The notes under the pieces are model-generated. The model did not search any database. It was not told the DNA's origin and saw only the letters and a program-made list of their open reading frames with translations. From contig NZ_LT635455.1 of the NCBI RefSeq assembly GCF_900119915.1, positions 2,108,001-2,172,000 of the forward strand: DNA of 64,000 bases, read 5' to 3'. Numbering within the stretch: position 1 is the stretch's first letter; every line of letters begins with the position of its first letter. Both the position numbers and the translations under genes were made by a program. Positions 1 to 64,000 of the stretch are shown here, in pieces. This DNA is from Olsenella timonensis (GTDB lineage Bacteria > Actinomycetota > Coriobacteriia > Coriobacteriales > Atopobiaceae).

Positions 1-2
1 CC

Positions 3-1697
3 ATGTCCGATTTCGCTGCACCCGTCGACGCCACGACCACGCCCGCCTGGGCCGCGCTCAAGGCGCACCATGACGAGCTCGTGAGCTCGGGCTTCTCGCT
101 CAAGGAGGCCTTCGCCGCAGACGCCGGCCGCGTCGAGCGCCTCTCCTTCGACATGGACGACCTCCGCTTCGACCTCTCCAAGAACCTCGTCGACGAGAGG
201 ACCCTCTCGCTGCTGTGCGACCTCGCGCGCGAGGTGGGCCTGGAGCAGCGCCGCGACGCGATGTTCTCCGGAGAGCACATCAACACCACCGAGGACCGCG
301 CCGTCCTGCACACGGCCCTGCGCCGCCCCGCCGAGGACGCCGGCAGGCTCGTCGTGGACGGGCAGGACTGCGTGGCCGACGTCCGCGAGGTGCTGGACCG
401 CATGTACGCCTTCGCCGAGCGCGTGCGCTCCGGCGAGTGGAAGGGCGTCACGGGCAAGCGCATCGAGCACGTCATGTCCATCGGCATCGGCGGCTCCGAC
501 CTCGGCCCCGTCATGGTCTACGAGGCCCTCAAGCCCTACGCCGACGCCGGGATCGACTGCCGCTACGTCTCCAACATCGACCCCAACGACATGGCCGAGA
601 AGGTCAAGGGCCTGGATCCCGAGACCACGCTCGTGATCATCGTCTCCAAGACCTTCACCACGCTCGAGACCCTCACCAACGCGCGCGAGGCCAAGGCGTG
701 GCTGCTCGAGACCCTGCGCGCCCAGGGCGCGATCGACGGGTCCGCTGAGCAGGACGCCGAGGCCATCCGGGCGCACTTCGTCGCCGTCTCCACGGCGCTC
801 GACCTGGTGGCCGACTTCGGCATCGACCCCGAGAACGCCTTCGGCTTCTGGAGCTGGGTCGGCGGCCGCTACTCCGTCGACTCCGCCGTGGGCCTGTCGC
901 TGATCATCGCCCTCGGTCCGGAGCGCTTCGAGTGCTTCCTGCGCGGCTTCCACGACCTCGACCGCTACTTCTGCGAGACCCCGCTCGAGCAGAACGTGGT
1001 GGCGCTTCTCGGCCTGCTCAACGTCTGGTACGTGAACTTCTGGGGCGCCGAGAGCCACGCCGTGCTGCCGTACAACCAGTACCTGCACCGCTTCCCGGCC
1101 TACCTCCAGCAGCTCACGATGGAGTCCAACGGCAAGAGCGTGCGCTGGGACGGCAGCCCCGTGACCTCCGCCACCGGCGAGATCTTCTGGGGCGAGCCGG
1201 GCACCAACGGGCAGCACGCGTTCTATCAGCTCATCCACCAGGGCACCCGCATGATCCCGGCGGACTTCATCGCCTTCGTGAACACGCCCAACCCCGCCAA
1301 GGACGGCGAGCAGGACGTCCACGAGCTCTTCCTCGGCAACTTCCTCGCGCAGACCAAGGCCCTCGCCTTCGGCAAGACGGCCGACGAGGTGCGCGCCGAG
1401 GGCACGGCGGAGTGGATGGTCCCGGCCCGCTGCTTCACCGGCAACCGTCCCACCACGTCGATCTTTGGCATCGACCTCACGCCGCATGCGCTCGGCGAGC
1501 TCATCGCGCTCTACGAGCACATCACCTTCGTCGAGGGCACGGTCTGGGGGCTCGACAGCTACGACCAGTGGGGCGTCGAGCTGGGCAAGCAGCTCGCCAA
1601 GCAGATCACGCCCGCCTTCCACGACGACGCGGCGCTCGCCGAGCAGGACGCGTCCACCCAGGCGCTCATCGCCTACTACCGCGCGCACCGCAAGTAG
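3..1697 (+). CDS. pgi: Glucose-6-phosphate isomerase
   Basis: Interconverts glucose 6-phosphate and fructose 6-phosphate in the cytoplasm, the second step of glycolysis and the entry point for the glucose 6-phosphate made by the trehalose locus. The 564-residue length is normal for the family. The first PGI signature is visible around residues 277-292 ([16 protein letters not shown]) and the second near the C terminus ([15 protein letters not shown]). Only two bases precede the ATG here, so its ribosome-binding site must be read from the mirror copy, where GGAAGGAG sits upstream. The gene is followed by two back-to-back hairpins. No frameshift or missing motif is seen. Confidence 0.95.
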
Positions 1698-1759
1698 GTC
1701 AAAAGGGGACAGTCCCCTTTTGACCCATTCGGGCCGTCGGGCTTCTCGCCCGGCGGCCC
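1697..1759 (+). terminator. Two consecutive hairpins after pgi
   Basis: The first hairpin has perfect 13-bp arms (GGTCAAAAGGGGA, 1697-1709, with 1713-1725) and a 3-base loop; it overlaps the last base of the pgi stop codon. The second has 12-bp arms (1731-1742 with 1748-1759, one G-U pair) and the loop TTCTC, so the stem-loop boundary spells the 9-mer CTTCTCGCC that recurs through the window. A T run follows neither stem, so termination is likely but not certain; the first stem also resembles a dispersed REP-type palindrome. Confidence 0.55.
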
Positions 1760-1778
1760 TTCTGAGACGAGGAGAGGC

Positions 1779-2621
1779 ATGCCAAAGCCAGTGAGCCGTC
1801 GCTCGGCGTTTGCCGAGAAGAGCGCGGATGAGATCGCCCGGTCGTATCTCGGCTGGTTCAGGCGGCTGCGTGCGTGCTGCGCGGTCGCGGCCGTCATCGT
1901 GGGCACCGTGGCCGTCGCGGGCCTGGTCGTGCTGGACAGCCTCGCCCTCTACCTGCTGGGCCTCGTCGCGCTGGTCGGCGTCGGCGTCTACGTTCGATGG
2001 CGCGTGAACCGGGAGTTCCAGACGCTCATCGCCATCATCAACACCGACTGCGACGCGGGGAAGTGGCGCGGCGTGATCTCTCGGCTCCGGGAGCATGACG
2101 CCCGCAGACGCCGCGCCCGCTCGCTGTGCGACTGCTATCTGGCGATCGCCGACCTGGAGGAGCTTCGCCCCGCGGACGCGCTCGCACGCATGTCGGGCCT
2201 CTCCTTTGGTCGGCGCTCTGCCCTCAACGTGATGCTCTACCAGAACCGCGTCGTCTGCGCGAGCGAGCTGCGTGACGCCGCGACGCTCGACGCCGCGCTC
2301 ACCGCCCTGCGCGAGCTCGCGGCGGGGTATCGCGCGGGCTCCAAGAAGCGCGAGCTGGCGGAGCGGCAGCTGGCGGACCTCGAGCTCTCGCTCAAGCCGC
2401 GGGAGGCATGGGACGCCGAGGACGAGGCGCGCGCCCGAGGGCGCGTGGAGGCCGCGTCGTCCCATCGCGAGCACGTGTCATGGTCGCTGCTCCTGGCCGA
2501 CCGCGAGCTGCTGGCCGGCGACGCCGCCACCGCGCGAAGGCTTCTGGACGAGAGCGACCTCGCGCCGATGACCCCGCGCGCGGCCGCCCGCCGCGAGGCG
2601 CTTCTCGCCCGGCTGCCCTAG
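1779..2621 (+). CDS. Hypothetical membrane-anchored protein
   Basis: A 280-residue protein that I do not recognise. Two adjacent hydrophobic segments (about residues 31-50 and 52-70) would anchor it in the membrane near its N terminus. The remaining 200 residues are charged, Ala/Leu/Arg-rich and helical, with a spacing suggestive of TPR-like helix pairs, although no clear repeat consensus can be read. The ATG is preceded by GAGGAG at good spacing. It lies 81 bases downstream of pgi, beyond the two hairpins, so it is probably transcribed separately. No function is proposed. Confidence 0.8.
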   Translation: MPKPVSRRSAFAEKSADEIARSYLGWFRRLRACCAVAAVIVGTVAVAGLVVLDSLALYLLGLVALVGVGVYVRWRVNREFQTLIAIINTDCDAGKWRGVISRLREHDARRRRARSLCDCYLAIADLEELRPADALARMSGLSFGRRSALNVMLYQNRVVCASELRDAATLDAALTALRELAAGYRAGSKKRELAERQLADLELSLKPREAWDAEDEARARGRVEAASSHREHVSWSLLLADRELLAGDAATARRLLDESDLAPMTPRAAARREALLARLP

Positions 2622-2703
2622 CCGCACAACCCCGCATGAGGTCGTCTACCTGCGGATCGCAACCACAGGGCGCCTGCGCGTCGCCAAAAATGCAGCCCGC
2701 TGG

Positions 2704-2731
2704 TTGGTGGTGCGCGCCCGTCTGGTACCGT
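2704..2731 (+). promoter_or_regulatory. Candidate promoter for the XRE-family gene
   Basis: TTGGTG at 2704-2709 and TACCGT at 2726-2731 are separated by 16 bases and lie about 60 bases before the chosen ATG. Both hexamers are imperfect, and the assignment is by eye only. Confidence 0.35.
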
Positions 2732-2792
2732 AGCGTGTGAGGTGCCGGCAGACCACGCGCCCCGTGCGCCCACCACGACCGAAGGGCCAGCC

Positions 2793-3830
2793 ATGAGCTT
2801 TCGCGACAACCTCCAGCACCTCCGCGCCACGCGCAACATGACCCAGGAGCAGCTTGCCATGCTGCTCGGCGTCTCCCGCCAGTCCGTGACCAAGTGGGAG
2901 GCCGAGAAGAGCTACCCCGAGATGGACAAGCTCCTCAAGCTCTGCCAGATCTTCGAGTGCTCGCTCGACGACCTCGTCCAGGGCGACCTCACCGGCCGCG
3001 AGCCGGCGCCCGGAGCCGCCGCCGTTCCCGCCGGGCCGCCCACCGACGTCTGCGGCTACGACGAGCACCAGCGCATGATGGCCTGGAAGGTGCCGACGGG
3101 CGTCGCGGCCATCCTCGTGGGCATCGCGATAGGCCTCTTCTTCGAGGGTGCGGCCGACCTCGCGCCGGTGGGCGCGCGCGACGGCCTCTTCGTCGTCATC
3201 ATCCTGGCGGGCATCCTCGGGGGCCTGGCGTTTCTCGTCCCGGCCGGCATGGAGCACGCCGCGTTCCAGCGGGCGCATCCCTACGTGGAGGACTTCTACA
3301 CCGACGACGACCGCGCCGCCGCGCGCAAGTCCTTCTCGGTCGGCCTCGTCGGGGGCATCGCGCTCATCTTCGTGGGCATCGGCTTTCTGATCGTGCTCGG
3401 CGAGGACCAGGCGCTCGAGAACGTCGCCCTGTTCTTCCTGATGTTCTTCATCGCGCTGGGGGTGTGGAACATCGTCCACTACGGGATGCTGCTCGGGCGC
3501 ACCAACGTGGCCGAGTACAACCGCTCCGTGGGCGAGGAGCTCGAGGTGGAGGAGATCGTGAGGGCGCAGCTGGACGACGCCCGGCGTGAGGCGCTGCTCG
3601 AGGCCAAGAGGCGGGACGAGAAGATTGGCGCCGTGTGCGCGGTCATCATGATCCTGGCCACGATCGTGGGGCTCGGCCTGCTGTTCGCGCCCGTGCTCGC
3701 CTCGCCCGACCCGAGCGCGTTCGACCCGATCGGGACCTCGGCCATGTGGTTCTGGGTGGCCTGGCCCGTGGGCGGGATGCTCTGCGGGATCGTGGCCCTG
3801 CTGATGAGGGCGTTCGGAAGGGGGGAGTGA
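2793..3830 (+). CDS. XRE-family DNA-binding protein with six membrane segments
   Basis: The N-terminal 65 residues form a Cro/C1-type helix-turn-helix (NMTQEQLAMLLGVSRQSVTKW, recognition helix about residues 27-38). After a Pro/Ala linker come about six hydrophobic segments, in two groups of three separated by a cytoplasmic charged stretch (EEIVRAQLDDARREALLEAK). This layout, a DNA-binding head on a membrane-embedded body, is common in Actinobacteria and Firmicutes, where such proteins often sense envelope conditions; the ligand here is unknown. I chose the ATG at 2793 because the protein then starts with MSFRDNLQHLR, as relatives do; a GTG at 2742 would add 17 unconvincing residues. Confidence 0.85.
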   Translation: MSFRDNLQHLRATRNMTQEQLAMLLGVSRQSVTKWEAEKSYPEMDKLLKLCQIFECSLDDLVQGDLTGREPAPGAAAVPAGPPTDVCGYDEHQRMMAWKVPTGVAAILVGIAIGLFFEGAADLAPVGARDGLFVVIILAGILGGLAFLVPAGMEHAAFQRAHPYVEDFYTDDDRAAARKSFSVGLVGGIALIFVGIGFLIVLGEDQALENVALFFLMFFIALGVWNIVHYGMLLGRTNVAEYNRSVGEELEVEEIVRAQLDDARREALLEAKRRDEKIGAVCAVIMILATIVGLGLLFAPVLASPDPSAFDPIGTSAMWFWVAWPVGGMLCGIVALLMRAFGRGE

Positions 3831-3897
3831 CGGCTGCGCCGTCCTTGTCGCCCGGGGTAGGTCACGGGCGGCGCCGCCCCCGCACCCTGCTCTGTCG

Positions 3898-3903
3898 TAC
3901 AAT
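3898..3903 (+). promoter_or_regulatory. -10 element TACAAT before the DUF362 gene
   Basis: TACAAT lies 37 bases before the ATG of the next gene. No convincing -35 box is seen 17 bases upstream, where a 14-bp GC palindrome (GGGCGGCGCCGCCC, 3866-3879) sits instead; that palindrome may end the preceding transcript. Confidence 0.4.
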
Positions 3904-3939
3904 CTCTGCGCGAGGGACGACGAGGAGAGGGGCCTCATC

Positions 3940-5124
3940 ATGGACACCGCCAAGGTCTACTACACCAACCTGCGCACGTACGCCAAGGAGAGCCAGCTCG
4001 ACAAGCTCAGGCGGCTCATCCTCCGTGCCGGAATCGACCAAATTGACTTCGAGAACAAGTTCGTTGCCATCAAGATCCACTTCGGCGAGCTCGGCAACCT
4101 GAGCTTCCTGCGCCCCAACTACGCCCGGGTCGTGGCCGACGTGGTCAAGGAGCTGGGCGGCAAGCCCTTCCTCACGGACTGCAACACGCTCTACGTGGGC
4201 AGCCGCAAGAACGCGCTCGAGCACATCGACTGCGCCTACCAGAACGGCTTCACGCCCTACGCCACCGGCTGCCAGGTGATCATCGCCGACGGCCTCAAGG
4301 GCACGGACGAGACCCTCGTGCCCGTGAAGAACGGCGAGTACGTGAGGGAGGCCAAGATCGGCCACGCCCTCATGGACGCGGACATTGTGATCAGCCTCAC
4401 GCACTTCAAGGGCCACGAGCAGGCCGGCTTTGGCGGCTGCATGAAGAACCTCGGCATGGGCGGCGGCAGCCGCGCGGGCAAGATGGAGCAGCACTCATCC
4501 GGCAAGCCGGGCGTGGACCACGAGAGGTGCGTCGGCTGCCGCGCGTGCGAGCGCATCTGCGCGCACGGGGCCATCTCCTTCGGCGCCACGCGCGAGCGTG
4601 AGCTGCCGAGCGGCAAGGTCGTCACCGTGCCCGTGGCCACGATCGACCACGACCGCTGCGTGGGCTGCGGGCGCTGCATCGGCGCCTGCAACCAGGACGC
4701 CGTCAAGCCGGGCTCCGACTCCGCGGTCGACGAGCTCAACTGCAAGATCGCCGAGTACACGCAGGCCGTGGTGCAGGACCGCCCGAGCTTCCACATCTCG
4801 CTGGCCATCGACGTCTCGCCCAACTGCGACTGCCACGCCGAGAACGACACGCCGATCGTGCCGGACCTCGGCATGTTCGCGAGCTTTGACCCCGTGGCGA
4901 TCGACCAGGCGTGCATCGACATGGCGCTCGCCGCGCCGACGCTGCCCAACTCCGAGCTCACGGACATGCGCGCCAGGCTGGAGGCCGAGGGCGGCATCCC
5001 CGAGCGCTGCCAGCACGACCACTTCAACCTCACGCACCCGGACACCAACTGGCGCTCCATGATCGAGCACGGCGAGAAGATCGGTCTGGGCACGAGCCGC
5101 TACGAGTTGATCGAGGTGAAGTAG
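3940..5124 (+). CDS. DUF362 domain protein with two 4Fe-4S clusters
   Basis: A 394-residue cytoplasmic iron-sulfur protein. Residues 1-185 and the C-terminal third match the DUF362 fold (for example KIHFGELGNLSFLRPNYAR and HFKGHEQAGFGGCMKNLGMG). In between, around residues 190-250, are two bacterial ferredoxin motifs: CVGCRACERIC and CVGCGRCIGAC. Relatives are commonly annotated as Fe-S cluster-binding or ferredoxin-like proteins; their electron partner is not established. In an organism that uses PFOR (56207-59743), an accessory role in ferredoxin-linked electron transfer is reasonable inference only. GAGGAGAGGGG precedes the ATG. It is monocistronic, with 246 bases before the next gene. Confidence 0.9.
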   Translation: MDTAKVYYTNLRTYAKESQLDKLRRLILRAGIDQIDFENKFVAIKIHFGELGNLSFLRPNYARVVADVVKELGGKPFLTDCNTLYVGSRKNALEHIDCAYQNGFTPYATGCQVIIADGLKGTDETLVPVKNGEYVREAKIGHALMDADIVISLTHFKGHEQAGFGGCMKNLGMGGGSRAGKMEQHSSGKPGVDHERCVGCRACERICAHGAISFGATRERELPSGKVVTVPVATIDHDRCVGCGRCIGACNQDAVKPGSDSAVDELNCKIAEYTQAVVQDRPSFHISLAIDVSPNCDCHAENDTPIVPDLGMFASFDPVAIDQACIDMALAAPTLPNSELTDMRARLEAEGGIPERCQHDHFNLTHPDTNWRSMIEHGEKIGLGTSRYELIEVK

Positions 5125-5222
5125 CGGCCCTCGGGCTGGCCTTGGGCGGAGCTCGCCCTGTGGGCCGGGACCGGACTCGTCGAGCGCGGCGGCGCGCTCG
5201 CCCTTCTCGCCGGGCGGACCTG

Positions 5223-5309
5223 GTTTCGTACATTGGTTACCTGAAAAACCAGGGAACCGCAGGTCGAGAAGAACCGGGCGCCCCCGAACGCTCGTCGAGT
5301 GTACGAAAC
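5223..5309 (+). promoter_or_regulatory. Nested inverted repeats before the ribokinase operon
   Basis: GTTTCGTACA (5223-5232) and its exact reverse complement TGTACGAAAC (5300-5309) flank a second inverted repeat (GGTTACCTG at 5235-5243 with CCAGGGAACC at 5249-5258). TACTAT at about 5329 could be a -10 box just downstream. The arrangement suits a pair of operator half-sites that a repressor could bridge, or a long stem in the leader. No regulator gene adjoins the operon. The remaining spacer (5125-5222) is GC-rich and holds only a copy of the 9-mer CTTCTCGCC. Confidence 0.45.
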
Positions 5310-5370
5310 TGCGCCCGGGCGGCGATGTACTATGGAGAAGAGAGCGCGAACCGCCCGCGAGGAGGCTGCC

Positions 5371-6282
5371 ATGCCAAAGGTGATCGTCTTCGGCAGCATG
5401 AACATGGACCTGTCCATCGACGCGCCGCGCGTGCCCGACGCCGGGGAGACGCTGGCCGGGTCCGGCTTCATCACCGCCGCGGGCGGAAAGGGCGCCAACC
5501 AGGCCGTTGCCGCCGCGCGGCTGGGCGCCGACGTCCGCATGATCGCCGCGGTGGGCGAGGACGGCTTTGGCGAGACGCTCGTGCGCGGCCTTGCGGGCGC
5601 CGGGGCCGACGTCTCCCTCGTGCGGCGCCTGCCGGGCGCCTCCACCGGCGTGGCCGTGATCCTGCGCACCGCCGGCGAGAACCGCATCGTGCTGCACGCG
5701 GGGGCCAACCATGCGCTCGGGGCAGAGGACATAGCCTCCGACCTGCGTCGCATTGGCGAGAAGAACGACATTCTCGTCACCCAGGGGGAGTGCGCGCCCG
5801 CGGCCACGGAGGCCGCCCTGCGTGCGGCGCGCGAGCTGGGCCTGTACACCATATACAACCCGGCGCCGGCGCGCCCCGCGCCCGACGACCTCTGGCCGTG
5901 CGTGGACCTCGTCTGCCTCAACGAGACCGAGTGCCAGCTCATGTGCGGCATCCTGCCGTCCGACGCCGGGACGTGCCGCGCCGCCGCCGACCGCCTGCGC
6001 GCGCTCGGCGCGGGTGCGGTGGTCATAACGCTGGGTGCGGCGGGGTCGTTCGGCGTGGGGCCGGACGGAGCGGAGCTGCGGATTGCGGCGATGCCCGCGA
6101 CGGTCGTCGACACCACGGGCGCCGGGGACACGTTCATCGGCGCGCTCGCGGCCGGGCGCGCGCGGGGCCTCTCGCTCGGCGACTCCATGAGCTGGGGCGC
6201 CGCTGCCGCCGCCGTCGCGGTGAGCCGCCTGGGGGCCCAGCCGTCCATACCGACCGCCGCAGAAGTGGAGGCACCGCGATGA
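5371..6282 (+). CDS. rbsK: Ribokinase-type PfkB sugar kinase
   Basis: Phosphorylates D-ribose to ribose 5-phosphate with ATP. The 303-residue protein opens with the PfkB signature (VIVFGSMNMDLSI, then AGGKGANQAVAAARLG) and ends with the second signature DTTGAGDTFIGAL, whose catalytic base is Asp253. The ATG at 5371 has GAGGAGG upstream and gives the usual N terminus. The gene overlaps the nucleoside hydrolase by four bases (ATGA), so the two are translationally coupled. The pair makes sense as a pathway: the hydrolase frees ribose from nucleosides and this kinase returns it to pentose-phosphate metabolism. Ribose is the inferred substrate; other PfkB sugars are possible. Confidence 0.88.
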   Translation: MPKVIVFGSMNMDLSIDAPRVPDAGETLAGSGFITAAGGKGANQAVAAARLGADVRMIAAVGEDGFGETLVRGLAGAGADVSLVRRLPGASTGVAVILRTAGENRIVLHAGANHALGAEDIASDLRRIGEKNDILVTQGECAPAATEAALRAARELGLYTIYNPAPARPAPDDLWPCVDLVCLNETECQLMCGILPSDAGTCRAAADRLRALGAGAVVITLGAAGSFGVGPDGAELRIAAMPATVVDTTGAGDTFIGALAAGRARGLSLGDSMSWGAAAAAVAVSRLGAQPSIPTAAEVEAPR

Positions 6283-7244
6283 CGACGAGCGACGCGCGCC
6301 GGAGGCTGATCCTCGACCTGGACACCGGCATCGACGACGCGCTGGCCCTCGCCTTTGCGCTGGGCAGCCCGGAGGTCGAGCTCATCGGCGTGACCTGTAC
6401 GTTTGGCAACGTGGGCATGCGCACGGCCGTGCGCAACACCCGCGTCCTGCTCGGGCTCCTGGGGCACCCGGAGGTGCCCGTCTTCGCCGGCGCGGACCGC
6501 GCGCTCGCGGCGACGCGCCCCTATGAGCCGGGCGCGGCCGTCGCGCGCATCCATGGCCGCAACGGCCTGGGCGACCAGCGCGTGTCGGGCTGGTGCTCCC
6601 AGGCGCCGGGGGACGCCCTGGACTTTCTGCGCGAGGCGGCCGAGAAGTACGCCGGCTCGCTGCTCTACGTGCCCACGGGCCCGCTCACGAACCTGGCGCA
6701 CGCGCTGGGCGGCATCCCCGGGCTGACCGAGGCGCTCGGCCGCGTCACCTTCATGGGCGGGGCGCTCGCCGTCCCCGGCAACGTGACGCCCTGCGCGGAG
6801 GCCAACGTCGCGAACGACCCCGCGGCAGCCGACGCCGTGCTCCGCGGCGGTCTGCGCACGCGCATGGTCGGCCTCGACGTGACGCACCAGGCGGTGCTCA
6901 CGCGGGAGGACACCGCCGCATGGCGCGAGCTGGGCACGCCGGCGGCGCTCCTCCTCGCCGACGCGACCGACCACTACATCTCCGTCTACGAGGAGAACAA
7001 CCCGCAGCTGGGAGGGTGTGCCCTGCATGACCCGCTGGCCGTGGCGGCGGCGATCGACCCCTCGCTCGTGGGCTGTCTCGGCGCCAACCTTCGCGTGGAC
7101 CTCGAGGGCCCCACGCGGGGTCGCACCGTCTGCGACCCCGACCGCCTGCGCGACGCCGAGAAGACCTGCGAGGTCGCGCTCACGGTTGACGCGCCGCGCT
7201 TCCTGCACGAGTTCCGCGCTCGGGTGCTCCGCGCGCTGAGCTGA
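6279..7244 (+). CDS. Inosine/uridine-preferring nucleoside hydrolase
   Basis: Hydrolyses the N-glycosidic bond of ribonucleosides to give free base and ribose. The 321-residue protein carries the calcium-binding aspartate motif near its N terminus (LDLDTGIDDA, Asp13, Asp15, Asp19, Asp20) and the later family signatures EANVANDPAAA and HDPLAVAAAIDP. Which nucleosides it prefers cannot be told from sequence. It begins inside the stop codon of the ribokinase gene and ends 27 bases before the convergent esterase gene, so there is little room for a terminator. The adenine deaminase further along the arm would process one of the possible freed bases. Confidence 0.9.
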   Translation: MTTSDARRRLILDLDTGIDDALALAFALGSPEVELIGVTCTFGNVGMRTAVRNTRVLLGLLGHPEVPVFAGADRALAATRPYEPGAAVARIHGRNGLGDQRVSGWCSQAPGDALDFLREAAEKYAGSLLYVPTGPLTNLAHALGGIPGLTEALGRVTFMGGALAVPGNVTPCAEANVANDPAAADAVLRGGLRTRMVGLDVTHQAVLTREDTAAWRELGTPAALLLADATDHYISVYEENNPQLGGCALHDPLAVAAAIDPSLVGCLGANLRVDLEGPTRGRTVCDPDRLRDAEKTCEVALTVDAPRFLHEFRARVLRALS

Positions 7245-7271
7245 CGGCAGGGCCCCGGTGCCCCGCCTACC

Positions 7272-8135
7272 CTACTGTTGCTCGGGAGGGCGCAGCTTGG
7301 TCAGCGCCGAGTAGTCCACGTCCACCGAGCTGGGGCGCATCGGGCCGGGCGCGTACCAGTCGAGCGCGCAGTCGATCCACGCGTTCCAGAACGGCCACTC
7401 GTGCGCGCCGATGTCGGGCTCCCAGTACGTCACGTCAAAGTCGGCGTCCCGCAGCAGCTTCACGAGGTCGCGGTTGTTCTGGCAGAGGCTGTCGTGCAGA
7501 CCGCACGCGGCGTAGAAGCGCGGCTTGATCAGCTCGGGGTCCCTGCGGAAGCGGTCGATTAGCGCGACGTAGTCCTTGTCGGAGCCCAGCACGGTGTCGA
7601 TGTCGCCGAAGAAGCGCTCGTAGTACTTGCGCTTCCGCGGCGAGCGACTCTCGACGGCCTCGAGCACGCGGTCGCGCATGAAGGCGCCCGAGAGGATGAT
7701 GATCGAGCCAAAGCGGTCCGGGCGCAGGAGCCCGTTGATCAGGGCCGTGTACGCCCCGATCGAGATGCCGGCCAGGGCGGTGTCCTCGCGCTTGGAGGAC
7801 AGCGGGAAGAGGCGCCGCGTGAAGTCGACCAGCTCCTCGCTGATGAACTTGCCGTGCCACTCGTTGATCTCAGGCTTGTTGAGGTAGAGCCCGTCCTCCC
7901 CGGACGGCATGACGAGGGCGATGTCGCGCGCCTCGGCCGTCTCCACCACGTGGGTGCGGTCGATCCAGTCCACGTCCTGGCCGAAGAGCCCGTGCAGCAG
8001 GTAGACCGTGCGATACGGCCCGCGACGCTTCTTCGCCAGCTTGTCGCCGTCCATCTTGTCGGCGGGGATGACGACCGTGAGCACCACGTTGCGCTCAAGG
8101 TAGTGGGAGTAGAAGTCGACTCTGAGCAGTGCCAT
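7272..8135 (-). CDS. Alpha/beta-hydrolase esterase (esterase-D/tributyrin-esterase type), copy 1
   Basis: A 287-residue cytoplasmic carboxylesterase with no signal peptide. It has the alpha/beta-hydrolase fold of the putative esterase family: an oxyanion-hole HG in YLLHGLFGQ (residues 45-53), nucleophile Ser125 in GISIG, and a late histidine (His245 in GAHEWPFW) that fits the charge relay. Family members act on short-chain esters such as acetylated sugars or on S-formylglutathione; the substrate here is unknown. It is the downstream gene of a pair, 35 bases after a clear paralogue, and the two are almost surely cotranscribed. RBS is GGGAGGGCGAG. Confidence 0.87.
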   Translation of the reverse strand: MALLRVDFYSHYLERNVVLTVVIPADKMDGDKLAKKRRGPYRTVYLLHGLFGQDVDWIDRTHVVETAEARDIALVMPSGEDGLYLNKPEINEWHGKFISEELVDFTRRLFPLSSKREDTALAGISIGAYTALINGLLRPDRFGSIIILSGAFMRDRVLEAVESRSPRKRKYYERFFGDIDTVLGSDKDYVALIDRFRRDPELIKPRFYAACGLHDSLCQNNRDLVKLLRDADFDVTYWEPDIGAHEWPFWNAWIDCALDWYAPGPMRPSSVDVDYSALTKLRPPEQQ

Positions 8136-8170
8136 TCTCGCCCTCCCCTGGGTCGGGCCGCGACGCTGCC

Positions 8171-9028
8171 CTACAGAAGCCAGCCGAGCGCCTCGGGCAG
8201 CGCGGCGTTCCAGAAGCCCCAGTCGTGTCCGCCGTTCATCTCATGATACGTGACGTCGAGCCCCGTGTCGCGCATACGGCCCGCAAGCATCCGGTTAGCT
8301 TCGGCGAGCGGGTCCTGGTTGCCGCAGGTCATGAAGATGCGCGGCCTCGGACGGTCACAGTAGACGAGGTCAGCGGCGAGGCGAGCCGGGTCCTTGTCGG
8401 AGTCGCGCACGTGGGAGAGGTCGCCGAAGGTGTGCTCGAGGAAGTCGCGGGAGAGGAAGAACAGACCGTCGGAGGAGATGACCTGGTCAAAGCTGTTGAT
8501 GATCATGGCCGAGGAGAGCGCCACGATCGAGCCGAACGTCTCGCAGTACTTGAGGCCGTTGCGGAGCGCCCCGTACGCGCCCATCGAGATGCCGCCGATG
8601 AACGTGTCCTCGCGGCGGCACGAGAGCGGGAACATCCTGCGCGCGACCTCGACGAGCTCCTGGCCCACGAAGCGCCCGTAGTAGTTGTGGACCTCGGGCT
8701 GGTCCAGGTAGAACGCGTTGTAGCCGGACGGCATGACCACGGCGATGCCATGGCTCTCGGCCCAGTTGCGGATGCGCGTCTCGCTGATCCAGTCCGCATG
8801 GTTGCCCGAGATGCCGTGCAGCAGGAACAGCGTCTTGAAAGGCTCCCTCTTGGGAGGGTAGGGGCTCTGCTCCCAGGCGCGCATCTCGGCCTCGAGCGTA
8901 CCGCCCGCATGGCGCATCGCGGAGTCGGTCGCGTAGGCCGCCCCCTGGTCGTCGACGGGGAGGATGACCTCGAGCGTGGTGGTGCGCATGAGGCTGGAGG
9001 AGAAGTAGTCAACGCTGATGAGGGCCAT
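8171..9028 (-). CDS. Alpha/beta-hydrolase esterase, copy 2
   Basis: A 285-residue paralogue of the next gene: both open with MAL-(I/L)-(S/R)-VD and share the order LLHG, VVMPSG, nucleophile elbow, terminal histidine. Here the nucleophile is Ser148 in GGISMG and the histidine is His268 (GGHDWGFWN). An insertion of about 20 residues (residues 30-58) lengthens the cap before the first strand. Start ATG at 9028 is fixed by a perfect AAAGGAGG; upstream codons in the same frame have no support. TATACT 37 bases upstream supplies a -10 box. The pair sits between nucleoside salvage and the trehalose locus, perhaps removing acyl groups from imported sugars, but this is only context. Confidence 0.87.
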   Translation of the reverse strand: MALISVDYFSSSLMRTTTLEVILPVDDQGAAYATDSAMRHAGGTLEAEMRAWEQSPYPPKREPFKTLFLLHGISGNHADWISETRIRNWAESHGIAVVMPSGYNAFYLDQPEVHNYYGRFVGQELVEVARRMFPLSCRREDTFIGGISMGAYGALRNGLKYCETFGSIVALSSAMIINSFDQVISSDGLFFLSRDFLEHTFGDLSHVRDSDKDPARLAADLVYCDRPRPRIFMTCGNQDPLAEANRMLAGRMRDTGLDVTYHEMNGGHDWGFWNAALPEALGWLL

Positions 9029-9064
9029 GGGGCCTCCTTTGGTCAGGCGAGAAGAACGCGGACC

Positions 9065-9070
9065 AGTATA
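9065..9070 (-). promoter_or_regulatory. -10 element TATACT for the esterase pair
   Basis: TATACT on the minus strand precedes the perfect ribosome-binding site of the first esterase gene. The -35 region is not recognisable in the GC-rich sequence upstream. Confidence 0.5.
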
Positions 9071-9162
9071 GCGCGGCTCCGCCCGCCGCTTGGGGCGGCG
9101 TCGTTGCCGCCGCGGGGCGCCTGCGTTACGGGTTTGGGTCCATGGGGGGCGCCGTGCGGGGC

Positions 9163-9885
9163 TCACACGTGGTGGCGCACGGCGGTGTCGCGGAAGCAGA
9201 AGTGGTCGGGGCGATGGCGCGACTGGGTGCACTCGACGAGGACGCCCTGCGCGTCGAAGGTCTGGCTCGTGATGACAGCGAGGTAGTCGATGTCGCCGAG
9301 GTCCAGCAGCTCCCGGTCGCGCGCCGTTGCGCGCTCGACGGTAATCGCGCGCTTGCTCGTGGCGATCGTGACCCCCAGCTCGCGCTCGGCGTAGTCATAG
9401 ATCGAGGATCGCGCGATCTCCTCGGTGATGCCGGGGACGGACGAGGTTCGGAAGAGGTTGCGGTCGAGGATGAGCCCCTCTCCCCCCACGCGACGCACGC
9501 GCTCGACGTGCGTGAGCTCGGCGCCCTCCTCGAACCCGGTGTCAAAGGCGATCTGGGCCGTCGCGACCAGCGGCTCGAGGGTCACGACCTCGGTCTGTGC
9601 CCCCAGATGGGTCCGCTCGTCCGCCTCGCGGAACGACTCGATGCCACCCACGGTGAAGGTGGTCCGCTCGGGCTCGCGGTAGATGACGCGCACGCCCTTG
9701 CCATGGACCGGCTGCACGTAGCCCTGCTCGCGCAGGAGCCCGAGCGCGCGGCGGATCGTGTTGTGCGAGCACGCAAAGGCCGCGGTGAGCTCCGCCTCTG
9801 AGGGAAGAAAGGCCTGGTACGGGTAGGCCCCCGTCTCGATGCTCTCTCGGATGTCGCGATATATGACGTCGTAGCGCGCCTTCAT
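9163..9885 (-). CDS. treR: GntR/HutC-family repressor of the trehalose locus
   Basis: A 240-residue regulator with an N-terminal winged helix (residues 5-70: LPSEAELTAAFACSHNTIRRALGLLREQGYV) and a C-terminal UTRA ligand domain (about 90-238). UTRA regulators of this layout next to a trehalose PTS are TreR, which in Bacillus senses trehalose 6-phosphate; that effector is inferred here. It is divergent from the EIIBCA gene, and three copies of CTTATTCAAATAA(G/C) lie between the two starts, one overlapping its own -35 box, so it probably represses itself and the tre operon. The ATG is preceded by GGGAGGGA. Confidence 0.88.
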   Translation of the reverse strand: MKARYDVIYRDIRESIETGAYPYQAFLPSEAELTAAFACSHNTIRRALGLLREQGYVQPVHGKGVRVIYREPERTTFTVGGIESFREADERTHLGAQTEVVTLEPLVATAQIAFDTGFEEGAELTHVERVRRVGGEGLILDRNLFRTSSVPGITEEIARSSIYDYAERELGVTIATSKRAITVERATARDRELLDLGDIDYLAVITSQTFDAQGVLVECTQSRHRPDHFCFRDTAVRHHV

Positions 9886-9910
9886 GTCCCTCCCGTGGTC
9901 GTGGCTACAG

Positions 9911-10034
9911 CTTATTCAAATAACTAGGCGGCGAGAAGGACGTGCCGCTGGCGGGTGAAAGTATACCGTTCGTAGATTCGCGCAACTTATTCAAATAAGT
10001 AGTGCGACACTACTCGGTAACTTATTCAAATAAG
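9911..10034. promoter_or_regulatory. Three TreR-type operators in the treR-EIIBCA divergent region
   Basis: CTTATTCAAATAA(G/C) occurs at 9911-9924, 9986-9999 and 10021-10034; sites two and three are identical and flanked to AACTTATTCAAATAAGT. Each is a near-palindrome with half-sites CTTATT and AATAAG. A further small palindrome (GTAGTG CGA CACTAC, 9999-10013) lies between sites two and three. Sites two and three are 35 bases apart and site one is 75 bases from site two, so looping between operators is possible. They are the only AT-rich islands in this GC-rich spacer. Confidence 0.8.
9960..9988 (-). promoter_or_regulatory. treR promoter
   Basis: On the minus strand AAGTTG (9983-9988) and TATACT (9960-9965) are separated by exactly 17 bases. 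The -35 box overlaps operator two. For the opposite direction TTCGTA (9969-9974) and TCAAAT (9991-9996), 16 bases apart, are the best but weak candidates and would put operator two over the -10 box. Confidence 0.5.
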
Positions 10035-10070
10035 TTCGCCACGCCAGGGCGAGAAGAGGGAGGACGAGAC

Positions 10071-12059
10071 ATGGCAAAGTACACGGAGGACGCGAGCAGG
10101 CTGCTCGACCTCGTGGGCGGCAAGGAGAACATCTCTGCCGTCACCCACTGCATGACGCGCATGCGCTTCGTGCTGGTGGACCCGGACAAGGCCGACGTCG
10201 CCGCGATAGAGGAGCTGCCCAGCGCGAAGGGCACCTTCACGCAGGCGGGGCAGTTCCAGGTCATCATCGGCAACGACGTCGCGGACTTCTATCAGGAGTT
10301 CACCGCGGTCTCGGGCATCGAGGGCGTCTCCAAGGAGGCCGCCAAGGCGGCGGCCGGCGCCAACCAGAACCCGGCGCAGCGCGTCATGGGCGTCCTCGGG
10401 GAGATCTTCGCCCCGCTCATCCCGGCCCTTATCTGCGGCGGTCTCATCCTGGGCTTCCGCAACATCATCGGCGAGGTGAACTTCTTCACTGACGCCGGTG
10501 CCTTCGACCTCCAGCACGGAACCAAGTCAGTCGCGGACATGTGGACCTTCTGGAACGGCATGTACAACTTCCTGTGGGTGATCGGCGAGGCGGTCTTCCA
10601 CATGCTGCCCGTGGGCATCTGCTGGTCGGTCACGCGCAAGATGGGCACCACCCCCATCCTGGGCATCGTCCTCGGCCTCACGCTCGTCTCCCCGCAGCTC
10701 CTCAACGGCTTCTCCGTGGCCTCCGCCACCGCCGAGGACATCGCGGCCCACACCTATGACTTCGGCTTCTACTCCTTCCTCGGCACCGGATACCAGGGCC
10801 AGGTCATCGCCTCGCTCATGGCCGCCTTCGTGCTCGTGGGCCTGGAGAAGTTCTTCACCAGGGTCACGCCCGAGGTCGTGCGCATGATCGTCGTGCCGTT
10901 CATGTCGCTCGTGCCGGCCGTGTTCATCGCCCACCTCGTCGTGGGCCCCATCGGCTGGGCCATCGGCGACGCCATCGCCAGCGCCGTGAGCTGGGGCCTC
11001 GCGTCCGACATCCGCGTGATCTTCGCGGCGATCTTCGGCCTGCTCTACGCCCCGCTCGTCATGACCGGCCTGCACCACATGACCAACGCCATCGACTCCC
11101 AGATGGTGAGCATCTACGAGTACACCACCCTCTGGCCCATGATCGCGCTCTCCAACATCGCGCAGGGCTCCGCCGTGCTCGCCATGTCCGTGCTCCAGCG
11201 CAAGAACGAGCGCGCCCAGCAGGTGAACATCCCCGCGTGCATCTCCTGCTACCTCGGCGTCACCGAGCCCGCGCTCTTCGGCGTCAACCTCAAGTACAAG
11301 TTCCCGCTGGTCTGCGGCATGATCGGCTCCGCTCTCGCCGCCATGGTCTGCACCGGCATGGGGGTCAAGGCCCTCTCCATCGGCGTCGGCGGCCTGCCCG
11401 GCATCCTCTCCATCATGTTCAACTACTGGGGCGTCTTCGCCCTGTGCATGCTCATCGCCGTGGTGGTCCCGTTCGTGCTCACCTACTTCGTGGGCCTGCG
11501 CAGGCTCTCCGAGAAGGACCGTGGCGTCGCGGCCCTCGAGCCCGCGTCGGCCGCCCCGGCGGACCCCGAGCCCGCCCCCGCGGCCGAGCCGCGCGACCGC
11601 GTCCTTCTCGCCCCGCTCTCCGGTGCCGTGAAGCCCATCACCGACATGCCCGACCAGGTCTTTGCCAGCAAGGCGATGGGCGACGGCCTCGCCATCGAGC
11701 CCGCCGCCGGCGAGGACACCGTCGTCGCCCCGGCAGACGGCGTCGTGGCGGCCACCATGCCCGGCTCGTTCCATGCCATCGGCCTGACGCTCGACAACGG
11801 TCCCGAGGTGCTCGTCCACGTGGGCATCGACACCGTGGACATGGGCGGAGACGGCTTTGCCTGCCTCGTCGAGCAGGGTCAGCGCGTGACGGCGGGCCAG
11901 CCCCTCATGACCTTCTCAGCCGAGAAGATCCGCGCGGCCGGCCACCCCACGATCACCGCGTTCGTCGTGACCGACGAGGGCGCCGCGACCGACCTCGCGC
12001 TGCTCTCCGGCATGGACGCCGAGGCCGGCTCCACCACCGTCGCCACCTATCGCGCGTGA
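10071..12059 (+). CDS. treP: Trehalose-type PTS transporter, EIIBCA in one chain
   Basis: Imports trehalose through the membrane and phosphorylates it to trehalose 6-phosphate. Domain order over 662 residues is EIIB (1-90, phosphocysteine Cys27 in HCMTRMRF), EIIC (about 105-470, ten or so membrane segments, with the family motif LGVTEPALFG), an Ala/Pro linker, and a glucose-type EIIA (about 515-662, active His583 in VLVHVGIDTV). Having EIIA on the same chain makes it independent of a separate IIA-Glc. The start at 10071 has GGGAGGACGAG upstream; earlier in-frame codons run through an operator. The phosphotrehalase gene follows after 47 bases. Substrate is inferred from treR and treC. Confidence 0.9.
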   Translation: MAKYTEDASRLLDLVGGKENISAVTHCMTRMRFVLVDPDKADVAAIEELPSAKGTFTQAGQFQVIIGNDVADFYQEFTAVSGIEGVSKEAAKAAAGANQNPAQRVMGVLGEIFAPLIPALICGGLILGFRNIIGEVNFFTDAGAFDLQHGTKSVADMWTFWNGMYNFLWVIGEAVFHMLPVGICWSVTRKMGTTPILGIVLGLTLVSPQLLNGFSVASATAEDIAAHTYDFGFYSFLGTGYQGQVIASLMAAFVLVGLEKFFTRVTPEVVRMIVVPFMSLVPAVFIAHLVVGPIGWAIGDAIASAVSWGLASDIRVIFAAIFGLLYAPLVMTGLHHMTNAIDSQMVSIYEYTTLWPMIALSNIAQGSAVLAMSVLQRKNERAQQVNIPACISCYLGVTEPALFGVNLKYKFPLVCGMIGSALAAMVCTGMGVKALSIGVGGLPGILSIMFNYWGVFALCMLIAVVVPFVLTYFVGLRRLSEKDRGVAALEPASAAPADPEPAPAAEPRDRVLLAPLSGAVKPITDMPDQVFASKAMGDGLAIEPAAGEDTVVAPADGVVAATMPGSFHAIGLTLDNGPEVLVHVGIDTVDMGGDGFACLVEQGQRVTAGQPLMTFSAEKIRAAGHPTITAFVVTDEGAATDLALLSGMDAEAGSTTVATYRA

Positions 12060-12106
12060 CCAGAACGACCCGAGCAAGCTTGAACCCTATCGAGGAGGCT
12101 GACGGC

Positions 12107-13798
12107 ATGGCGGAGACAGAGAGGGACTTTCGCAGGAGCGTGATCTACCAGATCTACGTCAAGAGCTTCTGCGACAGCGACGGTGACGGCCTGGGCGACC
12201 TGCCCGGCATCACGAGCAAGCTGGACTACCTGGAGCGTCTGGGCGTCGACTACGTGTGGCTCACCCCGTTCTACCCCTCGCCCCAGCGCGACAACGGCTA
12301 CGACGTGGCGGACTACTGCGCCGTGGACCCGCGCTACGGCACGATGGCGGACTTTGACGAGCTGGTGGCCGCCGCGCGCGAGCGGGGCATCGGCGTCATG
12401 CTGGACATGGTGCTCTGCCACACCTCGCGCGACCACGAGTGGTTCCGCCGCGCCTGCGCCGGCGAGAAGCGCTACCAGGACTACTACATCCTGCGCGACG
12501 GCCGCGGCTCGTCCGGGGCGGGCGACCCCGGCGAGCCCCCCACCAACTGGCAGTGCGCCTTCGGCGGCAGCGCCTGGGAGTGGGAGCCGAGTCTGGGCAA
12601 GTGGTACCTGCACCTGCACGACGCGAGCCAGCCGGACCTCGACTGGACCAACCCCGCCGTGCGCGAGGAGTGCGCCGACGTGGTGCGCTTCTGGCGCGAG
12701 CGCGGCGTGCGCGGCTTCCGCTTCGACGTCATCAACCTGATCTCCAAGCCGGAGGTCATCGAGGACGTCCCCGGCTCGGGCAGCGCCTGCCGATCGCTCG
12801 TGGCCGACGGTCCGCACGTCCACGAGTACCTGCGGGAGCTCGTCGAGCGGGCCGGCATCGACGGCATGGTCACGGTCGGCGAGATGGCCTCGACGGACCT
12901 GGCCAACTGCGTCCGCTACACGCGGCCGCAGAGCCGCGAGCTCTCCATGAGCTTCAGCTTCCACCACCTCAAGGTCGACTACGCCGGCGGCGACAAGTGG
13001 TCCCTCATGGAGCCGGACGTCGCGGCGCTGCGATCGGTCCTGCGCGAGTGGCAGGAGGGCATGCAGGCCGGCGGCGGCTGGAACGCCCTGTTCTGGGACA
13101 ACCACGACCAGCCGCGCGCGATCACGCGCTTTGGGGGGCGCGCGGGCGTTGGCGAGCGCGGGGGCAGCTGGGACCTCGTGGGCAAGATGCTCGCCACCCT
13201 GAGCTTCTTCATGAAGGGTACGCCCTACGTCTACCAGGGCGACGAGCTGGGCATGACCAACGCCGGCTACGGCTCCATCGAGGAGTTCGACGACGTTGAG
13301 AGCAAGAACGCCTACCGCATGCTGCTCGACCGGGGGTCGACGCCGGAGGAGGCGCTGCACGTGGTGAACGAGCGCTCGCGCGACAACGGCCGTACGCCCA
13401 TGCAGTGGACGGCCGGCCCAAACGCCGGCTTCACCTCCGGCACGCCCTGGCTGGGGGTCCCGGCGTCGGCGGCGCGCGTGAACGCCGAGGCGGAGGTGGG
13501 CGTGAGCGGCTCCCTGTTCGAGTTCTACCGCCGCCTGATCGAATTGCGCCACACGAGCGACGTGCTCGCCCTCGGCGACATCCGCTTCCTGGACGCGGGG
13601 GTGGGGGCTCCCGCGGCGATCGCGTTCGAGCGCACGCTGGGCGAGCGGCGCCTCGTGGTCGCCTGCTCCTTCGACGAGGAGCCGTGCGCGCTGGCGGACC
13701 TGGGGTGCGCGGGCGCCGAGGTCCTTATCGGCAACTATGCCGACGCCCCGTCCGACGGCACGCTGCGCCCCTACGAGGCCGTGGTCTGGGACGCGTGA
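12107..13798 (+). CDS. treC: Alpha,alpha-phosphotrehalase (GH13)
   Basis: Hydrolyses trehalose 6-phosphate to glucose and glucose 6-phosphate; the latter feeds Pgi. The 563-residue protein is a GH13 enzyme of the oligo-1,6-glucosidase/TreC group: opening VIYQIYVKSFCDSDGDGLGD, nucleophile Asp207 in GFRFDVIN, acid/base Glu259 in VGEMAS, and Asp334 in NHDQPR. Assignment to TreC rather than an alpha-glucosidase rests on the adjoining trehalose PTS and regulator. ATG 12107 has GAGGAGG eight bases upstream. A strong GC hairpin pair follows the stop codon. Confidence 0.9.
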   Translation: MAETERDFRRSVIYQIYVKSFCDSDGDGLGDLPGITSKLDYLERLGVDYVWLTPFYPSPQRDNGYDVADYCAVDPRYGTMADFDELVAAARERGIGVMLDMVLCHTSRDHEWFRRACAGEKRYQDYYILRDGRGSSGAGDPGEPPTNWQCAFGGSAWEWEPSLGKWYLHLHDASQPDLDWTNPAVREECADVVRFWRERGVRGFRFDVINLISKPEVIEDVPGSGSACRSLVADGPHVHEYLRELVERAGIDGMVTVGEMASTDLANCVRYTRPQSRELSMSFSFHHLKVDYAGGDKWSLMEPDVAALRSVLREWQEGMQAGGGWNALFWDNHDQPRAITRFGGRAGVGERGGSWDLVGKMLATLSFFMKGTPYVYQGDELGMTNAGYGSIEEFDDVESKNAYRMLLDRGSTPEEALHVVNERSRDNGRTPMQWTAGPNAGFTSGTPWLGVPASAARVNAEAEVGVSGSLFEFYRRLIELRHTSDVLALGDIRFLDAGVGAPAAIAFERTLGERRLVVACSFDEEPCALADLGCAGAEVLIGNYADAPSDGTLRPYEAVVWDA

Positions 13799-13799
13799 C

Positions 13800-13860
13800 G
13801 GGAGGTCCGACCTCCCCCGCAATAGACGGAGGCCCTGCGGGACGTGTCCCGAGGGCCTCC
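13800..13860 (+). terminator. Hairpins after treC
   Basis: A short perfect palindrome (GGGAGGTCCGACCTCCC, 13800-13816) is followed by a longer stem GGAGGCCC/GGGCCTCC (13828-13835 with 13853-13860) with an inner GCGGGAC/GTCCCG stem. There is no T run, as is common in high-GC genomes. Beyond it, 13861-14095 contains two more inverted repeats: CGTCTAGACG (13965-13974) and GCCGGTGAA/TTCACCGGC (13981-13989 with 13998-14006); these may be operators for the next gene. TACGAT at 14059-14064 is its likely -10 box. Confidence 0.6.
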
Positions 13861-14095
13861 ACTTCGGCAGCTGCCAAGCCATAAGCTTTACAGTGCGTGC
13901 GCACGCGACCAATCTCGTCGTGCGCTCGCTCCCTGCGCAGTGAGTATCATTTCCCAGGGGAGCCCGTCTAGACGCGAGATGCCGGTGAACGGTCCGTTTC
14001 ACCGGCCGAGCACAACTCGTCGACAACCCCTCCACAAGCCGGGCGCGCCCACATGCGCTACGATTCGTCGGGTGAGACGAGAGATGGGAGACCTC

Positions 14096-14683
14096 ATGGC
14101 AAAGAGGGGCGCAAGGGCCGCGGCGCGCCGCCGGGACGGCGAGAGGGACGCCGAGGCGTTTCGCTTTGACGACTCCAAGTACGGGCGCACGCTCTTCTCG
14201 GCGTCCTTTGACTACGGCGAGCTCAGCTTTGCGCGTGCGGTGGAGATGCTCGCCCCGCGCGTGCCGACGGCGCTCAAGCTGGTCTCCGTCGTGCCCCTGC
14301 TGGGCATCGTGCTTGCCGCGCTCCTCGTTGGGACGGACAGCGTCGCGCTGTACGCGAGCTTCGCCGTGGCGCTCGTGTGCATCGTGGCGACGGGCAACTG
14401 GAGCCGCGTCCTGACCGGCTACGCGCGCAAGACCACGCTCGCGCCCGCCGAGGGCGGCGAGCGCCGCCACGTCGCCGTCACCGAGGACGCCGTCCACGTC
14501 GAGAGCGAGCGGGGCCCGATTGGCAGCTTCGACCTCTCCGACCTGCGGACGGTCTACCACACCGCCGAGTGCGTGGTGGCCGGCTTCGGGGAGGGCCGCT
14601 ACGCCTACGTCCCGCGCTCCGCGCTGAGCGAGGGGCGCTTCCGCGAGCTCTGCCGATTCCTCGACGAGCGCCGCGAGGCGTAG
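14096..14683 (+). CDS. YcxB-like membrane protein
   Basis: A 195-residue protein with two hydrophobic segments (about residues 60-80 and 82-102) followed by a beta-rich domain (KTTLAPAEGGERRHVAVTEDAVHVESERG, then SFDLSDLRTVYHTAECVVAGF) in the style of YcxB/PH-like domains, ending in a short basic helix. The N terminus is basic and cytoplasmic. Function is unknown. The ATG at 14096 has GGGAG at usual spacing; an ATG at 14084 would add four residues. It converges with adenine deaminase with 24 bases between stops. Confidence 0.78.
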   Translation: MAKRGARAAARRRDGERDAEAFRFDDSKYGRTLFSASFDYGELSFARAVEMLAPRVPTALKLVSVVPLLGIVLAALLVGTDSVALYASFAVALVCIVATGNWSRVLTGYARKTTLAPAEGGERRHVAVTEDAVHVESERGPIGSFDLSDLRTVYHTAECVVAGFGEGRYAYVPRSALSEGRFRELCRFLDERREA

Positions 14684-14707
14684 GGCTCCCGCGCCGCCGC
14701 GGCCGCG

Positions 14708-16519
14708 TCACTCGGCCAGCAGCGGCTCCATCTCAAAGGTGAGGCAGTTCACGTAGCCGCGGTTCGTGAGGCGCAGCTCCGGCACGCACGCGAGCGACAT
14801 CACGCCCATCGTCATGAACGGCGAGGGCATCGCGCAGCCCATCTGCTCCCACGCCGCCCGCGCCCGCGCCACCTTCTCGGCCACGACCTCGACCCGCTCC
14901 GTGCTCATGAGGCCGCAGACGGGCAGCTCCACGAGGGCGAGGACCCGGCCGTCCGCCACGGCGACCTCGCCGCCGCCGCACTCCGCGAGCGTCGCGGCCG
15001 CAAGGGCCATGTCCTCGTCGTTGTCGCCCATGACGAGGAGGTTGTGCGCGTCGTGGGAGACGGTCTGCGCGAGCGCGCCGTGGATGCCGAAGCCCGTGAC
15101 AAAGCCAAAGGCGCGCGTTCCCTCCGCGCCGTGGTGCCGGTCAAAGACGGCTACCTTGAGCACGTCGTTCTCCGGGTCGGCCTGGAGCGAGCCGTCCGTC
15201 ACCGGCACCTCCGCGACGATGCTGCGCGTGAGGGTGTCGCCGGGGTCGATCGCCATGGCGCGGACGCGGGCCGTGCCGTCGGGAAGGTCGACGGGGATGC
15301 GGAACGTGTCGGCGGTGGGCGTGAAGCCCAGGTTCATCGTGTGGGTCATGAAGTCGGGCCAGGCGTAGGGCTCCACCGAGAAGAGCGCGCGGCCGTCCTC
15401 GGCGACGAGCTCGCCGTCGATGAAGACCTTGCGCGCGACGAAGCCCTCGAGGTCGTCCAGGAGCACGATGTCGGCGCACTTGCCAGGAGTGACGGATCCC
15501 AGGTCGCGCGCGAGACCGAAGTACTCGGCGCAGTTGATCGTGGCCATCTGCAGCGCCGTCACCGGGTCCAGGCCCAGGCGCACGCACTCGCGCAGGATGC
15601 GGTCCATGTGGCCCTCGTCCACGAGCGTGTGCGGGTGGTTGTCGTCCGAGCAGAGCAGGCACAGGCGCGTGTCCACGCCGCTCGCCACGAGCTGCGGAAG
15701 GTAGCCGGGGAGGTTGAGCCACGCCGACCCCTGGCGAAGCTGCACGTACATGCCCATGCGCAGCTTGGCGAGCACCTCGTCGAAGCTGCCCGACTCGTGG
15801 CAGGAGGAGACGCCGGAGGCGACGTAGGCGCTGAGCGCGCGGTCGCGGTCCGGCGACGGGAAGTGGCCGGTGACCACGCGGTCCGCGGCGAGCGTGGCGC
15901 GCACCTCGTCGATGGCGTTGCCCTCGCAGGCCAGGATGCCCGGGAAGTTCATCATCTCGCCGAGTGCCACGACGTTGTCCCAGGTCATGCTGTCGGCGAT
16001 GTCCGCGGCGGTGACCTCGGCGCCGGTGTCCTCCACGCCCGTCACGGCCGGCACGCACGACGGCGGCGTCATCATCGCCTTGAGCGGCACGCGCCGCGCG
16101 TCCTCGAACATCGCCCTCACGCCGGGGAGGCCGCGCACGTTGCCCACCTCGTGGGGGTCGCAGAAGATGCCGGTCGTGCCGTGCGGGACGACGGCGCGCG
16201 CGTACTCCGACACGCCGATCATTGCGCTCTCGACGTGGATGTGGCTGTCCATGAGGCCCGGGGCGGCATAGAGCCCGGAGGCGTCCACGACCACGGTGTC
16301 TTGCCCGATGCAGTGCTCGGCCGTGTGCTCGCCCAGGCCGAGGTAGGCAACGCGGCCGCAGGCGACGGCGATGTCGGTGTCGGGAAGAATCTCGTGCGTG
16401 GTCACGCTCACGAGGCTTGCGTGGCGAATCACGAGGTCGGCGGGCCTCTCGCCCTGCGCCACGCGCACGAGCTCGTCGTTGCACTCCCAGAGCGGCACCT
16501 TGCAGAAGCGGTTGATCAT
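14708..16519 (-). CDS. ade: Adenine deaminase
   Basis: Deaminates adenine to hypoxanthine and ammonia for purine salvage. The 603-residue, metal-dependent amidohydrolase has the N-terminal metal site GLMDSHIHVESAMI (His93, His95, Glu97), the HGTT-CDPHE(V)GNV segment, and the C-terminal domain typical of the AdeC family (SHDAHNLLVMGDN, then the RLTNRGYVNCLTFE ending). Length fits. ATG 16519 is preceded by AAGGAGG. It is transcribed alone, divergent from the SRP RNA. With the nucleoside hydrolase and PurH in the same window it completes a base-salvage theme. Confidence 0.93.
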   Translation of the reverse strand: MINRFCKVPLWECNDELVRVAQGERPADLVIRHASLVSVTTHEILPDTDIAVACGRVAYLGLGEHTAEHCIGQDTVVVDASGLYAAPGLMDSHIHVESAMIGVSEYARAVVPHGTTGIFCDPHEVGNVRGLPGVRAMFEDARRVPLKAMMTPPSCVPAVTGVEDTGAEVTAADIADSMTWDNVVALGEMMNFPGILACEGNAIDEVRATLAADRVVTGHFPSPDRDRALSAYVASGVSSCHESGSFDEVLAKLRMGMYVQLRQGSAWLNLPGYLPQLVASGVDTRLCLLCSDDNHPHTLVDEGHMDRILRECVRLGLDPVTALQMATINCAEYFGLARDLGSVTPGKCADIVLLDDLEGFVARKVFIDGELVAEDGRALFSVEPYAWPDFMTHTMNLGFTPTADTFRIPVDLPDGTARVRAMAIDPGDTLTRSIVAEVPVTDGSLQADPENDVLKVAVFDRHHGAEGTRAFGFVTGFGIHGALAQTVSHDAHNLLVMGDNDEDMALAAATLAECGGGEVAVADGRVLALVELPVCGLMSTERVEVVAEKVARARAAWEQMGCAMPSPFMTMGVMSLACVPELRLTNRGYVNCLTFEMEPLLAE

Positions 16520-16587
16520 GACAGCCTCCTTGTGAGCGACGTTTGGACAAGGGTAGCGCGTGCGTGGCGCGCTCGGCCCGACTTTGC

Positions 16588-16593
16588 TAGAGT
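16588..16593 (+). promoter_or_regulatory. -10 element TAGAGT for the SRP RNA
   Basis: TAGAGT sits ten bases before the inferred 5' end of the SRP RNA. No clear -35 box is seen. Confidence 0.4.
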
Positions 16594-16602
16594 GTTCCGC
16601 GA

Positions 16603-16707
16603 GCGCGTTCGGCGGGCTCGGGTGACGCGACACCTCGAACCTGGTCAGGGCCGGGAGGCAGCAGCCATAAGGGGCCTCTGGCGGGCACCCGATCCCACCG
16701 AGCGCGC
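16603..16707 (+). ncRNA. ffs: Small signal recognition particle RNA (4.5S)
   Basis: The conserved SRP domain IV loop is clear at about 16645-16676: GGTCAGGGCCGGGAGGCAGC followed by AGCCATAAGG. The flanks pair into the long hairpin: GCGCG and CTCGGGTG on the 5' side with CACCCGA and GAGCGCGC on the 3' side. A six-T tract at 16708-16713 ends the transcript. The RNA binds Ffh for cotranslational protein targeting. It lies upstream of dnaX, as in many Gram-positive genomes, here with two PH-domain genes between. Ends are inferred from pairing, good to a few bases. Confidence 0.9.
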
Positions 16708-16743
16708 TTTTTTGCTGCCGCGACGCCCGACGCGCGGACCCTC

Positions 16744-16817
16744 GCCCCCGCCCGTGAATTCACGAGCGGGGGCGATTCTCGTTTTGGCGAGCAGAACGGC
16801 CCGCACGTGAATTCACG
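16744..16817. repeat. Two CGTGAATTCACG palindromes between ffs and the PH-domain genes
   Basis: A 12-bp perfect palindrome occurs at 16753-16764 and 16806-16817, both followed by AGCGGGGG. The first is extended to a strong stem (GCCCCCG at 16744-16750 with CGGGGGC at 16767-16773). They could act as a backup terminator for the SRP RNA or a two-site operator for the following operon. Confidence 0.5.
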
Positions 16818-16874
16818 AGCGGGGGGGGGTTCCGTGCGATAATGACCCGGTGCCCGCGACCCGAAGGAGCCCCC

Positions 16875-17354
16875 GTGAGCGACCTGCCCTCGCACCGCCT
16901 GGACCCGCGCATGCTGCGCGTGTGGTACGCCTCCGACGCCATTGCCATCGCCTGCGTCGCGCTGCTCGCCGTCGCGGCCTGGGCGATCGTGCGCCACCTC
17001 GGCGGCGACGTCTTCTGGGTCTATCTCGTCGCGGGCGTCGTCGAGCTGGTGTGCGTGGGCGACCTGCTCGTCTCGCCGCGCGTCGAGATGGCCACCTGGC
17101 GATACGACGTCACGCCGACCGACGTTGACCTCTACCACGGCGTCTTTGTGAAGAAGCGCGTGCTCGTGCCGCTCGTGCGCGTCCAGCACGTGCAGACCAA
17201 GCAGGGCCCCATCCTGCGCGCGCACGGCCTCGCGAGCGTGACCGTCTCCACGGCGGGGGAGAGCTTCGAGATTCCGGGGGTCGCCGAGGACGAGGCGGCT
17301 GCGCTGCGCGACCGCGTGGCAGAGCTCGCGCGCCTCGCCAAGGAGGACGTGTGA
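16875..17354 (+). CDS. Bacterial PH-domain membrane protein, YdbS type
   Basis: A 159-residue protein with two membrane segments (about 18-42 and 46-66) and a C-terminal bPH2 domain (WRYDVTPTDVDLYHGVFVKKRVLVPLVRVQHVQ begins it). The signature of a strongly conserved RVQHV is visible. Start is GTG at 16875, chosen because GAAGGAG lies at ideal spacing; an in-frame ATG at 16842 has no such site. Its stop overlaps the start of the next gene by four bases (GTGA). Such YdbS/YdbT pairs form membrane complexes of unproven function in Bacillus. Confidence 0.87.
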   Translation: MSDLPSHRLDPRMLRVWYASDAIAIACVALLAVAAWAIVRHLGGDVFWVYLVAGVVELVCVGDLLVSPRVEMATWRYDVTPTDVDLYHGVFVKKRVLVPLVRVQHVQTKQGPILRAHGLASVTVSTAGESFEIPGVAEDEAAALRDRVAELARLAKEDV

Positions 17355-19093
17355 GCGCCGCGTCGGGCGAGAGGGACGGTCGGCCCCCGGCGCCGGGTGC
17401 GCCGGCAGACGAGAAGGACCTCGTCCGAGAGGTCGAGCGGCTCGCCGTCCCGGAGCGCTCGCTCTTTGAGCGCGCCGACGACGCCACGCCCGCCGTGCTG
17501 TCCGGCACGCACCGCGCCAACCCCCTCTCCGTGCTCGTCGAGGCCCTCAAGATGACCTCCGGCCTGGCGGCGCTCGTGGCGTTTGGCCTGGCGGGGGACT
17601 TCTTCGCGGGAGACGTCGGCGCGCTGGCCACGCTCGCCGCCTCCGCCGTCGCGATCTTCGCCGCGTGCCTGCTGCTCGGCTTCGTCGCCTGGCGCGCCCG
17701 TACGTGGGAGCTCGCCGACGACGGCCTCGTCGTGCGCTGGGGCCTGCTCAACCGCCGCCGCCTCACGATTCCCTACGAGCACGTCCACACCGTCTCGATG
17801 AACTCCGCCCTGCTCGAGCGCATCGTCGGGCTCGTGACGCTGGACCTGGACACGGGCGCGGCCACCTCCGAGGGGGACGCCTCCAAGGTGCGCGGCCTGC
17901 GCGTCGGCGAGGCAGACGCCCTGCGCGCTGAGCTCTTCCGCCGCAAGCGGGCCCTCGAGGTGCCGGGGGACGAGGAGGGCGGCGTGCCCGCGGGCTCCGC
18001 CGACCCTCGGCCCGAGGAGCGCCCGCTCGCCGTGTTCTCGCTTACGGGCCGTCGCCTCGCGCTCGCGGCGGCCTCTCGGACGAACGCGGCCAGCCAGGCC
18101 TTCGCCCTCGTGATCCTGCTCGTCAACGGCGTGAACCAGCTCATCGAGTGGGGCCTGCTCGACATAGCGGGCACGGGCGACCAGCTCATGGCCGCGATGA
18201 CGCCCGCGCTCCTTCCGGCGGCGTCGGCCTTCGTGCTTGCCGTCGTCGTGCTGGGCGCGCTCGTCTCCTTCGCGACCAACCTCGTGCGCTACGCGGGCTA
18301 CCGCGTGGAGCGCTATGCCGACCGCGTGGTGGTGGAGCACGGCCTCGTCTCCCGCTCGTCGCGCACGCTCGCGACCGGCCGCGTCCAGTACCTGACCGTG
18401 ACCCAGGGCCTGGTTCGTCGGGCCATCGGCTACGCGGAGGTGAGCGCCTGGGTGGTGGCCGAGCCGGGCGAGGCGGGCGGCGAGCCGGCGGGCAGCGTGC
18501 TGATCCATCCCTTCGTGAGGCTGGGCGAGCTGGACGCCTTTCTCGCCGAGGTGCTGCCGGCCTACGCGGGCGTGCTCGACGACGTGGAGCTGGGACGCCT
18601 GGGCCCCGTCGCGGGTCGGCGCGCCGTGGTGCGCGCCGCGCTCTGGTGGCCGTTTGCGCTGGGGGCCTTCTTCGGGTTCCACTGGCTGTTCGGGGTCTCC
18701 GGCCTGCTCGCGCACGCCGGCTGGCTGGTCGGCCCGCTGCTTGCGGCGGCGGGGGCGCTGAGCGTGCTCTTCCTGGCGGTCCTCGTCGCCGACGCCCTTC
18801 TCGCCTGGCGGGGGGCTCGCTACGGCCACACGGCCCTTGAGCTGGTGCTGGTTTCAGGGGGCCTTACGCGGAGGACCGCGATTGCGCCGCGCGCCCGCCT
18901 GCAGCGGATGCGGGTCTCGCAAAGCCCCTTCCAGCGTCGGGCCGGCGTGGCGAGCGTCTCCGTGCGCACCGCCTCGAGCGGCGCCGACGGCCTCGACCTG
19001 CGGGACGTGCCCGCCGACGAGGCGAGCTCCCTTCTCGCCTGGTTTCGCCCGCGCGGCGCGGCGGCTCCATGCAAAGCCGACGATTACCGGTAA
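17351..19093 (+). CDS. Multi-PH-domain membrane protein, YdbT type
   Basis: A 580-residue protein with three repeats of paired membrane segments followed by a bPH2 domain: segments near 74-115, 240-315 and 425-500, with PH domains after each (RVQYLTVTQGLVRR and RLQRMRVSQSPFQRR are the core strands of the second and third). GTG start at 17351 overlaps the preceding stop, so the two genes are translationally coupled. The last 25 bases fall within the long inverted repeat 19068-19159. No enzymatic motif is seen; a scaffold or envelope-stress role is only a guess from relatives. Confidence 0.87.
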   Translation: MSAASGERDGRPPAPGAPADEKDLVREVERLAVPERSLFERADDATPAVLSGTHRANPLSVLVEALKMTSGLAALVAFGLAGDFFAGDVGALATLAASAVAIFAACLLLGFVAWRARTWELADDGLVVRWGLLNRRRLTIPYEHVHTVSMNSALLERIVGLVTLDLDTGAATSEGDASKVRGLRVGEADALRAELFRRKRALEVPGDEEGGVPAGSADPRPEERPLAVFSLTGRRLALAAASRTNAASQAFALVILLVNGVNQLIEWGLLDIAGTGDQLMAAMTPALLPAASAFVLAVVVLGALVSFATNLVRYAGYRVERYADRVVVEHGLVSRSSRTLATGRVQYLTVTQGLVRRAIGYAEVSAWVVAEPGEAGGEPAGSVLIHPFVRLGELDAFLAEVLPAYAGVLDDVELGRLGPVAGRRAVVRAALWWPFALGAFFGFHWLFGVSGLLAHAGWLVGPLLAAAGALSVLFLAVLVADALLAWRGARYGHTALELVLVSGGLTRRTAIAPRARLQRMRVSQSPFQRRAGVASVSVRTASSGADGLDLRDVPADEASSLLAWFRPRGAAAPCKADDYR

Positions 19094-19159
19094 CGTGCGA
19101 TTGCGCGTTCTTCTCGCCCCGCAGAATCGCGCGTTACCGGAAACCGTCGATTTTGCATG
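19068..19159. repeat. Long imperfect hairpin element with the 9-mer in its loop
   Basis: Arms of 35 bases (19068-19102 with 19125-19159) match at about 30 positions; the inner 16 bases (CCGGTAACGTGCGATT with AATCGCGCGTTACCGG) differ at one. The loop contains GTTCTTCTCGCCCCG (19107-19121), the same 15-mer that opens the two 148-bp repeats at 50072 and 55986, and GGCGAGAAGAAC follows at 19169. It overlaps the 3' end of the upstream gene and likely ends its transcript. Confidence 0.7.
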
Positions 19160-19214
19160 CAAGGCCGCGGCGAGAAGAACCTGTGGGCGCGCGGCGCCTC
19201 GCCCATGCCGCGGG

Positions 19215-19220
19215 TATACT
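19215..19220 (+). promoter_or_regulatory. -10 element TATACT for dnaX
   Basis: TATACT lies 34 bases before the dnaX ATG; no -35 match is apparent. It restarts transcription after the hairpin element. Confidence 0.45.
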
Positions 19221-19254
19221 GGAACCTCAAAGGCAAACGTGGGCCGGAGGCCGC

Positions 19255-21009
19255 ATGGAATCGCTCTACACCAAGTATCGCCCGCAGACGTTTGAGCAGG
19301 TCGTGGGCCAGTCGCACGTGGTCGAGACCCTCAGGCGCGCCGTGCTCGAGGGCCGCACCAGCCACGCGTACCTGTTCTGCGGCCCGCGTGGCACGGGCAA
19401 GACCACGATGGCGCGCATCCTCGCAAAGGCGCTCATGTGCGAGAAGGGCCCCGCCGCGCTCCCCGACGGCACCTGCGAGCAGTGCCGCCTCATCGCCGCC
19501 GGCGAGCACCCCGACGTGATCGAGCTTGACGCCGCGTCGCGCACCGGCGTGGACAACGTCCGCGAGGAGATCATCGGCCGCGTGAGCTACGCGCCGGTCA
19601 TGGGCCGCGCGAAGGTCTACATCATCGACGAGGTCCACATGCTCACGCCGGCGGCGTTCAACGCGCTGCTCAAGACGCTCGAGGAGCCTCCCGACAACGT
19701 CGTCTTCGTGATGTGCACGACCGACCCGCAGAAGATCCTGGCCACGATTCTCTCTCGCGTGCAGCGCTTCGACTTCCACGCGATCGGGAACGACGAGATG
19801 CAGGCGCACCTCGCCTACGTGTGCTCCCAGGAGGGCTTTAGCTATGACGAGGAGGCACTCGAGCTCGTGGTGCGCCATGCGCGCGGCGGCATGCGCGACG
19901 CGCTGACCTCGCTCGAGCAGCTCTCCGTCTTCGGAGCGGGCCGCATCGGCCTGGAGGCCGCGCAGGACCTGCTCGGCGAGGCGTCCGGCGCCGTGCTCGG
20001 CAAGGTCGCGCGCGCAATGGCGCACCGTGACGTGGCGGCGCTGTTCGCCGAGGTGGCGAAGCTGGCGGACGATGGCCGCGACCTGCTGCGCTTTACGCGC
20101 GAGCTGGCAGCCCACCTGCGTGACGTCTACGTCGTGTCCGCGGTCCCGAGCACCGACGACGTGGTCGCGGCGCGCGGGGAGGAGCTCGAGGCGCTTCGCG
20201 TGGAGGCGGCCGCCTTTGGCTCGACCGATCGCGTGGCGCGCGTCCTCACCATCCTCGGCGACGCCTCGAGCGAGATGCGCACTGCCACCAACCAGCGCCT
20301 CGTTCTCGAGATCGCCCTCACCCGCGTGGCGCGCCCCGAGTCCGACCTCACCCTCGAGGCGCTCGCCGAGCGTGTTGCCGACCTCGAGCGGCAGGTCGCC
20401 GTCCTTTCCACGCCCGGCAGCCTCGCCGGGCCCGCGGAGGCGCCCCGACCCCGGACCCAGGCCCAAACCCAGGCCCAAACCCAAGACCAAGACGGGTTTG
20501 GGTCCGTCGCAGCGCTCGCCGATAAGGTGGCTCAGGGCGTTCCCGCAGGTCAGGGACACGCGTCCCAGGCGGCGCCGGCGCCTGTGGCCACCGTGGAGCC
20601 CGCTCGTGAACCCAAACCCTCGAAGGGTGCCGAGAAGCCCGGGGGGAACGGGTCTGGCGCTCCGGTGCCGGCGCGGGATCCCGCGCCGGCACCGGAGCGC
20701 CAGACCCGTTCCCCCCGGGCTTCTCGGCACCCTTCGAGGGTTTGGGTTCACGAGCGGGCTCCACGGTGGCCACAGGCGCCGGCGCCGCCTGGGACGCGTG
20801 TCCCTGACCTGCGGGAACGCCCTGAGCCACCTTATCGGCGAGCGCTGCGACGGACCCAAACCCGTCTTGGTCTTGGGTTTGGGCCTGGGTTTGGGCCTGG
20901 GTCCGGGGTCGGGGCGCCTCCGCGGGCCCGGCGAGGCTGCCGGGCGTGGAAAGGACGGCGACCTGCCGCTCGAGGTCGGCAACACGCTCGGCGAGCGCCT
21001 CGAGGGTGA
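19255..21009 (+). CDS. dnaX: DNA polymerase III gamma/tau subunit, truncated at the palindrome axis
   Basis: Clamp-loader ATPase that loads the beta clamp at the fork. Residues 1-474 are native: Walker A GPRGTGKTT (43-51), Walker B VYIIDEVHML (121-130), the SRVQRF sensor/arginine-finger region (167-172), domain III to about 370, then an Ala/Pro/Gln linker. From codon 475 (base 20679) the frame continues into the reverse complement of the gene itself for 110 meaningless residues before a stop. The tau-specific C terminus is absent. The Zn-finger region shows Cys62, Cys74 and Cys77 only; Asp71 stands near where relatives have the second Cys. ATG at 19255 replaces an earlier unsupported in-frame start. 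As dnaX is essential, an intact copy should exist in the true genome. Confidence 0.85.
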   Translation: MESLYTKYRPQTFEQVVGQSHVVETLRRAVLEGRTSHAYLFCGPRGTGKTTMARILAKALMCEKGPAALPDGTCEQCRLIAAGEHPDVIELDAASRTGVDNVREEIIGRVSYAPVMGRAKVYIIDEVHMLTPAAFNALLKTLEEPPDNVVFVMCTTDPQKILATILSRVQRFDFHAIGNDEMQAHLAYVCSQEGFSYDEEALELVVRHARGGMRDALTSLEQLSVFGAGRIGLEAAQDLLGEASGAVLGKVARAMAHRDVAALFAEVAKLADDGRDLLRFTRELAAHLRDVYVVSAVPSTDDVVAARGEELEALRVEAAAFGSTDRVARVLTILGDASSEMRTATNQRLVLEIALTRVARPESDLTLEALAERVADLERQVAVLSTPGSLAGPAEAPRPRTQAQTQAQTQDQDGFGSVAALADKVAQGVPAGQGHASQAAPAPVATVEPAREPKPSKGAEKPGGNGSGAPVPARDPAPAPERQTRSPRASRHPSRVWVHERAPRWPQAPAPPGTRVPDLRERPEPPYRRALRRTQTRLGLGFGPGFGPGSGVGAPPRARRGCRAWKGRRPAARGRQHARRAPRG

Positions 21010-22102
21010 GGTCGGACTCGGGGCGCGCCACGCGGGTGAGGGCGATCTCGAGAACGAGGCGCTGGTTGGTGGCAGTGCGCATCTCGCTCGAGGCGTCGCC
21101 GAGGATGGTGAGGACGCGCGCCACGCGATCGGTCGAGCCAAAGGCGGCCGCCTCCACGCGAAGCGCCTCGAGCTCCTCCCCGCGCGCCGCGACCACGTCG
21201 TCGGTGCTCGGGACCGCGGACACGACGTAGACGTCACGCAGGTGGGCTGCCAGCTCGCGCGTAAAGCGCAGCAGGTCGCGGCCATCGTCCGCCAGCTTCG
21301 CCACCTCGGCGAACAGCGCCGCCACGTCACGGTGCGCCATTGCGCGCGCGACCTTGCCGAGCACGGCGCCGGACGCCTCGCCGAGCAGGTCCTGCGCGGC
21401 CTCCAGGCCGATGCGGCCCGCTCCGAAGACGGAGAGCTGCTCGAGCGAGGTCAGCGCGTCGCGCATGCCGCCGCGCGCATGGCGCACCACGAGCTCGAGT
21501 GCCTCCTCGTCATAGCTAAAGCCCTCCTGGGAGCACACGTAGGCGAGGTGCGCCTGCATCTCGTCGTTCCCGATCGCGTGGAAGTCGAAGCGCTGCACGC
21601 GAGAGAGAATCGTGGCCAGGATCTTCTGCGGGTCGGTCGTGCACATCACGAAGACGACGTTGTCGGGAGGCTCCTCGAGCGTCTTGAGCAGCGCGTTGAA
21701 CGCCGCCGGCGTGAGCATGTGGACCTCGTCGATGATGTAGACCTTCGCGCGGCCCATGACCGGCGCGTAGCTCACGCGGCCGATGATCTCCTCGCGGACG
21801 TTGTCCACGCCGGTGCGCGACGCGGCGTCAAGCTCGATCACGTCGGGGTGCTCGCCGGCGGCGATGAGGCGGCACTGCTCGCAGGTGCCGTCGGGGAGCG
21901 CGGCGGGGCCCTTCTCGCACATGAGCGCCTTTGCGAGGATGCGCGCCATCGTGGTCTTGCCCGTGCCACGCGGGCCGCAGAACAGGTACGCGTGGCTGGT
22001 GCGGCCCTCGAGCACGGCGCGCCTGAGGGTCTCGACCACGTGCGACTGGCCCACGACCTGCTCAAACGTCTGCGGGCGATACTTGGTGTAGAGCGATTCC
22101 AT
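20348..22102 (-). CDS. dnaX: DNA polymerase III gamma/tau subunit, mirror copy, truncated
   Basis: Exact reverse-complement copy of the truncated dnaX; its native part is 20679-22102 and it overlaps the other copy tail-to-tail across the axis. Both copies carry the same break, so neither can supply the full-length tau protein. Confidence 0.82.
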   Translation of the reverse strand: MESLYTKYRPQTFEQVVGQSHVVETLRRAVLEGRTSHAYLFCGPRGTGKTTMARILAKALMCEKGPAALPDGTCEQCRLIAAGEHPDVIELDAASRTGVDNVREEIIGRVSYAPVMGRAKVYIIDEVHMLTPAAFNALLKTLEEPPDNVVFVMCTTDPQKILATILSRVQRFDFHAIGNDEMQAHLAYVCSQEGFSYDEEALELVVRHARGGMRDALTSLEQLSVFGAGRIGLEAAQDLLGEASGAVLGKVARAMAHRDVAALFAEVAKLADDGRDLLRFTRELAAHLRDVYVVSAVPSTDDVVAARGEELEALRVEAAAFGSTDRVARVLTILGDASSEMRTATNQRLVLEIALTRVARPESDLTLEALAERVADLERQVAVLSTPGSLAGPAEAPRPRTQAQTQAQTQDQDGFGSVAALADKVAQGVPAGQGHASQAAPAPVATVEPAREPKPSKGAEKPGGNGSGAPVPARDPAPAPERQTRSPRASRHPSRVWVHERAPRWPQAPAPPGTRVPDLRERPEPPYRRALRRTQTRLGLGFGPGFGPGSGVGAPPRARRGCRAWKGRRPAARGRQHARRAPRG

Positions 22103-22263
22103 GCGGCCTCCGGCCCACGTTTGCCTTTGAGGTTCCAGTATACCCGCGGCATGGGCGAGGCGCCGCGCGCCCACAGGTTCTTCTCGCCGCGGCCTTGCAT
22201 GCAAAATCGACGGTTTCCGGTAACGCGCGATTCTGCGGGGCGAGAAGAACGCGCAATCGCACG

Positions 22264-24006
22264 TTACCGGTAATCGTCGGCTTTGCATGGAGCCGCCGCG
22301 CCGCGCGGGCGAAACCAGGCGAGAAGGGAGCTCGCCTCGTCGGCGGGCACGTCCCGCAGGTCGAGGCCGTCGGCGCCGCTCGAGGCGGTGCGCACGGAGA
22401 CGCTCGCCACGCCGGCCCGACGCTGGAAGGGGCTTTGCGAGACCCGCATCCGCTGCAGGCGGGCGCGCGGCGCAATCGCGGTCCTCCGCGTAAGGCCCCC
22501 TGAAACCAGCACCAGCTCAAGGGCCGTGTGGCCGTAGCGAGCCCCCCGCCAGGCGAGAAGGGCGTCGGCGACGAGGACCGCCAGGAAGAGCACGCTCAGC
22601 GCCCCCGCCGCCGCAAGCAGCGGGCCGACCAGCCAGCCGGCGTGCGCGAGCAGGCCGGAGACCCCGAACAGCCAGTGGAACCCGAAGAAGGCCCCCAGCG
22701 CAAACGGCCACCAGAGCGCGGCGCGCACCACGGCGCGCCGACCCGCGACGGGGCCCAGGCGTCCCAGCTCCACGTCGTCGAGCACGCCCGCGTAGGCCGG
22801 CAGCACCTCGGCGAGAAAGGCGTCCAGCTCGCCCAGCCTCACGAAGGGATGGATCAGCACGCTGCCCGCCGGCTCGCCGCCCGCCTCGCCCGGCTCGGCC
22901 ACCACCCAGGCGCTCACCTCCGCGTAGCCGATGGCCCGACGAACCAGGCCCTGGGTCACGGTCAGGTACTGGACGCGGCCGGTCGCGAGCGTGCGCGACG
23001 AGCGGGAGACGAGGCCGTGCTCCACCACCACGCGGTCGGCATAGCGCTCCACGCGGTAGCCCGCGTAGCGCACGAGGTTGGTCGCGAAGGAGACGAGCGC
23101 GCCCAGCACGACGACGGCAAGCACGAAGGCCGACGCCGCCGGAAGGAGCGCGGGCGTCATCGCGGCCATGAGCTGGTCGCCCGTGCCCGCTATGTCGAGC
23201 AGGCCCCACTCGATGAGCTGGTTCACGCCGTTGACGAGCAGGATCACGAGGGCGAAGGCCTGGCTGGCCGCGTTCGTCCGAGAGGCCGCCGCGAGCGCGA
23301 GGCGACGGCCCGTAAGCGAGAACACGGCGAGCGGGCGCTCCTCGGGCCGAGGGTCGGCGGAGCCCGCGGGCACGCCGCCCTCCTCGTCCCCCGGCACCTC
23401 GAGGGCCCGCTTGCGGCGGAAGAGCTCAGCGCGCAGGGCGTCTGCCTCGCCGACGCGCAGGCCGCGCACCTTGGAGGCGTCCCCCTCGGAGGTGGCCGCG
23501 CCCGTGTCCAGGTCCAGCGTCACGAGCCCGACGATGCGCTCGAGCAGGGCGGAGTTCATCGAGACGGTGTGGACGTGCTCGTAGGGAATCGTGAGGCGGC
23601 GGCGGTTGAGCAGGCCCCAGCGCACGACGAGGCCGTCGTCGGCGAGCTCCCACGTACGGGCGCGCCAGGCGACGAAGCCGAGCAGCAGGCACGCGGCGAA
23701 GATCGCGACGGCGGAGGCGGCGAGCGTGGCCAGCGCGCCGACGTCTCCCGCGAAGAAGTCCCCCGCCAGGCCAAACGCCACGAGCGCCGCCAGGCCGGAG
23801 GTCATCTTGAGGGCCTCGACGAGCACGGAGAGGGGGTTGGCGCGGTGCGTGCCGGACAGCACGGCGGGCGTGGCGTCGTCGGCGCGCTCAAAGAGCGAGC
23901 GCTCCGGGACGGCGAGCCGCTCGACCTCTCGGACGAGGTCCTTCTCGTCTGCCGGCGCACCCGGCGCCGGGGGCCGACCGTCCCTCTCGCCCGACGCGGC
24001 GCTCAC
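22264..24006 (-). CDS. Multi-PH-domain membrane protein, YdbT type (mirror copy)
   Basis: Identical to the 580-residue protein at 17351-19093, in opposite orientation and again coupled by a GTGA overlap to the smaller PH-domain gene upstream of it. Confidence 0.85.
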   Translation of the reverse strand: MSAASGERDGRPPAPGAPADEKDLVREVERLAVPERSLFERADDATPAVLSGTHRANPLSVLVEALKMTSGLAALVAFGLAGDFFAGDVGALATLAASAVAIFAACLLLGFVAWRARTWELADDGLVVRWGLLNRRRLTIPYEHVHTVSMNSALLERIVGLVTLDLDTGAATSEGDASKVRGLRVGEADALRAELFRRKRALEVPGDEEGGVPAGSADPRPEERPLAVFSLTGRRLALAAASRTNAASQAFALVILLVNGVNQLIEWGLLDIAGTGDQLMAAMTPALLPAASAFVLAVVVLGALVSFATNLVRYAGYRVERYADRVVVEHGLVSRSSRTLATGRVQYLTVTQGLVRRAIGYAEVSAWVVAEPGEAGGEPAGSVLIHPFVRLGELDAFLAEVLPAYAGVLDDVELGRLGPVAGRRAVVRAALWWPFALGAFFGFHWLFGVSGLLAHAGWLVGPLLAAAGALSVLFLAVLVADALLAWRGARYGHTALELVLVSGGLTRRTAIAPRARLQRMRVSQSPFQRRAGVASVSVRTASSGADGLDLRDVPADEASSLLAWFRPRGAAAPCKADDYR

Positions 24007-24482
24007 ACGTCCTCCTTGGCGAGGCGCGCGAGCTCTGCCACGCGGTCGCGCAGCGCAGCCGCCTCGTCCTCGGCGACCCCCGGAATCTCGAAGCTCTCCC
24101 CCGCCGTGGAGACGGTCACGCTCGCGAGGCCGTGCGCGCGCAGGATGGGGCCCTGCTTGGTCTGCACGTGCTGGACGCGCACGAGCGGCACGAGCACGCG
24201 CTTCTTCACAAAGACGCCGTGGTAGAGGTCAACGTCGGTCGGCGTGACGTCGTATCGCCAGGTGGCCATCTCGACGCGCGGCGAGACGAGCAGGTCGCCC
24301 ACGCACACCAGCTCGACGACGCCCGCGACGAGATAGACCCAGAAGACGTCGCCGCCGAGGTGGCGCACGATCGCCCAGGCCGCGACGGCGAGCAGCGCGA
24401 CGCAGGCGATGGCAATGGCGTCGGAGGCGTACCACACGCGCAGCATGCGCGGGTCCAGGCGGTGCGAGGGCAGGTCGCTCAC
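24003..24482 (-). CDS. Bacterial PH-domain membrane protein, YdbS type (mirror copy)
   Basis: Identical to 16875-17354; GTG start with GAAGGAG upstream. The twin CGTGAATTCACG palindromes lie before it at 24540-24551 and 24593-24604. Confidence 0.85.
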   Translation of the reverse strand: MSDLPSHRLDPRMLRVWYASDAIAIACVALLAVAAWAIVRHLGGDVFWVYLVAGVVELVCVGDLLVSPRVEMATWRYDVTPTDVDLYHGVFVKKRVLVPLVRVQHVQTKQGPILRAHGLASVTVSTAGESFEIPGVAEDEAAALRDRVAELARLAKEDV

Positions 24483-24649
24483 GGGGGCTCCTTCGGGTCG
24501 CGGGCACCGGGTCATTATCGCACGGAACCCCCCCCCGCTCGTGAATTCACGTGCGGGCCGTTCTGCTCGCCAAAACGAGAATCGCCCCCGCTCGTGAATT
24601 CACGGGCGGGGGCGAGGGTCCGCGCGTCGGGCGTCGCGGCAGCAAAAAA

Positions 24650-24754
24650 GCGCGCTCGGTGGGATCGGGTGCCCGCCAGAGGCCCCTTATGGCTGCTGCC
24701 TCCCGGCCCTGACCAGGTTCGAGGTGTCGCGTCACCCGAGCCCGCCGAACGCGC
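24650..24754 (-). ncRNA. ffs: Small signal recognition particle RNA (mirror copy)
   Basis: Reverse-complement copy of the SRP RNA at 16603-16707, with the T tract at 24644-24649 on the minus strand and the -10 element TAGAGT at 24764-24769. Confidence 0.88.
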
Positions 24755-24837
24755 TCGCGGAACACTCTAGCAAAGTCGGGCCGAGCGCGCCACGCACGCG
24801 CTACCCTTGTCCAAACGTCGCTCACAAGGAGGCTGTC

Positions 24838-26649
24838 ATGATCAACCGCTTCTGCAAGGTGCCGCTCTGGGAGTGCAACGACGAGCTCGTGCGCGTGGCG
24901 CAGGGCGAGAGGCCCGCCGACCTCGTGATTCGCCACGCAAGCCTCGTGAGCGTGACCACGCACGAGATTCTTCCCGACACCGACATCGCCGTCGCCTGCG
25001 GCCGCGTTGCCTACCTCGGCCTGGGCGAGCACACGGCCGAGCACTGCATCGGGCAAGACACCGTGGTCGTGGACGCCTCCGGGCTCTATGCCGCCCCGGG
25101 CCTCATGGACAGCCACATCCACGTCGAGAGCGCAATGATCGGCGTGTCGGAGTACGCGCGCGCCGTCGTCCCGCACGGCACGACCGGCATCTTCTGCGAC
25201 CCCCACGAGGTGGGCAACGTGCGCGGCCTCCCCGGCGTGAGGGCGATGTTCGAGGACGCGCGGCGCGTGCCGCTCAAGGCGATGATGACGCCGCCGTCGT
25301 GCGTGCCGGCCGTGACGGGCGTGGAGGACACCGGCGCCGAGGTCACCGCCGCGGACATCGCCGACAGCATGACCTGGGACAACGTCGTGGCACTCGGCGA
25401 GATGATGAACTTCCCGGGCATCCTGGCCTGCGAGGGCAACGCCATCGACGAGGTGCGCGCCACGCTCGCCGCGGACCGCGTGGTCACCGGCCACTTCCCG
25501 TCGCCGGACCGCGACCGCGCGCTCAGCGCCTACGTCGCCTCCGGCGTCTCCTCCTGCCACGAGTCGGGCAGCTTCGACGAGGTGCTCGCCAAGCTGCGCA
25601 TGGGCATGTACGTGCAGCTTCGCCAGGGGTCGGCGTGGCTCAACCTCCCCGGCTACCTTCCGCAGCTCGTGGCGAGCGGCGTGGACACGCGCCTGTGCCT
25701 GCTCTGCTCGGACGACAACCACCCGCACACGCTCGTGGACGAGGGCCACATGGACCGCATCCTGCGCGAGTGCGTGCGCCTGGGCCTGGACCCGGTGACG
25801 GCGCTGCAGATGGCCACGATCAACTGCGCCGAGTACTTCGGTCTCGCGCGCGACCTGGGATCCGTCACTCCTGGCAAGTGCGCCGACATCGTGCTCCTGG
25901 ACGACCTCGAGGGCTTCGTCGCGCGCAAGGTCTTCATCGACGGCGAGCTCGTCGCCGAGGACGGCCGCGCGCTCTTCTCGGTGGAGCCCTACGCCTGGCC
26001 CGACTTCATGACCCACACGATGAACCTGGGCTTCACGCCCACCGCCGACACGTTCCGCATCCCCGTCGACCTTCCCGACGGCACGGCCCGCGTCCGCGCC
26101 ATGGCGATCGACCCCGGCGACACCCTCACGCGCAGCATCGTCGCGGAGGTGCCGGTGACGGACGGCTCGCTCCAGGCCGACCCGGAGAACGACGTGCTCA
26201 AGGTAGCCGTCTTTGACCGGCACCACGGCGCGGAGGGAACGCGCGCCTTTGGCTTTGTCACGGGCTTCGGCATCCACGGCGCGCTCGCGCAGACCGTCTC
26301 CCACGACGCGCACAACCTCCTCGTCATGGGCGACAACGACGAGGACATGGCCCTTGCGGCCGCGACGCTCGCGGAGTGCGGCGGCGGCGAGGTCGCCGTG
26401 GCGGACGGCCGGGTCCTCGCCCTCGTGGAGCTGCCCGTCTGCGGCCTCATGAGCACGGAGCGGGTCGAGGTCGTGGCCGAGAAGGTGGCGCGGGCGCGGG
26501 CGGCGTGGGAGCAGATGGGCTGCGCGATGCCCTCGCCGTTCATGACGATGGGCGTGATGTCGCTCGCGTGCGTGCCGGAGCTGCGCCTCACGAACCGCGG
26601 CTACGTGAACTGCCTCACCTTTGAGATGGAGCCGCTGCTGGCCGAGTGA
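24838..26649 (+). CDS. ade: Adenine deaminase (mirror copy)
   Basis: Same 603-residue protein as 14708-16519, complete with its AAGGAGG site; flanked here by the mirror SRP RNA on the left and the convergent YcxB-like gene on the right. Confidence 0.91.
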   Translation: MINRFCKVPLWECNDELVRVAQGERPADLVIRHASLVSVTTHEILPDTDIAVACGRVAYLGLGEHTAEHCIGQDTVVVDASGLYAAPGLMDSHIHVESAMIGVSEYARAVVPHGTTGIFCDPHEVGNVRGLPGVRAMFEDARRVPLKAMMTPPSCVPAVTGVEDTGAEVTAADIADSMTWDNVVALGEMMNFPGILACEGNAIDEVRATLAADRVVTGHFPSPDRDRALSAYVASGVSSCHESGSFDEVLAKLRMGMYVQLRQGSAWLNLPGYLPQLVASGVDTRLCLLCSDDNHPHTLVDEGHMDRILRECVRLGLDPVTALQMATINCAEYFGLARDLGSVTPGKCADIVLLDDLEGFVARKVFIDGELVAEDGRALFSVEPYAWPDFMTHTMNLGFTPTADTFRIPVDLPDGTARVRAMAIDPGDTLTRSIVAEVPVTDGSLQADPENDVLKVAVFDRHHGAEGTRAFGFVTGFGIHGALAQTVSHDAHNLLVMGDNDEDMALAAATLAECGGGEVAVADGRVLALVELPVCGLMSTERVEVVAEKVARARAAWEQMGCAMPSPFMTMGVMSLACVPELRLTNRGYVNCLTFEMEPLLAE

Positions 26650-26673
26650 CGCGGCCGCGGCGGCGCGGGAGCC

Positions 26674-27261
26674 CTACGCCTCGCGGCGCTCGTCGAGGAA
26701 TCGGCAGAGCTCGCGGAAGCGCCCCTCGCTCAGCGCGGAGCGCGGGACGTAGGCGTAGCGGCCCTCCCCGAAGCCGGCCACCACGCACTCGGCGGTGTGG
26801 TAGACCGTCCGCAGGTCGGAGAGGTCGAAGCTGCCAATCGGGCCCCGCTCGCTCTCGACGTGGACGGCGTCCTCGGTGACGGCGACGTGGCGGCGCTCGC
26901 CGCCCTCGGCGGGCGCGAGCGTGGTCTTGCGCGCGTAGCCGGTCAGGACGCGGCTCCAGTTGCCCGTCGCCACGATGCACACGAGCGCCACGGCGAAGCT
27001 CGCGTACAGCGCGACGCTGTCCGTCCCAACGAGGAGCGCGGCAAGCACGATGCCCAGCAGGGGCACGACGGAGACCAGCTTGAGCGCCGTCGGCACGCGC
27101 GGGGCGAGCATCTCCACCGCACGCGCAAAGCTGAGCTCGCCGTAGTCAAAGGACGCCGAGAAGAGCGTGCGCCCGTACTTGGAGTCGTCAAAGCGAAACG
27201 CCTCGGCGTCCCTCTCGCCGTCCCGGCGGCGCGCCGCGGCCCTTGCGCCCCTCTTTGCCAT
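26674..27261 (-). CDS. YcxB-like membrane protein (mirror copy)
   Basis: Identical to 14096-14683. The spacer to treC with its hairpins is mirrored at 27262-27558. Confidence 0.76.
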   Translation of the reverse strand: MAKRGARAAARRRDGERDAEAFRFDDSKYGRTLFSASFDYGELSFARAVEMLAPRVPTALKLVSVVPLLGIVLAALLVGTDSVALYASFAVALVCIVATGNWSRVLTGYARKTTLAPAEGGERRHVAVTEDAVHVESERGPIGSFDLSDLRTVYHTAECVVAGFGEGRYAYVPRSALSEGRFRELCRFLDERREA

Positions 27262-27558
27262 GAGGTCTCCCATCTCTCGTCTCACCCGACGAATCGTAGC
27301 GCATGTGGGCGCGCCCGGCTTGTGGAGGGGTTGTCGACGAGTTGTGCTCGGCCGGTGAAACGGACCGTTCACCGGCATCTCGCGTCTAGACGGGCTCCCC
27401 TGGGAAATGATACTCACTGCGCAGGGAGCGAGCGCACGACGAGATTGGTCGCGTGCGCACGCACTGTAAAGCTTATGGCTTGGCAGCTGCCGAAGTGGAG
27501 GCCCTCGGGACACGTCCCGCAGGGCCTCCGTCTATTGCGGGGGAGGTCGGACCTCCCG

Positions 27559-29250
27559 TCACGCGTCCCAGACCACGGCCTCGTAGGGGCGCAGCGTGCC
27601 GTCGGACGGGGCGTCGGCATAGTTGCCGATAAGGACCTCGGCGCCCGCGCACCCCAGGTCCGCCAGCGCGCACGGCTCCTCGTCGAAGGAGCAGGCGACC
27701 ACGAGGCGCCGCTCGCCCAGCGTGCGCTCGAACGCGATCGCCGCGGGAGCCCCCACCCCCGCGTCCAGGAAGCGGATGTCGCCGAGGGCGAGCACGTCGC
27801 TCGTGTGGCGCAATTCGATCAGGCGGCGGTAGAACTCGAACAGGGAGCCGCTCACGCCCACCTCCGCCTCGGCGTTCACGCGCGCCGCCGACGCCGGGAC
27901 CCCCAGCCAGGGCGTGCCGGAGGTGAAGCCGGCGTTTGGGCCGGCCGTCCACTGCATGGGCGTACGGCCGTTGTCGCGCGAGCGCTCGTTCACCACGTGC
28001 AGCGCCTCCTCCGGCGTCGACCCCCGGTCGAGCAGCATGCGGTAGGCGTTCTTGCTCTCAACGTCGTCGAACTCCTCGATGGAGCCGTAGCCGGCGTTGG
28101 TCATGCCCAGCTCGTCGCCCTGGTAGACGTAGGGCGTACCCTTCATGAAGAAGCTCAGGGTGGCGAGCATCTTGCCCACGAGGTCCCAGCTGCCCCCGCG
28201 CTCGCCAACGCCCGCGCGCCCCCCAAAGCGCGTGATCGCGCGCGGCTGGTCGTGGTTGTCCCAGAACAGGGCGTTCCAGCCGCCGCCGGCCTGCATGCCC
28301 TCCTGCCACTCGCGCAGGACCGATCGCAGCGCCGCGACGTCCGGCTCCATGAGGGACCACTTGTCGCCGCCGGCGTAGTCGACCTTGAGGTGGTGGAAGC
28401 TGAAGCTCATGGAGAGCTCGCGGCTCTGCGGCCGCGTGTAGCGGACGCAGTTGGCCAGGTCCGTCGAGGCCATCTCGCCGACCGTGACCATGCCGTCGAT
28501 GCCGGCCCGCTCGACGAGCTCCCGCAGGTACTCGTGGACGTGCGGACCGTCGGCCACGAGCGATCGGCAGGCGCTGCCCGAGCCGGGGACGTCCTCGATG
28601 ACCTCCGGCTTGGAGATCAGGTTGATGACGTCGAAGCGGAAGCCGCGCACGCCGCGCTCGCGCCAGAAGCGCACCACGTCGGCGCACTCCTCGCGCACGG
28701 CGGGGTTGGTCCAGTCGAGGTCCGGCTGGCTCGCGTCGTGCAGGTGCAGGTACCACTTGCCCAGACTCGGCTCCCACTCCCAGGCGCTGCCGCCGAAGGC
28801 GCACTGCCAGTTGGTGGGGGGCTCGCCGGGGTCGCCCGCCCCGGACGAGCCGCGGCCGTCGCGCAGGATGTAGTAGTCCTGGTAGCGCTTCTCGCCGGCG
28901 CAGGCGCGGCGGAACCACTCGTGGTCGCGCGAGGTGTGGCAGAGCACCATGTCCAGCATGACGCCGATGCCCCGCTCGCGCGCGGCGGCCACCAGCTCGT
29001 CAAAGTCCGCCATCGTGCCGTAGCGCGGGTCCACGGCGCAGTAGTCCGCCACGTCGTAGCCGTTGTCGCGCTGGGGCGAGGGGTAGAACGGGGTGAGCCA
29101 CACGTAGTCGACGCCCAGACGCTCCAGGTAGTCCAGCTTGCTCGTGATGCCGGGCAGGTCGCCCAGGCCGTCACCGTCGCTGTCGCAGAAGCTCTTGACG
29201 TAGATCTGGTAGATCACGCTCCTGCGAAAGTCCCTCTCTGTCTCCGCCAT
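27559..29250 (-). CDS. treC: Alpha,alpha-phosphotrehalase (mirror copy)
   Basis: Identical to 12107-13798, with the catalytic Asp207, Glu259 and Asp334 intact; lies 47 bases downstream of the mirror EIIBCA gene. Confidence 0.88.
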   Translation of the reverse strand: MAETERDFRRSVIYQIYVKSFCDSDGDGLGDLPGITSKLDYLERLGVDYVWLTPFYPSPQRDNGYDVADYCAVDPRYGTMADFDELVAAARERGIGVMLDMVLCHTSRDHEWFRRACAGEKRYQDYYILRDGRGSSGAGDPGEPPTNWQCAFGGSAWEWEPSLGKWYLHLHDASQPDLDWTNPAVREECADVVRFWRERGVRGFRFDVINLISKPEVIEDVPGSGSACRSLVADGPHVHEYLRELVERAGIDGMVTVGEMASTDLANCVRYTRPQSRELSMSFSFHHLKVDYAGGDKWSLMEPDVAALRSVLREWQEGMQAGGGWNALFWDNHDQPRAITRFGGRAGVGERGGSWDLVGKMLATLSFFMKGTPYVYQGDELGMTNAGYGSIEEFDDVESKNAYRMLLDRGSTPEEALHVVNERSRDNGRTPMQWTAGPNAGFTSGTPWLGVPASAARVNAEAEVGVSGSLFEFYRRLIELRHTSDVLALGDIRFLDAGVGAPAAIAFERTLGERRLVVACSFDEEPCALADLGCAGAEVLIGNYADAPSDGTLRPYEAVVWDA

Positions 29251-29297
29251 GCCGTCAGCCTCCTCGATAGGGTTCAAGCTTGCTCGGGTCGTTCTGG

Positions 29298-31286
29298 TCA
29301 CGCGCGATAGGTGGCGACGGTGGTGGAGCCGGCCTCGGCGTCCATGCCGGAGAGCAGCGCGAGGTCGGTCGCGGCGCCCTCGTCGGTCACGACGAACGCG
29401 GTGATCGTGGGGTGGCCGGCCGCGCGGATCTTCTCGGCTGAGAAGGTCATGAGGGGCTGGCCCGCCGTCACGCGCTGACCCTGCTCGACGAGGCAGGCAA
29501 AGCCGTCTCCGCCCATGTCCACGGTGTCGATGCCCACGTGGACGAGCACCTCGGGACCGTTGTCGAGCGTCAGGCCGATGGCATGGAACGAGCCGGGCAT
29601 GGTGGCCGCCACGACGCCGTCTGCCGGGGCGACGACGGTGTCCTCGCCGGCGGCGGGCTCGATGGCGAGGCCGTCGCCCATCGCCTTGCTGGCAAAGACC
29701 TGGTCGGGCATGTCGGTGATGGGCTTCACGGCACCGGAGAGCGGGGCGAGAAGGACGCGGTCGCGCGGCTCGGCCGCGGGGGCGGGCTCGGGGTCCGCCG
29801 GGGCGGCCGACGCGGGCTCGAGGGCCGCGACGCCACGGTCCTTCTCGGAGAGCCTGCGCAGGCCCACGAAGTAGGTGAGCACGAACGGGACCACCACGGC
29901 GATGAGCATGCACAGGGCGAAGACGCCCCAGTAGTTGAACATGATGGAGAGGATGCCGGGCAGGCCGCCGACGCCGATGGAGAGGGCCTTGACCCCCATG
30001 CCGGTGCAGACCATGGCGGCGAGAGCGGAGCCGATCATGCCGCAGACCAGCGGGAACTTGTACTTGAGGTTGACGCCGAAGAGCGCGGGCTCGGTGACGC
30101 CGAGGTAGCAGGAGATGCACGCGGGGATGTTCACCTGCTGGGCGCGCTCGTTCTTGCGCTGGAGCACGGACATGGCGAGCACGGCGGAGCCCTGCGCGAT
30201 GTTGGAGAGCGCGATCATGGGCCAGAGGGTGGTGTACTCGTAGATGCTCACCATCTGGGAGTCGATGGCGTTGGTCATGTGGTGCAGGCCGGTCATGACG
30301 AGCGGGGCGTAGAGCAGGCCGAAGATCGCCGCGAAGATCACGCGGATGTCGGACGCGAGGCCCCAGCTCACGGCGCTGGCGATGGCGTCGCCGATGGCCC
30401 AGCCGATGGGGCCCACGACGAGGTGGGCGATGAACACGGCCGGCACGAGCGACATGAACGGCACGACGATCATGCGCACGACCTCGGGCGTGACCCTGGT
30501 GAAGAACTTCTCCAGGCCCACGAGCACGAAGGCGGCCATGAGCGAGGCGATGACCTGGCCCTGGTATCCGGTGCCGAGGAAGGAGTAGAAGCCGAAGTCA
30601 TAGGTGTGGGCCGCGATGTCCTCGGCGGTGGCGGAGGCCACGGAGAAGCCGTTGAGGAGCTGCGGGGAGACGAGCGTGAGGCCGAGGACGATGCCCAGGA
30701 TGGGGGTGGTGCCCATCTTGCGCGTGACCGACCAGCAGATGCCCACGGGCAGCATGTGGAAGACCGCCTCGCCGATCACCCACAGGAAGTTGTACATGCC
30801 GTTCCAGAAGGTCCACATGTCCGCGACTGACTTGGTTCCGTGCTGGAGGTCGAAGGCACCGGCGTCAGTGAAGAAGTTCACCTCGCCGATGATGTTGCGG
30901 AAGCCCAGGATGAGACCGCCGCAGATAAGGGCCGGGATGAGCGGGGCGAAGATCTCCCCGAGGACGCCCATGACGCGCTGCGCCGGGTTCTGGTTGGCGC
31001 CGGCCGCCGCCTTGGCGGCCTCCTTGGAGACGCCCTCGATGCCCGAGACCGCGGTGAACTCCTGATAGAAGTCCGCGACGTCGTTGCCGATGATGACCTG
31101 GAACTGCCCCGCCTGCGTGAAGGTGCCCTTCGCGCTGGGCAGCTCCTCTATCGCGGCGACGTCGGCCTTGTCCGGGTCCACCAGCACGAAGCGCATGCGC
31201 GTCATGCAGTGGGTGACGGCAGAGATGTTCTCCTTGCCGCCCACGAGGTCGAGCAGCCTGCTCGCGTCCTCCGTGTACTTTGCCAT
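29298..31286 (-). CDS. treP: Trehalose-type PTS EIIBCA (mirror copy)
   Basis: Identical to 10071-12059, keeping Cys27 of EIIB and His583 of EIIA, and preceded by the mirrored operator region. Confidence 0.88.
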   Translation of the reverse strand: MAKYTEDASRLLDLVGGKENISAVTHCMTRMRFVLVDPDKADVAAIEELPSAKGTFTQAGQFQVIIGNDVADFYQEFTAVSGIEGVSKEAAKAAAGANQNPAQRVMGVLGEIFAPLIPALICGGLILGFRNIIGEVNFFTDAGAFDLQHGTKSVADMWTFWNGMYNFLWVIGEAVFHMLPVGICWSVTRKMGTTPILGIVLGLTLVSPQLLNGFSVASATAEDIAAHTYDFGFYSFLGTGYQGQVIASLMAAFVLVGLEKFFTRVTPEVVRMIVVPFMSLVPAVFIAHLVVGPIGWAIGDAIASAVSWGLASDIRVIFAAIFGLLYAPLVMTGLHHMTNAIDSQMVSIYEYTTLWPMIALSNIAQGSAVLAMSVLQRKNERAQQVNIPACISCYLGVTEPALFGVNLKYKFPLVCGMIGSALAAMVCTGMGVKALSIGVGGLPGILSIMFNYWGVFALCMLIAVVVPFVLTYFVGLRRLSEKDRGVAALEPASAAPADPEPAPAAEPRDRVLLAPLSGAVKPITDMPDQVFASKAMGDGLAIEPAAGEDTVVAPADGVVAATMPGSFHAIGLTLDNGPEVLVHVGIDTVDMGGDGFACLVEQGQRVTAGQPLMTFSAEKIRAAGHPTITAFVVTDEGAATDLALLSGMDAEAGSTTVATYRA

Positions 31287-31322
31287 GTCTCGTCCTCCCT
31301 CTTCTCGCCCTGGCGTGGCGAA

Positions 31323-31446
31323 CTTATTTGAATAAGTTACCGAGTAGTGTCGCACTACTTATTTGAATAAGTTGCGCGAATCTACGAACGGTATACTTTC
31401 ACCCGCCAGCGGCACGTCCTTCTCGCCGCCTAGTTATTTGAATAAG
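31323..31446. promoter_or_regulatory. Three TreR-type operators (mirror copy)
   Basis: CTTATTTGAATAAG at 31323-31336 and 31358-31371 and the variant GTTATTTGAATAAG at 31433-31446 are the reverse complements of the left-arm sites; the treR promoter boxes lie at 31369-31397 on the plus strand. Confidence 0.78.
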
Positions 31447-31471
31447 CTGTAGCCACGACCACGGGAGGGAC

Positions 31472-32194
31472 ATGAAGGCGCGCTACGACGTCATATATCG
31501 CGACATCCGAGAGAGCATCGAGACGGGGGCCTACCCGTACCAGGCCTTTCTTCCCTCAGAGGCGGAGCTCACCGCGGCCTTTGCGTGCTCGCACAACACG
31601 ATCCGCCGCGCGCTCGGGCTCCTGCGCGAGCAGGGCTACGTGCAGCCGGTCCATGGCAAGGGCGTGCGCGTCATCTACCGCGAGCCCGAGCGGACCACCT
31701 TCACCGTGGGTGGCATCGAGTCGTTCCGCGAGGCGGACGAGCGGACCCATCTGGGGGCACAGACCGAGGTCGTGACCCTCGAGCCGCTGGTCGCGACGGC
31801 CCAGATCGCCTTTGACACCGGGTTCGAGGAGGGCGCCGAGCTCACGCACGTCGAGCGCGTGCGTCGCGTGGGGGGAGAGGGGCTCATCCTCGACCGCAAC
31901 CTCTTCCGAACCTCGTCCGTCCCCGGCATCACCGAGGAGATCGCGCGATCCTCGATCTATGACTACGCCGAGCGCGAGCTGGGGGTCACGATCGCCACGA
32001 GCAAGCGCGCGATTACCGTCGAGCGCGCAACGGCGCGCGACCGGGAGCTGCTGGACCTCGGCGACATCGACTACCTCGCTGTCATCACGAGCCAGACCTT
32101 CGACGCGCAGGGCGTCCTCGTCGAGTGCACCCAGTCGCGCCATCGCCCCGACCACTTCTGCTTCCGCGACACCGCCGTGCGCCACCACGTGTGA
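31472..32194 (+). CDS. treR: GntR/HutC-family trehalose repressor (mirror copy)
   Basis: Identical to the 240-residue regulator at 9163-9885, again divergent from the EIIBCA gene and upstream of the esterase pair. Confidence 0.86.
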   Translation: MKARYDVIYRDIRESIETGAYPYQAFLPSEAELTAAFACSHNTIRRALGLLREQGYVQPVHGKGVRVIYREPERTTFTVGGIESFREADERTHLGAQTEVVTLEPLVATAQIAFDTGFEEGAELTHVERVRRVGGEGLILDRNLFRTSSVPGITEEIARSSIYDYAERELGVTIATSKRAITVERATARDRELLDLGDIDYLAVITSQTFDAQGVLVECTQSRHRPDHFCFRDTAVRHHV

Positions 32195-32328
32195 GCCCCG
32201 CACGGCGCCCCCCATGGACCCAAACCCGTAACGCAGGCGCCCCGCGGCGGCAACGACGCCGCCCCAAGCGGCGGGCGGAGCCGCGCTATACTGGTCCGCG
32301 TTCTTCTCGCCTGACCAAAGGAGGCCCC

Positions 32329-33186
32329 ATGGCCCTCATCAGCGTTGACTACTTCTCCTCCAGCCTCATGCGCACCACCACGCTCGAGGTCATCCTCCCC
32401 GTCGACGACCAGGGGGCGGCCTACGCGACCGACTCCGCGATGCGCCATGCGGGCGGTACGCTCGAGGCCGAGATGCGCGCCTGGGAGCAGAGCCCCTACC
32501 CTCCCAAGAGGGAGCCTTTCAAGACGCTGTTCCTGCTGCACGGCATCTCGGGCAACCATGCGGACTGGATCAGCGAGACGCGCATCCGCAACTGGGCCGA
32601 GAGCCATGGCATCGCCGTGGTCATGCCGTCCGGCTACAACGCGTTCTACCTGGACCAGCCCGAGGTCCACAACTACTACGGGCGCTTCGTGGGCCAGGAG
32701 CTCGTCGAGGTCGCGCGCAGGATGTTCCCGCTCTCGTGCCGCCGCGAGGACACGTTCATCGGCGGCATCTCGATGGGCGCGTACGGGGCGCTCCGCAACG
32801 GCCTCAAGTACTGCGAGACGTTCGGCTCGATCGTGGCGCTCTCCTCGGCCATGATCATCAACAGCTTTGACCAGGTCATCTCCTCCGACGGTCTGTTCTT
32901 CCTCTCCCGCGACTTCCTCGAGCACACCTTCGGCGACCTCTCCCACGTGCGCGACTCCGACAAGGACCCGGCTCGCCTCGCCGCTGACCTCGTCTACTGT
33001 GACCGTCCGAGGCCGCGCATCTTCATGACCTGCGGCAACCAGGACCCGCTCGCCGAAGCTAACCGGATGCTTGCGGGCCGTATGCGCGACACGGGGCTCG
33101 ACGTCACGTATCATGAGATGAACGGCGGACACGACTGGGGCTTCTGGAACGCCGCGCTGCCCGAGGCGCTCGGCTGGCTTCTGTAG
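32329..33186 (+). CDS. Alpha/beta-hydrolase esterase, copy 2 (mirror)
   Basis: Identical to 8171-9028 (nucleophile Ser148 in GGISMG); TATACT at 32287-32292 and AAAGGAGG precede it. Confidence 0.85.
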   Translation: MALISVDYFSSSLMRTTTLEVILPVDDQGAAYATDSAMRHAGGTLEAEMRAWEQSPYPPKREPFKTLFLLHGISGNHADWISETRIRNWAESHGIAVVMPSGYNAFYLDQPEVHNYYGRFVGQELVEVARRMFPLSCRREDTFIGGISMGAYGALRNGLKYCETFGSIVALSSAMIINSFDQVISSDGLFFLSRDFLEHTFGDLSHVRDSDKDPARLAADLVYCDRPRPRIFMTCGNQDPLAEANRMLAGRMRDTGLDVTYHEMNGGHDWGFWNAALPEALGWLL

Positions 33187-33221
33187 GGCAGCGTCGCGGC
33201 CCGACCCAGGGGAGGGCGAGA

Positions 33222-34085
33222 ATGGCACTGCTCAGAGTCGACTTCTACTCCCACTACCTTGAGCGCAACGTGGTGCTCACGGTCGTCATCCCCGCCGACA
33301 AGATGGACGGCGACAAGCTGGCGAAGAAGCGTCGCGGGCCGTATCGCACGGTCTACCTGCTGCACGGGCTCTTCGGCCAGGACGTGGACTGGATCGACCG
33401 CACCCACGTGGTGGAGACGGCCGAGGCGCGCGACATCGCCCTCGTCATGCCGTCCGGGGAGGACGGGCTCTACCTCAACAAGCCTGAGATCAACGAGTGG
33501 CACGGCAAGTTCATCAGCGAGGAGCTGGTCGACTTCACGCGGCGCCTCTTCCCGCTGTCCTCCAAGCGCGAGGACACCGCCCTGGCCGGCATCTCGATCG
33601 GGGCGTACACGGCCCTGATCAACGGGCTCCTGCGCCCGGACCGCTTTGGCTCGATCATCATCCTCTCGGGCGCCTTCATGCGCGACCGCGTGCTCGAGGC
33701 CGTCGAGAGTCGCTCGCCGCGGAAGCGCAAGTACTACGAGCGCTTCTTCGGCGACATCGACACCGTGCTGGGCTCCGACAAGGACTACGTCGCGCTAATC
33801 GACCGCTTCCGCAGGGACCCCGAGCTGATCAAGCCGCGCTTCTACGCCGCGTGCGGTCTGCACGACAGCCTCTGCCAGAACAACCGCGACCTCGTGAAGC
33901 TGCTGCGGGACGCCGACTTTGACGTGACGTACTGGGAGCCCGACATCGGCGCGCACGAGTGGCCGTTCTGGAACGCGTGGATCGACTGCGCGCTCGACTG
34001 GTACGCGCCCGGCCCGATGCGCCCCAGCTCGGTGGACGTGGACTACTCGGCGCTGACCAAGCTGCGCCCTCCCGAGCAACAGTAG
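33222..34085 (+). CDS. Alpha/beta-hydrolase esterase, copy 1 (mirror)
   Basis: Identical to 7272-8135 (nucleophile Ser125 in GISIG), 35 bases downstream of its paralogue. Confidence 0.85.
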   Translation: MALLRVDFYSHYLERNVVLTVVIPADKMDGDKLAKKRRGPYRTVYLLHGLFGQDVDWIDRTHVVETAEARDIALVMPSGEDGLYLNKPEINEWHGKFISEELVDFTRRLFPLSSKREDTALAGISIGAYTALINGLLRPDRFGSIIILSGAFMRDRVLEAVESRSPRKRKYYERFFGDIDTVLGSDKDYVALIDRFRRDPELIKPRFYAACGLHDSLCQNNRDLVKLLRDADFDVTYWEPDIGAHEWPFWNAWIDCALDWYAPGPMRPSSVDVDYSALTKLRPPEQQ

Positions 34086-34112
34086 GGTAGGCGGGGCACC
34101 GGGGCCCTGCCG

Positions 34113-35078
34113 TCAGCTCAGCGCGCGGAGCACCCGAGCGCGGAACTCGTGCAGGAAGCGCGGCGCGTCAACCGTGAGCGCGACCTCGCAGGTCTTCTCG
34201 GCGTCGCGCAGGCGGTCGGGGTCGCAGACGGTGCGACCCCGCGTGGGGCCCTCGAGGTCCACGCGAAGGTTGGCGCCGAGACAGCCCACGAGCGAGGGGT
34301 CGATCGCCGCCGCCACGGCCAGCGGGTCATGCAGGGCACACCCTCCCAGCTGCGGGTTGTTCTCCTCGTAGACGGAGATGTAGTGGTCGGTCGCGTCGGC
34401 GAGGAGGAGCGCCGCCGGCGTGCCCAGCTCGCGCCATGCGGCGGTGTCCTCCCGCGTGAGCACCGCCTGGTGCGTCACGTCGAGGCCGACCATGCGCGTG
34501 CGCAGACCGCCGCGGAGCACGGCGTCGGCTGCCGCGGGGTCGTTCGCGACGTTGGCCTCCGCGCAGGGCGTCACGTTGCCGGGGACGGCGAGCGCCCCGC
34601 CCATGAAGGTGACGCGGCCGAGCGCCTCGGTCAGCCCGGGGATGCCGCCCAGCGCGTGCGCCAGGTTCGTGAGCGGGCCCGTGGGCACGTAGAGCAGCGA
34701 GCCGGCGTACTTCTCGGCCGCCTCGCGCAGAAAGTCCAGGGCGTCCCCCGGCGCCTGGGAGCACCAGCCCGACACGCGCTGGTCGCCCAGGCCGTTGCGG
34801 CCATGGATGCGCGCGACGGCCGCGCCCGGCTCATAGGGGCGCGTCGCCGCGAGCGCGCGGTCCGCGCCGGCGAAGACGGGCACCTCCGGGTGCCCCAGGA
34901 GCCCGAGCAGGACGCGGGTGTTGCGCACGGCCGTGCGCATGCCCACGTTGCCAAACGTACAGGTCACGCCGATGAGCTCGACCTCCGGGCTGCCCAGCGC
35001 AAAGGCGAGGGCCAGCGCGTCGTCGATGCCGGTGTCCAGGTCGAGGATCAGCCTCCGGCGCGCGTCGCTCGTCGTCAT
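34113..35078 (-). CDS. Nucleoside hydrolase (mirror copy)
   Basis: Identical to 6279-7244; its start again overlaps the ribokinase stop as ATGA. Confidence 0.88.
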   Translation of the reverse strand: MTTSDARRRLILDLDTGIDDALALAFALGSPEVELIGVTCTFGNVGMRTAVRNTRVLLGLLGHPEVPVFAGADRALAATRPYEPGAAVARIHGRNGLGDQRVSGWCSQAPGDALDFLREAAEKYAGSLLYVPTGPLTNLAHALGGIPGLTEALGRVTFMGGALAVPGNVTPCAEANVANDPAAADAVLRGGLRTRMVGLDVTHQAVLTREDTAAWRELGTPAALLLADATDHYISVYEENNPQLGGCALHDPLAVAAAIDPSLVGCLGANLRVDLEGPTRGRTVCDPDRLRDAEKTCEVALTVDAPRFLHEFRARVLRALS

Positions 35079-35986
35079 CGCGGTGCCTCCACTTCTGCGG
35101 CGGTCGGTATGGACGGCTGGGCCCCCAGGCGGCTCACCGCGACGGCGGCGGCAGCGGCGCCCCAGCTCATGGAGTCGCCGAGCGAGAGGCCCCGCGCGCG
35201 CCCGGCCGCGAGCGCGCCGATGAACGTGTCCCCGGCGCCCGTGGTGTCGACGACCGTCGCGGGCATCGCCGCAATCCGCAGCTCCGCTCCGTCCGGCCCC
35301 ACGCCGAACGACCCCGCCGCACCCAGCGTTATGACCACCGCACCCGCGCCGAGCGCGCGCAGGCGGTCGGCGGCGGCGCGGCACGTCCCGGCGTCGGACG
35401 GCAGGATGCCGCACATGAGCTGGCACTCGGTCTCGTTGAGGCAGACGAGGTCCACGCACGGCCAGAGGTCGTCGGGCGCGGGGCGCGCCGGCGCCGGGTT
35501 GTATATGGTGTACAGGCCCAGCTCGCGCGCCGCACGCAGGGCGGCCTCCGTGGCCGCGGGCGCGCACTCCCCCTGGGTGACGAGAATGTCGTTCTTCTCG
35601 CCAATGCGACGCAGGTCGGAGGCTATGTCCTCTGCCCCGAGCGCATGGTTGGCCCCCGCGTGCAGCACGATGCGGTTCTCGCCGGCGGTGCGCAGGATCA
35701 CGGCCACGCCGGTGGAGGCGCCCGGCAGGCGCCGCACGAGGGAGACGTCGGCCCCGGCGCCCGCAAGGCCGCGCACGAGCGTCTCGCCAAAGCCGTCCTC
35801 GCCCACCGCGGCGATCATGCGGACGTCGGCGCCCAGCCGCGCGGCGGCAACGGCCTGGTTGGCGCCCTTTCCGCCCGCGGCGGTGATGAAGCCGGACCCG
35901 GCCAGCGTCTCCCCGGCGTCGGGCACGCGCGGCGCGTCGATGGACAGGTCCATGTTCATGCTGCCGAAGACGATCACCTTTGGCAT
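35075..35986 (-). CDS. rbsK: Ribokinase-type PfkB kinase (mirror copy)
   Basis: Identical to 5371-6282. The GTTTCGTACA/TGTACGAAAC inverted repeat lies upstream at 36048-36057 and 36125-36134. Confidence 0.86.
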   Translation of the reverse strand: MPKVIVFGSMNMDLSIDAPRVPDAGETLAGSGFITAAGGKGANQAVAAARLGADVRMIAAVGEDGFGETLVRGLAGAGADVSLVRRLPGASTGVAVILRTAGENRIVLHAGANHALGAEDIASDLRRIGEKNDILVTQGECAPAATEAALRAARELGLYTIYNPAPARPAPDDLWPCVDLVCLNETECQLMCGILPSDAGTCRAAADRLRALGAGAVVITLGAAGSFGVGPDGAELRIAAMPATVVDTTGAGDTFIGALAAGRARGLSLGDSMSWGAAAAAVAVSRLGAQPSIPTAAEVEAPR

Positions 35987-36232
35987 GGCAGCCTCCTCGC
36001 GGGCGGTTCGCGCTCTCTTCTCCATAGTACATCGCCGCCCGGGCGCAGTTTCGTACACTCGACGAGCGTTCGGGGGCGCCCGGTTCTTCTCGACCTGCGG
36101 TTCCCTGGTTTTTCAGGTAACCAATGTACGAAACCAGGTCCGCCCGGCGAGAAGGGCGAGCGCGCCGCCGCGCTCGACGAGTCCGGTCCCGGCCCACAGG
36201 GCGAGCTCCGCCCAAGGCCAGCCCGAGGGCCG

Positions 36233-37417
36233 CTACTTCACCTCGATCAACTCGTAGCGGCTCGTGCCCAGACCGATCTTCTCGCCGTGCTCGATCATGG
36301 AGCGCCAGTTGGTGTCCGGGTGCGTGAGGTTGAAGTGGTCGTGCTGGCAGCGCTCGGGGATGCCGCCCTCGGCCTCCAGCCTGGCGCGCATGTCCGTGAG
36401 CTCGGAGTTGGGCAGCGTCGGCGCGGCGAGCGCCATGTCGATGCACGCCTGGTCGATCGCCACGGGGTCAAAGCTCGCGAACATGCCGAGGTCCGGCACG
36501 ATCGGCGTGTCGTTCTCGGCGTGGCAGTCGCAGTTGGGCGAGACGTCGATGGCCAGCGAGATGTGGAAGCTCGGGCGGTCCTGCACCACGGCCTGCGTGT
36601 ACTCGGCGATCTTGCAGTTGAGCTCGTCGACCGCGGAGTCGGAGCCCGGCTTGACGGCGTCCTGGTTGCAGGCGCCGATGCAGCGCCCGCAGCCCACGCA
36701 GCGGTCGTGGTCGATCGTGGCCACGGGCACGGTGACGACCTTGCCGCTCGGCAGCTCACGCTCGCGCGTGGCGCCGAAGGAGATGGCCCCGTGCGCGCAG
36801 ATGCGCTCGCACGCGCGGCAGCCGACGCACCTCTCGTGGTCCACGCCCGGCTTGCCGGATGAGTGCTGCTCCATCTTGCCCGCGCGGCTGCCGCCGCCCA
36901 TGCCGAGGTTCTTCATGCAGCCGCCAAAGCCGGCCTGCTCGTGGCCCTTGAAGTGCGTGAGGCTGATCACAATGTCCGCGTCCATGAGGGCGTGGCCGAT
37001 CTTGGCCTCCCTCACGTACTCGCCGTTCTTCACGGGCACGAGGGTCTCGTCCGTGCCCTTGAGGCCGTCGGCGATGATCACCTGGCAGCCGGTGGCGTAG
37101 GGCGTGAAGCCGTTCTGGTAGGCGCAGTCGATGTGCTCGAGCGCGTTCTTGCGGCTGCCCACGTAGAGCGTGTTGCAGTCCGTGAGGAAGGGCTTGCCGC
37201 CCAGCTCCTTGACCACGTCGGCCACGACCCGGGCGTAGTTGGGGCGCAGGAAGCTCAGGTTGCCGAGCTCGCCGAAGTGGATCTTGATGGCAACGAACTT
37301 GTTCTCGAAGTCAATTTGGTCGATTCCGGCACGGAGGATGAGCCGCCTGAGCTTGTCGAGCTGGCTCTCCTTGGCGTACGTGCGCAGGTTGGTGTAGTAG
37401 ACCTTGGCGGTGTCCAT
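36233..37417 (-). CDS. DUF362 protein with two 4Fe-4S clusters (mirror copy)
   Basis: Identical to 3940-5124, including both CxxCxxCxxxC ferredoxin motifs and the upstream TACAAT (37454-37459). Confidence 0.88.
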   Translation of the reverse strand: MDTAKVYYTNLRTYAKESQLDKLRRLILRAGIDQIDFENKFVAIKIHFGELGNLSFLRPNYARVVADVVKELGGKPFLTDCNTLYVGSRKNALEHIDCAYQNGFTPYATGCQVIIADGLKGTDETLVPVKNGEYVREAKIGHALMDADIVISLTHFKGHEQAGFGGCMKNLGMGGGSRAGKMEQHSSGKPGVDHERCVGCRACERICAHGAISFGATRERELPSGKVVTVPVATIDHDRCVGCGRCIGACNQDAVKPGSDSAVDELNCKIAEYTQAVVQDRPSFHISLAIDVSPNCDCHAENDTPIVPDLGMFASFDPVAIDQACIDMALAAPTLPNSELTDMRARLEAEGGIPERCQHDHFNLTHPDTNWRSMIEHGEKIGLGTSRYELIEVK

Positions 37418-37526
37418 GATGAGGCCCCTCTCCTCGTCGTCCCTCGCGCAGAGATTGTACGACAGAGCAGGGTGCGGGGGCGGCGCCGCCCGTGACCTAC
37501 CCCGGGCGACAAGGACGGCGCAGCCG

Positions 37527-38564
37527 TCACTCCCCCCTTCCGAACGCCCTCATCAGCAGGGCCACGATCCCGCAGAGCATCCCGCCCACGGGCCAGGCCA
37601 CCCAGAACCACATGGCCGAGGTCCCGATCGGGTCGAACGCGCTCGGGTCGGGCGAGGCGAGCACGGGCGCGAACAGCAGGCCGAGCCCCACGATCGTGGC
37701 CAGGATCATGATGACCGCGCACACGGCGCCAATCTTCTCGTCCCGCCTCTTGGCCTCGAGCAGCGCCTCACGCCGGGCGTCGTCCAGCTGCGCCCTCACG
37801 ATCTCCTCCACCTCGAGCTCCTCGCCCACGGAGCGGTTGTACTCGGCCACGTTGGTGCGCCCGAGCAGCATCCCGTAGTGGACGATGTTCCACACCCCCA
37901 GCGCGATGAAGAACATCAGGAAGAACAGGGCGACGTTCTCGAGCGCCTGGTCCTCGCCGAGCACGATCAGAAAGCCGATGCCCACGAAGATGAGCGCGAT
38001 GCCCCCGACGAGGCCGACCGAGAAGGACTTGCGCGCGGCGGCGCGGTCGTCGTCGGTGTAGAAGTCCTCCACGTAGGGATGCGCCCGCTGGAACGCGGCG
38101 TGCTCCATGCCGGCCGGGACGAGAAACGCCAGGCCCCCGAGGATGCCCGCCAGGATGATGACGACGAAGAGGCCGTCGCGCGCGCCCACCGGCGCGAGGT
38201 CGGCCGCACCCTCGAAGAAGAGGCCTATCGCGATGCCCACGAGGATGGCCGCGACGCCCGTCGGCACCTTCCAGGCCATCATGCGCTGGTGCTCGTCGTA
38301 GCCGCAGACGTCGGTGGGCGGCCCGGCGGGAACGGCGGCGGCTCCGGGCGCCGGCTCGCGGCCGGTGAGGTCGCCCTGGACGAGGTCGTCGAGCGAGCAC
38401 TCGAAGATCTGGCAGAGCTTGAGGAGCTTGTCCATCTCGGGGTAGCTCTTCTCGGCCTCCCACTTGGTCACGGACTGGCGGGAGACGCCGAGCAGCATGG
38501 CAAGCTGCTCCTGGGTCATGTTGCGCGTGGCGCGGAGGTGCTGGAGGTTGTCGCGAAAGCTCAT
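37527..38564 (-). CDS. XRE-family membrane regulator (mirror copy)
   Basis: Identical to 2793-3830; same start choice, with candidate promoter boxes at 38626-38653. Confidence 0.83.
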   Translation of the reverse strand: MSFRDNLQHLRATRNMTQEQLAMLLGVSRQSVTKWEAEKSYPEMDKLLKLCQIFECSLDDLVQGDLTGREPAPGAAAVPAGPPTDVCGYDEHQRMMAWKVPTGVAAILVGIAIGLFFEGAADLAPVGARDGLFVVIILAGILGGLAFLVPAGMEHAAFQRAHPYVEDFYTDDDRAAARKSFSVGLVGGIALIFVGIGFLIVLGEDQALENVALFFLMFFIALGVWNIVHYGMLLGRTNVAEYNRSVGEELEVEEIVRAQLDDARREALLEAKRRDEKIGAVCAVIMILATIVGLGLLFAPVLASPDPSAFDPIGTSAMWFWVAWPVGGMLCGIVALLMRAFGRGE

Positions 38565-38735
38565 GGCTGGCCCTTCGGTCGTGGTGGGCGCACGGGGCGC
38601 GTGGTCTGCCGGCACCTCACACGCTACGGTACCAGACGGGCGCGCACCACCAACCAGCGGGCTGCATTTTTGGCGACGCGCAGGCGCCCTGTGGTTGCGA
38701 TCCGCAGGTAGACGACCTCATGCGGGGTTGTGCGG

Positions 38736-39578
38736 CTAGGGCAGCCGGGCGAGAAGCGCCTCGCGGCGGGCGGCCGCGCGCGGGGTCATCGGCGCGAGGT
38801 CGCTCTCGTCCAGAAGCCTTCGCGCGGTGGCGGCGTCGCCGGCCAGCAGCTCGCGGTCGGCCAGGAGCAGCGACCATGACACGTGCTCGCGATGGGACGA
38901 CGCGGCCTCCACGCGCCCTCGGGCGCGCGCCTCGTCCTCGGCGTCCCATGCCTCCCGCGGCTTGAGCGAGAGCTCGAGGTCCGCCAGCTGCCGCTCCGCC
39001 AGCTCGCGCTTCTTGGAGCCCGCGCGATACCCCGCCGCGAGCTCGCGCAGGGCGGTGAGCGCGGCGTCGAGCGTCGCGGCGTCACGCAGCTCGCTCGCGC
39101 AGACGACGCGGTTCTGGTAGAGCATCACGTTGAGGGCAGAGCGCCGACCAAAGGAGAGGCCCGACATGCGTGCGAGCGCGTCCGCGGGGCGAAGCTCCTC
39201 CAGGTCGGCGATCGCCAGATAGCAGTCGCACAGCGAGCGGGCGCGGCGTCTGCGGGCGTCATGCTCCCGGAGCCGAGAGATCACGCCGCGCCACTTCCCC
39301 GCGTCGCAGTCGGTGTTGATGATGGCGATGAGCGTCTGGAACTCCCGGTTCACGCGCCATCGAACGTAGACGCCGACGCCGACCAGCGCGACGAGGCCCA
39401 GCAGGTAGAGGGCGAGGCTGTCCAGCACGACCAGGCCCGCGACGGCCACGGTGCCCACGATGACGGCCGCGACCGCGCAGCACGCACGCAGCCGCCTGAA
39501 CCAGCCGAGATACGACCGGGCGATCTCATCCGCGCTCTTCTCGGCAAACGCCGAGCGACGGCTCACTGGCTTTGGCAT
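38736..39578 (-). CDS. Hypothetical membrane-anchored protein (mirror copy)
   Basis: Identical to the unrecognised 280-residue protein at 1779-2621, with the two post-pgi hairpins upstream at 39598-39660. Confidence 0.78.
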   Translation of the reverse strand: MPKPVSRRSAFAEKSADEIARSYLGWFRRLRACCAVAAVIVGTVAVAGLVVLDSLALYLLGLVALVGVGVYVRWRVNREFQTLIAIINTDCDAGKWRGVISRLREHDARRRRARSLCDCYLAIADLEELRPADALARMSGLSFGRRSALNVMLYQNRVVCASELRDAATLDAALTALRELAAGYRAGSKKRELAERQLADLELSLKPREAWDAEDEARARGRVEAASSHREHVSWSLLLADRELLAGDAATARRLLDESDLAPMTPRAAARREALLARLP

Positions 39579-39659
39579 GCCTCTCCTCGTCTCAGAAGGG
39601 CCGCCGGGCGAGAAGCCCGACGGCCCGAATGGGTCAAAAGGGGACTGTCCCCTTTTGAC

Positions 39660-41354
39660 CTACTTGCGGTGCGCGCGGTAGTAGGCGATGAGCGCCTGGG
39701 TGGACGCGTCCTGCTCGGCGAGCGCCGCGTCGTCGTGGAAGGCGGGCGTGATCTGCTTGGCGAGCTGCTTGCCCAGCTCGACGCCCCACTGGTCGTAGCT
39801 GTCGAGCCCCCAGACCGTGCCCTCGACGAAGGTGATGTGCTCGTAGAGCGCGATGAGCTCGCCGAGCGCATGCGGCGTGAGGTCGATGCCAAAGATCGAC
39901 GTGGTGGGACGGTTGCCGGTGAAGCAGCGGGCCGGGACCATCCACTCCGCCGTGCCCTCGGCGCGCACCTCGTCGGCCGTCTTGCCGAAGGCGAGGGCCT
40001 TGGTCTGCGCGAGGAAGTTGCCGAGGAAGAGCTCGTGGACGTCCTGCTCGCCGTCCTTGGCGGGGTTGGGCGTGTTCACGAAGGCGATGAAGTCCGCCGG
40101 GATCATGCGGGTGCCCTGGTGGATGAGCTGATAGAACGCGTGCTGCCCGTTGGTGCCCGGCTCGCCCCAGAAGATCTCGCCGGTGGCGGAGGTCACGGGG
40201 CTGCCGTCCCAGCGCACGCTCTTGCCGTTGGACTCCATCGTGAGCTGCTGGAGGTAGGCCGGGAAGCGGTGCAGGTACTGGTTGTACGGCAGCACGGCGT
40301 GGCTCTCGGCGCCCCAGAAGTTCACGTACCAGACGTTGAGCAGGCCGAGAAGCGCCACCACGTTCTGCTCGAGCGGGGTCTCGCAGAAGTAGCGGTCGAG
40401 GTCGTGGAAGCCGCGCAGGAAGCACTCGAAGCGCTCCGGACCGAGGGCGATGATCAGCGACAGGCCCACGGCGGAGTCGACGGAGTAGCGGCCGCCGACC
40501 CAGCTCCAGAAGCCGAAGGCGTTCTCGGGGTCGATGCCGAAGTCGGCCACCAGGTCGAGCGCCGTGGAGACGGCGACGAAGTGCGCCCGGATGGCCTCGG
40601 CGTCCTGCTCAGCGGACCCGTCGATCGCGCCCTGGGCGCGCAGGGTCTCGAGCAGCCACGCCTTGGCCTCGCGCGCGTTGGTGAGGGTCTCGAGCGTGGT
40701 GAAGGTCTTGGAGACGATGATCACGAGCGTGGTCTCGGGATCCAGGCCCTTGACCTTCTCGGCCATGTCGTTGGGGTCGATGTTGGAGACGTAGCGGCAG
40801 TCGATCCCGGCGTCGGCGTAGGGCTTGAGGGCCTCGTAGACCATGACGGGGCCGAGGTCGGAGCCGCCGATGCCGATGGACATGACGTGCTCGATGCGCT
40901 TGCCCGTGACGCCCTTCCACTCGCCGGAGCGCACGCGCTCGGCGAAGGCGTACATGCGGTCCAGCACCTCGCGGACGTCGGCCACGCAGTCCTGCCCGTC
41001 CACGACGAGCCTGCCGGCGTCCTCGGCGGGGCGGCGCAGGGCCGTGTGCAGGACGGCGCGGTCCTCGGTGGTGTTGATGTGCTCTCCGGAGAACATCGCG
41101 TCGCGGCGCTGCTCCAGGCCCACCTCGCGCGCGAGGTCGCACAGCAGCGAGAGGGTCCTCTCGTCGACGAGGTTCTTGGAGAGGTCGAAGCGGAGGTCGT
41201 CCATGTCGAAGGAGAGGCGCTCGACGCGGCCGGCGTCTGCGGCGAAGGCCTCCTTGAGCGAGAAGCCCGAGCTCACGAGCTCGTCATGGTGCGCCTTGAG
41301 CGCGGCCCAGGCGGGCGTGGTCGTGGCGTCGACGGGTGCAGCGAAATCGGACAT
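39660..41354 (-). CDS. pgi: Glucose-6-phosphate isomerase (mirror copy with its native upstream DNA)
   Basis: Identical 564-residue enzyme to that at 3-1697, but this copy shows its upstream region: GGAAGGAG before the ATG and a plausible -10 box further back. The palindrome ends, as far as can be seen, two bases upstream of this start codon, where the left arm runs out of window. This is therefore the copy to trust when describing regulation of the gene. Confidence 0.94.
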
Positions 41355-41388
41355 GGGCGACTCCTTCCGCGAAGCGACAGTTGACCCA

Positions 41389-41394
41389 ATGATA
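41389..41394 (-). promoter_or_regulatory. -10 element TATCAT for pgi
   Basis: TATCAT on the minus strand lies 34 bases before the pgi ATG, with TTGACC-like sequence absent from the -35 position. It lies in unique DNA, just outside the mirrored region. Confidence 0.4.
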
Positions 41395-41434
41395 GCGCCC
41401 CGGCAGGTCGGGAACGACGGGGCCGGCACGAGCG

Positions 41435-41989
41435 CTAGAACGGCTCGCCGAGCGGCGGAATCTGCTTGAGGCGCGCCCACATGACCTGCTTCTCGCGCGC
41501 GTCGGAGAGGGCCGCCTCGAAGCCCCCCAGATTGAGCACGCGCATGCCGCAAACGTGGGCGAGCGCCCCGGGGGCGAGCATGGCCTCCTCCAGGCGGTCG
41601 AGAAGGGCGAGGTCGTCCGCATAGGCCTCGCGCACGAGCGCGCACGCCGCCTCGTCGCAGCAGACGAGCGTCGCGGGGTCGAGCGCGGCGACGGCCTCGC
41701 GCGCGAGCGCCGCGTCGAGCGGCTCGCCGGCGGCGTCCACGGCGAGCAGCCACTCCCAGTCCTCGGGCGCGTAGCCAAGACGCGCGAGCGACGCCCTGAG
41801 CGCCGTGCCGTCGGCGCCGGAGAGCGGGGGCTCGCCGCGCCTCTCGGCCTCGGAGAGCTCCCCCTTGACGAGAAGAACCGCGGAGAACGCGTTGCCGCCG
41901 GAGCGCACGCCGCGCGCCGCCAGCGCGTCTATCTCCGCCGCCGCCTTGTCCACGCACGCGCGCCTGCGCGCGTCCCGCTCGCTCGCCAT
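41435..41989 (-). CDS. Hypothetical protein, weakly like family-4 uracil-DNA glycosylase
   Basis: A 184-residue cytoplasmic protein, 80 bases upstream of pgi on the same strand. By eye its order of motifs recalls family-4/5 UDGs: a central [21 protein letters not shown] followed by [13 protein letters not shown] (compare the GEAPG...E...G.P..G..G..L pattern), a later [20 protein letters not shown], and a C-terminal [17 protein letters not shown]. The Fe-S cysteines and the catalytic GEAPG loop are not preserved, so if related it is probably inactive as a glycosylase. The ribosome-binding site (GGGGGAC) is mediocre. The product is best left uncharacterised. Confidence 0.7.
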
Positions 41990-42073
41990 GCCGTCCCCCA
42001 GACGCTCGCTCGGAGGGGGCGGCCGCGTCCCGCGCCCCTCGCGCCGATAAATGACACCAGCTTTGCATCATTT

Positions 42074-42102
42074 TTCGCTTCCTGCGTTAGGACAAGTGTA
42101 AT
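42074..42102 (+). promoter_or_regulatory. Candidate promoter for thioredoxin
   Basis: TTCGCT (42074-42079) and TGTAAT (42097-42102) are 17 bases apart in one of the few AT-rich stretches of this region, 47 bases before the trxA ATG. Confidence 0.45.
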
Positions 42103-42149
42103 CCGGGCATAAGCCCACCAAGCAGAGATTCCGACCAAGGAGGAGCCCC

Positions 42150-42467
42150 ATGGCCAAGGCAATCACCAGCGCCGAGTTCGACTCCGTCATCGCCGGTGCG
42201 GACAAGCCCGTCCTCGTTGACTTCTGGGCGTCGTGGTGCGGCCCGTGCCGCGCGCTCGGCCCCGTCATCGACCAGATCTCCCAGGAGATGGCCGACCGTC
42301 TCACGGTCTACAAGGCCAACGTCGACGAGGAGGCGGAGCTCGCCACCCGCTTTGGCATCGTCTCCATCCCCACGCTGATCCTCATCAAGGACGGCAGGCC
42401 CGTCCACACCATGGTCGGCAACATGCCCAAGCCCGCGCTCGTGAGCGAGCTCGAGGCGCACCTCTAG
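42150..42467 (+). CDS. trxA: Thioredoxin
   Basis: A 105-residue cytoplasmic thiol-disulfide reductant, full length for the family. The active site WCGPC is at residues 29-33 (Cys30, Cys33), the buried Asp is in VLVDFWA, and the cis-proline is in SIPTLIL. AAGGAGG lies at good spacing. The PAP2 phosphatase gene starts two bases after the stop codon, so they share a transcript. No thioredoxin reductase is nearby. Confidence 0.96.
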   Translation: MAKAITSAEFDSVIAGADKPVLVDFWASWCGPCRALGPVIDQISQEMADRLTVYKANVDEEAELATRFGIVSIPTLILIKDGRPVHTMVGNMPKPALVSELEAHL

Positions 42468-42469
42468 AC

Positions 42470-43171
42470 ATGACCCGCCGCCAGGAGCTTGCCCAGGGGG
42501 CCCGCGAGGTCGCGCGCGGCTCCCTGGGCCTTCTCAGGGAGAACCCGCTGGTCGTCGTCCTTCTCGGCGCCGCGCTGCTGTTCGTGTGGCTGCTGGGAGA
42601 GGTCGCCGAGGGCGAGATACTGCGACTCGACACCCTTGCCTACCAGCTCTTCGTCGAGCACCTGCGCTCCGACGCGCTCACTCCGGTCATGGAGGCGTTC
42701 ACGTCTCTGGCGTCGGTGGTCGTGCTCGCCGTGATGGCCGCCGTGATCGCCGCCCTCGCGCCGGGCAAGGCGCCGGGCTGGTGCGTGGCGGTGAACCTGG
42801 TGTGCGTGGTGGCGCTCAACACGGTGCTCAAGTACCTGGTGCAGCGCCCGCGCCCAGACGGGTTCCGCCTCATATCCGAGTCCGGCTACAGCTTCCCCTC
42901 CGGTCACTCGATGGTGGCGATGGCGTTCTTCGGCCTGCTCATCTGGATGGTCTGGCGCTACCACCGCCGCGACGTCATGCGCGTGGTGTGGTGCGTCGCG
43001 TTTGGCCTCGTGATCGTGATGGTGGGCGTGAGCCGCATCTATCTGGGCGTCCACTACGCCTCGGACGTGCTGGCGGGCTTCTGCGTGTCGCTCGTGTGGC
43101 TGGTCTTCTACACGCGCGTGGTGGCGCCGACCTTCGTCGCGGTGGACGCGCCCCGCGGGGACGACGCCTGA
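42470..43171 (+). CDS. PAP2-family membrane phosphatase
   Basis: A 233-residue integral membrane phosphatase with about six membrane segments. The three PAP2 catalytic motifs are present in order: KYLVQRPRP (K-x6-RP), SFPSGHS (PSGH) and SRIYLGVHYASD (SR-x5-H). Relatives dephosphorylate undecaprenyl pyrophosphate, phosphatidylglycerol phosphate or phosphatidate at the outer face of the membrane; a role in lipid-carrier recycling is likely but not proven. Start ATG 42470 follows the trxA stop by two bases, and the last codons of trxA (GTGAGCGAGC) offer only a weak ribosome-binding site, so translation may be coupled. Confidence 0.9.
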   Translation: MTRRQELAQGAREVARGSLGLLRENPLVVVLLGAALLFVWLLGEVAEGEILRLDTLAYQLFVEHLRSDALTPVMEAFTSLASVVVLAVMAAVIAALAPGKAPGWCVAVNLVCVVALNTVLKYLVQRPRPDGFRLISESGYSFPSGHSMVAMAFFGLLIWMVWRYHRRDVMRVVWCVAFGLVIVMVGVSRIYLGVHYASDVLAGFCVSLVWLVFYTRVVAPTFVAVDAPRGDDA

Positions 43172-43192
43172 GGTCCGGCAAGGCCGCCGGCG

Positions 43193-43654
43193 CTACCCCA
43201 GCGCGATGATCTGCGCGTCGACGACCTTACCGTCCTCCACGTAGATGCGGCCCATCGAGGGCTTGGAGCGTCGCGGGTAGGTGGGGCTGCCGGGGTTCAT
43301 GACCAGCGTTCCCGTCCACTCGTCGCGCTCGAGGACGGGCGTGTGCGTGTGCCCAAAGACCGCGACGTCGCACATCTGCAGGTTGAGACGACGCCGGTAG
43401 TGCGTGACCTGCCACTTGAGCCCACCGCCGAGAAACACGACGCGCTCCCTCACCTGGGGGCCGTAGTCGTAGGCCCAGTCGTTGTTGCCGAGGGCCAGCC
43501 TCACCGGGGCGACGGCCTCCAGCGTGCGGAGGTCGGAGGCGGAGCAGATGTCCCCCGCATGCACGATGACGTCGGCGCCGGCCAGCTCGGAGAGCAGCTC
43601 GGGCGACAGGAACCCGTGCGTGTCGGAGATGATGTCGAAGCGCCGTGCGGCCAC
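43193..43654 (-). CDS. YfcE/MJ0936-type metallophosphoesterase
   Basis: A 153-residue calcineurin-like phosphodiesterase. All metal-binding blocks are seen: SDTHG (D-x-H), HAGD, GNND and FGHTHTP, and NPGS near the end. Family enzymes hydrolyse phosphodiesters with Mn2+ in vitro; the natural substrate is unknown. It converges with the PAP2 gene and lies 12 bases upstream of nothing on its own strand except its stop; the LytTR regulator gene ends just upstream, so it may be the distal member of that minus-strand operon. Confidence 0.9.
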   Translation of the reverse strand: MAARRFDIISDTHGFLSPELLSELAGADVIVHAGDICSASDLRTLEAVAPVRLALGNNDWAYDYGPQVRERVVFLGGGLKWQVTHYRRRLNLQMCDVAVFGHTHTPVLERDEWTGTLVMNPGSPTYPRRSKPSMGRIYVEDGKVVDAQIIALG

Positions 43655-43666
43655 GCGCGCCCCCGC

Positions 43667-44383
43667 CTAGAGGCCGAGCGCGCGCTTGAGCGCGACGACG
43701 CGGCGACGAGAGACCGAGATCTTCTTGCCCTCGATGCCGTTGACGCCGAGCTGGAGGATGCCGGAGGAGATGACCTCGACGTCCTCGACGTACTCGAGGT
43801 TCACGATGTAGCCGCGGTGCACGCGGAAGAAGCCGTGCGGGGCGAGCTTCTGCTCGAGCTTGGCAAGCGAGATCGTGGAGAGGAAGCGGTCGGTGTCGGT
43901 GTAGATGCAGGAGTAGTCGTCCTTGGCCTCGATGTAGCGGATCTGGTCGATCGGGACGAGCACCTTGCGGCCGCTCTTGACGACGGGGATGCGCTCAACG
44001 GAGGAGTGGCTCTGGGCCTGGGGCTTGGAGCGCGCCTGCACCTTGTCGAGGGCCTGGTTGAGGCGCTCGGGGTCGACGGGCTTCATGAGGTAGTCGATCG
44101 CGTCGACCTCGAACGCCTCGAGCGCGTACTCGCTGTAGGCGGTGACGAAGACGACCGCGGGCGGGTTCTTGAGCTTGTGGAGCGCCTCGGCGAGCTGCAT
44201 GCCGGACGTCTTGGGCATCTGGATGTCGAGGAACATGACGTCGGCCTTGGCCTCCATCAGCTTCTCGACGGCCTCGCGGGCGCTGGATGCCTCCGTGACC
44301 GACTCGATCCTCCCCGTCTCGTCGAGCAGGTAGTGCAGCTCGGAGCGGGCGGGCGCCTCGTCGTCAACAATCATCGCGCGCAT
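43667..44383 (-). CDS. LytTR-family response regulator
   Basis: A 238-residue two-component regulator. Residues 1-115 are a receiver domain (acidic pair in IVDDE, phospho-acceptor in FLDIQMPKTSG, Thr in FVTAYS, Lys in LMKPV). Residues 135-238 are a LytTR DNA-binding domain (IRYIEAKDDYSCIYT, then FFRVHRGYIVN). Start ATG 44383 begins MRAMIVDDE as relatives do; the longer in-frame option adds 30 unlikely residues. Its partner kinase lies immediately upstream, 46 bases away, in the same operon. Targets are not apparent; the operon also carries a glycosyltransferase and QueT. Confidence 0.92.
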   Translation of the reverse strand: MRAMIVDDEAPARSELHYLLDETGRIESVTEASSAREAVEKLMEAKADVMFLDIQMPKTSGMQLAEALHKLKNPPAVVFVTAYSEYALEAFEVDAIDYLMKPVDPERLNQALDKVQARSKPQAQSHSSVERIPVVKSGRKVLVPIDQIRYIEAKDDYSCIYTDTDRFLSTISLAKLEQKLAPHGFFRVHRGYIVNLEYVEDVEVISSGILQLGVNGIEGKKISVSRRRVVALKRALGL

Positions 44384-44429
44384 GTGCGGTTCCCTTCGTC
44401 CTCCCAGGCCGGATGCGGCCAGGTCCATC

Positions 44430-45785
44430 TTACTCGCCCTCGTGCCGGAGCGCCACGAGCCTCCTCCTGCCACCCGCGAGCCTCAGGGTGACGCACGTGC
44501 CCTCGCCCGGCTTCGAGACGATCTCCACGCCGGACCCGACGCCGAAGAAGCGCTCGAGGCGGTCCGCGACGTTGCGCAGCGCCATGCCCGTCCCCTGGTC
44601 GGGGGCGGAGGGCGCGCGCGGCTCCGTCGCCGCGGCGAGCAGCCGGTCGGCGACCGCCTTGTCCATGCCGAGGCCGTCGTCGACCACGGCTATAAGAATA
44701 TCATCACCGTCGGTCGCGACCTGTATGTCAATGTTGAGGGCGCCCTCGTCGCGCATGGCATGGCGCACGGCGTTCTCCACGATGGGCTGGACCAGGAACG
44801 ACGGCACCGGCAGCTCGCCGCAGCCCCCCTCGACGTGCTCGGTCTCCACGATGCGGTCCTCGCCGAAGCGGGCCTTCTCTATCTTGAGGTAGCGGCGCGT
44901 CTGCTCGAGCTCCTGCGACAGCGAGATGAGCGTCTTCTCCGAGCTCTCCAGGGTGCGGCGATAGAACGTCGAGAACTCACGGAGCAGGTCGCGCGCCTTG
45001 GTGGGGTTGGTGCGCGTGAACGACGCAATCGTGTTGAGCGTGTTGAAGAGGAAGTGCGGGTTGATCTGCGCCTGGAGGGCCTTGACCTCCGCACGGGCGG
45101 TGAGCTCGGCCTGACGGTCCAGCTCGTAGGAGGAGAGCTGCGTGGAGAGGAGCGACCCCAGGCCCTCGGCGATGGCGAGCTGGGTCCGGTCGATGTCGAG
45201 GTCGCGACGGTAGTAGAACTTGATCGTTCCGATCGCGCGCTCCTGGACGAGCAGGGGCACGATCACGCCGAAGAGGTGGCCGTCGCGGCGGCGCCCGATC
45301 GAGAAGTGCCGCACGTCCTGGCTCTCCTGGTCGACCGAGACGAACGTCTCCATACGCCTGCTCTCGAGCACCTCGAGGGTGGGCTTGGCGTTGGGCGTGC
45401 CCGGGACGAAGGGCGTGCGGACCGGGCCCTCGAGCGCGAGAACCCTGGTGACGTCGGTGATCGCAATGCCGACGGCGCTCGTCTCGGGGAGCAGCAGCGC
45501 GCAGATCGCGCGGGCGTTCTCCTCGGTGAGGCCGCCGTGGAGGTGGGCGAGCGTCCCCGTTGCCACGCGCAGCGTGCGCTCGGTCGCCTCGGAGCGCGTG
45601 TCATCGGGCGAGAGGCTCACCGCGCCACCGAGGACGATCACCGCGGCGAAGCCGCAGCCCACCAGCATGGCCGCCGCCATCAGACCGTCGCTCACGCTTC
45701 TGACCAGGGCCACCGAGAGCACGACGGCGCATGCGACGAGCACCGCCCCCGCGACCCATCCCGAGAGCCGGCTGCGCGACGCCAT
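44430..45785 (-). CDS. LytS-type sensor histidine kinase
   Basis: A 451-residue membrane kinase. Two short membrane segments occupy residues 10-57, a GAF-like sensory domain follows (about 75-215), then the His_kinase domain with the phospho-acceptor region ALQAQINPHFLFNTLNTI and an HATPase_c domain (PIVENAVRHAM as the N box, DDGLGM and GTGMALRNV as the G boxes). It lacks the multi-spanning 5TM sensor of classical LytS. Start ATG 45785 overlaps the glycosyltransferase stop in TGATG, and GGGAGGGGG lies upstream. Confidence 0.9.
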   Translation of the reverse strand: MASRSRLSGWVAGAVLVACAVVLSVALVRSVSDGLMAAAMLVGCGFAAVIVLGGAVSLSPDDTRSEATERTLRVATGTLAHLHGGLTEENARAICALLLPETSAVGIAITDVTRVLALEGPVRTPFVPGTPNAKPTLEVLESRRMETFVSVDQESQDVRHFSIGRRRDGHLFGVIVPLLVQERAIGTIKFYYRRDLDIDRTQLAIAEGLGSLLSTQLSSYELDRQAELTARAEVKALQAQINPHFLFNTLNTIASFTRTNPTKARDLLREFSTFYRRTLESSEKTLISLSQELEQTRRYLKIEKARFGEDRIVETEHVEGGCGELPVPSFLVQPIVENAVRHAMRDEGALNIDIQVATDGDDILIAVVDDGLGMDKAVADRLLAAATEPRAPSAPDQGTGMALRNVADRLERFFGVGSGVEIVSKPGEGTCVTLRLAGGRRRLVALRHEGE

Positions 45786-47095
45786 CACCGACCCCCTCCC
45801 TGGGTGGGGGTCTGAACCGGAAACGCCCCCGTGTCGGCGAGCGGGTCCGCCCCCTCCGGAGGGGCGGCCGCCGGCACCACGGGCGCGGACGGCGCCACCT
45901 GCCCCGTGCGCAGAATCGCGGAGGAGATCACCCGGTCCCCCCACAGCGCCGAGACGATCGTGGGCCAGACCATCGCGAACGAGAGGTACCGCGAGCTCGC
46001 CGAGCGCGCGAACCGGTCGGCGTCGTAGCGCCCCCGTGTGAGGATGCGCAGGTAGGCGATGCGATCGGGTCCGGTGATGAAGCGGCGCAGCGCCGTGCGG
46101 AACACGCGGCGGCGCACGCCCGGGAACAGCCACGGCGCCGGGTAGGGCATGAGCGACTCGGGCGTGATCGTGCGCAGGTCGCGCCGCGCGTTCATGGCGT
46201 CGAGCTTTCGGTACTCGTAGAGCCAGCGATGCACGTCCTGCATGAACACCGACGGCGCCCCGGCCATCTCCTCGGGCGGGTTTGCCTGGACGTACCACTC
46301 GTTGTCAAACCACACGTCCATGCCGTTGGCGCGCAGGTCGAGCACGTAGTCCAGATCCTCGCCGCGCGTGATGTAGGGGTCGAAGGGCACCTTCGAGAAG
46401 GCGGCGGCGTGCAGCGCGCAGCATCCGCCGCACAGGTGGTTGGAGCGCGTGATGCGCGAGGAGCTCGTCTGGGCGCGCTCCATCACGCGGTTGAAGTCGG
46501 CCGCCTTCGACCAGTACTTCTCGCTCCACTCGCCGGACGGCTCGGCGTAGGGGCTGCCGAGCTCGTCGACGAAGAAGCCGCTCTTGACCAGCACCTGCAG
46601 GTTCTGGCGCGTGAGCGAGCCCAGGCCCCAGACCGCCTTGGTGAGGAAGTCCCCCTCGGTCGCCACCTCGTCGTCGTCGAGAAAGACCACCACGTCGTGG
46701 CCGAGCACGGCGGCGACGGCGAGCCCCATGTTGCGGATCGCGCCGTAGCCGCGCAGCGCGACCGTCTCCCCCGTGACGTGGTGCGCGACGCGCCCCACCG
46801 CGCGCTCCACGTGCGCCGCCTCCTGCGAGCCGACGACGAGCGGGTTGAGGTCGGCGTGGGCGCGGCATATGGCGTTCACGCGGGCGCGCGCCGCCTCCTC
46901 GCAGCCCGCGGGGGCCACCACGAGCACGACGACGCGCAGGACGCCGCTCACGCGCTCGAGCGACGACAGGCAGACCTCCAGCTCGGGGAGGGGCTTGTCG
47001 ATCGGCGTGGTGTAGTCGTACACGCCGCGCTCGCCGAGGGCGCCGGGACGCGCGCTGCGGTCCCAGTAGGAGGGGATGACGACGACGGGGTTCAA
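45785..47095 (-). CDS. Family-2-like glycosyltransferase
   Basis: A 436-residue cytoplasmic protein. The nucleotide-sugar site is visible as VVVFLDDDEV (about residues 135-150, the DxD motif), after RGYGAIRNMGLA, a segment typical of GT-A enzymes that use a conserved base-binding Arg/Asn. HLCGGCCALHAAAF and GEDLDYVLDLRANG follow, the latter matching the acceptor-site ED motif. Donor and acceptor sugars are unknown. The start is TTG at 47095: the frame is closed by a stop codon just upstream and there is no nearby ATG, while AGAGGGG in the end of queT provides the binding site. It is coupled to the LytS-type kinase by TGATG. Confidence 0.82.
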   Translation of the reverse strand: MNPVVVIPSYWDRSARPGALGERGVYDYTTPIDKPLPELEVCLSSLERVSGVLRVVVLVVAPAGCEEAARARVNAICRAHADLNPLVVGSQEAAHVERAVGRVAHHVTGETVALRGYGAIRNMGLAVAAVLGHDVVVFLDDDEVATEGDFLTKAVWGLGSLTRQNLQVLVKSGFFVDELGSPYAEPSGEWSEKYWSKAADFNRVMERAQTSSSRITRSNHLCGGCCALHAAAFSKVPFDPYITRGEDLDYVLDLRANGMDVWFDNEWYVQANPPEEMAGAPSVFMQDVHRWLYEYRKLDAMNARRDLRTITPESLMPYPAPWLFPGVRRRVFRTALRRFITGPDRIAYLRILTRGRYDADRFARSASSRYLSFAMVWPTIVSALWGDRVISSAILRTGQVAPSAPVVPAAAPPEGADPLADTGAFPVQTPTQGGGR

Positions 47096-47098
47096 GCG

Positions 47099-47746
47099 CT
47101 AGCCCCTCTGAGCGGGCGCGGGACGGGGGCGCCTCTCGGCCGGGTCGTCCGCGCCGAGGCTGCGGGCAACCGGGGTGCGCAGCAGCGCCCGATAGAGGGG
47201 CATGCCCAGCGCGTACATGACCACGGCCTCGCCCGCGCCGGTGGCGAGCAGGCCGAAGGCGTACATCGCCGGGTAGGCGCCGTCGAGGGCGATGGTGGTG
47301 AACGGGATGGTGTAGAAGCCGATGCCCTGCAGCATGAGCGGCAGGTACGCCGGGACGATGACCGCGTTGGCGATGACCGGGCCGAGAAGGGCGAGCGTGG
47401 GGCGACGGCGGTTGCGCCAGGTGAACCAGGCGCCGAGCGCCGTTGCCAGGCTGCCGAAGACGACGTCGAGCATCCCGAGCATGCCGGTGCCGGAGAGCAC
47501 GATGTTGGCGAGGTTGGCGATCACGCACCCCAGCGCCAGGCCGGGCACCGCGTCCGAGGTGAGCAGCGCCAGGACGCAGACGGCCTCCGACACGCGAAAC
47601 TGTACGGGACCCCAGGCGAGGCTGCCGAGGAAGAGCAGCGACACGAGGGTGAGGGCCGCGTAGAGGGCGGCGACCATGCCGACGCGCGCGACGCGGCGGG
47701 CGCGCTCGACGGGCGCGGCGGATGCGGTGGTGCCAGGTTGCAGCAA
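47099..47746 (-). CDS. queT: QueT-family queuosine-precursor transporter (ECF substrate-binding subunit)
   Basis: A 215-residue membrane protein with about five or six membrane segments. The QueT family signature is visible in GPVQFRVSEAVCVLALL and in GCVIANLANIV. QueT proteins are S components that work with a shared ECF energizing module to import preQ1 or related bases; no ECF genes are in the window. Start TTG 47746 is set by a perfect AGGAGGT six bases upstream. No preQ1 riboswitch is recognisable before it. The glutamyl-Q tRNA synthetase at 63158 supports a queuosine role. Confidence 0.85.
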   Translation of the reverse strand: MLQPGTTASAAPVERARRVARVGMVAALYAALTLVSLLFLGSLAWGPVQFRVSEAVCVLALLTSDAVPGLALGCVIANLANIVLSGTGMLGMLDVVFGSLATALGAWFTWRNRRRPTLALLGPVIANAVIVPAYLPLMLQGIGFYTIPFTTIALDGAYPAMYAFGLLATGAGEAVVMYALGMPLYRALLRTPVARSLGADDPAERRPRPAPAQRG

Positions 47747-47834
47747 GAAGGACCTCCTGTTGACGCCATGCGTGAGTGGCGGGCGCGGACGGGCCGGGCG
47801 ACCGCCGTGCTAATATTACCCCCATCTATCACGC

Positions 47835-47880
47835 GAGGTTGCCCAGAAGGGGCGGGGTCCCCGGGCAGCCTCTGGGCAGC
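47835..47880 (+). promoter_or_regulatory. Stem-loop in the murT-gatD leader
   Basis: TGCCCAGAAGG and CCTCTGGGCA pair around a GC-rich loop (GGGGCGGGGTCCCCGGG, itself able to pair), just before the start codon of the MurT-GatD gene. It may hide the weak ribosome-binding site. TAATATTA at about 47811 is a nearly symmetrical AT island that could serve as a -10 box for either this gene or queT. Confidence 0.4.
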
Positions 47881-47891
47881 GGGGGAATCGC

Positions 47892-50066
47892 ATGAGGGCA
47901 CGCACGAGGGTCGCCCGCCTTGCCGGGACGCTGGCGCACTGGGGCACCGTCCACCTGGCGCGCCGCGGCGGGGGCAACGTCCCGGGGGCCGTGGCGCTGC
48001 GGGTTGACCCCGCGCTGGTCGGCGAGCTCTCGGACGGGCTGGCGCCGCGCGTGGTGGTCACCGGGACCAACGGCAAGACGACCACCACCGGGCTTCTCGC
48101 CGACGCGCTAGGCGCGGGCGGGCGGGAGGTCGTGTGCAACCGGGCCGGCAACAACATGGAGTCCGGCATCGCCACGGCCCTGGTCATGGCGGGAGCGGGC
48201 GGGCGAGGCGCCGACGGGCGCGCGGGGTGCTTCGAGTGCGACGAGCTCTACACCGTGCGCGTGCTCCCCGCGGCGAGGCCGGACGCGCTCGTTCTTCTCA
48301 ACCTGTTTCGCGACCAGCTCGACCGCTACGGGGAGATCGACCACACCCAGGACGTGATCGCCGAGGCGCTGCGACGCTCGCCGGGGACGTCGCTCGTCTT
48401 CAACGCGGACGACCCGCTGTGCGCCGCGATCGCGGACCGCGTGGGCAACGCCGCGCTGGCGTTCGGCATCGACGAGCCCACCGACCTCGAGTCCGACCGC
48501 ATCTCGGACAGCCGCTTCTGCGCTCGCTGCAACACGGGGCTGGCGTACGAGTACGTACACTACGGGCAGCTCGGCGCGTATCGCTGCCCGTCGTGCGGAT
48601 GGCACCGGCCAGAGCTGGCGTTTGCGGCCGTCAACGTACGTCTGACCTGCGGCGGGTTTGAGTTCGACGTAGAGGATCGCCGCGACGCCGCACCGGTGCG
48701 CCACCATGTGCGCACGCGCTACAGCGGCCTCTACATGGTCTACAACGTCATGGCGGCGCTCGCGGGGCTCCTCGTCGCAGGCGGGGACGTCGCGCGCTTC
48801 CAGGAGGTGCTCGACGCCTACGAGCCCGCGAGCGGCAGGGGAAAGGTCTTCGCGCTCGACGGCGGCCGCTCGGTCGTGTCCAACCTCGCGAAGAACCCGA
48901 CGGGGTTCAACCGCATGGTCCAGCAGGTGCGGGCCGCGGACGGTCGCTACCTCGCGCTCTTCCTGAACGACAACGACGCCGACGGACACGACGTCTCGTG
49001 GATCTGGGACGTCGACCTCGAGCGTCTGCGCGACCTCTCCGACCTGCGCCTCGTTTGCGTGGGCGGCACGCGCCGCGAGGACATGGCCGTGCGCGTGAAG
49101 TACGCCGAGCTCGGGGCTCCCATTGAGCTCGTTGACGACGTCGGGGGGGGCGTCGCCCTCCTGCCCGGGGGCGAGAGGCTCCACGTGATCGCCAACTACA
49201 CGGCGTTCCCGCCCGTCGTGGCCGACCTCGAGCGCCTGCAGGGCCTGCCAAAGGGGTCGGGTCCAAACGAGCAGACTGCTCGGAACAGGCCGGGCGCGGC
49301 GAGGCCTCGGCGCGAGGCGCCCGCCTCCGTCGGGCTCGACCGTCCCCTGCGCATCGTGCACCTCTACCCCGACGCGCTCAACCTCTACGGCGACGGCGGC
49401 AACATCGCCTCGCTCGCCAAGCGGTGCGCGTGGCGAGGCATCCCCGTTCGAGTCGACCAGGTCCTCATGGGCCAGGGACTCGACCTCTCCGACGCCGACG
49501 TCGTGCTCCTCGGCGGGGGCGCCGACCGCGACCAGCTGGCGGTCTGCCGCGAGCTGCGGGCGCAGCGCGAGCAGCTCGCCGCCTACGTGGCCGACGGCGG
49601 GGTCCTCCTCGCCATCTGCGGCGGCTACCAGCTGCTGGGACATGCCTACATGATGGGCGACGAGCGGGTCGAGGGCCTGCACATCCTCGACCTGGAAACC
49701 GTGGCGGGCAGCACGCGACTGATCGGAAACGTCGCCGTCGACTCCCCCGTGTCCGACGTCCCCGTCGTCGGCTTTGAGAACCACGCCGGGAGGACCCTCC
49801 TCGGCGCGGACGAGAGGCCCCTCGGGCGCGCGCTCGTCCCCGGCACCGGCAACAACGGCGAGGACGGCGGCGAGGGCGTCCTGCATGACAACGTCATCGG
49901 CACGTATCTGCACGGCCCGGTCCTGCCCAAGAACCCCGGGGTCACCGACTGGCTGATCTCCCGGGCGCTCGCGCGCCGCGGGGTCGCGGTCGAGCTGTCC
50001 CCGCTGGACGACGCGTTGGAGACGGCCGCCCACGACGTGGCGCTGCGCATCGCCACCCGCCGATAG
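47892..50066 (+). CDS. MurT-GatD fusion, lipid II isoglutaminyl synthase
   Basis: Amidates the D-Glu of lipid II to D-isoGln, cross-linking-ready, at the inner membrane face. In most Gram-positives two genes encode this; here one 724-residue chain does. Residues 1-455 are MurT: ATP loop VVVTGTNGKTTTTG (about 53-66), Cys4 zinc ribbon (Cys210, Cys213, Cys232, Cys235), and the DUF1727 domain with LNDNDADGHDVSWIWDVD. A 24-residue Arg/Pro/Ala linker follows. Residues 479-724 are GatD, a glutamine amidotransferase with Cys576 in AICGGYQ and His674 in GTYLHGP. No stop or frameshift separates the halves. Start ATG 47892 has only a weak GGGGG site. Confidence 0.93.
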   Translation: MRARTRVARLAGTLAHWGTVHLARRGGGNVPGAVALRVDPALVGELSDGLAPRVVVTGTNGKTTTTGLLADALGAGGREVVCNRAGNNMESGIATALVMAGAGGRGADGRAGCFECDELYTVRVLPAARPDALVLLNLFRDQLDRYGEIDHTQDVIAEALRRSPGTSLVFNADDPLCAAIADRVGNAALAFGIDEPTDLESDRISDSRFCARCNTGLAYEYVHYGQLGAYRCPSCGWHRPELAFAAVNVRLTCGGFEFDVEDRRDAAPVRHHVRTRYSGLYMVYNVMAALAGLLVAGGDVARFQEVLDAYEPASGRGKVFALDGGRSVVSNLAKNPTGFNRMVQQVRAADGRYLALFLNDNDADGHDVSWIWDVDLERLRDLSDLRLVCVGGTRREDMAVRVKYAELGAPIELVDDVGGGVALLPGGERLHVIANYTAFPPVVADLERLQGLPKGSGPNEQTARNRPGAARPRREAPASVGLDRPLRIVHLYPDALNLYGDGGNIASLAKRCAWRGIPVRVDQVLMGQGLDLSDADVVLLGGGADRDQLAVCRELRAQREQLAAYVADGGVLLAICGGYQLLGHAYMMGDERVEGLHILDLETVAGSTRLIGNVAVDSPVSDVPVVGFENHAGRTLLGADERPLGRALVPGTGNNGEDGGEGVLHDNVIGTYLHGPVLPKNPGVTDWLISRALARRGVAVELSPLDDALETAAHDVALRIATRR

Positions 50067-50071
50067 GCCCA

Positions 50072-50219
50072 CGGCGCGAGGTTCTTCTCGCCCCGTGGAC
50101 CCCGGTCCGGCGATTACCATGCAGAATCCGGGTTCCGCCTCAGAGTCAACTGGCCATATGTGATGTGGAACCGGATTCTGCGTGTTGTTAGAGGGCGATC
50201 GTCGTCAGCGGGCGAGAAG
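50072..50219. repeat. 148-bp dispersed repeat, copy A
   Basis: Matches copy B at 55986-56133 at about 92% over the full length with no gap. It opens with CGGCGCGAGGTTCTTCTCGC and closes with GGCGAGAAG, so its ends are inverted copies of the 9-mer. Inside, GCAGAATCCGG (50121-50131) and CCGGATTCTGC (50171-50181) form an 11-bp inverted repeat around CATATG. No open reading frame fits it. It resembles a REP/MITE-type intergenic element. Confidence 0.85.
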
Positions 50220-50240
50220 GACCCGCGCCCGCGGCACGGG

Positions 50241-50278
50241 GCGCGGGGGCCGGGACGACCTCGCCCCGGCCCCCGCGC
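50241..50278. terminator. Bidirectional GC hairpin between murT-gatD and the transketolase operon
   Basis: Perfect 14-bp arms GCGCGGGGGCCGGG (50241-50254) and CCCGGCCCCCGCGC (50265-50278), between two convergent genes. No T run on either side. Confidence 0.6.
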
Positions 50279-50293
50279 CGCCAACGGCCGGAA

Positions 50294-51226
50294 TCAGAGT
50301 CCGAGCTTGTCCAGGACGTTCTCCACGCAGAGCCCGTACTTCTCCTTGACCCTGTCGGACGGTCCCGACTCGGTGAAGACGTCCTCCACGCCCACCCTCG
50401 CCAGGGGGGCGTGCTCGCCCATCTCGGCGAGCGTCTCGGCGACGGCTCCTCCCAGACCGCCGATGACGGAGTGGTTCTCGATCGTGACGATTCGGCGCAC
50501 GCGACCCGCGAGCGAGCGAATGAGCTCAACGTCGAGGGGCTTGACGGACCGGACGTTCACGAGCACGCCGCGGGCGCCGCGCTCCTCCGCCGCCGCGAAG
50601 CTCCGCCGGGCGAGGTCGCCCGACGTCCCCTCGTAGACGATCGCGAAGTCGTCCCCCTCGTCGGCGTCGACCACGGCGCGGCCGACCTCGAGCGGCGCAG
50701 CCGAGGGCAGGTCGGGCACCACGTCGCGCGAGCAGCGGATGTAGACCGGCCCCTCGTGTTCGGCGGCGTACATCACGGCCTCCCTGAGCTCGTCGGGGTT
50801 GGCCGGGACGAGCACCTGGAGCCCGGGGAGCACGCGCGTCAGGGCGAGGTCCTCGTTCGCGTGGTGGGTCGCGCCGTCGAACCCCCCGTCCATGCCGGGA
50901 TGCGTGGCCAGGACCTTGACGTTGGCGCCCGGGTAGCACGCCTGCCGGAGCTGCGTCCACACCGTGCCCGTGGCAAAGATGGCGAAGTTCACGTAGAACG
51001 GGATCCCGCCCTCCTTGGCGATGCCGGTGGCGATGCTCATGGCGTTCTGCTCCGCGATGCCCGTCTCCACGAAGTGCTCCGGGTGTCGCTCCTGGAACCT
51101 GTCTGAGGTCGTCGACCCTGCGAGGTCGGAGTCGATCACGAAGATGTTGGGGTGGGTCTCGAACGCCTCGTTGAGCGCGTCGCCGACGAGCGTGCGCAGC
51201 GAGATGAGGTCATAGCTGGTGTCCAT
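50294..51226 (-). CDS. Transketolase, C-terminal subunit
   Basis: The 310-residue half of a split transketolase, holding the pyrimidine-binding domain (DSDLAGSTTSDRF, ETGIAEQNAMSIATG, YVNFAIFATGTVW) and the C-terminal transketolase domain (RGVLVNVRSVKPLD, TIENHSVIGGLGGAVAE). The catalytic Glu that activates thiamine is in ETGIAEQN. It must pair with the adjacent N-terminal subunit to transfer two-carbon units between sugar phosphates. Start ATG 51226 follows the partner's stop by one base (TAGCATG), so both are made in equal amounts. Confidence 0.93.
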   Translation of the reverse strand: MDTSYDLISLRTLVGDALNEAFETHPNIFVIDSDLAGSTTSDRFQERHPEHFVETGIAEQNAMSIATGIAKEGGIPFYVNFAIFATGTVWTQLRQACYPGANVKVLATHPGMDGGFDGATHHANEDLALTRVLPGLQVLVPANPDELREAVMYAAEHEGPVYIRCSRDVVPDLPSAAPLEVGRAVVDADEGDDFAIVYEGTSGDLARRSFAAAEERGARGVLVNVRSVKPLDVELIRSLAGRVRRIVTIENHSVIGGLGGAVAETLAEMGEHAPLARVGVEDVFTESGPSDRVKEKYGLCVENVLDKLGL

Positions 51227-51227
51227 G

Positions 51228-52040
51228 CTACTCGCCCCCCTTCGCACCGAGGTCGCGCAGGGCGATCTCGTACTCCTCGTCGCTCAGGCCCTTGGAGTGC
51301 CAGGCGGGGTTGTTCTCCATGAAGCTCACGCCCTTGCCCTTCACGGTGTGGGAGATTATCGCGGTCGGGGCGCCGCACGCGACGTGCGCCTCCTCGAGGG
51401 CCGCGACGATCTGCGACATGTCGTGCCCGTCGATCTCTATGACGCGCAGCCCGAAGGCGGCCAGCTTGTCGGCGAGGGGCTCCAGGTTGATGCTCTCGTT
51501 CACCGGGCCGTGCGAGGAGAGGCCGTTGTTGTCCACCACGAAGACCAGGCGGTCCAGGCCGTAGTGCGCGGCGCACATGAGCGCCTCCCAGATCTGGCCC
51601 TCCTGCGCCTCCCCGTCTCCGCAGATCGCGTAGACGAGGTGGTCGTCGCCCATCGTCCGCTTGGCGAGCGCCATGCCCACCGCGATGGAGAAGCCCTGGC
51701 CGAGAAGACCGGTCGTCGCGTCCACCTCCGGGATGTCGGGCTCGTAGGGGTGGCCCTGAAGGCGCGAGTTCACCTGCCGGAACGTCGGGTACTCCTCCTC
51801 GCTCACCACGCCCTTCTCGGTGAGCTCCGCGTAGAGGGCGGGGGTCACGTGCCCCTTCGAGAGCACGACGCGTGCGCGCGGGCTCTCGGAGAGGTCGACG
51901 TCGGTCTCGTAGATCGCGGTGAGCACGTCGATGACGGAGAGGGACCCGCCGACGTGGCCCACGCCGGCGGCGTGGACCATGTCGACGATGCGCCGACGAT
52001 TGCGCAGGCAGACGGCCTCCAGCTGCTTGATGTCAGCCAT
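51228..52040 (-). CDS. Transketolase, N-terminal subunit
   Basis: The 270-residue thiamine-diphosphate-binding half: GDGEAQEGQIWEAL and the later VDNNG make the GDG-(x)n-N cofactor motif, and GHVGGSLS and SKGHVTPALYAEL are the transketolase substrate-binding histidines. It sits 12 bases after the EIIC gene in one operon with a PTS, so the imported sugar phosphate is probably a pentose or is converted to one, and enters the non-oxidative pentose-phosphate pathway here. Confidence 0.94.
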   Translation of the reverse strand: MADIKQLEAVCLRNRRRIVDMVHAAGVGHVGGSLSVIDVLTAIYETDVDLSESPRARVVLSKGHVTPALYAELTEKGVVSEEEYPTFRQVNSRLQGHPYEPDIPEVDATTGLLGQGFSIAVGMALAKRTMGDDHLVYAICGDGEAQEGQIWEALMCAAHYGLDRLVFVVDNNGLSSHGPVNESINLEPLADKLAAFGLRVIEIDGHDMSQIVAALEEAHVACGAPTAIISHTVKGKGVSFMENNPAWHSKGLSDEEYEIALRDLGAKGGE

Positions 52041-52052
52041 CGATCAGCCCTC

Positions 52053-53324
52053 CTACCACTTGCCGAGGGCCGTGCCGATGAAGTTGAAGACGATGCCGAT
52101 GAGGTTGAAGTCCGTCTCGGGGAAGGAGGTGCCGGACAGGCCCACCGACTCCATGATCGGGTAGATGATGGCGGGGCCGACGGCGATGAGGATGCCGGTC
52201 ACGAACGCGCCCACGATGCAGCCCTTCCAGCCGCCGCGCGCGTTGCCAAAGACGCCGGCCGTCGCGCCGATGAAGAAGTACGGGATGGCGACGGGGATGA
52301 TGACGGTCGTGTGCAGGGCGGCCATGACGACCATGCAGATCAGGCCGGCGGCGTAGGCGGAGATGAAGCCGAGGATGACGGCGGTCGGGGCGTACGGGAA
52401 GACGACGGGGCAGTCCAGGGCGGGCTTGACACCGGGGATGAGCTTCTTGGAGAGGCCCACGAAGGCGGGAACGAGCTCGCCGAGGAACAGGCGCACGCCG
52501 GTCACGATCACGTAGAGGCCGCCGGCGAAGGTCAGCGTCTGCATGAGCGGGTAGATGAGCCAGTGCTGGCCGCCGGAGATGGCCTCGACGGCGCCCTGGC
52601 CGGCCACGATCGCGGCGATGTAGAAGATCACGCCGATGGAGAGGGTGACCGAGACGATGTAGTCGCGGAAGATGCCGAGCCAGCCGGGAAGCTCGATCTC
52701 CTCGGTGCTCTCCTCGGGCTTGCCGACCTTGCTGCCCAGCCAGCCGGAGAGGGCGTAGGCGAGGGTGCAGTAGTGGCCGATGGCGATGTTGTCGCTGCCG
52801 GTGACGGCGTTCATGGACTTCTGCGCGATCGCGGGGTAGACCGCCGCGGCGACGCCGTGGATGATCGAGCCGATGATGATGGCGGGCACGTCGTCCAGGC
52901 CGAGCGCCTTGAGCATGATGGCGAGCAGCGCCGAGAGGAACAGGCTGTGGCCGCCCGTCAGGAAGACGTACTTGAACGGCGTGAGGCGCGCGACGATCAG
53001 GTTGCACGCGAAGCCGCCGATCATGATCCAGGCGATGACCGTGGGGAAGACGGTCTGCGCCTGCGCGGTAATCGCCTCAGAGATGGGCGTCACGCCCTGG
53101 AGGCCGAAGGCCTCGGAGAACAGGGTCTGCAGGCCGGTGAGGGCGCCCTGGGCGGCGGTGGAGCCGATGCCAAAGATCAGGAAGCCCACGATGGTCTTGA
53201 TGGTTCCGGAGATGACCTTGTCCGCAGGCTTCTTCTGGAGGACCAGGCCGATGAACGCCAGCAGACCGATGAGGATGCCCGCCTGGCTCAGCAGGTCGTA
53301 GACGATAAACTCAAGCACTGCCAT
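52053..53324 (-). CDS. PTS ascorbate-type EIIC component
   Basis: A 423-residue membrane transporter of the UlaA/SgaT family, with about ten or eleven membrane segments and the family's conserved GGHSLFLSALLAIMLKALG and GSDNIAIGHYCTLAY stretches. It carries sugar across the membrane while EIIB (the next gene upstream) phosphorylates it. L-ascorbate is the classical substrate, but no ascorbate-phosphate lactonase or decarboxylase accompanies it; the transketolase genes suggest another acid or pentose-like sugar. The gene lies 40 bases after the EIIB gene. Confidence 0.92.
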   Translation of the reverse strand: MAVLEFIVYDLLSQAGILIGLLAFIGLVLQKKPADKVISGTIKTIVGFLIFGIGSTAAQGALTGLQTLFSEAFGLQGVTPISEAITAQAQTVFPTVIAWIMIGGFACNLIVARLTPFKYVFLTGGHSLFLSALLAIMLKALGLDDVPAIIIGSIIHGVAAAVYPAIAQKSMNAVTGSDNIAIGHYCTLAYALSGWLGSKVGKPEESTEEIELPGWLGIFRDYIVSVTLSIGVIFYIAAIVAGQGAVEAISGGQHWLIYPLMQTLTFAGGLYVIVTGVRLFLGELVPAFVGLSKKLIPGVKPALDCPVVFPYAPTAVILGFISAYAAGLICMVVMAALHTTVIIPVAIPYFFIGATAGVFGNARGGWKGCIVGAFVTGILIAVGPAIIYPIMESVGLSGTSFPETDFNLIGIVFNFIGTALGKW

Positions 53325-53364
53325 TGCTGCTTCACTCCTTTCGTGCGGTTACGAGCTTTTGGAC

Positions 53365-53655
53365 CTAGGCGTCCAGAGAGTCGAAGTACTTCTTGAGCTC
53401 GCGCTCCAGCGTGTCGGTGTCCATGATGTCGTTGACGCCGATGACGTAGGCGGAGCTCCCCTCGAACTCGTCGGTCAGGTCGGACATCGTGATGATCACG
53501 TCCACGTTCGTCTGACCCATGTAGCCGCTCAGTGCGTCGTGCTCGACGTCCATCGGCCAGCCGTTCTTCTCGATCACGCCCTCGGTGGCGATCTTGAGCA
53601 TCATCGAGCTGCCCATGCCGGTGCGGCACATCACCAGAGCCTTCTTGTGCCTCAT
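53365..53655 (-). CDS. PTS lactose/cellobiose-fold EIIB (UlaB-type)
   Basis: A 96-residue phosphocarrier. The phosphocysteine P-loop is at the N terminus (ALVMCRTGMGSS, Cys10). It passes phosphate from the EIIA domain, which here is fused to the regulator upstream, to the sugar in EIIC. ATG 53655 is chosen because GGGAGGT lies seven bases before it; the in-frame GTG three codons earlier overlaps that site. Confidence 0.92.
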   Translation of the reverse strand: MRHKKALVMCRTGMGSSMMLKIATEGVIEKNGWPMDVEHDALSGYMGQTNVDVIITMSDLTDEFEGSSAYVIGVNDIMDTDTLERELKKYFDSLDA

Positions 53656-53668
53656 TCCACTCACCTCC

Positions 53669-55810
53669 CTATCCGTTCTTCTCGCTGGTCTTGTTCTCGA
53701 ACTCCCTCACGTAGGAGACGATCTCGTCGCCGTGCGTCGCCGTGGCGAGCAGGTCGAGAAACTCCTGTGTGCGCAACAGGCCGACGAGGCTCATGAGCGC
53801 CTGGAGGTGCGAGGTCGCATCCACCGTGGCGAGCATGAACTCGTACTTGACGGGGTCGTTCTCGGCGCTGCCAAACTCGACGGGCGTGCGCAGGCGCACG
53901 CACGACATGGCCGTCTCGTTCACGCCGACGCGGTTGGTGGCGTGGGGAAGGGCGACGTGCTTGGTGATGACCACGTAGGGGCCGGCTTCCTCGATGTTGG
54001 CTATGACGGCGTCGATGTACTCCTCGGTGATGTCGCCCGTGGCGACGAGGGGCATCCCGGAGGCCCGGACGGCCTCCTGCCACGTCTCGCACTCGGCGTC
54101 GAGCACGACGTGGCCCCCCTCGAGCAGCTCGCTCAGCATGTAGCTCCTTTCCTGACCGATCCAATCCCTCTTCTCCAGCAGGCTTCTCAGCTCGCTCATG
54201 AGCTGCGCCTCTTGGTTCCGTCCGGGGTTGTGCCGCAGAATCCTGGCCACCTTTCGCGCCCCGGCCCCCAGGTCCCGGAGCGGCGGCAGGTCCACGTCGC
54301 CCGAGAAGCCCAGCTCGCGCAGGGCGCAGGCAATCCTGTCCATGTCGTCCTCGCGCGGGATGGGGCGGACGACGACGCAGGGGACGCTCACGTCCAGCTC
54401 GACCGTCGAGACCACGAGGTCGATCCCGACGTCCCCCACGAGCCCCCGCGCCCGGTGCGAGGGGACGTTGGCGATGATGTTCACGTCGAACGACCTTCTG
54501 AGCTCCGCCGCGAGCAGCTCCGCGGTGCCCACGCCCGTGGAGCAGACCACGACGACGTTGGCGTGGCGCATGCGCTCGCTGCCGTCGCCCACGAGCGCCG
54601 CCTCAAAGTGGAGGAGCACGTAGGTGACCTCGTCGTCGGTCATCTCCATGAGCTGGGACAGCCCGTTGTCGTCCAGGGCGCGCCGGACGATCGCCGCGTG
54701 CTCGGCGTAGCCCTCGAGCAGCTCGTCGCGGAGGGGGTTCTCCAGGAGCAGCCCGGCCTGCTTGCGGTAGACGCTCCCCAGAACGTGCCTGAGCAGGCGG
54801 TCGTAGAGGTGCGTGTCGTGCGTGAGGTCCACGCCCAGCTCGCGCGAGACCTCGGCGATGGTGGACATGCACATGAACTCGATCACCGCGTCGCGGGTGC
54901 TCGACGCCGCCGCCTCGCTCGAGCGCGCCCCGATGTGCACCTCGATGTAGTAGTGCTCCGCCTCCGGGAGGCTCACGCCAAAGACGGACTCCACCTGACG
55001 GACGATGTGGTCGGCCATCTGATACTGCAGGCTCCCCACGTCCAGGGTCCCCGCGGCCATCGGCGCTGCCGGCATGCCCATCTGCGTCTCGGAGCGCTTG
55101 ATCGAGAGCGCGATGTGAACGACCATCGCCTCGAAGGCGACGTCGTCAAGGTAGAGGCCCGCCTGCGCCTCCGCCTCGCGCACGATGTCCTCGATGCTCC
55201 TGAGCTCCTGCTCGGAGAACCACTTGAGGTAGTCGGCGACCTCGAGCCCGGAGTGCAGGCCGACCGTGGTCCCGTAGTCCCTCAGGACCTGGGCGATGAC
55301 GCGGCGGCGGGTCTTCTCGTCCGCCACGACGCGCACGCCCTTGCCGCGGTTGCCCTCGAACGCGATGCCGTGCGCCTCGCAGTACTCCCTGACCTTCTGG
55401 AGGTCGCGGCTCACCGTGACGCGGCTGACCTGGTAGTCGTCGGCAAGGCTCTGCACCGTGATGAAGTCGTCCAGCCAGCAGAGCGTGAAGACGCTGAGAA
55501 GGACGCGCTCCTGCGTACTGAGCGGGCTCACGTTGTAGTCGCGCCCCCTCGCGAAGCTGAGCTCCATGATCTTGCGGCGCGGAACGTCCCTCTGCAGCTG
55601 CGCCGCCTTCTGGCGCACCACGATCGCATCATCACGAGACAGGTCGAGGAGCAGGACGTTGAGGTCGTCGATGTCGTAGCGGATGGATCGCACGCTCACG
55701 CCGAAGTCCGCGGCGACCTTCTCGAGGTCGAACTCGCCGCGCTCCGCCAGCAGCCTCAGCTCATGTCGCTGTCGTGTGTTCACCGTGCGTCCCTTTCTGC
55801 TCCACTCCAT
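53669..55810 (-). CDS. PRD-containing transcriptional regulator fused to PTS EIIB-like and EIIA domains
   Basis: A 713-residue MtlR/BglG-class activator. Domains in order: two helix-turn-helix units (about 20-50 and 115-140), two PTS regulation domains (about 195-300 with His232, and 305-410 with His331/His334), an EIIB-like domain (P-loop VVCSTGVGTAE, Cys423) and a mannitol/fructose-type EIIA (560-705, His623 in LPHA). As no separate EIIA gene exists in the operon, this EIIA may both sense and drive transport. ATG 55810 has GGAGG with six bases spacing; ATG 55834 and GTG 55783 are alternatives, the last giving the family-like start NTRQRHELRLL. The EIIB gene follows after 13 bases. Confidence 0.92.
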   Translation of the reverse strand: MEWSRKGRTVNTRQRHELRLLAERGEFDLEKVAADFGVSVRSIRYDIDDLNVLLLDLSRDDAIVVRQKAAQLQRDVPRRKIMELSFARGRDYNVSPLSTQERVLLSVFTLCWLDDFITVQSLADDYQVSRVTVSRDLQKVREYCEAHGIAFEGNRGKGVRVVADEKTRRRVIAQVLRDYGTTVGLHSGLEVADYLKWFSEQELRSIEDIVREAEAQAGLYLDDVAFEAMVVHIALSIKRSETQMGMPAAPMAAGTLDVGSLQYQMADHIVRQVESVFGVSLPEAEHYYIEVHIGARSSEAAASSTRDAVIEFMCMSTIAEVSRELGVDLTHDTHLYDRLLRHVLGSVYRKQAGLLLENPLRDELLEGYAEHAAIVRRALDDNGLSQLMEMTDDEVTYVLLHFEAALVGDGSERMRHANVVVVCSTGVGTAELLAAELRRSFDVNIIANVPSHRARGLVGDVGIDLVVSTVELDVSVPCVVVRPIPREDDMDRIACALRELGFSGDVDLPPLRDLGAGARKVARILRHNPGRNQEAQLMSELRSLLEKRDWIGQERSYMLSELLEGGHVVLDAECETWQEAVRASGMPLVATGDITEEYIDAVIANIEEAGPYVVITKHVALPHATNRVGVNETAMSCVRLRTPVEFGSAENDPVKYEFMLATVDATSHLQALMSLVGLLRTQEFLDLLATATHGDEIVSYVREFENKTSEKNG

Positions 55811-55881
55811 TCTTTTCCTCCATAAAATCGCCATTCAAGACTCATTGTTTTCATCTCGGGGAGGAAGTGCGTGAACTCAGA

Positions 55882-55911
55882 AAGATACCACTTTACCTGC
55901 GGTTTATTTAA
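55882..55911 (-). promoter_or_regulatory. Candidate promoter of the PRD regulator-PTS-transketolase operon
   Basis: On the minus strand TTAAAT (55906-55911) and TATCTT (55882-55887) are 18 bases apart in the most AT-rich stretch of the window (about 55835-55915). The boxes are imperfect, but the base composition contrast is strong. The rest of the 395-base spacer holds the 148-bp repeat copy B and the PFOR terminator. Confidence 0.4.
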
Positions 55912-55985
55912 TTATGAGCGGCCCGCCGAGCGGCGGCGCGCGACCGCGACGCGGCCCCGTACGTCACCACCCGCCGGCGGAGCCG

Positions 55986-56133
55986 CGGCGCGAGGTTCTT
56001 CTCGCCCCGTGGACCCCAGCCCGGCGATTACCATGCAGAATCCGGGTTTCGCCTCAGACTCAACTGGCCATATGTGATGTGGAACCGGATTCTGCGTGTT
56101 GTTACGAGGCGATGGTCATCGGGGGGCGAGAAG
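55986..56133. repeat. 148-bp dispersed repeat, copy B
   Basis: Differs from copy A (50072-50219) at about eleven positions, most of them in the last 25 bases. The inner inverted repeat GCAGAATCCGG/CCGGATTCTGC is at 56035-56045 and 56085-56095, with the same CATATG between. It lies downstream of the PFOR gene and upstream of the PTS operon, so the two copies flank that operon in direct orientation, 5.9 kb apart. Confidence 0.85.
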
Positions 56134-56151
56134 AGCCTCGGCCCGACACAC

Positions 56152-56181
56152 AAAACGGCCCCCGGCGTAATGCCGGGGGCC
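56152..56181 (-). terminator. Rho-independent terminator of the PFOR gene
   Basis: Perfect 10-bp stem (GGCCCCCGGC at 56157-56166 with 56172-56181), five-base loop, then TTTT on the minus strand at 56152-56155. It follows the PFOR stop codon by 25 bases. Confidence 0.85.
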
Positions 56182-56206
56182 GCGGCTCGGACTATGGCGT
56201 CAGCGC

Positions 56207-59743
<3,537 letters not shown>

Positions 59744-59937
59744 ATCCTCTCCTTCGTAGCGATTCCAACGAATCCCTCGTGGGCGAGCCCAAACCGTCTG
59801 AGGCGCATGACGGAACGGGGCCGTGGCCCATGCACCCCTAGTCTACTACCCCGCGCGCGACGCGCGGGCGAGAAGAGCGGCGGACGGCTCGCGCACATAC
59901 CTAAGTGGGACCGTCCCCGGGTGGGCCGCCCGCGACG

Positions 59938-60636
59938 CTACGCGTGCGTGACCCCCTCGGCGCCCGGGACCCGCCGACGGGCGGAGGCGAGCAGGCGGGC
60001 GTAGGCCTCGGCGAGTCGCTGCGACCTCGGCCCCGCCGCGTCAGACGCGGGGACGACGCCGTGCTCGTCGGAGACGAGGAACGCCTCGTCGAAGGCGGCC
60101 GACCCGTCTCCCACGGCGAGAGCGAGCCCCTCGTCGTGCGAGACGCCGATGCCCAGGGTGCGCGCGAGGTCGCGCACGAGCGAGGCGGTCCCGGACGCAG
60201 GGAGGTCCGCGGAGGAGCCGCAGACCAGGGAGTCTCCCCGGACGACCCAGAGCGCCTCGGGGGCGACGCCCGACGTCGCGGCCTCGAGCGCCGCCTGACG
60301 GGCCCGCTCGGCGAGGTCGAGGGCGCCCGTCGCGGGAAGCGGCTCGTAGGGGCCGACGGTCATGGCGGCATGGCCGCACTCGTCGACGACGACCATGAGC
60401 ACGCCGTCCGGATGGCGCGCGGCGCCGCCGCCGAGCGTCCACTCGATGTGCTGCTTGGCCCAGGCCACGAGCTGGGCCGACACGGGGACGCCGCTGACGC
60501 GGCGGCGCGAAAGGGCGCGCAGGTGGCGGTTCTCGAGCGGCAGCGTGCGGTTGGCGAGGCGCCAGCGGCAGACGAGCGCGGGCGCGCCCAGCGTGAAGTC
60601 GTCCGTCTGCGAGGGGCCGTTCTTCTCGTCCGGCAT
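59938..60636 (-). CDS. Unrecognised cytoplasmic protein, possibly aminotransferase-class-IV-like
   Basis: A 232-residue protein that I cannot assign. The stretch [34 protein letters not shown] near the C terminus recalls the end of class-IV aminotransferases and aminodeoxychorismate lyases, as does an N-terminal [16 protein letters not shown], but the PLP lysine is not seen, so it may be a degenerate member. ATG 60636 is fixed by AAGGAGG. It follows purH by 164 bases on the same strand, with a GC hairpin between (60734-60765). The spacer to PFOR (59744-59937) contains GGGACCGTCCC and a copy of the 9-mer. Confidence 0.72.
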
Positions 60637-60733
60637 GGGCCCTCCTTCTGCGGGGTGGCGTGGGGCCACATTCTAGCGCGGCGCCGGGGCGGGGGCGTCC
60701 TGGAATCGCCGGGGTTGTCGCGACCGGACGAGA

Positions 60734-60765
60734 GCGCCCCGGCGGCACGGGGCCGACCGGGGCGC
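60734..60765 (-). terminator. GC hairpin after purH
   Basis: GCGCCCCGG (60734-60742) pairs with CCGGGGCGC (60757-60765) downstream of the purH stop; no T run on the minus strand. Confidence 0.5.
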
Positions 60766-60800
60766 GTGGCTCGATCTGGCTCTGGGCCAGGCCGAGTCGA

Positions 60801-62438
60801 TCAGTGGCGGAAGTGGCGGCTGCCGGTGAAGACCATCGCGATGCCGTGCTCGTTGCAGGCCTCGATGGACTCGTCGTCGCGCTTGGAGCCGCCGGGCTGG
60901 ATGATGCAGGTCACGCCGTGCTCGGCGAGCACGTCCACGCTGTCGCGGAACGGGAAGAACGCGTCGGAGGCACAGGCGTAGCCGCCCTTCTCCACGCCCA
61001 TGCGCTCGCACGCCTCATCGGCGCGCTGGCAGGCGAGAAGCGCGGAGTCAACGCGGTTGGGCTGGCCCGGGCCCATGCCGATGCCGGCCTTGCCCTTGGA
61101 GACGAGGATCGCGTTGGACTTCACGCCCTTGCAGACGCGCCAGGCGAACATGAGCTCGTCCATCTCCTCGGGCGTGGGCTTGCGCTCGGTGGGACAGGTG
61201 AAGGTCTCGGGGTCCTCGGAGACGGTGTCGACGTACTGCACGAGCACGCCGCCGTCAACGGTGCGCAGCTCGGCGAGGGCGTGGCCGTCGGCGCCGCCCG
61301 TGGCGAGCACGCGCAGGTTGGGGCGCTTGGCCATGCGCTCGAGGGCCTCGGGGGTGTAGCTCGGGGCGATGATGACCTCCACGAACTGCTTGTTCTCGTC
61401 GGCGAAGTGCTCGACAAGCTCGTAGGGCACCTCGCGGTTGCAGGCGATGATGCCGCCGAAGGCGCTCTTGGGGTCGCACGCGAAGGCGCGGTCGTAGGCG
61501 CTGGTGACGTCCTCGGCGACGGCGGAGCCGCAGGGGTTCTGGTGCTTGAGGATCACGCAGGCGGGTCCGTCGAACTCGCGCACGAGGTTCCAGGCGGCGT
61601 CGGCGTCCAGGTAGTTGTTGTAGGAGAGCGGCTTGCCCTGGACCTGCTCGGCGTCCACGAGCGGGCTGGCCGACGAGAAGGCGTCGCCCGTCTCGCCCGC
61701 AAAGCGGTAGACCGCGGCGCTCTGCTGGGGGTTCTCGCCGTAGCGCAGGTCGTCGACCTTCTCCAGGAAGAGGTCGAGCCCCTCCGGCAGGGCGGGAGCC
61801 TCCGCCTCGTCGTCGAGCTCCTCGGGGAAGTCCTCGGCGTAGCGCTCGGCAAGGTAATCCGCGATGGCGGCGTCATAGGCCGCGGTGGTGTCGTAGACCT
61901 TGAGCTGCAGGTAGCGGCGCAGCTCGAGCGTGGTGCAGCCGTCGTTTTTGCGCATGGCCTCGAGGACCTCGTCGTAGTCCTCGGGGTCGGAGACCACGGT
62001 CACGGACGCGGCGTTCTTGGCGGCGGAGCGCAGCATGGAGGGGCCGCCGATGTCGATGTGCTCGATGGCGTCGTCGAAGGTGACGTCAGGCTTGGCCACG
62101 GTCTTCTCGAACTCGTAGAGGTTCACGCAGACGAGGTCGATCATGCCGATCCCGTGCTCGGCGGCCTCGGCCATGTGGGCGGGATCGTCGCGGCGGGCGA
62201 GCAGGCCGCCGTGCACCTTGGGGTGCAGCGTCTTCACGCGACCGTCCATCATCTCCGGGAAGCCCGTGTACTGCTCGATGGGGACCACGTGGACGCCGGC
62301 CTCCTCGAGCACGCGCGCGGTGCCCCCGGTGGAGATCACCTCCACGCCGAACTCCTCCTCGAGCGCCTTGACGAAGGCGACGACGCCCGTCTTGTCCGTG
62401 ACCGAGACGAGCGCCCGCTTGATGGGTGTGTCTGCCAT
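60801..62438 (-). CDS. purH: Bifunctional AICAR transformylase/IMP cyclohydrolase
   Basis: Catalyses the last two steps of de novo IMP synthesis. The 545-residue protein has the N-terminal IMP cyclohydrolase domain (about 1-190: [41 protein letters not shown]) and the C-terminal AICAR transformylase ([10 protein letters not shown] with the catalytic Lys-His, [22 protein letters not shown]). ATG 62438 with CAAGGAGG. It is divergent from the acetyltransferase gene, 69 bases apart. No other pur genes adjoin, so the gene is outside a purine operon here. Confidence 0.96.
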
Positions 62439-62478
62439 GTGGCCTCCTTGGGTTTGACGACGACATGATGTACCGTCG

Positions 62479-62506
62479 TGTCTACGATAGCGCAGCTGGA
62501 GGTCAA
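62479..62506 (-). promoter_or_regulatory. Candidate purH promoter
   Basis: TTGACC (62501-62506) and TAGACA (62479-62484) on the minus strand are 16 bases apart. The -35 box would overlap the ribosome-binding site of the divergent acetyltransferase gene. Confidence 0.35.
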
Positions 62507-62507
62507 C

Positions 62508-63158
62508 ATGACGCAGACTGAGAACTTGGCATGGCGGCCCTTCGAGCCGGAGGACTTCGAGGCGACGGCAGCGCTTCTCGGCCGCACGTGGCTCCCCGAC
62601 TTTGGCGAGGCGGCGCAGCGGGCGGCGAGCCAGATCGAGCTGGCGCACTACCTCGCACGCTCGAGCTGGTCGCTCGTGGTCGAGCGCGACGGCGAGGTGC
62701 TGGGCGTGGTGCTGGTCGCCGAGCCCGGCGGGCACCCCGTCGGCGGCGCCGGCTGGTCCGAGCTCGAGGTGCGCCTGACGCGGGCGGCCGAGAAGGACGA
62801 GGAGCTCGCCGAGGCCGTGCGCGTGGAGATGGACGGCGTGCGCGAGGAGGGCGAGCTCGAGCGCGAGTACGCCGCCGGCGGGCCCATGGGCGCGGACGCG
62901 GCCATCAAGCTGCTGCTCGTGTCGCCGGACGCGAAGGGGCTGGGCCTGGGCGGCAGGCTCTTCTCGGCCGCCGTCGAGCACCTGCGGGAGGCGGGCCTGC
63001 CGGGCTTCCACCTGCTCACCGACGACAGCTGCGACGTGGGCTTCTACGAGCACAAGGGCCTCACGCAGGCCATGCGCCGCCGCTCCGGCGCGTACTGGCC
63101 GGGCGTGGAGCCCGAGAAGGACGAGTTCTACGTCTACGTGTACGAGCAGGAGCTGTAG
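62508..63158 (+). CDS. GNAT-family N-acetyltransferase
   Basis: A 216-residue acetyl-CoA-dependent transferase. The acetyl-CoA pyrophosphate loop follows the core strand as LLLVSPDAKGLGLGGRLFSAAVEHL (about residues 143-167), and the C-terminal FYEHKGLTQAMRRR matches motif B. An acidic insertion (about 85-130) lies before the core. The acceptor is unknown. ATG 62508 has GGAGGT at good spacing; the in-frame start ten codons earlier lacks one. Its stop codon shares a base with the start codon of the next gene. Confidence 0.88.
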   Translation: MTQTENLAWRPFEPEDFEATAALLGRTWLPDFGEAAQRAASQIELAHYLARSSWSLVVERDGEVLGVVLVAEPGGHPVGGAGWSELEVRLTRAAEKDEELAEAVRVEMDGVREEGELEREYAAGGPMGADAAIKLLLVSPDAKGLGLGGRLFSAAVEHLREAGLPGFHLLTDDSCDVGFYEHKGLTQAMRRRSGAYWPGVEPEKDEFYVYVYEQEL

Positions 63159-64000
63159 TGCGGGGGCGGTTCGCGCCGACGCCCTCGGGCCGGATGCACC
63201 TGGGCAACGCCTTCGCCGCGCTGGTGGCATGGCTCTCGGCGCGCTCCGCCGTGGGCGAGATGGTCCTGCGCGTAGAGGACCTGGACCCGCGCGCCAACAG
63301 CCGCGAGCGAGCCGAGCTCCTCGCCGATGACCTGCGCTGGCTTGGGCTCGACTGGGACGAGGGCCCCCTCTACCAGAGCGAGAGGGGCGAGCTCTACGAC
63401 GAGGCCCTCGGGCGGCTCGCGGCGGCGGGGCTCACCTACCCGTGCTTCTGCTCACGCGCCGAGCTTCACGCCGCGAGCGCGCCGCACGCCTCCGACGGCA
63501 CGCCCGTCTACGCGGGCACGTGTCGGGGCCTCTCCGCGGACGAGGTGGCGCGGCGCTCGGCCACCCGGCCGCCCGCGACGCGCCTGCGCGTGCCGGACGA
63601 GGACGACCCCGCGGGGAGGGTCGAGTTCTGTGACCTGGCATACGGGGCGCGCCGCGAGGTGCTCGCGCGCGACTGCGGCGACTTCCTCGTGCGCCGCAGC
63701 GACCGCGTGGTGGCCTACCAGCTCGCGGTGGTGGTCGACGACGCCCTCATGGGCGTGACGCAGGTGGTGCGCGGACGCGACCTGCTGGGCTCGTGCGCAC
63801 GCCAGATCTACCTGCACCGGGTGCTGGGGTGGGAGCCCCCTGCGTACGGGCACGTGCCGCTCCTGGTGGCCCCCGACGGCCGTCGCCTCTCAAAGCGCGA
63901 GAAGGACCTCGACCTGGGCGCCCTGCGCGCGGCGGGCGTCGCGCCGGAGCGGGTGGTGGGGGCGCTGGCAGCCGCCTCCGGCCTTGCCCGCCCCGGCTGG
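63158..64000 (+). CDS. gluQ: Glutamyl-Q tRNA(Asp) synthetase, 3' end beyond the window
   Basis: A truncated glutamyl-tRNA synthetase paralogue lacking the anticodon-binding domain; in E. coli it loads glutamate onto queuosine-34 of tRNA(Asp). The 281 visible residues show the catalytic fold: FAPTPSGRMHLGN (HIGH motif as MHLG), EDLDPRANS, the zinc-site CFCSRAELH with a later GTC, and the KMSKS-like RRLSKREKDLDL. Start GTG 63158 overlaps the acetyltransferase stop (TAGTG) and yields the expected FAPTPSGR N terminus. The frame is open at base 64000, near the usual family end of about 290-310 residues. It fits with queT in the same window. Confidence 0.88.
   Translation, partial: MRGRFAPTPSGRMHLGNAFAALVAWLSARSAVGEMVLRVEDLDPRANSRERAELLADDLRWLGLDWDEGPLYQSERGELYDEALGRLAAAGLTYPCFCSRAELHAASAPHASDGTPVYAGTCRGLSADEVARRSATRPPATRLRVPDEDDPAGRVEFCDLAYGARREVLARDCGDFLVRRSDRVVAYQLAVVVDDALMGVTQVVRGRDLLGSCARQIYLHRVLGWEPPAYGHVPLLVAPDGRRLSKREKDLDLGALRAAGVAPERVVGALAAASGLARPGW

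Follow-up and report, generated by a model that had tools for sequence, protein, structure and literature searches.

A 96-kb palindrome centred in dnaX at one contig end of Olsenella timonensis, best explained as an assembly artefact

The palindrome and the truncated dnaX frames

We analysed a stretch of 64,000 nucleotides from Olsenella timonensis (hereafter, the window), which corresponds to G000:C1:2085357-2149356, minus strand, in a genome that consists of a single contig, C1, of 2,176,737 bp. A 31-mer comparison revealed that all 31-mers of window 1-41356 pair with their own reverse complement about an axis at 20678/20679. When the flanking stretches were compared with the window, the arms were found to measure 48,033 bp each contig-wide, with zero mismatches and no spacer, making up a 96-kb palindrome centred in dnaX. 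The mirror of window 20679-64000 lies fully within the outer arm, partly outside the window. Features at the locus are given below in window positions, with contig positions in brackets.

1..20678, no strand: outer arm, perfect reverse complement of 20679-41356 (C1:2128679-2149356; full outer arm C1:2128679-2176711)
20678..20679, no strand: fold-back axis, spacer-free, in the Pro/Ala-rich dnaX linker
20679..64000, no strand: inner arm (C1:2085357-2128678; full inner arm C1:2080646-2128678, reaching beyond the window)
19255..20676, plus strand: spurious mirror image of the first 474 dnaX codons, exactly reverse-complementary to 20681-22102
20681..22102, minus strand: native dnaX up to codon 474, covering the ATPase, lid and domain III and running into the linker, identified by TIGR02397 (403 bits), Pfam and alignment with relatives
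16609..16704, plus strand: spurious mirror of the gene for the small SRP RNA (Rfam RF00169, 49.5 bits)
24653-24748, minus strand: native gene for the small SRP RNA (Rfam RF00169, 49.5 bits)

The outer arm, including its part at window 1-20678, is judged to be a spurious reverse-complement copy, and window 20679-64000 is judged to be the native arm; the dnaX end of the latter is collinear with the corresponding locus of a relative, L016, described below. The G+C content of the whole window is 70%, and long open frames are numerous on both strands; most of the antisense frames across the window are probably non-genic.

A preliminary description, made from the letters of the window, had placed the axis within dnaX and stated that both dnaX frames enter their own antisense after codon 474, keeping domains I-III and losing the tau C terminus. 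Our analysis agrees on each point: the gene is cut at the axis, each frame has 474 codons, and the Pfam matches cover only the ATPase, lid and domain III regions. In a genome-wide search for a second, full-length dnaX, the hits other than the two mirror copies were all more distantly related AAA+ proteins. A short tandem repeat, CAGGCCCAAACC, occupies window 20455-20500 in the dnaX linker, near the assembly break. Just upstream of dnaX, at window 19080-19160 (mirror 22197-22277), there is a long imperfect hairpin whose stability exceeds that of shuffled sequences (z -6.1, DNA parameters); it possibly belongs to another dispersed hairpin family.

The centre of the 96-kb palindrome is GCGCGGGATCCCGCGC, which had been proposed as a short GC palindrome able to prime fold-back synthesis. 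We considered whether it points independently to a priming site and decided against this, because the bases beside any spacer-free fold-back axis are self-complementary by construction. Natural palindromes of 14 to 18 bp are present elsewhere in the GC-rich sequence.

The rest of dnaX lies at the opposite contig end

The start of the contig carries the following genes, all encoded on the strand along which the inner dnaX copy would continue.

C1:2-418: dnaX C-terminal frame, stop included, open at the contig edge; matches the DnaX C termini of relatives
C1:475-810: ybaB (YbaB/EbfC protein), identified by Pfam
C1:829-1437: recR, identified by Pfam and by TIGR00615 (256 bits at C1:856-1428)

The first of these frames matched the C termini of full-length DnaX proteins of relatives with E values of 1e-27 to 4e-14 (e.g., LTPEFADIAAQLSAAFGQPLSVSVE...), and in a profile search the recR match was the sole one in the genome. 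The preliminary description had noted that ybaB and recR, the usual neighbours of dnaX, are missing. This holds for the window, where neither was seen, but not for the genome, since both lie at the other contig end. It had also predicted that a native gene continuing differently from the axis would mark a fold-back, and the remaining part of dnaX at the opposite contig end is such a continuation. The strand and order of the dnaX C terminus, ybaB and recR are as expected for a circular chromosome that has been cut inside dnaX.

An adapter ends the outer arm

Past the outer arm only 26 bases are left before the contig ends. The final 23 of these, GTCTCTTATACACCTCTGACGCG, agree in 21 bases with read-through of the Illumina Nextera adapter (Tn5 mosaic end plus read adapter), for which the chance probability is about 3e-11 with a fixed alignment. 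With one mismatch allowed, the adapter motif occurs once in the genome, at C1:2176715-2176731, and at the corresponding point the inner arm has ordinary, different sequence instead of the adapter. In Nextera read-through, the mosaic end is continued by GACGCTGCCGACGA. The mosaic-end sequence itself, CTGTCTCTTATACACATCT, is trimmed in published Nextera data sets (PMC4777721, PMC8115904). The adapter-bearing contig end is not a biological end. Taken alone, the terminal adapter is no proof of a false axis; it shows only that the end is untrue.

In about 100 kb of sequence that was read, we also observed several dispersed, REP-like hairpins, each about 80 bp long (GATTAaCAtGCAGAATcCGG ... CCGGATTCTGCGTGTTaaTC). 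Two copies, spaced 5,914 bp apart, have exact stretches in common, and one element immediately precedes the adapter-bearing contig end. Their positions are as follows.

Window 50112-50190 and 56026-56104: REP-like hairpin elements (mirror copies in L009)
L010:11601-11679: REP-like hairpin element
L012:10679-10757: REP-like hairpin element

Complete relatives encode a conserved tau block that the assembly lacks

In L016 (Atopobium sp. UBA1382, DBQY01000016.1), the arm, a 760-aa dnaX, ybaB and recR are all contiguous. This single stretch aligns to window 16000-20643 and then to C1:210-3000, with 80-86% DNA identity over long segments. Protein identity over codons 1-467 of dnaX is 79%, and the neighbours and their order are alike; the L016 locus differs in that its 760-aa gene is intact and has no fold-back.

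We compared the gene with a set of 10 complete dnaX genes, from L016 and nine genomes of the same genus. All 10 encode proteins of 714-822 aa, and in all of them a block of about 95 residues (NGNLQRTWKQVVDQL...VVYVESSLA...) is conserved shortly past the point that corresponds to the axis. When a relative's 95 residues were used as the query, this tau block was not found in the O. timonensis assembly (best E value 0.25, no credible match). In the relatives, the motif YPMPWD lies 121-163 residues from the start of the tau block, and the same motif is present at the start of C1. Because the tau block is conserved in complete relatives and absent here, we conclude that this dnaX is not a natural gamma-only form and that its middle is unassembled. 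The unaligned part of L016 puts the missing length at roughly 0.4 kb, and we estimate the gap at about 0.3-0.5 kb overall.

Origin of the palindrome

There is very little doubt, in our assessment, that the palindrome in dnaX is a contig-end assembly artefact. This conclusion follows from three independent facts: adapter sequence terminates the arm, the complementary piece of dnaX lies together with ybaB and recR at the far end of the contig, and every complete relative has the conserved continuation of the gene. The same observations do not support the earlier claim that both copies of dnaX are destroyed and that a gamma-like DnaX alone is left; the remainder of the gene is on the same contig. 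An artefact of this type is expected to have identical arms that are symmetric on a spacer-free axis, an outer arm that is terminal in the contig and a true continuation of the axis locus elsewhere; here, the arms are identical about such an axis, the outer arm runs to within 26 bp of the contig end and gives way to adapter, and the continuation is found at C1:1-1437, collinear in L016.

That the cell carries a true 96-kb chromosomal palindrome or a hairpin end in dnaX, surviving on a split or gamma-like DnaX, is very improbable. Long perfect palindromes are unstable in bacteria, which counts against a real giant inverted duplication arising through fold-back synthesis at the short palindrome in dnaX. 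The perfection of the palindrome in the assembled sequence would fit such an event, but the adapter ends the outer arm at the contig end, the remainder of dnaX lies at the other end, the assembly nowhere contains the block of roughly 95 residues that every complete relative conserves, and the duplication would leave no intact dnaX; we therefore hold it to be extremely unlikely. A linear chromosome with a covalently closed hairpin end at the axis, the palindrome resulting from sequencing round the hairpin, is scarcely credible. A spacer-free fold-back at a contig end is how an assembled hairpin telomere is expected to look, yet this arrangement would split dnaX between two chromosome ends with the tau block removed, whereas in complete relatives dnaX is intact and followed by ybaB. 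It would also call for two fold-back ends or shared terminal repeats, and neither was seen: inverted repeats of at least 25 bp are absent from the contig's first 20 kb, and the contig start has no 31-mer in common with the window and the flanking end regions.

It is next to impossible that DnaX in this lineage is gamma-only and stops at the axis residue. Although the likeness of the frame to dnaX does end after codon 474, the genome has its own matching C terminus at C1:2-418, and the alignment with complete relatives had already refuted this possibility. The preliminary description had named complete gamma-only genes ending at this residue in close relatives as the result that would overturn its account; no such gene was found, every relative encoding the longer protein with the conserved C terminus.

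Most likely, assembly broke down within the dnaX linker, where the sequence is GC-rich and encodes mainly Pro and Ala. The 5' part of the gene lies on one side of the contig and the 3' part opens the other, and the 5' part is extended by an exact reverse-complement copy of the adjoining 48,033 bp. The source of this extension may have been a read or molecule folded back on itself (template joined to complement), or an assembler that retraced its own contig, and the identity of the arms would come from polishing or shared short reads. A fold-back read and an assembler walk-back would be expected to look the same. For just one fold-back read, 48 kb would be a long arm, which counts against that source; given this length and the short-read adapter at the arm's end, either course may apply.

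The inverted chimeras that arise in multiple displacement amplification are shorter, usually with a spacer, and there is no sign that this genome was amplified. They are similar in that a sequence becomes joined to its own reverse complement through fold-back priming (PMC1855051). In nanopore genomic data, fold-back reads make up about 0.6% of reads, some of them spacer-free, and they are said to tangle assembly graphs (PMC12870357). Such reads resemble the present case in their exact reverse-complement continuation, sometimes without a spacer and unrelated to real structure, but they were described as reads, whereas we are dealing with a finished contig end with 48-kb arms (PMC12870357). Our search of the literature on metagenomic palindrome misassembly found little.

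Implications

Almost certainly, the true chromosome is a circle of about 2.13 Mb that carries a single ordinary dnaX of full length, with ybaB and recR after it. Once the outer arm and the tail are taken away, 2,128,678 bp remain, to which the missing 0.3-0.5 kb must be added. The palindrome has no biological importance, and its value is in quality control. The genome, a single contig with ratings of 99.25% for completeness and 0.66% for contamination, has one end made up of about 48 kb of false sequence, and in the same assembly an essential gene is split and an adapter is left untrimmed. Any count of genes or copies in the affected region would be wrong, as would synteny inferred from it.
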